From the NCBI GenBank assembly GCA_902634325.1, contig CACPJP010000009.1, positions 1 through 35,585 of the forward strand: a stretch of DNA of 35,585 bases, in the 5' to 3' direction. The DNA is from an uncultured Pelagibacteraceae bacterium (GTDB lineage Bacteria; Pseudomonadota; Alphaproteobacteria; Pelagibacterales; Pelagibacteraceae). Below, piece by piece: positions 1-35,585 of the stretch. How positions within the stretch are numbered: position 1 is the stretch's first letter; each line of letters opens with the position of its first letter. The position numbers and the translations under genes were made by a program. Below the pieces are notes generated by a model. That model did not search any database. It had not been told where the DNA came from and saw only the letters and a program-made list of their open reading frames with translations.

Positions 1-56
1 AATTAATTAAGATTATGATTGAAAATGATTTAAGAATTGAGACTGATAAGCAATAA
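1..56 (+). CDS. 3' end of an upstream coding region (partial)
   Basis: An open frame enters from the left edge and ends at TAA 54-56, encoding about 18 residues that end in IENDLRIETDKQ. Its stop overlaps the ATG of the next gene by one base (TAATG), the coupling expected inside an operon. Too little is visible to name the product. It probably belongs to the same surface-glycan cluster as the genes that follow, but that rests only on position. Confidence 0.5.
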   Translation, partial: LIKIMIENDLRIETDKQ

Positions 57-769
57 TGTCTTTAAAAACTTCAATTATACTTTGTACATATAATGAATCA
101 AAATACATTGAAAATACAATAAGAAAATTAGAAGGCAATATATCTAATCTAGAGCTAGTTATTGTTGATGATAATTCATCCGATGGAACAGTTGAAATAA
201 TAAAAAAATTAAATGAAAAAAATCAATATAAAACTATTCTTAGAAAAAGAAGTAGAAGTTTGGCTTCGGCTTTTACAAGGGGAATAGTAGAAACAACAGG
301 TGATTATATTGGTTGGTTAGATACTAATATGGATGAACTTGCACCTAAATTTAATGAAATGATAAAAGAACTTGAGTCAGGAAATGATATCGTAATTTTA
401 TCTAGGTATGTACCAGGAGGAGGAGATGAAAGAATCTTGCTCAGATCAATAGGAAGTAAATATTTTAATTTATTTGCAAGAACTATACTTGGCTTACCAA
501 TAAAAGATCTTACTAATTCGGTATTTTTAATGAAAAGAGAAGTGATGAATGAAGTTACTTTTTTGGGTTATGGACACGGAGAATTTTTTGTAGAATTTTT
601 ATATAATGCTCATAAAAAGAATTTTATTATTAAGGAAATACCACATGTTCAAAAAAAAGATCAAAGTTCAGGAGAGAGCAAATCAGCTCCAAATTTAATC
701 AAATTCTTTTATTATGGTGCAATGTATGTTTTAAGAGTATTTGTAGCAATTTTAAGAAAGCGAAATTAA
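56..769 (+). CDS. Family 2 glycosyltransferase, dolichol/polyprenyl-phosphate mannosyltransferase-like
   Basis: A 237-residue GT-A fold glycosyltransferase. The N-terminus TSIILCTYNES and the VIVDDNSSDGT segment near residues 34-44 are the nucleotide-sugar binding start of family 2. The later RYVPGGG and the region around residues 120-165 resemble the polyprenyl-phosphate mannose synthase (DPM1) subgroup, which moves a sugar from a nucleotide donor to a lipid phosphate or related acceptor at the inner membrane. The usual DAD-type metal motif reads LDTNMDE here, so the second acid of DxD is displaced. There is no clear C-terminal transmembrane anchor. The start overlaps the previous stop. It lies in a run of sugar-modifying genes, so a role in surface glycan assembly is inferred; donor and acceptor cannot be read from the sequence. 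Confidence 0.8.
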   Translation: MSLKTSIILCTYNESKYIENTIRKLEGNISNLELVIVDDNSSDGTVEIIKKLNEKNQYKTILRKRSRSLASAFTRGIVETTGDYIGWLDTNMDELAPKFNEMIKELESGNDIVILSRYVPGGGDERILLRSIGSKYFNLFARTILGLPIKDLTNSVFLMKREVMNEVTFLGYGHGEFFVEFLYNAHKKNFIIKEIPHVQKKDQSSGESKSAPNLIKFFYYGAMYVLRVFVAILRKRN

Positions 770-771
770 AA

Positions 772-1208
772 ATGATAGAAAAAGTTATATATAAAAAAAA
801 GTTACAAGCACTAATTGTTAGAGGAAAATATAGAAAAAAAAAGGTATAACCTTTTTTACTCCAAATGAATCAGTGCAGCAATTTGGTTATATGAATCATA
901 AAAAAACTCATGTTATTAAACCTCATTTACACAAAAAAAGAAAAAGTACAAGAATTTCACATACCAGCGAAGTCCTTCTAATAATGAAAGGAGTTATAAG
1001 AGTTGATTTTTATAATTCCTCAAAAAAATATTTATTGAGCAAGGTTTTGAGAGAGAAAGATATTATAATGCTTGTACATGGTGCTCATGGTTTTAAAGTT
1101 CTCAAAGATGTTGAGATGCTCGAAGTTAAACAAGGACCTTATAGCTTAATCAAAGACAAGGTTAAATTTGAAAAAGTAGATGAAAAAAAAATTAAGATCA
1201 AAAAATAA
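772..1208 (+). pseudogene. WxcM/FdtA-type cupin (sugar 3,4-ketoisomerase-like), frameshifted at an A9 run
   Basis: The family N-terminus, starting MIEKVIYKKKLQALIVRG, is encoded from ATG 772 but ends at TAA 847-849. The rest of the cupin continues in the next frame from about 843 (GITFFTPNESVQQFGYMN) to the stop at 1206-1208. The two pieces join at nine consecutive A (834-842); one more A would give a single continuous protein of about 145 residues. The cupin core is clear: HVIKPHLH metal-binding type histidines, a SEVLLIMKGVIRVDFY strand pair and the ending EMLEVKQGPY. Relatives act on dTDP-keto-sugars next to an aminotransferase, and a DegT gene does follow. The GTG at 873 that opens the longer downstream frame is an internal valine, not a real start. 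This could be a true mutation, an assembly error in a homopolymer, or a slippage-rescued gene. Confidence 0.75.
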
Positions 1209-2334
1209 ATTCATACCTGTAAACGTACCAAGAATCTTCAAAGAAGAAAAAGTTAATGTTAAAGACTGTATGGATACAGGATGGATTTCATCTGAAGGTT
1301 CGTATGTGAAAAAATTTGAAAGTAAATTTGCTAAATATAATAAAAGAAGTTATGCGATAGCAGTATCAAGCGGTACAGCAGCTCTCGAAATTGCAATTAA
1401 ATCTTTAAGTTTAAAAAGGGGTGATGAGATTATAATTCCAACTTTTTCAATAATATCGACTGTATTGTGTGTTATCAAATTTGGATTAAAGCCAGTATTA
1501 GTAGATTCTAATTTAAACACTTGGAATATGGATGTTGATGAGGTTATAAAAAAAATAACAAACAGAACAAAAGCTATAATTGTTACTCATATTTATGGAT
1601 TTCCTGTCGATATGAGAAAAATTTTAAATATAGCAAGAAAAAGGAGAATAAGAATTGTTGAAGATGCAGCCGAAATGATAGGTCAGACTTATTACAACAA
1701 AAAGTGTGGTAGCTTTGGAGATATAAGTACTTTTAGTTTTTACGCCAACAAACATATTACCACAGGTGAAGGAGGAATGATTTTAACTAATGAAAAAAAA
1801 TTGTATCAAAAGTGCAAATCATTAAGAAATTTATGTTTTGGAGATGGAAAAAATAGATTTAATCATGATGATATAGGATGGAATTACCGTATGACTAATT
1901 TACAAGCAGCAGTTGGGTGTGGACAATTAAAAAATATTTCGTGGATTATAAAAAGAAAAAGAGAAATTGGCAGAAGATATATGTCTTTATTAAGAAAAAG
2001 TAAAAAAATTCACATTCAACCTTATAAACTAAAATATTCTACAAATATATTTTGGGTTTATGGAGTTCTTTTAAAAAAAGGCATTGGTATTTCAAGAGAT
2101 AGAGTTGTTAAAAAACTAATGAATAGTAATATACAAACAAGAAATTTTTTCTTTCCAATGCACAAGCAAAAGATATTTAAAAAAATGAAAGTGTTTTCAA
2201 AAAACAAAAGGTTCAATAATGCTGATTTATTGTCGCAAAATGGATTTTATTTGCCCTCTGGCCTAGGAATAAGTAATTCAGAAATAGATTATGTAGGAAA
2301 AACATTGCTCCAAGTCTTAGAAAATAATATATAA
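1180..2334 (+). CDS. DegT/DnrJ/EryC1 family PLP-dependent sugar aminotransferase
   Basis: A 384-residue aminotransferase of the sugar-nucleotide type (PseC, PglE, perosamine synthetase group). It converts a keto-sugar nucleotide to an amino sugar using pyridoxal phosphate. Visible marks are the phosphate-binding SSGTAALE near residues 63-70, the EDAAE acid that holds the cofactor ring near 161-165, and the Schiff-base lysine K191 in FYANKHITTGEGG. The length is normal. The start at 1180 overlaps the 3' end of the cupin gene by 29 bases. Pairing with a keto-isomerase-like cupin fits synthesis of a 3- or 4-amino deoxy sugar for a surface glycan, but the exact sugar cannot be told. Confidence 0.88.
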   Translation: MKKKLRSKNKFIPVNVPRIFKEEKVNVKDCMDTGWISSEGSYVKKFESKFAKYNKRSYAIAVSSGTAALEIAIKSLSLKRGDEIIIPTFSIISTVLCVIKFGLKPVLVDSNLNTWNMDVDEVIKKITNRTKAIIVTHIYGFPVDMRKILNIARKRRIRIVEDAAEMIGQTYYNKKCGSFGDISTFSFYANKHITTGEGGMILTNEKKLYQKCKSLRNLCFGDGKNRFNHDDIGWNYRMTNLQAAVGCGQLKNISWIIKRKREIGRRYMSLLRKSKKIHIQPYKLKYSTNIFWVYGVLLKKGIGISRDRVVKKLMNSNIQTRNFFFPMHKQKIFKKMKVFSKNKRFNNADLLSQNGFYLPSGLGISNSEIDYVGKTLLQVLENNI

Positions 2335-2339
2335 ACCCA

Positions 2340-3125
2340 ATGCAAAAGAAAAAAATTCTCGTAATGGGACTTCCCGGATCTGGAAAAAGTTATCTTTGTG
2401 AAAGATTGTCAAAATTAATTGATGCTACTTGGATTAATGCAGATCAAGTTAGAAAAGATGCAAATGATTGGGATTTTAGTCCCGAAGGAAGATTGAGGCA
2501 ATCAAATAGGATGCGTAAACTATCTGAGAAAGCAATTAATGAAGGCAAGCACGCTTTAGCAGATTTTGTTTGTCCAACCCAAAAAACCAGAACAGATTTT
2601 AAAGCAGATTTTGTTATATGGATGAATACTATTTCCAAAGGTAGATTTGAAGATACAAATAAAATGTTCCAAGTTCCTGAAAAAAATGAAGTTAATTTTA
2701 TAGTTAAAGAAAAAAATGCAGATTTATATAAATTTTTGATTGCTGATAAAATTGAAAATTATACTTGGGATGATAAAAAACCTACAGCTCAAATGTTAGG
2801 AAGATGGCAGCCTTGGCATACTGGACATCAAAAATTATTTGAGGAAATCATAAAAAAAACTGGGCAAGTTAATATTATGGTTAGAGATGTAAAGGGGGTT
2901 GGAGATAATCCTTTTGATTTTAAAACAGTTGAAAAAAATATAAAGGAGGCTCTAAAAGATTTTAAAAATAGAATAAAAATCACTCTAGTCCCAAACATTA
3001 CTAATATTTGTTATGGAAGAGGTGTGGGCTATAAGATTGAAGAAATAGTTTTAGACGATGAAACTCAAAAAATTTCTGCTACAAAAATAAGAAAGAAAAT
3101 GAGAGAAGAAGGTTTGCTAAATTAA
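2340..3125 (+). CDS. Fused P-loop kinase (APS-kinase-like) and HxGH nucleotidyltransferase
   Basis: A 261-residue two-domain protein. Residues 1-135 resemble adenylylsulfate kinase-type P-loop kinases, with Walker A GLPGSGKS at 10-17 and a conserved NADQVRKD near 33-40. Residues about 145-261 form a cytidylyltransferase-like domain with GRWQPWHTGH (HxGH-type signature, HTGH at 160-163) and ISATKIR at 245-251, the counterpart of the ISSTxxR motif. The order suggests that one polypeptide phosphorylates a small molecule and then transfers a nucleotide to it, giving an activated donor group. Sulfate activation is possible from the kinase half, but no sulfurylase partner is visible. It starts 5 bases after the aminotransferase, so it is probably in the same operon and serves surface-glycan decoration. 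Confidence 0.78.
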   Translation: MQKKKILVMGLPGSGKSYLCERLSKLIDATWINADQVRKDANDWDFSPEGRLRQSNRMRKLSEKAINEGKHALADFVCPTQKTRTDFKADFVIWMNTISKGRFEDTNKMFQVPEKNEVNFIVKEKNADLYKFLIADKIENYTWDDKKPTAQMLGRWQPWHTGHQKLFEEIIKKTGQVNIMVRDVKGVGDNPFDFKTVEKNIKEALKDFKNRIKITLVPNITNICYGRGVGYKIEEIVLDDETQKISATKIRKKMREEGLLN

Positions 3126-3142
3126 TAGGGTTCTTTGTACTC

Positions 3143-4801
3143 TTATTTTATTAATTTTAGTCTAATATAAAAATCATATATTCTTTGTTCGAATAAATTG
3201 TTTGGAAAAAAATCTTTTCGAAAGAAATTTTTTAAAAATCTATATATTCTTATTGGTCTTGAAAGGTATATTGCAAGGTAAGACAACGCAAATCCAATAA
3301 ATCTTAAAAAAATTAACATTTTACTTGAAACATTTTCACAATACGATTGCGATTGTGTAAAATCCATATAAACCATCAACTTTTTAAAGTAATCATCATC
3401 AACGTTTATTTTTTTTTCTTTTTTTAACTTTTCAAACAATTCTGATCCTGGATAAGGTGAAAACATTGAGTATATAACGTCTGAAACACCAAATCTTAAA
3501 GAGCAGTAAACTCCAAAAAAAACTGACTTTAAACAATCAAGCAATGTTTCATGAGGAAACCCGAGAATAAAATTTAGTTTTACTGTATGACCTACTTTAA
3601 CAGCAGACTTTATACTTTTTACAAGTCTATCTAACTTAACTCTTTTTTTTATCATGTTAAGACTTTTTTCGCTTCCGCTTTCTGGAGCATAACAAATAAA
3701 GGCGCAGCCTGATTCATAAAGGGCCTTTAAAGTTTCTTCATCTAATACTTCAGATCTCGTTCCTATAGGTAGCTGCCATGTAATATTATTTATATTTCTT
3801 TTTTTAAGTTCATTACAAAAATCTAAAATCCAATCTTTTTTAATTATTGCAGTTAGATCAAAAAATTCAAAATCGTTAGCTTTATATTCTTTTATTAACC
3901 ATTCAATTTCGTCCACAATTTCTTTGGGATCTCTCATTATATATCTTGTAGTCCACATGGTTGGGCTAGAACAGAAAGTACATTGATATGGGCATCCTCT
4001 AGTAGCTAAGATAGGCATATTTCTAAGCTTACCCTTAGCCAAACCAATAGTAAAAAAATCTGTAAAATAATTTTCAGGTTTTAATAAATGCCATGCTGGT
4101 CTGGGAAGTTTATCAATATGTTGAATCCTTTTACTTGGTCCGTTATCAATAAATTTATTTTCCTTATTGTTGATGAAAGATATTCCCGGTATATCTTGTA
4201 CACTCTTGTTGGTAAACAAATTGTGAGTAAACTCAAGCATTGAAAATTCACCTTCTCCTCTAATGACATAGTCAATTGATGGGCAATCTCTCAAGGTATA
4301 CTCTGGTATAGCCGAAGGATGTTCACCTCCAGCAACTATAATAATTTTTGGAAATTTCTTTTTTATTCTTTGAATAAGTATTTTATGCATAGGCCATTCT
4401 TGAGAAAACATTAAAGATATACCAAAAATAAAAGTGTTAGGATCAATACTTTCTAATATTTCTTGTGATGTTAATCCCTGGAGATTATAAAGATTGTCTT
4501 CAGACCTTTTTACTTTTACTAGCTTTTGTTCACCGGTAGAATCAATAATTCTAGTCTTATACCCAGCTTTTTCAAGAACCCCTCCTACGTAAGCAAGACC
4601 CAAAGGCAAAGTGACAGGTTGGCTATATGAATACTTTGGTAAAACAGCAAAAGGCCTACATAGTGTTACGACTCTCTTGTCATTATTTGGCGCTTTGAAA
4701 GAATTTAGCGAAGAATCCATTTGTCTTGGATCTAACTCTTTCACCCAGTTTCGATTTGGAGTGTGTGCTGGTTTAAAAATTATATCATCTTTTTTTAACA
4801 T
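3143..4801 (-). CDS. B12-binding-type radical SAM protein
   Basis: A 552-residue class B type radical SAM enzyme. The N-terminal part (about 45-190) has the cobalamin-binding Rossmann layout with PLGLAYVGGVLEKAGY and the VAGGEHPSAIPE stretch near 156-167. The radical SAM core follows, with cysteines 270, 274 and 277 in RGCPYQCTFC binding the 4Fe-4S cluster that cleaves S-adenosylmethionine. Such enzymes often methylate or rearrange unreactive carbons; the substrate is not evident. The gene converges with the kinase fusion, with 17 bases between stops. Its ATG is only 15 bases from the 3' end of the tRNA-Thr remnant, and AAAGGAAA upstream may serve as ribosome binding site. Before the island arrived the gene would have stood directly behind tRNA-Thr. 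Confidence 0.85.
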   Translation of the reverse strand: MLKKDDIIFKPAHTPNRNWVKELDPRQMDSSLNSFKAPNNDKRVVTLCRPFAVLPKYSYSQPVTLPLGLAYVGGVLEKAGYKTRIIDSTGEQKLVKVKRSEDNLYNLQGLTSQEILESIDPNTFIFGISLMFSQEWPMHKILIQRIKKKFPKIIIVAGGEHPSAIPEYTLRDCPSIDYVIRGEGEFSMLEFTHNLFTNKSVQDIPGISFINNKENKFIDNGPSKRIQHIDKLPRPAWHLLKPENYFTDFFTIGLAKGKLRNMPILATRGCPYQCTFCSSPTMWTTRYIMRDPKEIVDEIEWLIKEYKANDFEFFDLTAIIKKDWILDFCNELKKRNINNITWQLPIGTRSEVLDEETLKALYESGCAFICYAPESGSEKSLNMIKKRVKLDRLVKSIKSAVKVGHTVKLNFILGFPHETLLDCLKSVFFGVYCSLRFGVSDVIYSMFSPYPGSELFEKLKKEKKINVDDDYFKKLMVYMDFTQSQSYCENVSSKMLIFLRFIGFALSYLAIYLSRPIRIYRFLKNFFRKDFFPNNLFEQRIYDFYIRLKLIK

Positions 4802-4816
4802 ATTTACTGTTTCCTT

Positions 4817-4864
4817 TGGTGCCCCACACGGACTCGAACCGCGAACCTACTGATTACAAATCAG
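4817..4864 (-). repeat. attL: duplicated 3' half of tRNA-Thr
   Basis: These 48 bases match 15164-15212 from the anticodon stem through the CCA end, except that one C is missing from the run that makes the acceptor stem (GCCCC instead of GCCCCC). The match stops exactly at the 5' side of the anticodon stem, so no 5' half exists and this is not a functional tRNA. It is the distal attachment repeat left by integration into the tRNA gene. The missing base suggests the copy has drifted without selection for tRNA function. Confidence 0.92.
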
Positions 4865-4931
4865 ATGTGATGGGTTTTTCATCTCTTATTAAGTAGGATT
4901 CTAAACGATTGTGGAGTTCACCGTCAAATAA

Positions 4932-4949
4932 AATCTCACAACACAACAC
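4932..4949 (+). repeat. Island terminal repeat, left copy
   Basis: AATCTCACAACACAACAC is an exact 18-base match, in the same orientation, to 15046-15063. The AC-rich composition stands out from the A/T-rich background. It lies about 68 bases inside attL. An arm-type recombinase binding site or a replication/packaging mark are possible roles; neither can be shown from sequence. Confidence 0.75.
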
Positions 4950-4976
4950 TTAGAAATTTTTTAAAGTTATATGAAT

Positions 4977-5005
4977 TTGTATTTTAGATGTTATAGTTTT
5001 ATTAA
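4977..5005 (+). promoter_or_regulatory. Possible promoter of the cytosine methyltransferase
   Basis: TTGTAT (4977-4982) and TATTAA (5000-5005) are separated by 17 bases. The predicted transcription start near 5012 would leave a very short leader before ATG 5022. The hexamers match only part of the consensus and such matches are common in AT-rich DNA. Confidence 0.3.
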
Positions 5006-5021
5006 TAACGTTACTGATTCT

Positions 5022-6041
5022 ATGAAGAAATTAAAATCTATAGATTTATTCGCCGGTGTCGGCGGAATGCGGCTTTCACTTAATAAAGCTCTCAAAAAAA
5101 TGGGTCTTGAAGATAACTGCAAATTGTATTCAGAAATAAATCTATACTGTCGACAAACATACGACGCCAACTTTCCTGATACTCCTTTAATTAAAGACAT
5201 AAAATCAATCCAAAGAAAAGATATTCGGAATAAAATTCCCGATCATGATATTCTTCTTGCTGGTTTTCCCTGCCAACCTTTTTCAAAAGCAGGAATTTCA
5301 AATAGAAACTTCCTAAAAAGACCCCACGGCTTTAATGATAAAAGCCAGGGCAATTTATTCTTTTATATATTGGAAATTATAAATAAAAAAAAACCTAAGG
5401 CTTTTCTTCTAGAAAATGTTCAACATTTACAGAATTATGATAATGGCAATGCCTTAAAGCTAATACTGGGATCACTTAGAAAAAATTACTATGTACCAGA
5501 ACCTGAAATTTTAGATGCAAAAGATTTTGGCTTAGCACAGCAAAGAAGGAGAATTTTTATAGTAGGTTTTTTGAAAAAAAATGCAAATTTCATTTATCCA
5601 AAACCCACATATAAAAATACAAAAGTTGCAGATTTTTTAGATTGCCATCCAAAAAAAAAATATATTATTTCTGATCTGCTTTGGGAAAGTCACCAAAAAA
5701 GAAGAAAAAGAAATGAAATGGCGGGCAAAGGTTTTGGTTATAAAATGACATATCCTGCGGATAGATTCACAAGAACTATATCTTCCAGATATTTTAAGGA
5801 TGGCGGAGAATGTTTAGTTTATAGGGGTAAAAATAATAATCCAAGAATGCTGTCTCCAAGGGAGATTTTCAGACTGCAAGGTTTCCCTGAAAGCTTTAAA
5901 ATACCAGTATCAAATACGCAAGCCTACCAACAGGCTGGGAATGCAGTTCCCATTAGTGTTGTAGAAAAAATTTGTATTAATATTATTGATTATCTGCTTG
6001 ATAAAGAAAAAAATAAAACTTTAAAACTAAAAGCTGGTTAA
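5022..6041 (+). CDS. DNA C5-cytosine methyltransferase
   Basis: Transfers a methyl group from SAM to carbon 5 of cytosine in a specific DNA sequence; 339 residues, within the usual range. All core motifs are visible: motif I DLFAGVGG (8-15), motif IV GFPCQPFS (81-88) with catalytic Cys84, motif VI ENV (131-133), motif VIII QQRRRIFIVG (173-182), and motif X QAGNAVP near the C-terminus. The target-recognition region lies between about 220 and 275 and is short. The start is taken at ATG 5022 because the family normally begins just before motif I; an in-frame ATG at 4971 would add 17 unlike residues. The stop is 7 bases from the stop of the convergent AIPR gene. It is presumably the protective or marking enzyme of the defence cluster. 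Confidence 0.93.
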   Translation: MKKLKSIDLFAGVGGMRLSLNKALKKMGLEDNCKLYSEINLYCRQTYDANFPDTPLIKDIKSIQRKDIRNKIPDHDILLAGFPCQPFSKAGISNRNFLKRPHGFNDKSQGNLFFYILEIINKKKPKAFLLENVQHLQNYDNGNALKLILGSLRKNYYVPEPEILDAKDFGLAQQRRRIFIVGFLKKNANFIYPKPTYKNTKVADFLDCHPKKKYIISDLLWESHQKRRKRNEMAGKGFGYKMTYPADRFTRTISSRYFKDGGECLVYRGKNNNPRMLSPREIFRLQGFPESFKIPVSNTQAYQQAGNAVPISVVEKICINIIDYLLDKEKNKTLKLKAG

Positions 6042-6048
6042 TGTAAGA

Positions 6049-8055
6049 CTATATAATATCGGCTTCTTCTGCTTTAACAATTGTTTTTAATGCACTCTTC
6101 GCTTGTTTGGGAGATGGTTGTCTTTTCCAGTTTTGTAGTGATTGACCCCAGAGACTTTGCAAGATTTGTATTTGGATATAATGGACATCGTCTCTTTCCA
6201 TTGCCCAAACAATAATTTTTTCCCAATCTTTTGTGGCTATACTTTTGCATTTTTTAATATTATCCATATCTTCTGGTGAAAATAGTTCTTTTGTTGATTT
6301 GACAGATTTTCCAGATAATTTTTTTACATTTGTAAACTCGGGTGGAGTTTTTGTAAAATCAAAATTTCTGTCAACTAAATCCTCCCAGCACTCTTCCTTT
6401 TTACACCATTCGGAAATATTTTTTCCCTTGGCAGTTTTTTGTATTGTTTCATAGATCTTAAGTGTCCATTTGTTAATTAAATCCTTAAATTCACGCGACA
6501 AATCTTGATCAATCCAAATTAAATTAAAATTTATTTTTCTACTGGTGTTGTATGATATCATTGAGACAGTATAATTAAGAACTTGGGATCTATATCCAGC
6601 GATAGAACTATTATTTTTTATTATTTTTGCAGTTTTATTAAATAAAATTGAAATTGCACAATACTTTTGAAAAAAATCTTCGTCAGGATTTTCATGAAAT
6701 TTTTTATCATTGAGTGATTTCATAAAAGTAACAAAGTTTTTCTGGGCGCCCATACATGCTATATGTGGATCTAAATAATGCCAACAATTAATATATTTTG
6801 CTAAATCTTCTTTGGTAAATTTCATATTTGGGAGAGACACTTCAAGAAGTTTAGATTTTTTATTTTTACCAAGATCTTTTTGTTTCATTTTTTGTAACTG
6901 ATATTCTCCTCTCATTCTTTCATAAAACCATAGCTGACCTTGTGAAGTTCTTATTTTATTTGAAAGTTTTTTTATCTTCATGTGAAATTCATGATTTGAT
7001 GAGAAGTCAGCTTTCTTAACAACATTCTGTGTATTGGCAGAACTTGAAATTTTTGGAACAATTTCTTCAATATCTTCTTTTTTAACAAGTGTAATTTTAC
7101 CAGGAACCATTACATCAGTAAAATTTGCGCTATTTTGTTTTTTAGTTCTAAAGAGTGTAGCTACAGTTTGTCCTCCATTAACAATTTGAAATCCACTCGC
7201 AGAGGTAAGGTATGATCCCTCTTTATCCTGGGCAATTTCAATATTATCAACTACAACTGCTATACCATTGTTATAAGAAAAAAAACGTGAAGGCTCTTCT
7301 AAAAGTGTTTCTTGTATTCCGCGATTAATTTTTGTTTTTAACTGAAGAAAAGATCTTACATTTAAATTCATTAATCTTTGTCCAAAAAGCTTATAAATGT
7401 TATAGAGCACTTCGCCTGGAAAAATTGCCATATAACTGCTAATTTTATTTTTAGTTTTATGAGCAAGCATACAACGTACTTTATGTTTAGATCTTGTAAA
7501 ATCTATATAGATGTCGGTGGATTCGGCGCCGCCCAAACTTGATTTATAAATTTGATTTAGATCATAGAGATAATTCTGAAATTCAATCTTACCCTCTTTT
7601 CTTGTTTTGGGAAGAGTACTACAAACACAATTGGTAAATACAAAAATTCTAACGGTAGTTATATCACTAGAATTATTAAATATAGTTTTTGATATATCGT
7701 AAGCTTCCTCTTTTGAGTTTATTTTTTGATAAAGTTTTTTGGTTGATTGTAAATAAAAATTTTTTGCATATTCAATTAGTTCAAGAATTTTTCCAAACTT
7801 TATTTCTTCGATCTTTTCTGAAGAATCATAGTGTGTTATAAATAAATCAAGTCTTTTTTCTTCCTCGCTAAATGAAAATCCATTTATTTGACTCTTGTCC
7901 TTTTCAAAATATTTAAGTTCATAATCAGAAATTGATCCATTATCATACAGTATATCAGTGTATATTTTTGTAAGGGTTGAACTAGGCTGTTCTTCCGTAT
8001 CTTCAATTTCATTTTTAATTCTAAAAAAAAATTCTTTTAGTTCAGTGCTTTTCAT
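6049..8055 (-). CDS. AIPR-domain protein (abortive infection phage resistance family)
   Basis: A 668-residue protein recognised from the AIPR signature: RFFSYNNGIA (257-266), QIVNGGQTVATL (290-301) and SSANTQNVVKKADFSSN (338-354). Members sit in restriction-like clusters and phage resistance loci; their biochemical activity was not settled to my knowledge, although a nuclease or nucleic-acid-binding role is often suggested. The N-terminal 200 residues and the C-terminal third show no motif I recognise. It is the last gene of the minus-strand operon, and its start overlaps the DUF4420 gene by 4 bases (ATGA type), so translation is probably coupled. It ends against the convergent methyltransferase. 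Confidence 0.88.
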   Translation of the reverse strand: MKSTELKEFFFRIKNEIEDTEEQPSSTLTKIYTDILYDNGSISDYELKYFEKDKSQINGFSFSEEEKRLDLFITHYDSSEKIEEIKFGKILELIEYAKNFYLQSTKKLYQKINSKEEAYDISKTIFNNSSDITTVRIFVFTNCVCSTLPKTRKEGKIEFQNYLYDLNQIYKSSLGGAESTDIYIDFTRSKHKVRCMLAHKTKNKISSYMAIFPGEVLYNIYKLFGQRLMNLNVRSFLQLKTKINRGIQETLLEEPSRFFSYNNGIAVVVDNIEIAQDKEGSYLTSASGFQIVNGGQTVATLFRTKKQNSANFTDVMVPGKITLVKKEDIEEIVPKISSSANTQNVVKKADFSSNHEFHMKIKKLSNKIRTSQGQLWFYERMRGEYQLQKMKQKDLGKNKKSKLLEVSLPNMKFTKEDLAKYINCWHYLDPHIACMGAQKNFVTFMKSLNDKKFHENPDEDFFQKYCAISILFNKTAKIIKNNSSIAGYRSQVLNYTVSMISYNTSRKINFNLIWIDQDLSREFKDLINKWTLKIYETIQKTAKGKNISEWCKKEECWEDLVDRNFDFTKTPPEFTNVKKLSGKSVKSTKELFSPEDMDNIKKCKSIATKDWEKIIVWAMERDDVHYIQIQILQSLWGQSLQNWKRQPSPKQAKSALKTIVKAEEADII

Positions 8056-9032
8056 ATATTTTTCAAAAACTCATCTTCCATAATTCTAAAACTTTCACAT
8101 TTTTCAAGATCAATTTTGTAAGTTATAGAAAGGTCAGATATTTCAAGAGGAACTTCAACTTTTTTAATATAGGGAAAATCGTCACTTATTTTGTAATAGT
8201 TTGTCTTATCAACTGAATATTTTTCCATATACTCATCTTTATGCATGTCTAGGTATCTACATTGAGTTAATTTTAATAAAAAATCATTATGTAAGTTTGC
8301 AGATTCAATTTTTAATTTATTTATATACTCATCAATTATTCCATTTAGTGAAATTCCAGAGCTTGATTTCTTCATTTGTAAAAAAACAAGATCCAATCTT
8401 TTATCAAAAACAGGGGCTATTTGATTAGTACTTGATGTATTAATTTTTTTTGTATTGGTAACGGTTGTTTTGACTTCTATCAATTTGTTTTCTGTCGTAA
8501 AATCATGTTTTTTTGAAGGACCTGTCCATGAAGATATTGCATTTTCATTAGTCAATTTTTTTGTAAGAATTTTGCTCAAAACATAAACCTCGCCGTATAA
8601 GCCTATCTCGGATTCTTTAGTAAGTTTTCTTGGCAAGTCTTCATCTTCAAAGAAATTTTTTCCTGAATTTAATTCTTCAAAGAAAAGTTGAATGCTTTTT
8701 AGTCCTGATAGTTTATTAAGGTAAATTTTTGCAATAATAAGATTTACAATTTTAATAAAAAAGTCCTCATGATTTTTGTTATTTAAATACATTTCTATAA
8801 CGTTTGAGCCAAAAACTATTTCCCAGCCCTTTGCTTTTGGAAAAATATTTTCACTAACTTTTTGAGTGTTTTTTAATTTAATTCTTATTCCAGGAAGATC
8901 TTTTTTATTAATTGTGTACCAAAAATTATCAAAAGCTAAAATTTCTACTGATTTATTTTTATCTTCCTTTCTTAATAAATTTAATTTTTTCCATAATTTG
9001 CCGAGTTTTGTATAATAATCATCTATATTCAT
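8052..9032 (-). CDS. DUF4420-type PD-(D/E)XK motif protein, probable nuclease subunit
   Basis: A 326-residue protein with a restriction-endonuclease-like active site in its middle: the helix GLYGEVYVLSKIL carries E148, then WTGPSKKHDFTTENKLIEVKTT carries D177, E186 and K188, a complete E...D...ExK set. The WxGP-x4-HDF spacing is typical of the DUF4420 group associated with Z1/MutL clusters. It most likely cuts DNA when directed by the ATPases of the operon. The N-terminal part, with FPKAKGWEIVFG around residues 64-75, also fits the family. It overlaps its downstream partner by 4 bases and shares one base with the Z1 gene upstream, so it is tightly embedded in the operon. Confidence 0.87.
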   Translation of the reverse strand: MNIDDYYTKLGKLWKKLNLLRKEDKNKSVEILAFDNFWYTINKKDLPGIRIKLKNTQKVSENIFPKAKGWEIVFGSNVIEMYLNNKNHEDFFIKIVNLIIAKIYLNKLSGLKSIQLFFEELNSGKNFFEDEDLPRKLTKESEIGLYGEVYVLSKILTKKLTNENAISSWTGPSKKHDFTTENKLIEVKTTVTNTKKINTSSTNQIAPVFDKRLDLVFLQMKKSSSGISLNGIIDEYINKLKIESANLHNDFLLKLTQCRYLDMHKDEYMEKYSVDKTNYYKISDDFPYIKKVEVPLEISDLSITYKIDLEKCESFRIMEDEFLKNI

Positions 9033-12000
9033 TAACTGTATAAGTCAGGATCAAAAATTTCTTTGTACTCCGCCATTCTACGTTCTCTGGCGGGCTCATT
9101 CATTGCAACATTATATATGAGTTGATCTTCGTCGTTCTCATCTCTACTAGGTGGTATTATAATCTGCCAACCAATATAGATATCTTTGTCTTTATCGAAT
9201 CCTTTATCTAAAAGCTTTGTTGACCAAGGATAAATTATAAATAATCCTTCTTTTCTTTTTTGTCTAATTTTTGGTTTAAAGCTGTCAGGCAGCCAATTAA
9301 CTGTTTTTCTTTTAATAACACATTTCCCTGTTTTTTTATAAAGGTTTATCCAACTATCAACACCTTCATTAAATACTTCTTTTTTAATATCCATAAATTC
9401 TGCATTAGGATCTTGCAAAGTTTTGATTGAAAAAATATCTGCTGGCTTGATTGGCGTCCGTTGTTGTATAGCCAACTCGATTTTTCCTTTTTTAAATTTA
9501 ATTAAAGGATATTCTTTTGATTTTTTAATACTAAATAAACCAAGGTTCCAATTACTAATTTTTTTATACTTGCTAAGTAAATTAATTTGAGTTGCAATTA
9601 ATTTACATGTCCAATCCCTCATTGTTGGTGGACTTTTATATTTTGCAAAATAATTGATCAACAATTTTACATCTATATTTCTCCATAAATAAGCATCTTT
9701 TAAAGTAACAACTTTAGAATTTTTTGAAATTTTTTCTTTTATTTCATTTAAAGATAAGTTTATATCTATTTTATTTTCACTGTCTCCAGTAATTGCTTTT
9801 GGTATCCAAATATTACCTTTTAATAGGTTTTTGTTTATTTGATCGGTTCTTTCATAGCTGTCCGGAAGTTTGTCAATAAGTTCATTTGTGATCTTAATAT
9901 TATAAAGTCTTTCTTCTTTTGAATAATAAACAATAGGAGTATGATTCTTTGCTGAAAACGATGAAAAAGGCTCCTTTATAACTAAAATGTCTTTCGCCTT
10001 CGTTTTAGAAACAAGGTTCCAGCCTGGAAAACATGGAACTTCAACGGCATAGTCTTCGGGACTTAATTCTAAATCCATCAATTCAGCAAACTTTTCTCTT
10101 GCTTTTTCCATTGTAAATGAAAATTGTCTAAACAAAACATGCAATGTCTTTGGGCAATAAACTCTCCATAAATCTTCATAGCCCTTTCTATATCCAAACC
10201 ATCTTCCCATTTGTATTAAAGTGTCCGAAGCTGGTATTTTTGCTATTCTTAAAAAGTAACTTACAGAAAGTCCATCAAGAGTAAGTCCTCTTGAAAGAGC
10301 AGCTCCACCAACAACTATTACATTCCACCCATTTTTTTTTTCCTCATAAGCAAGATTATCATCTGATGTACTATTAATTCTTATTAATTCAATTTTTTTA
10401 GAATCTTCTGTTAAAAGTAATAATATTTTATTCCAAATTTTCTCAAATTTGATTTGCTTATCCTCTGGATATTTTGTTGTATCTATATTTTTTTTAATAT
10501 CATTTTCCCAAATATTGATAAATTCTTTTTTTATTGTATCTGTGGTTTTTGCATCTTGGCCATAGCTGATTTTTTCTGTTAAATCATCTAGATATTTTTT
10601 TATTTGACCCATAATTATATTCTGAACATTTGTAAATCTACTAACGTGAACAAGCATAGAATTATGATGTGCTTCCTTTATTCTAAATGACTTGATAGCA
10701 ATATTTATATAAAATGAATTTATTGCATCTTTCAAACTTTGAGGTATCGTGTCTTCCTCTTTGTAACGGCATGAGTGTGAGATCCCGTGATACAATGGAA
10801 GCCATCCATTAACTGGGTCTTCTCCTTTTTTACCTTCTTTTCTATACTTCTCATCTCTTTTTTTTTCATCTAATTTACCATTTTTCATGAAATCCGGAGC
10901 ATCAAAATCATCTCTATAATCATATACCCATTTGACTTGTGGTTTTTCATCCTTATCAATTTGTTCTGACAAACTCACAATTTCATTATCTGGATCATAA
11001 TTTTTCTCAGCCACGCCAAAGACATCTTCTGGACCAATATGAGAATCATAACGTGGAAGCAGTTTTATAAAATCTCGAGGAAAAATATCTAAGCCTTCAT
11101 CATATTTAAATGAGGAATAATTAATAAAAGCGTTAGCCAGCGGTGTTGCTGTATAGCCAACATACGCACTTTTTACAAAACATTGTAATATTTTTCTTAT
11201 CAATTGATTTGTTTTTGAAGGATCAGCATTTCTAAAAGTTTCAAGCTCTTCTTCGGTCATGTCACTTTGTGATTTCTTTGACTTTCTCGCAGAAATATCT
11301 ATTGATGCACTATCACATTCGTCATCTATGATTAATATAGGCTGAGAGCACATTAATTGAAATTTTGGAAGTTTTTTTAGAATATCTTTATTACTCCATT
11401 TAACTTCATCCCATTTCCATTCTTTATCTTTATTTATTGGCATTCCTTTTTGTCCATCAAGCCAAATAAGTATATTTGTTAAAATAGGCACAATTTTTTT
11501 GCATACTATTATCAGTGGATCTTTATGTGTAATTGATATTTTTTCTGCAGTATTTAGATCAAAATCATTTTCTACTTCTACTTTTCTAATTCCTTCTGGG
11601 TAATGATATTTGGGTCTTTTGGTTGCAAAAAAAACTTTGTTACAATCTCCTTTTTGAGAAGCTGAAATAAGATTTTCTTCTAATCTTTTTTGAGTTTGTG
11701 CTCTTAATGAATTGTGTAAACCAGTTAATACTATTATTATTTTATATCCTGAATCTACCGCTTTAGCTATTAATCCTGTGTAATTTGATGTTTTTCCTGA
11801 TTGAACATCTCCCACGACCATTCCTTTTGTTTCCCATTTTCCTTGTCTCTTTGGGTCTTCTAAGTCAGATAAAATTGAGTCTGTCGACGTGTCCATATCA
11901 ATAAATGCACTTCCTAATTTAGATGCAATTTTACTTTTATAATAAGCAAACTGAGAGTTTGTGCTGTTAGAATTTTTCCATAATTTTCTATTTTCAAATA

Positions 12001-12265
12001 ACCAAGGTTTATGGTCTTCTCTCTTTTTTGCTCTTAAAGTCATATCGGCTTCAATTACTTGAGCATAAGAACTATTAAGAAATTTTTTTAAATCATTTTC
12101 AAATTTTTTTGCCATTGTAAAATCTTTAAGAAAATCTTTTAGCAAATCCTCTATTTCTTTTGCTTTCGATGGATACCACTCGTTTGGATTTTTAATTTTA
12201 TTTTTAGTTGCAAAAGTTGATTTATAAGCTATCAACAAATCTATTAAATTATTTAGTTCACTCAT
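9032..12265 (-). CDS. Z1-domain superfamily II ATPase
   Basis: A 1077-residue DNA translocase/helicase-like protein. Walker A is GDVQSGKTSNY (152-162), Walker B is ILIIDDECDSAS (310-321), a motif III-like GYTATPLANAF follows, and the C-terminal lobe has GGAALSRGLTLDGL with DTLIQMGRWFGYRKGYEDL, a typical motif V/VI pair of Z1 proteins. Z1 proteins occur almost only beside MutL-like ATPases, AIPR proteins and methylases in restriction-type clusters, where they are thought to move along or remodel DNA and license the nuclease. The gene starts within the stop region of the MutL-like gene (4-base overlap) and ends one base into the next gene. Confidence 0.92.
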   Translation of the reverse strand: MSELNNLIDLLIAYKSTFATKNKIKNPNEWYPSKAKEIEDLLKDFLKDFTMAKKFENDLKKFLNSSYAQVIEADMTLRAKKREDHKPWLFENRKLWKNSNSTNSQFAYYKSKIASKLGSAFIDMDTSTDSILSDLEDPKRQGKWETKGMVVGDVQSGKTSNYTGLIAKAVDSGYKIIIVLTGLHNSLRAQTQKRLEENLISASQKGDCNKVFFATKRPKYHYPEGIRKVEVENDFDLNTAEKISITHKDPLIIVCKKIVPILTNILIWLDGQKGMPINKDKEWKWDEVKWSNKDILKKLPKFQLMCSQPILIIDDECDSASIDISARKSKKSQSDMTEEELETFRNADPSKTNQLIRKILQCFVKSAYVGYTATPLANAFINYSSFKYDEGLDIFPRDFIKLLPRYDSHIGPEDVFGVAEKNYDPDNEIVSLSEQIDKDEKPQVKWVYDYRDDFDAPDFMKNGKLDEKKRDEKYRKEGKKGEDPVNGWLPLYHGISHSCRYKEEDTIPQSLKDAINSFYINIAIKSFRIKEAHHNSMLVHVSRFTNVQNIIMGQIKKYLDDLTEKISYGQDAKTTDTIKKEFINIWENDIKKNIDTTKYPEDKQIKFEKIWNKILLLLTEDSKKIELIRINSTSDDNLAYEEKKNGWNVIVVGGAALSRGLTLDGLSVSYFLRIAKIPASDTLIQMGRWFGYRKGYEDLWRVYCPKTLHVLFRQFSFTMEKAREKFAELMDLELSPEDYAVEVPCFPGWNLVSKTKAKDILVIKEPFSSFSAKNHTPIVYYSKEERLYNIKITNELIDKLPDSYERTDQINKNLLKGNIWIPKAITGDSENKIDINLSLNEIKEKISKNSKVVTLKDAYLWRNIDVKLLINYFAKYKSPPTMRDWTCKLIATQINLLSKYKKISNWNLGLFSIKKSKEYPLIKFKKGKIELAIQQRTPIKPADIFSIKTLQDPNAEFMDIKKEVFNEGVDSWINLYKKTGKCVIKRKTVNWLPDSFKPKIRQKRKEGLFIIYPWSTKLLDKGFDKDKDIYIGWQIIIPPSRDENDEDQLIYNVAMNEPARERRMAEYKEIFDPDLYS

Positions 12266-13449
12266 TTTAATCCCTTTATTGAAGTTTCAATTTTTGAAAG
12301 ATCTTCATCCGAAAGTACTTTATTTTTAAGCATTTTAATAAGCTCTTGTTTCTTTTTTAATTTTTCATCCACTGGTTCTTTGCTACTCTCATTATCTTCC
12401 ATTGTATTAATTTTTTCTAAATAATCTTTCCTTATTTTAATTAGACTTTTTCGCATTTTACTTGCTGCATAGTCTGGTATATTTACCTTATTTTTGGAAT
12501 GGGTTATCCAATCTCTGCTTGTTTCTATAGGAATCTCAACTTCAATTCTAAGTCTATTAAATTTTTCACTTGAACTCCAAAATCTATCCGTGTTTTTCTC
12601 TCCAAGCCCAAACCAACCGCCAAAATCAATTACTCTATTTTTTCTTAAGAAATATAAACCCTGTAGATCATTTTTACTTTTTCCCAAGTTTTCTTTTCCT
12701 GTATCCGCTGGAATTATATATGGTCTTAATATTGTTTTTCCCCCTTTAAGAAAACTGATCTCTGAATTTTCTAACTTTATAGTATTACTATCATTCTTAT
12801 AAAATGGATCAAAAGCTTTTGTTTTATTGTGAGTCTCTGTTCCGTTAAAATATAAATTTATTTGATTATTTAATAAGTACTTGTGATAAATTATTTTAAA
12901 ATGTTTTTTTGCTTTATCGCAATCATCATAAAAATTTGGACCTCTGTCTATAGCATGAAATTTTGAAATTCTATCTAATTCAGACCATAGAATAATTGTT
13001 CCACTTTTTTGATTTGTAAATTTATCTAAATGCTTCACTATAAATTTATGATTTATAGAACTTGGCATTTCATCAGTAATTCCATCTTTTAAACTAAGAG
13101 TTTTTCTAAGTAATTTATTTTTTTTAGTTATAACTGTAATAGATTTGCAATGATTGAATGAGCCAGTTTTTAATCCTAATCCATAAACCGAATGATCCTT
13201 TTCTCCCTGATCAACATGTTCATTTTTTGGAACTGCTAAAGCTTTATTAATAAGTTCGTTTTCGTCCATACCATTTCCATCATCCACAACCATTATAAAA
13301 GAATTTTTTCCTGAATCATCGCTCCAGTACATATAAGTCCAAATATTTTTTGCATTGTGTGTAATGCTATTATCCGCAAGTTCAGCTAACGATTGTTGTA
13401 ACGTATAACCCTGTGATCTAGTTTTTTCTAAATAAAAAGTTAATTCCAT
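12262..13449 (-). CDS. MutL/MORC-like GHKL ATPase
   Basis: A 395-residue ATP-binding protein of the Hsp90/MutL/histidine-kinase fold. The N box is LAELADNSI, with E23, D26 and N27 for Mg-ATP. The G1 box is VVDDGNGMD (54-62) and the ATP lid has YGLGLKTGSFNHC (89-101). Beyond residue 190 the sequence fits the S5-like second domain of MutL/MORC relatives (SRDWITHSKNK). In this class ATP binding is thought to clamp DNA and signal to the Z1 helicase. The longer frame begins at 13527 inside the previous gene, but ATG 13449 starts 4 bases after that gene's stop and begins directly at the conserved domain, so I chose it. The charged C-terminal tail, residues about 340-395, is probably a coiled coil. 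Confidence 0.88.
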   Translation of the reverse strand: MELTFYLEKTRSQGYTLQQSLAELADNSITHNAKNIWTYMYWSDDSGKNSFIMVVDDGNGMDENELINKALAVPKNEHVDQGEKDHSVYGLGLKTGSFNHCKSITVITKKNKLLRKTLSLKDGITDEMPSSINHKFIVKHLDKFTNQKSGTIILWSELDRISKFHAIDRGPNFYDDCDKAKKHFKIIYHKYLLNNQINLYFNGTETHNKTKAFDPFYKNDSNTIKLENSEISFLKGGKTILRPYIIPADTGKENLGKSKNDLQGLYFLRKNRVIDFGGWFGLGEKNTDRFWSSSEKFNRLRIEVEIPIETSRDWITHSKNKVNIPDYAASKMRKSLIKIRKDYLEKINTMEDNESSKEPVDEKLKKKQELIKMLKNKVLSDEDLSKIETSIKGLK

Positions 13450-13453
13450 TTTG

Positions 13454-13792
13454 TTAGTCCTGGTCGACAAACATATCCCATTCTTCTGCAATAATTTGAA
13501 AAGCAAACAATTCTTTTTGGTGAACAATTTTATCTGTTGCGACCATTTCTGATAATAACTTTATAGTTTTTTCTTTATCTTCCTTGACTTGAATTTTTTT
13601 TGAAATTTTTCTGCACTCTTCTGTAATATTTTCAACTTTTTCAACTTCTCTAACAATTTCATCGAGTTTTTCTTTTGAAATTTTTAACTTATTGGAAAGA
13701 TCATTTATCAATTCCTTTTCCTCTGCCATATAGACCTTGTCTGCAAATGCCATTAGAAGAACAAGTTTAAGAATTTTGTCGTTATTATTCAT
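13454..13792 (-). CDS. Small TerB-like protein, first cistron of the defence operon
   Basis: A 112-residue, helical, strongly charged protein. Residues 8-37 (KLVLLMAFADKVYMAEEKELINDLSNKLKI in part) and 79-105 (the LSEMVATDKIVHQKELFAFQ region) read like the two acidic helical halves of TerB folds, in which an AD...G/M...E pattern places carboxylates for a metal. TerB-like domains occur in tellurite-resistance and several phage-defence gene sets; their action is poorly known. The start has a good Shine-Dalgarno (GAGGGA) a few bases upstream, and the stop is 4 bases from the ATPase ATG. Leading the operon suggests a sensor or regulatory role, which is inference. The family call comes from pattern only and is moderate. 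Confidence 0.65.
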   Translation of the reverse strand: MNNNDKILKLVLLMAFADKVYMAEEKELINDLSNKLKISKEKLDEIVREVEKVENITEECRKISKKIQVKEDKEKTIKLLSEMVATDKIVHQKELFAFQIIAEEWDMFVDQD

Positions 13793-13813
13793 ATTCCCTC
13801 ATTTTTATAATAA

Positions 13814-13821
13814 AGTATACT
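13814..13821. promoter_or_regulatory. Palindromic -10 element in the divergent intergenic region
   Basis: GTATAC at 13815-13820 is palindromic, so a TATACT hexamer can be read on both strands (13816-13821 plus, 13814-13819 minus). It sits in the only gap (13793-13907) between the minus-strand operon and the plus-strand nuclease-like gene, about 25 bases from the TerB-like start. No convincing -35 box is seen, so this is a candidate only. Confidence 0.3.
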
Positions 13822-13857
13822 ATAGCAAAACAAGAAAATGGAAAGCTTATGGCGAAG

Positions 13858-13927
13858 AGATAAACGAAGAAACGAGAAATAAAAGAAGAATGGTGAAAAA
13901 AAGATAAATGAAGAAACAAGAGATAAG
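13858..13927 (+). repeat. Imperfect 26-base direct repeat across the nuclease-like gene start
   Basis: Positions 13858-13883 and 13902-13927 align over 26 bases with four differences, offset by 44. The second copy contains the start codon (GATAAATGAAGAAAC); in the first copy the same place reads ACG. It may be an old tandem duplication of the translation start or an operator pair. Confidence 0.5.
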
Positions 13928-14405
13928 TATAAATAAAATGGATTTTAGCAAATTAAATGATGATGAAGTTGTTAATATTTATCCAGAAGTTTTAAAAGAA
14001 CTTAAAACACGAGGAATAATAAAAACTAATAATCTTATTGGAGATCTTGGAGAATATTTAGCAATTAAAACATATTCGGAAACTCCTGGTTTGCCAAAAC
14101 TACAAGATGCCCCCGCAAGTACAAAAAATATTGATGCAATTAGCACCAAGGGTGAAAGATATGCAATCAAATCAAGTTCAGGAACGGGAACAGGTGTTTT
14201 TGCTAGCCTTCCAACAGAAGATGATAATAAAATCTATTTTGAATACTTAATATTAGTCTTATTTGATAAAAATTATATTCTTCAAGAAATTTATGAATTA
14301 ACTTGGGAACAGTTTAAAAAACTGCGTGTTATGAAAACTCCCGAAAATAAATGGAATCTACCAATAACAAATACAGTTAAAAAAGGAGCTAAAAAAATAA
14401 AATAA
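13908..14405 (+). CDS. Small restriction-endonuclease-like protein (DUF6998-type), divergent from the operon
   Basis: A 165-residue protein. LIGDLGEYLAIK (43-54) supplies E49; NIDAISTKGERYAIKSSS (74-91) supplies D76 and K88, which together read as a PD-(D/E)XK fold core. The residue two before the lysine, normally E or Q, is A86, so the site is either variant or relies on E49 and D76 alone. The C-terminal VKKGAKKIK is basic and may touch DNA. It is transcribed away from the TerB-like gene across a shared 115-base gap. It may be a second effector of the same system or separate cargo. The family name is from memory of the motif pattern and is tentative. Confidence 0.6.
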   Translation: MKKQEISINKMDFSKLNDDEVVNIYPEVLKELKTRGIIKTNNLIGDLGEYLAIKTYSETPGLPKLQDAPASTKNIDAISTKGERYAIKSSSGTGTGVFASLPTEDDNKIYFEYLILVLFDKNYILQEIYELTWEQFKKLRVMKTPENKWNLPITNTVKKGAKKIK

Positions 14406-14472
14406 ATAAAAAATCTCTTTTTGAACAAAATTGTGACCTAATAAAACCATTCTACTATGTTCTAAAAGCATA

Positions 14473-15042
14473 GTGCGAATTTATTTAACTTTATTTCTTG
14501 TTATAGTTTGGACATTTCTGATCCTAGTTCCTTTAAAAACTTATGCTGAAGATGAAACCTTTACATGTAAACCTGTTGTTGCGGGCATGCCAAAAAAAGA
14601 TGGTGGTTTTTATGTAGAAGATTTGCATGACGAGTCTACTCCAATATTAGATATTATTCCTGACAATCAATTTCGTTTAGTAGGCGAAGATAAAAATGTA
14701 TATTTTAAAAATAATTCGTCTAGAAAGTTTGAAGTGCTGGTTCCTTATGAAAGAATATCAGATATAAAAGAAATTCGAGAAATACAAGAAGGATTAAGTA
14801 GTTGGGATGATATTATTTCACTTGAAAATTTTAGAACCTATTATTTAAAATATTTTGGTGACGATGGGTCAGAATCCTTAAAGAGAATTAGTATTAATGA
14901 AAAAAATACCAGAACTGCAATCCTTACTGTTCCTATGGCTGACTATCCTTCATACTTTACTCTTTTTAATTGCAAGTCAGATTATGTAAAAGAATCTATT
15001 CCAGCAGATTTTCCGGATAATCCATTTAATAAAATCTCATAA
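14473..15042 (+). CDS. Secreted protein of unknown function, island cargo
   Basis: A 189-residue protein with a clear signal peptide: MRIYLTLFLVIVW, a hydrophobic core to about residue 22, then a likely signal peptidase I site after KTYA (about residues 23-26). There is no lipobox cysteine. The mature part has two cysteines (in FTCKPV and FNCKSD) that could pair, one near each end, and is rich in acidic residues. I do not recognise the family. GTG 14473 is the only start that keeps the signal peptide, because a TAG lies directly upstream in frame. It lies between the nuclease-like gene and the right end of the island, so it may be exported cargo such as a surface or receptor-masking protein, or simply a passenger. 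Confidence 0.65.
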   Translation: MRIYLTLFLVIVWTFLILVPLKTYAEDETFTCKPVVAGMPKKDGGFYVEDLHDESTPILDIIPDNQFRLVGEDKNVYFKNNSSRKFEVLVPYERISDIKEIREIQEGLSSWDDIISLENFRTYYLKYFGDDGSESLKRISINEKNTRTAILTVPMADYPSYFTLFNCKSDYVKESIPADFPDNPFNKIS

Positions 15043-15045
15043 AAT

Positions 15046-15063
15046 AATCTCACAACACAACAC
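15046..15063 (+). repeat. Island terminal repeat, right copy
   Basis: An exact 18-base match to 4932-4949 in the same orientation. Here it runs on into further CACAACA units up to about 15075, making a short AC-rich array. It begins just after the stop of the secreted-protein gene and about 100 bases inside attR. Confidence 0.75.
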
Positions 15064-15077
15064 ACAACACAACAACG

Positions 15078-15122
15078 AGTTCAACTTTCATGTTCTGTAT
15101 GCAATTTGTTCTGAACTTTTTT
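15078..15122 (+). terminator. Possible terminator after the secreted-protein gene
   Basis: AGTTCA (15078-15083) and TGAACT (15112-15117) can pair, and the second arm runs into six T (15117-15122). The stem is short and the loop long (28 bases), so the call is weak. It would separate island transcription from the opposing tRNA-Thr transcript. Confidence 0.25.
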
Positions 15123-15163
15123 AAGAGTCTATTTTTAGAAAACTAAATAAACACTTGTTTTAG

Positions 15164-15212
15164 TGGTGCCCCCACACGGACTCGAACCGCGAACCTACTG
15201 ATTACAAATCAG
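15164..15212 (-). repeat. attR: 3' half of tRNA-Thr shared with attL
   Basis: These 49 bases match 4817-4864 except for one extra C. The shared block covers the anticodon arm, T arm, acceptor 3' strand and CCA, as expected when a tyrosine recombinase crosses over near the anticodon loop. Confidence 0.92.
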
Positions 15213-15239
15213 TTGCTCTACCAATTGAGCTATGAGGGC
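15164..15239 (-). tRNA. tRNA-Thr(UGU), island integration target (attR)
   Basis: Read on the minus strand from 15239, the gene has acceptor stem GCCCTCA/TGGGGGC, a D arm with AGCTCAATTGGTAGAGC, anticodon stem ACTGA/TCAGT around loop TTTGTAA (anticodon TGT, threonine), a T arm containing GGTTCGAGTCC, and an encoded CCA end. The tRNA is complete at 76 bases with CCA. Its 3' part (15164-15212) is the right-hand attachment repeat, so the 3' half present today may have come in with the island. Confidence 0.95.
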
Positions 15240-15248
15240 CTCAGGGCT

Positions 15249-15276
15249 ATTTAACATGAAACATTAATAAATCCAA
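15249..15276 (-). promoter_or_regulatory. Candidate promoter of tRNA-Thr
   Basis: On the minus strand TTGGAT (15276-15271) and TTAAAT (15254-15249) lie 16 bases apart and about 10 bases before the tRNA 5' end, a normal distance for a tRNA promoter. The hexamers match the sigma-70 consensus partly. Confidence 0.4.
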
Positions 15277-15387
15277 TAATTCATTATTTTTTGGTAAATT
15301 CGCCTGTCTTTATTTTGCTTTAAAGATGCCTTACTGTAATTTACTATTATAATATATGATCGATAGTGTGAATTTTTCAATATTGTT

Positions 15388-16554
15388 ATGACAGATAATC
15401 CAAATAATAAAAAAAAATTAAATCAAGAACGTTTTTCAACTATTTCAGATACTAAACCTCTACAATTTCAACATCATTTGCACAAAGCTCTTTTAAAAAA
15501 AAACAAGCTACCCTCATATTTTATTTTCTTCCCAACTAGCAGATGTAATTTAAGTTGTTCGCATTGTTTTTATCATGACAGCCTTAATAAAAGATTTAAT
15601 GAATTAAGTTTGGAAGAAATAGATGCTTTTACAAAAACTATGGATCCTTTGTTGAATTTAGTACTTACTGGCGGAGAACCTTATCTTAAGCATGATTTAG
15701 ATCAAATTGTGAGAATTTTTTACCAGAACACTAAAGTTCCAATTATAACAATTCCTTCCAACGGTTGGTATCTAGATAAAATGGACAAACAAATTAAAAA
15801 TATGATGACATGGTGCCCAGAGCTTGTTTTGAATCAACTTATATCTCTTGATGGTTTAGAGGAAGATCACGATAAAATTAGAATGGGAGACAAAAATAAG
15901 GGCTCCTTCAAAAAGGCATTAGAAACAATTGAACATCTAAAAAAGTTACAAAAAAAATATGAGCGTATAAATATAGGTGTTGTCACTACGTTTACGTCTG
16001 AAAATCAAAAAAAAATGAAAGAGATAGTCACGGGAATTTATGAATTGTGCAAACCAGATAACATTGCGATAAATTTAGTTAGAGGAAGTCCCAAAGAAAA
16101 GGTTAATACTAATCTTGATATGAAATTATATAAAGATGCAGTTAGTTATAGAGATAATTTGTTTTTTTCAAAAAAAATTTCAGGGCATGGAAGATTTAAA
16201 GGAAGTAAAATAGCTACTGCCGGCAGAATTATTCTAAATCAGATGGTAGAAAAAATTTATGAAAAAAATAAATATCAAACACCTTGTTATTCCGCAAATA
16301 TTAGCGGAGTTATGTATCCAGAGGGTCAAGTTTATCCATGCGAAATATTGGGAAAGAAGCATTTGATTGGGAATATTAGAGATTTTAATTTAGATTTCAA
16401 AAAACTATGGTTATCACAAAAAGCTAAAGAAGAAATAAGTTTTATAAGAAAAACTAAATGCTTTTGTACTCACGAGTGTTTTAATCAAGTCAATATTCTT
16501 TTCAATCCAAAATTTTATCCAAAGTTAATTAAAATATCTTCTGCAATAAAATAA
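15388..16554 (+). CDS. Radical SAM/SPASM domain protein
   Basis: A 388-residue radical SAM enzyme. PTSRCNLSCSHCFYH gives the CxxxCxxC cluster cysteines C53, C57 and C60, followed by the LTGGEPYL SAM-binding segment. The C-terminal part has the SPASM/twitch cysteines: CYSANISGVMYPEGQVYPCEILG and later CFCTHECF, which hold one or two auxiliary clusters. Relatives modify peptides or small metabolites, and some act in glycan gene clusters. No precursor peptide gene is seen nearby. It precedes a glycosyltransferase by 39 bases on the same strand, so a surface-modification role is possible. It lies outside the island repeats. Confidence 0.88.
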   Translation: MTDNPNNKKKLNQERFSTISDTKPLQFQHHLHKALLKKNKLPSYFIFFPTSRCNLSCSHCFYHDSLNKRFNELSLEEIDAFTKTMDPLLNLVLTGGEPYLKHDLDQIVRIFYQNTKVPIITIPSNGWYLDKMDKQIKNMMTWCPELVLNQLISLDGLEEDHDKIRMGDKNKGSFKKALETIEHLKKLQKKYERINIGVVTTFTSENQKKMKEIVTGIYELCKPDNIAINLVRGSPKEKVNTNLDMKLYKDAVSYRDNLFFSKKISGHGRFKGSKIATAGRIILNQMVEKIYEKNKYQTPCYSANISGVMYPEGQVYPCEILGKKHLIGNIRDFNLDFKKLWLSQKAKEEISFIRKTKCFCTHECFNQVNILFNPKFYPKLIKISSAIK

Positions 16555-16593
16555 ATAATATAGACAAATAAATTTTAAAAATTTAAAATCAAA

Positions 16594-17580
16594 ATGAAAA
16601 TTTCAATTATTATTCCAGTATTTAATTCATCTTCAACGATCAAAGAATGTCTTGATGCAATTTATAGTTCAAAGTTTAAAAATTTTGAAGTAATAATTGT
16701 TTCAGATAACAGCAAAGATGACTCAATTAAAATAGCAAAAAATTTTGATTGTAAAATAATAGAACTAAAAGAAAATCATGGTCCTGCTTATGTAAGAAAC
16801 AAGGGGGCACATGAAGCACAAGGAGATATTTTACTTTTTATTGACTCTGACGTTATAATTAACAAAGATGCATTAACTTATTTAGAAAGTAAGTTTTTAA
16901 ATAAAGATATAAATGTTATTCAAGGAATATACTCTCATGAACCAATATATAAAAGTATAGCCGGTCAATATCAGATGAGTTATAATTGTTACTATATCTG
17001 GCCTAAAAAAAAATTATACACTTCGTCTCTTTCAACATGCTGTTGTGCAATTAGAAAAAAAATTTTTATAGACTTAAAGGGTTTTAATACTAACATTAAG
17101 CGTGCTTCAGCAGAAGACGAGGAGTTTGGTTATAAATTAATAGAAAAGGGTTATAAAATAATGATACTCAGAGAATTAAATGGTGAGCATAGACAAGAGT
17201 ACAGTATTCCAAAATATATTCAGAGAAATTTTCTTAGATATACTGATCACATGAAACAATATCTAAGAAATAAAACCTATATCGCAAAAATCAAACAGAC
17301 AAATTATACAAATGTAATTTTGGGTATTCCAGTGTTAGGATTAATTATAGTAATGGGCATAACGGCAATTTTTTTTACAAGCAAAATAAATTTTTATATT
17401 TTTTTATTATTAAATATAATTTTTTTATTCTTACACGCCGGATTAATAAAATTTATTGCAAATTCAAAAGGATGGACAAAAGCCATTAGCTCTGTACCAG
17501 TTTGTTATTTGGATACTTTTACCATGTTTTTTGGAGCATTATATGGTTTCTTAGGATTTTTTTTAGGAAAAAAATATTAA
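16594..17580 (+). CDS. Family 2 glycosyltransferase with C-terminal membrane segments
   Basis: A 328-residue GT-A glycosyltransferase. KISIIIPVFNSS and VIIVSDNSKDDS mark the nucleotide-binding start, and FIDSDVI (D84 and D86) is the metal-binding DxD. A catalytic-base region SAEDEEFGYKL follows near 173-183. After residue about 235 there are three hydrophobic stretches, in VILGIPVLGLIIVMGITAIFF, FYIFLLLNIIFLFLHAG and MFFGALYGFLGFFLG, so the enzyme is anchored in the inner membrane and works on the cytosolic side. It probably extends a lipid-linked surface glycan. Its stop overlaps the convergent rlmB stop by 4 bases. Confidence 0.86.
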   Translation: MKISIIIPVFNSSSTIKECLDAIYSSKFKNFEVIIVSDNSKDDSIKIAKNFDCKIIELKENHGPAYVRNKGAHEAQGDILLFIDSDVIINKDALTYLESKFLNKDINVIQGIYSHEPIYKSIAGQYQMSYNCYYIWPKKKLYTSSLSTCCCAIRKKIFIDLKGFNTNIKRASAEDEEFGYKLIEKGYKIMILRELNGEHRQEYSIPKYIQRNFLRYTDHMKQYLRNKTYIAKIKQTNYTNVILGIPVLGLIIVMGITAIFFTSKINFYIFLLLNIIFLFLHAGLIKFIANSKGWTKAISSVPVCYLDTFTMFFGALYGFLGFFLGKKY

Positions 17581-18329
17581 GACTTATTTTTTTTTGTATT
17601 TAAATAATGAAAAACTACTGAGGCACTATTAGAGATGTTTAGACTTTCTACTCTTTTATTTATATTAATACGAAATAGAAAATCTGAGTTTTTTTTTGTT
17701 TGATAATTTAAACCATAGCCTTCAGAACCAAAAAGCAAAATATTATTCCCATTCCAATCGTGTTGTGTAAAATCTTTATTGCCTTTACTATCAAATCCAC
17801 TTACCCAAAAATTTTTTGACTTAAGATATTTTAATGTGGTATTTATATTTGATACCTCAAAGATGTTTATCAATTCAGTGCAACCGCTTGCACTTTTATA
17901 TAATAACTTGCTTTCTTTAGGAAAAGATCTTTCTTTAACAATAATAGCATCCATATTAAAGCTAACTGCACTTCTTATAATTGATCCTATATTTCTTGGA
18001 TCTGTGACCTCCTCTAATGCCACAAGATTTAAATTTTTTTTCATACTATTATTGGCAATGAAATCTTTTAAACTCAATTTATCCAAATGCCCTACCTCAG
18101 CCACCAAACCTTGATGAGTTATTTGGTCTTTCGAACAGTACCTATCTAATTCTTTTTTTGTTTTATAATAAATTTTGATATTTTTTAATAAATTTAAATG
18201 CTGATTTTCTCGATTTAAATTTTTTTTTGAATCCTCAGTTAAGAATATTCTTAAGACCTTTCTATTGGGATTTTTTAGTGCCTCTGTTACCGCATGCTTT
18301 CCAACGATGTAAAAAGTAGATTTTTCCAT
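17577..18329 (-). CDS. rlmB: 23S rRNA (guanosine-2'-O)-methyltransferase RlmB, SpoU/TrmH family
   Basis: Methylates the ribose of G2251 in the P loop of 23S rRNA (E. coli numbering), using SAM bound in a trefoil knot. At 250 residues the length fits RlmB. The N-terminal substrate-binding domain begins YIVGKHAVTEAL; the SPOUT motifs are EEVTDPRNIGSIIRSA (106-121), LLFGSEGYGL (198-207) and SLNISNSASVVFHYL (229-243). The DPRN arginine and the knot asparagine/serines are intact. It is convergent with the glycosyltransferase and divergent from the tRNA-Tyr/tuf unit. Other SpoU members such as TrmH cannot be fully excluded, but the N-terminal domain favours RlmB. Confidence 0.88.
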   Translation of the reverse strand: MEKSTFYIVGKHAVTEALKNPNRKVLRIFLTEDSKKNLNRENQHLNLLKNIKIYYKTKKELDRYCSKDQITHQGLVAEVGHLDKLSLKDFIANNSMKKNLNLVALEEVTDPRNIGSIIRSAVSFNMDAIIVKERSFPKESKLLYKSASGCTELINIFEVSNINTTLKYLKSKNFWVSGFDSKGNKDFTQHDWNGNNILLFGSEGYGLNYQTKKNSDFLFRININKRVESLNISNSASVVFHYLNTKKNKS

Positions 18330-18383
18330 GGAATTTTTAACTTTTATCTAAATAAATAGCATATTTAAAAGCAAAATGATTTA

Positions 18384-18412
18384 TTGCATTTATTATCCAA
18401 GATGCTTATAAA
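18384..18412 (+). promoter_or_regulatory. Candidate promoter for tRNA-Tyr / tRNA-Gly / tuf
   Basis: TTGCAT (18384-18389) and TATAAA (18407-18412) stand 17 bases apart, upstream of tRNA-Tyr at 18466. No other good promoter lies between the two tRNAs and tuf, so one transcript probably carries all three, and processing at the tRNAs would free the tuf mRNA. Confidence 0.4.
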
Positions 18413-18465
18413 ACCCTTGTTGTTGAATGCTTTTTGAGTTATTGGGTATCCCTTAATAACGTTTC

Positions 18466-18551
18466 GGAGGGGTACCAAAGCGGTCAAATGGGGCGGGCTG
18501 TAAACCCGTTGACTTCGGTCTTCGAAAGTTCGAATCTTTCCCCCTCCACCA
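18466..18551 (+). tRNA. tRNA-Tyr(GUA)
   Basis: A class II tRNA with a long variable arm, 86 bases with encoded CCA. The acceptor stem is GGAGGGG/CCCCTCC, the anticodon GTA is at 18500-18502, the variable arm is around GACTTCGGTC, and the T arm contains AGTTCGAATCT. Confidence 0.95.
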
Positions 18552-18597
18552 AACTTAAGAAGTGTTTTATAATAGAGGGCGAAAAAGTTTGGATTAT

Positions 18598-18671
18598 GCG
18601 GGTGTAGTTCAGTGGTAGAACACTAGCCTTCCAAGCTGGTTGCGAGGGTTCGATTCCCTTCACCCGCTCCA
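18598..18671 (+). tRNA. tRNA-Gly(UCC)
   Basis: The acceptor stem GCGGGTG/CACCCGC, a short D arm with AGTTCAGTGGTAGAAC, anticodon loop CTTCCAA giving anticodon TCC at 18630-18632, a T arm with GGTTCGATTCC and an encoded CCA make a 74-base tRNA. It lies 46 bases after tRNA-Tyr and 29 bases before tuf. Confidence 0.95.
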
Positions 18672-18700
18672 GAGTTTAAAAATTTAAAAAAGGAAAAAAA

Positions 18701-19894
18701 ATGGCAGACAAGAAAAAATTTGAGAGAAATAAACCTCATTGTAACATTGGTACAATAGGGCACGTGGATCATGGAAAAACAACTTTAACAGCAGCTATAA
18801 CAAAAGTGTTATCAGAAAAAGGTGGTGCAGAGTTTATTGCTTACGATCAAATCGACAAAGCTCCTGAAGAAAAAGAAAGAGGAATTACGATTTCAACCGC
18901 ACACGTTGAGTACGAGACTGATAAGAGACACTATGCACACGTAGACTGTCCTGGTCACGCTGACTATGTAAAAAATATGATCACAGGTGCTGCACAAATG
19001 GATGGAGCAATATTAGTCGTTAATGCTGCTGACGGTCCGATGCCACAGACTCGAGAACATATTCTTTTAGCAAGACAAGTAGGTGTACCTGCCATTGTAG
19101 TTTTTCTAAATAAAATTGATCAAGTAAAAGACAAAGAGCTTGTTGAGTTAGTTGAGACTGAAATTAGAGAACTATTAACATCATATAAATTTCCTGGAGA
19201 TAAAATTCCAATCATTAAAGGTTCAGCATTAAATGCAGTTGAAGGAAAAGACGAAGCAACTGGAAAAAAAGCCATCATGGAACTTATGAAAGCAGTCGAT
19301 GATACTATTCCACAGCCTTCTAGACCAAAAGACAAACCTTTCTTAATGCCAGTGGAAGACGTATTTTCGATTTCAGGACGTGGAACTGTAGCAACGGGAA
19401 GAGTAGAACAAGGTGTTGTAAAGACAGGTGAAGAACTTGAAATCGTTGGTATAAGAGATACAAAAAAAACTGTTATCACCGGTGTTGAAATGTTCAGAAA
19501 AATTTTGGATACAGGTGAGGCAGGAGACAATATTGGAGCTCTGTTAAGAGGTGTTGAAAGAACTGATATTGAAAGAGGGCAAGTCTTAGCAAAACCTGGT
19601 TCAGTAACTCCTCACACTGAATTTGAATGCCAGGCATATGTTTTGAAAAAAGAAGAGGGCGGTAGACATACTCCGTTTTTTACAAAATATAGACCTCAGT
19701 TTTACTTTAGAACCACTGATGTAACTGGTGAAGTGACTTTACCATCTGGAACTGAAATGATTATGCCAGGTGATGATGCAAAATTTACCGTTAAACTTAT
19801 CACCCCAATAGCCATGAGTGAAAAACTTAATTTTGCTATTAGAGAAGGTGGTAAAACAGTTGGAGCTGGAGTGGTAACCAAAATTATTAAGTAA
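18701..19894 (+). CDS. tuf: Translation elongation factor EF-Tu
   Basis: The GTPase that delivers aminoacyl-tRNA to the ribosome; 397 residues. The G motifs are intact: G1 GHVDHGKT (20-27), switch I around ERGITI (58-63), G3 DCPGH (82-86) and G4 NKID (137-140). Domains 2 and 3 follow at normal length, ending [12 protein letters not shown] strong Shine-Dalgarno (AAGGA, 18690-18694) stands 6 bases before the ATG. Placement between tRNA-Gly and tRNA-Trp/secE is the common 'tufB' position; no second copy is present in the str region of this window, so this may be the only tuf gene. Confidence 0.98.
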
Positions 19895-19900
19895 GCTACT

Positions 19901-19976
19901 AGGAGTGTAGCTCAATTGGTAGAGCGCCGGTCTCCAAAACCGGAGGTTGGGGGTTCGATTCCCTCCGCTCCTGCCA
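19901..19976 (+). tRNA. tRNA-Trp(CCA)
   Basis: The acceptor stem AGGAGTG/CGCTCCT, D arm TAGCTCAATTGGTAGAGC, anticodon CCA at 19934-19936 in loop CTCCAAA, a T arm with GGTTCGATTCC and an encoded CCA make a 76-base gene. It begins 6 bases after the tuf stop and ends 14 bases before secE, the usual alphaproteobacterial order. Confidence 0.95.
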
Positions 19977-19990
19977 ACAAAGATAAAATT

Positions 19991-20182
19991 ATGAAAAACC
20001 CTTTAAGATTTTTGCAAGAAGTTAAACAAGAGGCATTCAAAGTAACTTGGCCAACAAAAAAGGATACTGTTACCGGTTCTTTGATGGTTTTCGCTTTAGC
20101 TAGTTTGGCAGCTGTATTTTTTTTGCTTCTTGACCAGATTTTAAAGTTTTTTTTAGATTTAATTTTAACAATAAATTTTTAA
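19991..20182 (+). CDS. secE: Preprotein translocase subunit SecE
   Basis: The small 63-residue single-span form of SecE, which clamps SecY in the inner-membrane SecYEG channel. The amphipathic NPLRFLQEVKQEAFKVTWPTKKDT is the conserved cytosolic helix and hinge; the hydrophobic stretch from about residue 30 to 58 is the transmembrane helix. The frame stays open back into tRNA-Trp, but ATG 19991 fits the family start, so the longer 88-residue reading is rejected. nusG follows with a one-base gap. Confidence 0.93.
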   Translation: MKNPLRFLQEVKQEAFKVTWPTKKDTVTGSLMVFALASLAAVFFLLLDQILKFFLDLILTINF

Positions 20183-20183
20183 T

Positions 20184-20708
20184 ATGAATTGGTACATTGT
20201 TCAGGCATATTCTGGTTTTGAAAATAAAGTTGCAGATAGTATTAAAGACATTATAGCAAAGAACTCTTTAGAATCTAACTTTGGAGAAGTCTTAGTACCA
20301 ACTCATCAGGTCACTGAGGTAAAAAAGGGAAAAAGAACTCAAAAACAAAAAAAGTATTTTCCTGGTTATGTTTTGGTTAAATTAGATTTAAGCAAGGATA
20401 TCTATCATAAAATAAAAAACATTCAAAAAGTAAGTGGTTTTTTGGGTCCCGAAGGAAAACCAGTTCCTGTTTCAGAAAATGAAGTTAAAAAAATAATGAA
20501 CCAATTAAGTGAAAGTGAAGCAAACCCATCAACAGGTATAAGCTTTGAAATAGGTGAAAAAGTAAGAGTTTGTGATGGTCCTTTCGCTTCATTTAGCGGG
20601 TTAGTAGAAGAAGTTGATGAAGAAAAAGCAAGACTCAAAGTTTCAGTTTCAATTTTTGGAAGACCTACTCCGGTAGATCTAGAGTATAATCAAGTGGAGA
20701 AATCTTAA
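20184..20708 (+). CDS. nusG: Transcription termination/antitermination protein NusG
   Basis: A 174-residue elongation factor that binds RNA polymerase and links it to Rho or the ribosome. The NGN domain starts [17 protein letters not shown] and holds the [11 protein letters not shown] strand (56-66); the KOW domain spans about 122-172 with [23 protein letters not shown]. Its stop overlaps the rplK start (TAATG). Confidence 0.96.
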
Positions 20709-21136
20709 TGCCAAAAGAAATCGCAGGTTATGTAAAGCTTCAAATAAAAGGTGGCCAGGCTAATCCAGCACCTCCTGTTGGTCCAGCATTAGGACAAAGA
20801 GGAATAAATATTATGGAATTTTGTAAAGCTTTTAACGAAAAAACTAAATCTTTTATGGGAAAACCAGTTCCGGTGGTAATTACAGTTTACAAAGACAAAA
20901 AGTTTGATTTTATAATCAAGTCTCCTCCTGCATCACATTTTATAAGAGAGGCAGCTAAACTTAAAAGTGGATCACAAGAACCCGGTAGAGTTATAGTTGG
21001 ATCTATAACAAAGAAACAAGCAGAAATAATAGCCAAAGAAAAAATGAAAGATTTAAACGCTCATGATTTAGAGGAAGCAACAAAAATTATATGTGGATCA
21101 GCGAGATCTATGGGTATTGAGGTTAAGGATAAATGA
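20708..21136 (+). CDS. rplK: 50S ribosomal protein L11
   Basis: A 142-residue protein of the GTPase-associated centre that binds 23S rRNA near nucleotide 1070. The N-terminal [30 protein letters not shown] is diagnostic, with the proline-rich hinge intact; the RNA-binding C-terminal domain ends in [13 protein letters not shown]. It overlaps rplA by 4 bases. Confidence 0.97.
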
Positions 21137-21831
21137 AAAAAATATCAAAAAGATTTAAAGGACTTATTGAACAACAAAAAAAAGAAAAAATTGATTCTTT
21201 AGAAAAAAAAATAGAGTCAGTAAAAAAAATGTCAAATGCTAAATTTGTTGAATCAATAGATTTGTCATTTAAATTAAATCTTAAAAAGATAAAGTCATCA
21301 GAATCAGTCTTAAGAACTATTATTGAATTGCCTAATGGAAATGGTAAAAAATTAAAAGTTGCTGTTTTATGTGATACCAACAAATTATCAGATGCAAAAA
21401 AAAGTGGAGCAGATATTTATGGTTCTGAAGATTTAATCAAAAAGATATCTGATGGTCAGATAAATTTTGATAAACTCATTTGTACTCCTTCAATGATGCC
21501 TAAATTAGGAAAGTTAGGTAAAATTCTCGGTCCAAAAGGATTGATGCCGAACCCTAAATTAGGAACTGTTTCTGATGATATCATAAATACAGTATCAAAA
21601 ATCAAAAATAAAGTTGTAGAAATTAAAAATGATAAAGATGGAAATGTTGGCATATCTATCGGCAGAAAAAATTTTGTTACTGAAAAAATTTTAGAAAATC
21701 TTAAATCTGTTTTCGAAAATTTAAAAAAAGATAAACCAACAATTTTTAATTCTGAAAACGTGAAAAATCTTTATTTGTCTGCAACAATGAGTCCTTCATA
21801 CAAAATTAACTTTAAGGATGTGCAAATATGA
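21133..21831 (+). CDS. rplA: 50S ribosomal protein L1
   Basis: A 232-residue L1 stalk protein. The conserved block [29 protein letters not shown] (about 119-147) is diagnostic, and the C-terminal domain ends [13 protein letters not shown]. The N-terminal 45 residues are unusually rich in lysine. In other bacteria L1 also represses its own operon; no leader target can be shown here. It overlaps both neighbours by 4 bases. Confidence 0.97.
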
Positions 21832-22340
21832 TGACCAAGGAACAAAAAAAGAATTACGTCGAGGAGATGAAAAAAATTTTTTCATCAAATGAGGCAGTGA
21901 TGATTGCACATTATCAAGGTTTAAATGTAAATGAACTTGATAAAATAAGAGATGAGATGAGAAAAAGTGGAATTTTTTTTAAAATTACCAAAAATAGAAT
22001 TACAAAAATTGCCTTGAAAGAAACCAAGTATAAAGAACTAGAAAAATTTTTTACAGGACCTACTGCTGCTGCAATTTCATCTGATCCAATAATGTCTGCA
22101 AAAATTTTGTCCAAGTATGCCAAAAAAGGATCTAATCTTAAAATTATTGCTGGATTTATGGATGGAAAGGTTTTAGAGGCTGAAGATGTGGCTAAAATCG
22201 CCACACTACCCACTTTAGATGAAGCAAGGTCTAAAATAGTAGGTATTTTGTCTACTCCTGCACAAAAAATTGTAAGTATTTTACTTGCACCTGGCTCAAA
22301 AATTGCTATTTTGGCGCACGAGAAAAGCAAAAAAGGTTAA
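21828..22340 (+). CDS. rplJ: 50S ribosomal protein L10
   Basis: A 170-residue base of the L7/L12 stalk. The N-terminal rRNA-binding domain contains VMIAHYQGLNVNELDKIRDEMRKSG and FFKITKNRITKIAL; the C-terminal helix that carries L12 dimers ends in APGSKIAILAHEKSKKG. It starts inside the rplA stop, so there is no intergenic L10 leader. A second ATG directly follows the first. Confidence 0.96.
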   Translation: MMTKEQKKNYVEEMKKIFSSNEAVMIAHYQGLNVNELDKIRDEMRKSGIFFKITKNRITKIALKETKYKELEKFFTGPTAAAISSDPIMSAKILSKYAKKGSNLKIIAGFMDGKVLEAEDVAKIATLPTLDEARSKIVGILSTPAQKIVSILLAPGSKIAILAHEKSKKG

Positions 22341-22358
22341 ACCAAATCTTAAGATCAT

Positions 22359-22724
22359 ATGGCTGATTTAAATAAAATCATAGACGAGCTTTCCAAACTT
22401 ACTGTAGTTGAAGCTGCAGAGCTTTCAAAACAATTAGAAGAAAAATGGGGAGTTACCGCTGCTGCACCAGCCGCAGCTGCACCTGCAGCAGGAGCTGCAC
22501 CAGCCGAAGAAAAAAGTGATTTTACAATTTTTTTAAGTTCTGCTGGAGATAAAAAGATTAACGTTATTAAAGAAGTTAGAGCGATAACGGGTTTAGGATT
22601 GAAAGAAGCCAAAGATTTAGTTGAGGGGGCCCCTAAAGAAGTTAAAAAAGGTGTACCTAAAAAAGATGCTGAAGAAGCTAAGAAAAAATTAGAAGCTGCT
22701 GGGGCAAAAGTAGAATTAAAATAA
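22359..22724 (+). CDS. rplL: 50S ribosomal protein L7/L12
   Basis: A 121-residue stalk protein that recruits translation GTPases. The N-terminal dimer domain (1-35) is followed by an alanine/proline hinge (about 39-54) and the compact C-terminal domain with [27 protein letters not shown] (67-93). It lies 18 bases after rplJ. Confidence 0.97.
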
Positions 22725-22727
22725 CAC

Positions 22728-22743
22728 GGCACTATTTCGTGCC
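22728..22743 (+). other. Small hairpin between rplL and rpoB
   Basis: GGCAC (22728-22732) and GTGCC (22739-22743) form a 5-base-pair stem with a 6-base loop in the only gap between the L7/L12 and rpoB genes. No T run follows, so it is not a simple terminator. It sits where enterobacteria carry an attenuator and an RNase III site; any shared role is inference. Confidence 0.35.
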
Positions 22744-22759
22744 AAATATTAGTTGTTGA

Positions 22760-25700
22760 ATGGAATTATCTTTTACTCAAAAGAAAAGTATAAGGAAAAA
22801 TTTTGGTAAATTACAAGAGAGCTTATCGATACCTAATCTAATCGAAGTTCAAAAAAACTCATTTGACGAGTTTATCAAAAAGGCAGAAATTAAAAGCAAA
22901 ACTGCTTACAAGAAAGGTTTATCGAAAGTATTTGAAAGTATTTTTCCAATAAATGATGCTTCAGATAAGGCGACCTTAGAATTTATATCATACAGATTAG
23001 GCAAACCTAAGTTCGATGTGACCGAATGTAGACAGAGGAGTTTAACTTATTCAGCAGCACTTAAAGCTACATTACGACTTGTAGTTTATGATATTGACAA
23101 TACAGCTAACACAAAACAAATCTTATCAGCCAAAGAACAAGAAGTTTTTATAGGAGATCTTCCTTTGATGACCCCAAGCGGTACTTTTGTTGTGAACGGA
23201 GTTGAAAGAGTAGTTGTAAATCAAATGCACAGAAGTCCAGGAGTCTTTTTTGATCATGATAAAGGAAAAACGCATGCAAGTGGAAAATTATTATTTAATT
23301 GCAGAATTATACCAGGAAGGGGCTCTTGGTTAGATTTTGAATTTGATCCAAAGGACATATTATATTTCAGAATTGATAGAAAAAAGAAAATTCCAATAAC
23401 AACTTTCCTTTATGCTTTAGGAAAAACTAGAGAGGAAATTCTTGAAACTTTCTATTCATACGATACTTATACCTATGACAAGTCCGCTAATTCTTGGTCT
23501 ACTATTTTTCAACCAGAAAAATACAAAAGACCAGTAAAGTTACTATTTGATTTAATAAGTAAAAATAATAAAAAGAAAGTTTTAAAGAAAGGTGAAAAAC
23601 TAAATTTTGTTTTAGCTAAAAGTTTAAAAGATAAAGGTCTTAAAGAAATTATCGTATCTCCAGAAGAATTAATCGGAAAATATATAAAGGAAGACATAAA
23701 AGGAAATAACGACGAGCTTATTTTACAATCAGGCTCTAATATTACAAAAGAAACTTTAGATAAAATTTTGTCTTTAGAAAAATATAAACTTGAATTAGCC
23801 AATGTTGACACAATATTAAGAGGTCCTTATATTTTTGAAACTATAAAATTAGATAAAAATAATAATAAAAAGGAAGCACTTAATGATATTTATAAAGTTC
23901 TTAGACCTGGTGAACCACCAAGCACTGAAATAGCAGAAGAAGTATTCAAAAATTTATATTTTAGTAAAGAAAGATATGATCTTTCGGATGTGGGTAGAGT
24001 TAAACTTAATGCTAAATTAAACTTGAATACACCAGAGACTACCAGAATTCTTACGACAGCCGACGTAATTTCAATAATAAAATTTATGTTGGACCTGAGA
24101 GACGGGAAAGGTGAAGTAGATGATATAGATCACCTTGGCAATAGAAGAGTGAGATCAGTGGGTGAGTTAGTTGAAAACCAGTTTAGAGTAGGACTTCTTA
24201 GAATGGAAAGAACCATCAAAGAAAAAATGTCTACTTTATTAGAGATAGAGTCATCAATGCCGCAAGACTTAATTAATGCAAAACCTATAACAACCTCTTT
24301 CAAGGATTTTTTTGGAACATCTCAGCTATCTCAATTTATGGATCAAACTAACCCTTTGTCAGAAATTACTCATAAACGTAGGGTTTCAGCTTTAGGCCCA
24401 GGAGGTTTAACGCGAGAAAGAGCAGGCTTTGAGGTAAGGGACGTTCATCCCACGCACTACGGAAGAATATGTCCAATAGAAACTCCGGAAGGACCAAACA
24501 TTGGACTTATAAATAGTTTAGCAACGTATTCAAAAGTTAACAAATATGGTTTTATCGAAAGCCCTTACAAAAAAGTTTCTAATGGAAAAATTCTTGAAAA
24601 GATTGAGTATCTATCCGCAATAGAAGAAGAAAGATTTACAATTGCTCAGGCTAATTCACCGGTAAATGAGCAGGGTAATTTTATAGAAGAACTTGTATCA
24701 TGCAGGAAAGGATTAAATTTTGTTTTATCTAGAAGAGAAAATATAGATTATATAGATGTTTCACCTAAACAATTGGTTTCTGTTGCTGCATCTTTAATAC
24801 CTTTCCTAGAAAATGATGACGCAAACAGAGCATTAATGGGATCAAACATGATGAGACAAGCAGTTCCATTACTCAAACCAGAATCACCTTTGGTAGGAAC
24901 TGGTATCGAAGGAGATGTAGCTTTGGATTCAGGCGTTACCATAGTTGCTAAAAGAAGTGGCTTGGTTGACAAGATAGATGGCAAAAGAATAGTAGTAAAA
25001 GCAACCGAGGAAAAAGATTTATCAAAATCAGGAGTAGATATATATAATTTGTTAAAATTTCAAAGATCAAATCAAAATACATGTATAAACCAAAAACCCT
25101 TAGTAAAAATAGGAGATGTTATAAAAAAGGGAGATATCATTGCTGATGGACCAGCAACAAAACTTGGTGAGCTTGCATTGGGAAAAAATGTTACGGTAGC
25201 ATTTATGCCTTGGCAAGGATATAACTTTGAGGACTCAATATTAATTTCTGAAAGATGTGTAACAGATGATGTTTTCACTTCAATACATATTGAAGAACAC
25301 GAGTTAATGGCAAGAGATACTAAATTAGGAACAGAAGAAATTACAAGAGATATTCCAAATGTCAGTGAAGAAAGTTTAAGAAATTTAGATGAATCTGGTA
25401 TTGTTTATATTGGGGCAGAAGTAAATCCTAGTGATATTTTAGTTGGAAAGGTTACCCCAAAAGGAGAAACAGCATCAAGTCCTGAAGAAAAACTTTTAAG
25501 ATCAATATTTGGAGAAAAAGCTACAGATGTTAGAGATAGTTCATTAAAACTACCTCCTGGAAGCGGAGGAGTCGTTGTAGATGTAAGGGTTTTTAATAGA
25601 CATGGTGTTGATAAAGATGAAAGAACAATAGCTATAGAAAGATCAGAAATTGAGTCCGTTCAAGAAGATAAACATGTTGAAGAAGAAATTCTTATAAGAA

Positions 25701-26854
25701 ATATAAAGTTAAGGCTAGATGAATTTATCAGAAAAGAAGAACTTATAAAAAGTTATAAAGATATTAAAGCAGGGTCTGTATTAGAAAAAGAAAATTTAGA
25801 TTCTTTAAATATTAAAGATTACTGGAAATTGGAATTTAAAAACAAAGAAGTTAACAAAAAGGTTTTACAATTAAAAGACCAATTTGATAGTGCTCAAAAA
25901 GATATTCAATTGAGATTTGAAGACAAAGTTTTGAAAATAAAACAAGGAGATGATTTACTTCCTACGGTTATGAAAGTCGTTAAAGTTTTTGTTGCCGTTA
26001 AAAGAAGATTGATGCCAGGAGATAAAATGGCTGGAAGACATGGAAACAAAGGAGTAATCAGCAAAATTGTTCCAGTAGAAGATATGCCATACATGGAAAA
26101 TGGAAAACCAGTGGATATAGTTTTGAACCCGCTTGGCGTGCCAAGTCGTATGAATGTAGGCCAGATTTTGGAGACACATTTAGGATGGTCATGTTCTGAA
26201 CTTGGCGAAAAAGTTAGGACAATTTCTAATGAATATTTTAATAACAAAAACAATGTTAATTTAGGTAAGACACTAGAAGAAATTTATGGAAAAGATCTAT
26301 ATGGAAATGTTATAAAAAAACTAGATAAAAAAGACTTAAAAGAACTTTGTACAAATCTTTCAAAAGGAATACCTGTATCCACGCCTGTATTTGACGGAGC
26401 CTCGACAGATGATATAACAAAAATGTTAGAGCTTGCTAGTCTTCCAAACACTGGACAAACAAATTTATGGGATGGAAGAACTGGTGAAAGATTTGACAGA
26501 CCAATAACTGTAGGGATTATATATATGTTAAAACTCCACCATCTTGTCGAAGACAAAATACATGCTAGATCCACAGGCCCTTACAGTTTAGTAACACAGC
26601 AACCATTAGGTGGTAAAGCTCAGTTAGGAGGGCAAAGATTTGGTGAAATGGAAGTTTGGGCGTTAGAGGCCTATGGTGCTTCTTATACATTACAGGAAAT
26701 TTTAACTGTTAAGTCCGATGACGTAGCTGGCAGAACAAAGGTTTACGAAACGATTGTTAAGGGAGATGAAAATTTTGAGTCTGGAATACCAGAATCTTTT
26801 AACGTTTTAGTTAAAGAAATTAGAGCTTTAGGTTTAAATATTGAATTAAATTAG
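22760..26854 (+). CDS. rpoB: DNA-directed RNA polymerase beta subunit
   Basis: The 1364-residue beta subunit. The start [26 protein letters not shown], the rifampicin pocket with [30 protein letters not shown] (wild-type at the usual resistance positions), [16 protein letters not shown], the active-site [11 protein letters not shown] and the C-terminal [24 protein letters not shown] are all present. The length matches alphaproteobacterial RpoB. rpoC follows after 8 bases. Confidence 0.98.
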
Positions 26855-26862
26855 TTTTAAAA

Positions 26863-29800
26863 ATGGCAAAACAAATATTAAAAGATTTAAAACAGCCTTT
26901 ATCGGAAAAAAATTTTAATCATATTAAAATTACCCTAGCTAGCCCTGAGAAAATTAAATCTTGGTCCTTCGGCGAGATTAAAAAACCTGAGACTATAAAT
27001 TACAGAACATTCAGACCAGAAAAAGATGGTTTATTCTGTGCTAGAATCTTTGGACCTGTAAAGGACTACGAATGTCTGTGTGGAAAATATAAAAGAATGA
27101 AATTTAGAGGAATAATATGTGAAAAATGTGGAGTAGAAGTTACAAAGTCTAATGTTAGAAGGGAGAGAATGGGACATATCAATCTTTCATCTCCAGTAGC
27201 ACATATATGGTTTTTAAAGTCTCTACCAAGCAGAATTTCTTTAGCGATTGATATGAAACTTAAAGATGTAGAAAAAGTTTTATATTTTGAAAGTTTTATT
27301 GTAATTGAACCAGGTTTAACAGAATTAAAGAAAGGACAATTGCTTACTGAGGAAGAATATATCAAGGCACAAGAAAAGTACGGAGAAGATGCGTTCACTG
27401 CCGGAATAGGAGCCGAGTCAGTAAGAGAGATACTTATAAATGTTGATTTAAAGAAAGAAAGAGAAAAACTTAGTGCTTCTCTTAAAGAAACTAAATCTAA
27501 AGTTACAGAAGAGAGGACATTAAAAAGATTAAAGCTTTTAGACTCTTTTATAGAATCTGGAAACAAGCCAGAATGGATGATTTTAACAACTGTTCCTGTT
27601 ATTCCACCTGAACTTAGACCTCTGGTTCCTTTAGATGGAGGAAGATTTGCGACTTCTGATCTTAATGATCTTTATCGTAGAGTAATAAATAGAAATAATA
27701 GATTAAAAAGACTTTTAGATTTAAAGGCTCCAGAAATTATTGTCAGAAATGAAAAAAGAATGTTGCAGGAATCGGTTGATGCACTATTTGATAATGGAAG
27801 AAGAGGAAGAGTTATAACTGGGACCGGTAAAAGACCGTTAAAGTCTTTAGCTGAAATGTTAAAAGGAAAACAGGGAAGATTTAGACAAAACTTATTAGGA
27901 AAGAGAGTGGATTATTCTGGTAGATCAGTTATCGTTGTTGGACCTGAGCTAAAACTTCATCAATGTGGTTTACCAAAAAAAATGGCATTAGAACTTTTTA
28001 AACCATTTTTGTATGCAAGGTTGGCCAAATTAGGTTTAGCAACAACAATTAAACAAGCAAAGAGAATGGTTGAAAAACAGAGAAGTGAAGTATGGGATTC
28101 ATTAGAACATATTATTCGAGAGCATCCAATTTTACTTAACAGAGCACCAACTCTTCACAGATTGGGAGTACAAGCCTTTGAAGCCAAACTAATAGAGGGT
28201 AACGCAATAGAATTACATCCGTTAGTTTGTGCTGCTTTTAATGCGGATTTTGACGGAGATCAAATGGCAGTTCATATACCTTTAAGCTTGGAAGCACAAC
28301 TCGAGGCCCGTGTATTAATGATGTCAACAAATAATATTTTAAGTCCTTCTAATGGAAAACCAATTATAGTTCCGAGCCAAGATATAGTTTTGGGAATATA
28401 TTATTTATCTCAATCAAAAGAATCAGAAAAAGAAAAACCTTTAGGTATATTTTCAAATGTTGAAGAAATAAACACCGCCTTAGAAAGAGGCTTAATAAGT
28501 ATACACTCAAAAATAATTTCTCAGTTTACAACAGTAGATAAAGAAGGAAATAAAGTTATTGAAAAACACAACAGCACAGCTGGTAGATTTTTACTTGCTG
28601 AAACATTACCTAAACACCATAAAATAAAATTCTCTACAGTAGATAAATTGTTAACTAAAAAAGCCGTTTCTGAAATAATAGATGTTGTTTATAGATATTG
28701 TGGTCAAAAACAAACAGTTATTTTTTGTGACAACATTAAAGATTTGGGATTTAAACATGCTTTTAAAGCAGGAATATCGTTTGGAAAAAATGATTTAATA
28801 ATTCCAAAGACAAAAGAAAAACTTGTAAATCAAACGAAGAAACAAATCGAAGAATATGAGAAACAGTATCAAGATGGACTTATAACTAGAGGTGAAAAAT
28901 ATAATAAAGTAGTTGATATTTGGTCTAAGTGTACAGATTCAATAGCTAATGAAATGATGAAAGAAATCTCTTCAGCAGAAAAAAAATATCCAGACGGTAG
29001 AATAGAAACTAATTCAGTATTTATGATGGCAGATTCTGGTGCAAGAGGATCTCCCGCTCAAATGAAGCAGTTAGCTGGTATGCGTGGTTTGATTGCAAAA
29101 CCGTCAGGAGAAATTATTGAAACCCCAATAGTTTCTAATTTTAAAGAAGGCTTGACTGTTCTTGAATATTTTAACTCTACCCATGGCGCAAGAAAAGGAT
29201 TGGCTGATACAGCATTAAAAACTGCAAACTCGGGTTATCTTACTAGACGTTTATGTGATGTTGCCCAAGATCTCCAGATTACAATGAAAGACTGTAATTC
29301 TAAATCCTCTATAACATTAACAGAAATTATAGAGGGCGGTAATGTTTTAGTTAGTTTATCCGAGAGGGTTTTAGGCAGAGTCCCTTCTCACAATATTAAA
29401 CATCCTATAACAGGAGAAATAATTATTAAAAAAAAGAAATTAATAGATGAATTAGATTGCGAATTAATTGATTTGGCCGGAGTTAAATCTATAAACGTTT
29501 ATTCAGTAATTACTTGTGAAGCTAAAAAAGGTGTATGTCAAACGTGTTATGGAAGAGATCTTGCAAGAGGAAGTTTGGTTAGCATTGGTGAAGCAATTGG
29601 AATGATAGCCGCACAATCAATCGGGGAACCTGGTACTCAATTAACTATGAGAACCTTTCACGTTGGTGGTACAGCACAGATTAAAGAGGAGTCATCTGTT
29701 ATTTCTACAAATGAGGGAATACTTAAAATAAATAATAAAAATTTAATTAAAGATTCCAAAGGTAACACGATAGTTATGGGAAGGAATACACAGTTATCCT

Positions 29801-31035
29801 TAGAAGATGAAAATGGAAGGCAATTAGCTTTATACAAAGTTCCATATGGTGCTAAAATTTTTTACAAACATGAGGACAAAGTATTAAAAGGTAAAAAAAT
29901 ATGTGAGTGGGATCCATATACTTTGCCAGTTATAGCAGAAACAAGCGGTGTAGCTAATTACATGGATTTAGTGGAAGGAATATCATTAGCTGAAACTTTG
30001 GATGATGCTACAGGAATATCGGTAAAATCTGTCCTTGATTGGAGATCACAATCTAAAAATTCCGATTTAAAACCCAGAATAACTTTAAGAAATAGTGACG
30101 GTGAAGTAATTAAAAAAGCAGATGGAAACGAAGCAAGATATTATCTTGTACCAGATTCAATTCTCTCGATAAAAGATGGTCAAGAAATTTCTGCAGGAGA
30201 TGTTTTGGCTAGACTACCAAAGGAAACTTCAAAAACTAAGGATATAACAGGAGGTTTACCAAGAGTTGCTGAATTATTTGAAGCGAGAAGACCTAAAGAC
30301 AGCGCTATAATTGCAGAAAATGACGGAACAATTCAGTTTGGGAAAGAAGTTAGGGGAAAACAAAAAATTTCAATTGCAAAAACCGATGGAACTTCTTCTA
30401 ATTATTTAATTCCAAAAGGGAAACACATTAATTTTAACCAAGGTGAAAAAATTAAAAAAGGCGAATACTTATTAGACGGTAGTCCAGCACCACATGATAT
30501 TTTAAGAATTTTAGGAGTTGAAGCGTTAACTCAATATTTTGTCAGTGAAGTCCAGGAAGTTTATAGAATGCAAGGTGTTGTTATTAACGATAAGCATATT
30601 GAAACTATTGTTAGGCAAATGTTGAAAAAAGTCGAAATAAAAAATCCAGGAGATTCAAAATTATTGAATGGAGAGCTATTAGATAAATTACAATTAGATG
30701 TAATTAATGATGATTTAAAAAAAGAAAGCAAAAAACCCGCAGAAGGAGAAAGAATTTTGTTAGGAATAACTAAAGCTTCTTTACAAACCAACTCTTTTAT
30801 CTCAGCAGCATCTTTTCAGGAAACAACAAGAGTTTTAACTGATTCAGCCATTAAGGGCAAAACAGATAAATTAGAAGGCTTAAAGGAAAACGTAATAGTA
30901 GGAAGACTTATTCCTGCAGGTACTGGATTTGCAAAAAACAAACTAAACAAACTTGCGCAAGAACAGGACAAAATTAGGATTCAACAATTACAAAAAGAAG
31001 AATTAGAAAATACACAATCTGAAAGTAAAACTTAA
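26863..31035 (+). CDS. rpoC: DNA-directed RNA polymerase beta' subunit
   Basis: The 1390-residue beta' subunit. The N-terminal zinc finger has C71, C73, C86 and C89, and the catalytic magnesium loop NADFDGDQ is at 460-467. The trigger-loop region ([16 protein letters not shown]) and the second zinc site ([17 protein letters not shown]) are intact. The C-terminal tail after GLIPAGTGF-like RLIPAGTGF is short and charged. It ends the rpoBC transcription unit; a 182-base gap follows. Confidence 0.98.
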
Positions 31036-31078
31036 CTTAAAACCTTATTTTTATTAGAGTTTTTCCTCCTATTAACCG

Positions 31079-31106
31079 TTGACATTTTACACTTCAGTGT
31101 TAGTTT
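31079..31106 (+). promoter_or_regulatory. Candidate promoter of the str operon
   Basis: A perfect TTGACA (31079-31084) is followed after 16 bases by TAGTTT (31101-31106). The spacer holds a small inverted repeat, ACACT-TC-AGTGT (31089-31100). It lies in the only sizeable gap of the ribosomal region, 110-140 bases before rpsL, so it probably starts rpsL-rpsG-fusA-rpsJ. The -10 box is poor. Confidence 0.45.
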
Positions 31107-31130
31107 AGCGCAATTTTGATAGTTAAAAGT

Positions 31131-31148
31131 AAGGTTGGTACTAACCTT
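31131..31148 (+). other. Hairpin in the rpsL leader
   Basis: AAGGTT (31131-31136) pairs with AACCTT (31143-31148) over a 6-base loop whose ends can add a G-T pair. No T run follows, and it lies downstream of the candidate promoter, so it would be in the mRNA leader about 70 bases before the rpsL start. It may be a protein-binding leader element; nothing proves that. Confidence 0.35.
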
Positions 31149-31217
31149 AAACAATAACTAAAAATTGTAGAATTCTTCCTACCTAGCTTTAGCTATTCAA
31201 AATTAGAAAATTAAATT

Positions 31218-31589
31218 ATGCCAACGATAAGTCAATTATTGCGAAAAGGTAGAGTTCGACCTGTTTCAAGAAACAAGGTTCCTGCTCTAGAAAAGCAACC
31301 TATTAAGAGAGGTGTATGTATTAAAGTTTATACCACTACTCCCAAAAAACCTAATTCTGCTTTAAGGAAAGTTGCAAGAGTAAGACTATCTAATGGATTT
31401 GAAGTAACAGCTTATATTCCTGGAGAAGGACATAATTTACAGGAACACTCTGTAGTTTTGATCAGAGGAGGAAGAGTAAAAGATTTACCTGGAGTTAGAT
31501 ATCATATTCTTCGAGGAAATCTTGATGCACAAGGAGTAACCGCAAGGAAAAAAAGACGTTCCTTGTATGGTGCAAAGAAACCTAAATAA
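31218..31589 (+). CDS. rpsL: 30S ribosomal protein S12
   Basis: The 123-residue decoding-centre protein. [20 protein letters not shown] carries the wild-type lysine K43 and [13 protein letters not shown] the second conserved lysine and the aspartate that is methylthiolated in many bacteria. No streptomycin-resistance substitution is seen. rpsG follows after 4 bases. Confidence 0.98.
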
Positions 31590-31593
31590 AATC

Positions 31594-32061
31594 ATGTCTA
31601 GAAAAAGAAGAGCTCCAAAAAGAAAAAATTATTCTGATCCAAAATATGGTTCTGAAGTAGTATCAAAGTTTATAAATTCAATTATGTACGACGGTAAGAG
31701 ATCTACAGCTGAAAAAATTTTATATACAGCATTAGAAAGAATTAAAACCAAAAATCAAGATCCAATGAAAATATTCAACACTGCAGTTAGCAACATTAGA
31801 CCAAATATAGAAGTAAGATCAAGACGAGTTGGTGGGGCGACTTACCAAGTTCCGGTAGAGGTAAAATCTAATAGATCACAGGCACTAGCATTAAGATGGC
31901 TTTTAGACGCTTCAAGAAAAAGAAAAAATAAAACTATGGCAGACAAATTATTTTTTGAAATAATGGATGCATCTCAAAATAAAGGTTCAGCAGTTAAAAA
32001 AAGAGAGGACACACATAAAATGGCAGAGTCAAATAAGGCTTTCGCGCATTTTAGATGGTAA
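31594..32061 (+). CDS. rpsG: 30S ribosomal protein S7
   Basis: A 155-residue protein that organises the 3' domain of 16S r[23 protein letters not shown] begins at ATG 31594; the open frame extends back to 31567 inside rpsL, but that extension is not S7-like. The conserved [12 protein letters not shown] and the C-terminal [21 protein letters not shown] are complete. fusA follows after 4 bases. Confidence 0.97.
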
Positions 32062-32065
32062 CAAA

Positions 32066-34141
32066 ATGCCCAGAACTCATAATTTAGAAAAATATAGAAA
32101 TATTGGTATCATGGCACATATTGATGCTGGAAAAACGACCACCACTGAAAGAATTTTATATTATACAGGAAAGAGTCATAAGATAGGTGAAGTTCATGAT
32201 GGTGCAGCGACAATGGATTGGATGGAGCAAGAACAAGAACGAGGAATCACGATTACCTCTGCGGCTACAACCTGTTTTTGGAGAGAACACCGAATAAATA
32301 TTATTGATACACCAGGACACGTAGATTTTACAATCGAGGTAGAAAGATCTCTAAAAGTATTAGATGGGGCTGTTGCAGTTTTTGATGGTGTAGCAGGCGT
32401 TGAACCTCAATCAGAAACTGTTTGGAGACAAGCTGACAAATATAAGGTTCCAAGAATTTGTTTTGTAAATAAATTAGATAGAACAGGAGCGGACTTTTTT
32501 AATTGTGTTGAAATGATTAAAGATAGACTTGGAGCAAAACCTCTTGTTATGCAAATTCCTGTTGGAATGGAAGCTTCATTAAAAGGTGTTGTAGATTTAA
32601 TTAAGATGAAAGCGGTTTTGTGGAAAGATGAAAAGCTTGGAGCAGAATTTGAATATGTAGACATTCCAGCAGATTTAAAAGAACAGGCTGAAAAATATAG
32701 AAAAGAATTAATAGAAACTGCAGTTGAACAAGATGAAAAATTAATGGATGATTATCTTAACGGCAAAGATCTTTCAGAGAAAGATATAATTTCTTGTATA
32801 CGTAAAGGATGTTTAAAGTTTGATTTTGTTCCAGTGTTAACTGGTTCAGCCTTTAAAAATAAAGGTGTCCAACCACTTCTAGATGCAGTTGTTGATTTTT
32901 TACCCAGCCCAAAAGATATAAATTCAATAAAAGGAACAAAACCAAATTCAAAAGATGAAATAGAAAGAAAATTTGATGATAAGGAGCCTTTTTCGGCCTT
33001 AGCTTTTAAGGTTGCTAACGATCCCTTTGTTGGTTCATTAACTTTTATAAGAATTTATTCAGGTACCCTGAAATCTGGAACAGGGGTCTATAATACATCA
33101 AAAGATAAAGAAGAAAGAGTTGGACGAATGTTATTAATGCACGCAAATAGTAGAGAGGATGTAAAAGAAGCAAACACAGGAGACATTGTGGCTTTGGCTG
33201 GTCTTAAACATACAATTACAGGTCACACATTATCTGACGAAGATAATCCAATTGTTTTAGAACCAATGGAATTTCCAGATCCAGTTATTGAAATTGCGGT
33301 AGAACCCAAAACAAAAGGAGATCAAGAGAAAATGGGAGAAGCTTTGGGCAGGTTAGCAAAAGAAGATCCATCTTTTAGAGTAACTTCAGATGAAGAATCA
33401 GGACAAACAATTATAAAAGGTATGGGGGAATTACATTTAGATATAATCGTGGACAGAATGAAGAGAGAATTTAAAGTTGAAGCTAACATTGGTGCACCAC
33501 AAGTTGCTTATAGAGAGACAATTCAAAAGCCAGTATCAAATGTATATATACATAAAAAACAAAGTGGTGGAGCAGGACAATTTGCAAAAGTAGAACTAAA
33601 CGTTGAACCACTTCAACCAGGAAAAGGAAGAGAAATTGAAAACAAAATTAAAGGTGGTGCTATTCCTAAAGAGTTTATTCCAGGAGTAGAAAAAGGTGTT
33701 GAAAGTGTAGCTGACAACGGAATACTAGCTGGTTTTCCATTAATTGATTATAAAGTAACTATTGTAGATGGATTGCATCATGATGTTGACTCAAGTGTTT
33801 TGGCATTTGAGATAGCTTCAAGATATTGTTTTAAAGAAGCATGTACTAAGGCTGGGCTGAAACTTTTAGAACCAGTAATGAGAGTTGAAGTGATAACACC
33901 CGAAGATTATATGGGAGACGTTATAGGAGATTTAAATAGTAGACGAGGACAGGTATCAACAACAGACAAAAGAGGTAATGCGACCGTAATTAGTGCAATG
34001 GTTCCATTAGCCAACATGTTTGGTTACATAAACAATCTTAGATCAATGTCGCAAGGTCGTGCTCAATATTCAATGTTTTTTGATCATTACGCAAAAGTTC
34101 CTCAAAATGTACAAGATGAAGTTACAAAAAAAATGGCATAA
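32066..34141 (+). CDS. fusA: Translation elongation factor EF-G
   Basis: A 691-residue GTPase driving ribosomal translocation. G1 AHIDAGKT (17-24), switch I with [12 protein letters not shown]3 DTPGH and G4 NKLDR are visible, and domain IV contains the [12 protein letters not shown]-type loop and [18 protein letters not shown]. The start is ATG 32066, 4 bases after the rpsG stop; the longer frame from 31967 overlaps rpsG out of frame and is rejected. rpsJ follows after 2 bases, where many relatives carry a tuf gene. Confidence 0.98.
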
Positions 34142-34143
34142 CA

Positions 34144-34452
34144 ATGGAAAAACAAAATATTAGAATACATTTAAAAGCTTACGATAATAAAATCCTGGAT
34201 ATATCTACCCAGGAAATTGTTAACACAGCTAAAAGAACTGGTGCTCAGGTAAAAGGACCAATTCCTTTACCAACTAAAATTGAAAAATTTACTGTTTTAA
34301 GATCGCCTCATATAGATAAAAAAAGTAGAGAACAATTTGAAACAAGAACGCACAAAAGATTAATCGATATTGTTGAACCAACTCCACAAACTGTAGAGGC
34401 TTTGATGAAATTAGATTTAGCTTCAGGAGTAAATATAGAAATAAAAATATAA
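34144..34452 (+). CDS. rpsJ: 30S ribosomal protein S10
   Basis: A 102-residue protein of the 30S head that also pairs with NusB/Nus[50 protein letters not shown] and the C-terminal [13 protein letters not shown] match the family throughout. It joins the str genes to the S10 operon without a promoter-sized gap. Confidence 0.97.
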
Positions 34453-34454
34453 TT

Positions 34455-35216
34455 ATGTCTTTAGGATTAGTAGGAAAAAAAATTGGTATGACACGAGAGT
34501 TTTTTGATTCAGGGATCTCTATTCCTGTAACAGTTGTTAAGATTGAAAAAGGTAGGGTCATTGATATTTATACAAAGGAAAAAAATGGATATTCCGCTGT
34601 TAAATTAGGATTTTTAAAAATTAAAAACTCAAAACTTACAAATCAAATGAAAGGTTTTTTTTCAAAAAAAAACACTGAGCCAAAAAAAATTATTAAAGAA
34701 TATAGAGTTGAAAAGTCTGAAGAATTTAAAACTGGAAACGAAATAGGACTAGAAATATTCAAAAATGTCAAATTTATTGATGTCAGATCACAAACAATAG
34801 GAAAAGGTTTTGCCGGCGTAATGAAAAAATATAATTTTGCTGGTTTAAGAGCAACCCATGGGGTTTCAGTTTCTCATAGATCACATGGATCAACAGGTCA
34901 AAGACAGGACCCAGGAAAAGTATTTAAAGGAAAGAAAATGGCTGGTCATATGGGTGCAAAATTTAGAACAATTTTAAATCTCGAAGTAGTAAAATCAGAC
35001 CCAGAAAATAATCTACTCTATATTAGAGGGTCAATACCAGGATCTAAAAATACTATTGTTTATCTTAGAAAATCGACAAAATCTTTTAATAGAAAAACAT
35101 CTGTTGAAAAATTTTCTCTGGAATCAAAAGAAGGCGCTAAAAAGGAAACTAAGGGATCAACCAAAAAACCAGAAACAAAAAAACCAGAGGTTAAGGAGCA
35201 ACCTAAAAAGAAATAA
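34455..35216 (+). CDS. rplC: 50S ribosomal protein L3 with lysine-rich tail
   Basis: A 253-residue protein that helps start 50S assembly. [25 protein letters not shown] and the conserved loop around [17 protein letters not shown], followed by [13 protein letters not shown], are diagnostic. The ribosomal part ends near residue 215; the last roughly 35 residues are a low-complexity Lys/Glu/Pro/Thr tail not found in shorter L3 proteins. rplD begins 3 bases after the stop. Confidence 0.96.
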
Positions 35217-35219
35217 ATT

Positions 35220-35585
35220 ATGAGTATAAAAATACTAAACATTGATGGATCAAGTAAATCCCAAAGTTTAAAAATATCTGAAAATTTAATTGGACTTAAA
35301 GTTAACAATAGACTTTTAAAATATGTAGTTGACTGGCAGTTAAATAGATCCAAAAAACGAGTTGCTAAGACAAAACAGAGAAATGAGATAATTGGATCAA
35401 CTAGAAAAATTTACGCGCAAAAAGGAACTGGTGGAGCAAGACATTCAAGCAGGAAGGCACCTATTTTTGTTGGAGGCGGTATTGCTCATGGCCCTAAAGG
35501 AGATAATTACAAAACAAAAAGAATTAATAAAAAAATTAGAAAAATTGCATTAGCACAAACAATTTCTAAAAAAAATGTAAACAAA
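35220..35585 (+). CDS. rplD: 50S ribosomal protein L4 (partial, cut by window end)
   Basis: ATG 35220 opens a frame of 122 codons with no stop before the window ends. VDWQLNRSKKRVAKTKQRNEI, then GSTRKIYAQKGTGGARHSSRKAPIFVGGG and AHGPKGDNY are the conserved N-terminal half and extended loop of L4, which lines the exit tunnel. The order rpsJ-rplC-rplD is the normal S10 operon start. Confidence 0.95.
   Translation, partial: MSIKILNIDGSSKSQSLKISENLIGLKVNNRLLKYVVDWQLNRSKKRVAKTKQRNEIIGSTRKIYAQKGTGGARHSSRKAPIFVGGGIAHGPKGDNYKTKRINKKIRKIALAQTISKKNVNK

Follow-up and report, generated by a model that had tools for sequence, protein, structure and literature searches.

What does a polypeptide activate that joins a kinase to a nucleotidyltransferase and is encoded among surface-sugar genes of a Pelagibacteraceae bacterium? 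The window analysed here, a stretch of 35,585 nucleotides, is one whole contig of an uncultured member of this family (genome 727 kb, 61% complete), and the contig start truncates the operon upstream of the gene. The initial annotation, made from the sequence alone, had proposed that an APS-kinase-like domain and an HxGH nucleotidyltransferase activate one substrate in two steps, but had doubted that this substrate is APS, as no sulfate adenylyltransferase lies beside the gene. Below, K denotes the kinase half and N the nucleotidyltransferase half; G and L numbers are genomes and loci compared.

A genuine gene with two intact active sites

The kinase-nucleotidyltransferase fusion and its Walker A, HTGH and ISATKIR motifs were found exactly as first annotated (Table 1), and the upstream genes (GT2, WbuC-like cupin and DegT) agree with the surface-sugar operon implied there. 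The gene is genuine, since full-length homologues in viral contigs, homologues in phages and matches in related genomes rule out a chance ORF. In an alignment of 47 fused proteins (46 homologues and the window protein), invariant motif columns in K (G10, L11, P12, G15, K16, D35 and R38) and N (G154, R155, Q157, P158, H160, G162, H163, N219, G226, R227, V229, G230, Y231 and R251) indicate that both active sites are intact.

Table 1 The fused gene, its domains and motifs, and the upstream genes (window positions)
Feature	Position	Strand	Basis or remark
Fused kinase-nucleotidyltransferase, candidate compact PAPS synthase	2340..3125	+	ORF with ATG start, 261 aa
K domain, residues 1-140, APS-kinase fold	2340..2759	+	PF01583 match and fold comparison
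Walker A GLPGSGKS, residues 10-17	2367..2390	+	Sequence; columns mostly invariant
N domain, residues 141-261, HIGH-superfamily adenylyltransferase fold	2760..3122	+	Predicted structure, NMNAT profile match
HxGH motif HTGH, residues 160-163, within GRWQPWHTGH	2817..2828	+	Sequence, alignment
Family signature YGRxVGY, residues 225-231	3012..3032	+	G226, R227, V229, G230, Y231 invariant (47 sequences)
ISATKIR motif, residues 245-251	3072..3092	+	Sequence, alignment
Glycosyltransferase family 2 (GT2) gene	56..769	+	Same direction as fusion
WbuC-like cupin	873..1208	+	NCBIfam 30.8 bits, below cut-off 42
DegT/LegC-type sugar aminotransferase	1180..2334	+	Ends 5 bases before fusion start

Among Pfam models, APS_kinase (PF01583; 26.4 bits, cut-off 21.1) and AAA_33 (29.9 bits, cut-off 27) match the fusion, CTP_transf_like scores slightly below its cut-off (18.9 versus 21 bits), and the Sat model PF01747 gave no match at E 0.01. 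The NCBIfam CysC equivalog TIGR00455 scores 19 bits on K, far below its cut-off of 138.7. The best NCBIfam matches are NMNAT models, which are likewise far below their cut-offs (24.7 versus 127 and 22.6 versus 181.2 bits).

On the other side of the fusion, a B12-binding radical SAM gene (3143-4801) faces it, and L103 has a homologue of that gene at a distance of three genes from its fusion. Further downstream, PADLOC identified a defence island (4971-13527) with a C5 DNA methyltransferase (4971-6041, +) and MzaE (6049-8055), MzaD (8052-9032), MzaC (9032-12265) and MzaB (12262-13527), all on the minus strand. L103, L247 and L249, from the window's genus, share the order large gene, small gene, fused K-N, 188-aa gene; in L103 the large gene encodes a TonB plug and the small gene DUF6580.

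Predicted structure and relatives of the two domains

The AlphaFold prediction of the whole fusion, built with 47 sequences, has two well-formed domains (mean pLDDT 93.8, pTM 0.86), in line with the architecture first described; N alone is predicted similarly well (pLDDT 92.9, pTM 0.83). Residues 1-140 superpose on Arabidopsis APS kinase (4fxp) with a VIA Z-score of 18.2 and 1.9 Å over 138 residues. Ranks 1-21 of the fold comparison are all APS kinases or APS-kinase-like domains, while the best non-APS kinase is gluconate kinase (Z 16.4) and shikimate kinase reaches 13.1. The APS-binding lid region of K is missing one canonical segment that the haloarchaeal kinase has. Because of this missing segment and a score far below the CysC cut-off, the substrate of K could have changed.

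The nearest PDB sequence relatives of N are NMNATs (E 4.8e-10), and the matches of the same profile search up to E 1 include no ATP sulfurylase. By fold, N matches PPAT/NMNAT enzymes with Z-scores of 10.6-11.8 (PPAT 11.8, NMNAT 10.7). The Sat fold is absent among the 50 structural matches listed, and the fold relatives among these matches are enzymes that transfer AMP. Judged by sequence, N is a relative of NMNATs, not of Sat or CysD. With archaeal NMN adenylyltransferase (NadM) it shares the GRxQPxHxGH, NPF and ISxTxxR motifs and the fold, but N is shorter, keeps different gene company and carries YGRxVGY at the place of the nicotinamide-binding residues of NMNAT. The invariant R227 and the near-invariant R182 are unusual compared with NMNAT and could hold an oxyanion. 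HxGH, the R182 position, NP, GRxVGY and ISxTxxR are kept in 22 of 23 distinct N domains (24 rows, one duplicate), the exception being Microvirga.

Fused, split and single forms of the family

Of 600 pattern candidates from viral contigs, 583 were confirmed and 80 kept, with full-length homologues of 44-73% identity. Homologues of ~40% identity occur in 5 of 50,697 phage records, and 15 of 72,556 plasmids gave a match, which in 10 of them covers 80% of the length or more. Genome contigs contributed 80 loci kept of 238, mostly from Pelagibacteraceae; homologues from outside this family came from SAR86, a Synechococcus MAG and Neomarinimicrobiota. The phage branch corresponds to phrog_10255, which is annotated only as 'kinase' and aligns to the window protein over residues 4-254 (E 7.2e-59). 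An RNA-repair kinase was also considered, with a weak phrog_505 match (E 0.008). We found no paper describing or naming the K-N family in the open-access literature.

Among 101 related genomes, 55 carry K/N. The fused form is present in 15, including 13 of the 31 genomes of the window's genus, and the remainder mostly have K and N as neighbouring genes that occasionally overlap by a few bases. N occurs without K in G005, G006, G033, G046 and G054, and G379 has a K match only, at the extreme end of a contig. That the halves occur fused, split or singly marks a pathway of two parts. In GC-rich loci (L081 and L152), some of the genes are missed by the gene caller. As side observations, an autotransporter gene lies between K and N in L205 (9415-11703), with similar-sized genes there in L212, L223, L227 and L242, and PF03601 (YeiH-like) membrane proteins are encoded beside the SAR86 K-N (L172:8052-8951) and beside a SAR11 cysD (L144:6445-7521).

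K-N at positions expected or known for cysD

One sulfur context was found in an alphaproteobacterial genus (f25), where the order in L157 is CbiX, tetrapyrrole methylase (TP_methylase), sulfite reductase (NIR_SIR), PAPS_reduct, DUF2061, K and N, nearly gap-free from the methylase onward. L156 and L162 have the same gene order and gene sizes, and the PAPS_reduct gene is directly upstream of K in all four f25 genomes searched. In these four genomes, CysD is over the cut-off in none and Sat in one (G173); a weak CysD match in G401 is the PAPS_reduct gene itself. K-N ends a siroheme-cysI-cysH-DUF2061 operon at the position expected for cysD-cysN, and DUF2061 is fused to the Microvirga CysN. An operon for sulfate assimilation depends on APS, and no genes other than K-N are present here to provide it.

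A locus swap is seen in a sister family (f2) of SAR11, a group abundant in the ocean, where alternative cassettes sit between c12-c13-c16-c17 and c3-c6: K-N-c7-aprA-aprB-aprM in L098, and cysD-cysNC in L144 and L163. The flanks are type I secretion/inverse autotransporter genes on one side and the c3-c6 block on the other.

The two systems also tend to exclude each other across genomes. All P values here are from plain Fisher tests that ignore kinship, and they overstate independence because the genomes are related and mostly incomplete MAGs. K/N is present in none of 9 CysD-positive relatives versus 55 of 92 CysD-negative ones (P = 5e-4, kinship ignored), and within f2 in 0/6 versus 24/34 (P = 0.002, kinship ignored). 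Class-wide, CysD occurs in 1 of 13 strong K/N genomes versus ~221 of 372 (P = 2e-4, again ignoring kinship). A counter-example is G335, which encodes both a CysD relative and an intact N. Sat was considered as a third mutually exclusive partner, and this idea failed: four of the five Sat-positive relatives carry the cassette, as does G173. PAPS_reduct was not found in G530, G264, G245 or G527, and the K/N neighbours examined in G530, G264 and G527 include no sulfur genes except a TPR-sulfotransferase in G527.

Association with aprBA

aprA is over the cut-off in 40 of the 101 relatives and in none of the nine in which CysD is. K/N accompanies it in 39 of these 40, compared with 16 of 61 aprA-negative relatives (P = 6e-14, kinship ignored); in f2 the match is exact (24/24 versus 0/16). 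The two need not be linked: in the complete genomes G032, G045 and G053 they are ~47, 80 and 393 kb apart, and N of G045 looks frameshifted. N without K occurs in the arrangement TENA-N-aprM-aprB-aprA (L181, L208 and L209), and without aprA in G046 and at locus L229. In the window's genus, aprA is nearly missing (1/31). A 116-aa protein without a Pfam match directly adjoins AprA in many SAR11 aprBA loci (L096:5168-5518 and relatives).

These patterns bear on a gap in the literature. In the sections of PMC5069961 considered here, Ca. Pelagibacter is described as having aprBA but neither cysDNCHIJ nor sat; Table 3 of that paper lists cysC in exactly the aprA strains (5/7), while HIMB59, the sole cysD strain, has neither. 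The incompleteness of the pathways is stated again in the corresponding parts of PMC12636525. Both accounts, as far as these sections go, explain APS formation in SAR11 only as sulfite detoxification and do not state the fate of APS after AprBA. The Pelagibacter AprBA has been modelled (PMC2211403).

Sulfotransferase neighbours

PAPS is the universal sulfate donor, and sulfotransferase genes recur beside the cassette. Ten candidate proteins were checked. Eight, adjoining K/N or within three genes of it (L099, L160, L218, L228, L158, L154, L053 and L109), are sulfotransferases over the Pfam cut-off; the one in L108 is below it (24.3 versus 27), and the tenth is the c7 protein. A candidate in L244, with the same gene in L086, was unconfirmed by Pfam. 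On Haladaptatus and Halostagnicola plasmids, an annotated sulfotransferase is followed by a canonical APS kinase fused to N, and in Rhodoferax a K-only gene overlaps a gene annotated as sulfotransferase. In Microvirga, a sulfotransferase lies ~1 kb upstream of the fusion and cysD-cysN directly downstream; there the N motifs have decayed (HESH, GLDLGY and SPTAVQ) and K is intact.

PF13469 occurs in 53 of the 101 relatives (50 over the cut-off). K/N, CysD or Sat is present in 43 of these 53 versus 21 of the 48 others (P = 1.6e-4, kinship ignored), which leaves ten sulfotransferase-bearing relatives with none of the three and thus no known PAPS source. An unseeded Pfam search of viral records placed PF13469 over the cut-off in 8 of 50. 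Sulfotransferases made up 12 of 786 genes near the cassette versus 6 of 1319 far from it (P = 0.01; 142 of 207 loci kept after near-identical ones were dropped), a count to which we give no weight because the profile was seeded with cassette-near sulfotransferases. Within the window's genus, sulfotransferases do occur close to the fusion, but sparsely and in a minority of loci: together with two relatives, the genus has 2 Sulfotransfer_1 genes among 53 same-strand neighbours (15 loci), and L247 has one further sulfotransferase four genes from the fusion. The same 53 neighbours include sugar genes (SIS, epimerase, GT2 and DegT).

Proposed function and alternatives

Taken together, these observations point to a protein that is probably a compact PAPS synthase, with N as ATP sulfurylase and K as APS kinase. 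N is likely to be a sulfate adenylyltransferase because of the cysI-cysH operon, the cysD-cysNC swap, aprBA, the sulfotransferases and the decay of N beside cysDN. With N assigned from these contexts, the likely order is N first (sulfate to APS) and K second (APS to PAPS). The early idea of both domains acting successively on one substrate is probably right, whereas the missing sulfate adenylyltransferase, taken as an argument against APS, was probably read backwards: the gene contexts point to N itself.

We then propose a model for the pathway. N, as an NMNAT/PPAT-type HIGH adenylyltransferase, would join ATP-derived AMP to inorganic sulfate, with APS and PPi as products; K would phosphorylate APS to PAPS and so pull the unfavourable first step, and the fusion may pass APS from N to K. 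The probable users of PAPS in the window's lineage are sulfotransferases that modify a surface glycan. In the aprBA-bearing SAR11 relatives, we infer that N probably runs in reverse, converting APS and PPi to ATP and sulfate and thereby completing sulfite oxidation.

The proposed protein resembles animal PAPS synthase (PAPSS1/2) in its kinase-then-adenylyltransferase order and in the fold of K, which matches the PAPSS kinase domain. However, N is an NMNAT/PPAT-like domain of ~120 aa with no PF01747 match, and K is without part of the canonical lid. K-N would be smaller than any other PAPS synthase that we know of. CysD belongs to the PP-loop enzymes and depends on the GTPase CysN to drive it. 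K-N has neither a PP-loop enzyme nor a GTPase, but shares with CysD-CysNC/NodPQ the proposed reaction pair, the place in the operon (cysI-cysH-DUF2061) and the same SAR11 locus.

One alternative is NAD salvage, in which K would be a nicotinamide riboside kinase and N an NMN adenylyltransferase, similar to NadR (NMNAT plus NR kinase). NadR also fuses a HIGH adenylyltransferase to a P-loop kinase, but in reverse domain order, and the kinase here is of the APS-kinase type. The NMNAT relationship of N in the PDB and NCBIfam searches speaks for this reading, as does, in the phage branch, a NADAR gene that overlaps the homologue in Casjensviridae phages. It does so in Stenotrophomonas phage Bhz60 (L083:5559-6735), where an annotated cysteine dioxygenase also lies ~3 kb upstream. 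Archaeal NMNAT binds nicotinamide through Asn84/Trp87; in an ungapped alignment extension, these positions correspond to I223 and the invariant G226 of N, which speaks against this reading. NadR and NadM have been described in phages (PMC9503650 and PMC7824862, in the parts considered), and the former reports that phages carry NAD-remaking enzymes. However, the NMNAT scores far below cut-off count against NAD salvage, and it leaves the cysI-cysH, aprBA and sulfotransferase neighbours and the cysD exclusion unexplained, so we regard it as improbable.

It is also quite unlikely that the kinase phosphorylates an alcohol or sugar that N then turns into a CDP or ADP derivative for a surface glycan. 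This would suit the window's genus, where the fused gene is surrounded by surface-sugar operons, but the split copies lie in sulfur operons without sugar genes, the sugar-operon neighbours vary while K-N stays constant, and K is closest to APS kinases by fold. Nothing supports the CTP and alcohol phosphates first suggested as substrates: in both sequence and fold, N is closest to adenylyltransferases (NMNAT and PPAT). We give equally little credence to a reading in which K makes PAPS and N consumes or recycles APS otherwise, for example with phosphate as an ADP sulfurylase (APAT-like). The N-only loci with aprBA, where APS arises, would fit it; enzymes with HxGH and ISxTxxR motifs, however, release PPi from ATP, and the cysI-cysH operon and the sulfotransferase loci require APS synthesis. 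Three further systems were considered and rejected as a misfit to the sulfur contexts: the Campylobacter O-methyl phosphoramidate enzymes (a CysC-like CDP-amidate kinase with a cytidylyltransferase), CoA synthase, and riboflavin kinase/FAD synthase.

Implications of the proposed compact PAPS synthase

If N and K act as a PAPS synthase, an NMNAT-like ATP sulfurylase together with an APS kinase would fill the SAR11 gap of AprBA without cysDN or sat, and the source of PAPS for the sulfotransferases would be explained. A definite function may also emerge for many of the viral genes now labelled 'cysC' or 'kinase'; 62 phage cysC genes have been reported (PMC10914622, in the part considered). The protein could also serve as a compact tool for PAPS regeneration. 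With somewhat less assurance, we favour the broader view that N represents a third type of ATP sulfurylase, derived from NMNAT-like enzymes and distributed widely among SAR11, SAR86 and further marine lineages as well as haloarchaea and viruses. Together with an APS kinase it would form a very small PAPS synthase, and with AprBA it would allow SAR11 to oxidise sulfite to sulfate with a gain of ATP.

Follow-up and report, generated by a model that had tools for sequence, protein, structure and literature searches.

The MZA system, encoded by mzaABCDE, was reportedly defined by Gao et al. in 2020. Its first protein, MzaA, is described in the NCBIfam model NF041931 as a sigma-70 factor. A gene-language study (PMC9523054) describes a Type II putative defense system composed of Z1, DUF4420, a C5 methyltransferase, AIPR, and a MORC-type ATPase, which is ~20% identical to MzaBCDE and has MzaA in only a few members. 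In 2008, Iyer, Abhiman and Aravind described paraMORC restriction-modification clusters (PMC2292703), and the legend to their Figure 2 includes Candidatus Pelagibacter among the species. TerB-like proteins are known from other defense systems. Shango (PMC10250203), which unites a TerB-like protein, an ATPase, and a helicase, gives modest protection of P. aeruginosa PAO1 against several phages. A table of defense domains (PMC10952713) has entries for TerB in both Shango and Bunzi but assigns it no activity. Phage defense that combines TerB, an ATPase, and a helicase is thus already known from Shango and is not new as such.

Here we analyzed a window of 35,585 nucleotides, contig 9 in the assembly of an uncultured Pelagibacteraceae bacterium (727 kb, 61% completeness); the nearest named loci to the one described here are from Pelagibacteraceae single cells. 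The window harbors at 5022–13792 a cluster of six genes, five on the minus strand and one convergent with them on the plus strand, and all six family assignments exceed the Pfam cut-offs. The minus-strand genes are arranged in the order TerB-like, MutL/GHKL, Z1, DUF4420, and AIPR. The first (13454–13792) encodes a TerB-like protein of 112 residues (Pfam TerB, 5.6e-7) and is followed by the genes for a 395-residue MutL/paraMORC-type GHKL ATPase, which is MzaB-like (12262–13449; HATPase_c_3, 2e-21), a 1077-residue, MzaC-like Z1 superfamily II helicase-like protein (9032–12265; Pfam Z1, 6e-63), a 326-residue, MzaD-like DUF4420 PD-(D/E)XK nuclease (8052–9032; Pfam DUF4420, 3e-44), and a 668-residue, MzaE-like AIPR abortive-infection protein (6049–8055; Pfam AIPR, 1e-76, and AIPR_N, 2e-25). 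The convergent gene (5022–6041, plus strand; Pfam DNA_methylase, 4e-81) encodes a C5-cytosine DNA methyltransferase, with a frame that opens at 4971 and a conserved start at 5022. The Z1 protein contains a Walker A motif, GDVQSGKTSN, a Walker B motif, IDDE, and the motif QMGRWFGYR, all of which are invariant in the Z1 alignment, as are, in the DUF4420 alignment, the residues D177, E186, and K188 (D177...E186-x-K188). The initial annotation credited the TerB-like gene with a good ribosome binding site and with a stop 4 bases from the ATPase start. Indeed, GAGGGA lies immediately 5′ of the TerB ATG, and the TAA stop (13456–13454) is 4 bases ahead of the MutL ATG at 13449; an alternative listed MutL start, TTG at 13527, is upstream of this ATG and would extend into the TerB gene. 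Because this first gene and this order of genes are found again in three other Pelagibacteraceae genomes, as well as in a more distant alphaproteobacterial locus, the cluster is not a chance arrangement, and we regard it as confirmed.

The first gene indeed encodes a member of the TerB family. Its score against PF05099 (30.3 bits) and those of its counterparts in four other loci (L099, 31.2; L100, 25.2; L223, 31.7; L106, 36.7) exceed the Pfam gathering threshold of 24.4 bits. An AlphaFold2 model built from five sequences (mean pLDDT of 83) contains six helices, and its best structural matches, over 105–107 residues, are to 2h5n_D (Z 8.8) and 2ou3_A (Z 8.1), the latter a tellurite-resistance protein of COG3793; the next match is a designed protein (Z 5.7). 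Helical bundles can attain comparable Z values without kinship, but the assignment stands because the 2ou3 and 2h5n chains were also recovered with a profile built from canonical TerB sequences and the Pfam match is independent. Thus, both profile and model bear out the TerB likeness originally proposed for this protein. A search of solved structures by sequence (alignment A8) returned only a chance entry. Two acidic pairs, D18-x6-E25 and D87-x6-E94, occur without exception in all five proteins, spaced as in canonical TerB (D14/E21 and D87/E94); the glycine that follows each aspartate in canonical TerB is replaced here, by lysine in the SAR11 proteins. These pairs may bind a metal or ligand. 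The Pfam search revealed no recognizable DNA-binding domain in the protein, and no terC, terD, or terE was seen beside its gene among the window's open reading frames, as judged by eye. TerB proteins are widespread, and TerB genes in general are common in the Pelagibacteraceae (160 of 197 genomes); most of the TerB proteins listed for this family score far higher than that of the cluster and so represent a different, canonical TerB.

L099, L100, and L223, all of them Pelagibacteraceae loci, carry the identical six-gene set in identical order. The TerB proteins of these loci are 61–65% identical to that of the window, within the range of the other cluster genes; the C5 methyltransferase is 64–66% identical in L099 and L100 and 78% in L223. 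Comparison of the window with L223 by blastn gave a single unbroken 8.9-kb match (window 5021–13770, 73% identical), which ends at TerB and at the start of the methyltransferase and outside of which that comparison found nothing in common. TerB therefore belongs to the unit, and the limits first assigned to the cluster, which coincide with this match, are strongly supported. According to gene names taken from translations, the cluster is flanked by rlmB–tuf to its right in the window, by hisA/hisF/hisE in L099, and by hisG/hisZ in L223, and the six-gene unit is absent from the rlmB region in 12 genus-mates, some of whose regions span just a few kilobases. The different chromosomal sites, the absence from genus-mates, and the sharp ends of the match thus indicate that the unit moves as a whole, TerB included. 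The dN/dS values of TerB (Nei-Gojobori) are 0.09–0.20 where dS is finite and resemble those of MutL and AIPR, though they are rough since dS is near or beyond saturation; TerB is under purifying selection. In all five TerB loci the TerB stop and MutL start are no more than 4 bases apart or overlap, and the two genes are probably translated together. That TerB is a chance or passenger gene is ruled out by its conserved position and the purifying selection.

The fifth TerB locus, L106, is more distant and comes from the marine alphaproteobacterial genome AG-915-O06. Here the order is an RpoH-like sigma gene, TerB, MutL, Z1, DUF4420, AIPR, other genes, and the C5 methyltransferase; the TerB protein has 126 residues, its gene overlaps the MutL start, and the Z1 protein is ~31% identical to that of the window. 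In the Z1 tree L106 and the SAR11 group are sisters (support 94), a placement flagged as long-branch joining; the TerB form may have had a single origin. The RpoH-like sigma gene of L106 (7160–8038), which lies directly before TerB, is unlike the ankyrin-bearing MzaA. The Pelagibacteraceae locus L224, a close relative located within the SAR11 Z1 group, contains the short MutL and the remaining genes of the unit but no TerB; the position of TerB is taken by a 511-residue DUF2779 protein (10080–11615), the end of which overlaps the MutL frame. Therefore, TerB is not strictly essential to the SAR11 subfamily. A further case concerns L024 and L129: a SAR11 genome has Z1, DUF4420, and a pair of C5 methylases but neither MutL nor AIPR, and its Z1 pairs closely with that of a Neomarinimicrobiota MAG (end branches of 0.11 each), reflecting either recent transfer or mis-binning.

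The cluster of the window lies in a variable region (~1–17600) to the left of rlmB, tRNA-Tyr, tRNA-Gly, and tuf, the contents of which differ in the genus-mates examined. A divergent gene adjoining TerB (13908–14405, plus strand) encodes a 165-residue DUF6998 protein that matches the PADLOC methyl-directed restriction enzyme model (2.5e-49); it was not found beside the six-gene unit in other loci. Near the MZA-like unit, on different sides, three loci (window 14473–15042, plus strand; L223 15946–16530; L224 1089–1691) encode related small proteins, 34–39% identical, that appear to carry a signal peptide. Another small protein, of ~100 residues, is common to L100 (360–653) and L223 (15453–15758), where it stands at opposite ends of the unit and is inverted. 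The variable region also contains a tRNA-Thr (15164–15239), which was considered as an attachment site and rejected, as no repeat of the tRNA end is present within the window.

Comparison with the MZA models (NCBIfam NF041931–NF041935; PADLOC PDLC02203–02207) gave matches to MzaB (PADLOC, 1.7e-29; NCBIfam, 5.9e-35) and, in PADLOC, to MzaC for Z1 (1.6e-103), MzaD for DUF4420 (8e-15), and MzaE for AIPR (1.1e-73). Together with the Pfam matches, these place the MutL, Z1, DUF4420, and AIPR set among MZA-type systems, as the initial annotation had proposed. The NCBIfam equivalog cut-offs are missed by MzaB (120.5 of 850 bits), MzaC (432.7 of 1500), MzaD (98.9 of 420), and MzaE (346.7 of 1050). MzaA is absent, there being no sigma-type gene within the cluster or just upstream of it; it is present in other loci, such as L103. 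Thus, the description of TerB as an added gene needs correction: TerB is integral to the unit but has not been added to a standard MZA system, as MzaA is missing and TerB stands in its position.

We surveyed 103 loci in which MutL lies directly before Z1 with sufficient upstream sequence, a set that leans to Z1 proteins resembling that of the window (best 80 of 574). TerB is located ahead of MutL in five of them, all from marine Alphaproteobacteria. A sigma-type gene precedes MutL in 19, among them L106 with both genes, and 80 loci have neither. The form with TerB ahead of MutL is therefore recurrent but rare, and the leading place in MZA-type systems is exchangeable, being occupied by a sigma factor, TerB, or neither. 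Viral contigs yielded no further TerB–MutL pairs (alignments A8 and A4) and no match to Z1 in a single-sequence search, no TerB relative was found on plasmids, and a wider search of the Pelagibacterales (alignment A9) added a single partial match (G033).

In the TerB loci MutL is short, with 395–442 residues counted from the conserved ATG compared with a median of 502 elsewhere. These proteins lack ~90 C-terminal residues, and alignments reveal that the MutL of the window is without the C-terminal module of canonical MzaB. In a model of the canonical MzaB-like protein of L112 this C-terminal part consists of two strands plus several helices. Profile comparison detected no similarity between TerB and this module, which at the sequence level speaks against TerB being the missing module itself. 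As a structural guess, TerB may serve in its place; the absence of both TerB and the module from L224 speaks against a strict exchange of one for the other.

These data suggest, with about even confidence on our part, that the cluster is a mobile, sigma-less MZA-like variant of a restriction/abortive-infection system in which TerB serves the MutL ATPase as an accessory subunit or as its gate. Judged from their families, the C5 methyltransferase would mark host DNA, surveillance of DNA would fall to the MutL-type GHKL ATPase together with the Z1 SF2 motor, the DUF4420 nuclease would cut what is unmarked, and AIPR would be a further, probably suicidal, effector. TerB would be an integral small subunit, most likely binding the MutL ATPase in the place of the C-terminal module known from canonical MzaB, and would gate or assemble this ATPase, possibly with its acidic pairs holding a metal or ligand. 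The proposal is supported by the short MutL that the TerB loci share, the tight TerB–MutL spacing, which extends to the distant L106, the conservation of the unit and the purifying selection on TerB, the canonical spacing of the acidic pairs, and the precedent of Shango; it is weakened by L224, by the absence of TerB from 98 of the 103 MutL–Z1 loci, and by the lack of profile similarity between TerB and the missing MutL module. As a bolder reading, which we consider rather unlikely, TerB might be a dedicated metal- or ligand-dependent switch of the MutL/MORC-type ATPase that acts in trans for the missing C-terminal module.

TerB could instead have taken over the regulatory role of MzaA. It would then sense stress or a metal and control how the operon is expressed or activated, acting ahead of the ATPase complex without being its subunit. 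It does occupy the position of MzaA, the first gene of canonical MZA, sigma-type genes precede MutL elsewhere in the survey, and in L106 a sigma-type gene, TerB, and MutL follow one another. However, L106 by carrying both shows that the two are not interchangeable there, the 80 loci with neither indicate that no regulator is needed in that position, and TerB is without a recognizable DNA-binding domain; we consider this role unlikely. The occurrence of TerB in Shango and Bunzi (PMC10952713), and the fact that L224 manages without it, would fit an independent defense or stress module with Ter-type sensing that was joined to the unit by selection for co-transfer and makes no physical contact with it. 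The tight or overlapping TerB–MutL junction in five of five loci, the short MutL common to them, and the lack of adjoining TerC/D/E partner genes in the window argue against such a module, which we regard as improbable. To a similar degree we doubt that TerB is a restraint that silences either the MutL ATPase or the AIPR effector in uninfected cells, such that its deletion would be toxic rather than leave the cell unprotected: as a first gene translated just ahead of the ATPase it resembles many antitoxins and inhibitors, and AIPR is an abortive-infection family in Pfam, but L224 retains the effector genes without TerB, and TerB is missing from most MZA-type loci.

If TerB is indeed a dedicated switch that replaces the missing C-terminal module of the ATPase in trans, then, with Shango, TerB plus an ATPase plus an SF2 helicase would represent a general plan in bacterial immunity. 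The compact and conserved pairing with a MutL/MORC-type ATPase provides a concrete candidate partner for TerB, a domain to which the table in PMC10952713 assigns no activity, and the unit is an example of an MZA-like system carried in a variable region of a streamlined SAR11-type genome. According to the initial annotation, a TerB-like regulator is not known to have been described in this system. With respect to MZA-type systems this view holds for the literature and catalogues searched, in which no such description was found, though an earlier mention may exist elsewhere; it must be qualified by Shango, where TerB accompanies an ATPase and helicase, and by Bunzi. None of the three findings that would have refuted the initial annotation was obtained: the TerB fold is present, the gene is found in other homologous clusters, and the component appears in neither the catalogues nor the papers searched. 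As a whole that annotation is partly supported, and the role of sensor or gate that it suggested for TerB is a hypothesis.

Among known systems, Shango and Bunzi resemble the cluster, as judged by description, in their TerB-family protein (PF05099), and Shango also in its ATPase and SF2-type helicase; in contrast, Shango is described as a set of three genes, without the methyltransferase, DUF4420, or AIPR. The association described by Iyer, Abhiman and Aravind was correctly named in the initial annotation: the paraMORC clusters, in the sections of PMC2292703 covered, have the corresponding families, namely a GHKL ATPase, an SF2 helicase, an RE-fold nuclease, a cytosine methylase, and AIPR, whereas TerB was not found in those sections. 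Compared by description, the window matches the gene-content definition of the Type II system in the section of PMC9523054 covered, which does not mention a TerB component. With MZA, the cluster shares the MutL-type ATPase, Z1, DUF4420, and AIPR in identical order, with significant matches to MzaB–E. However, MZA opens with the MzaA sigma factor, whereas this unit opens with TerB and has no MzaA, its MutL is short relative to canonical MzaB, it is closed by a convergent C5 methyltransferase, and its MzaB–E scores fall far under the NCBIfam equivalog cut-offs.
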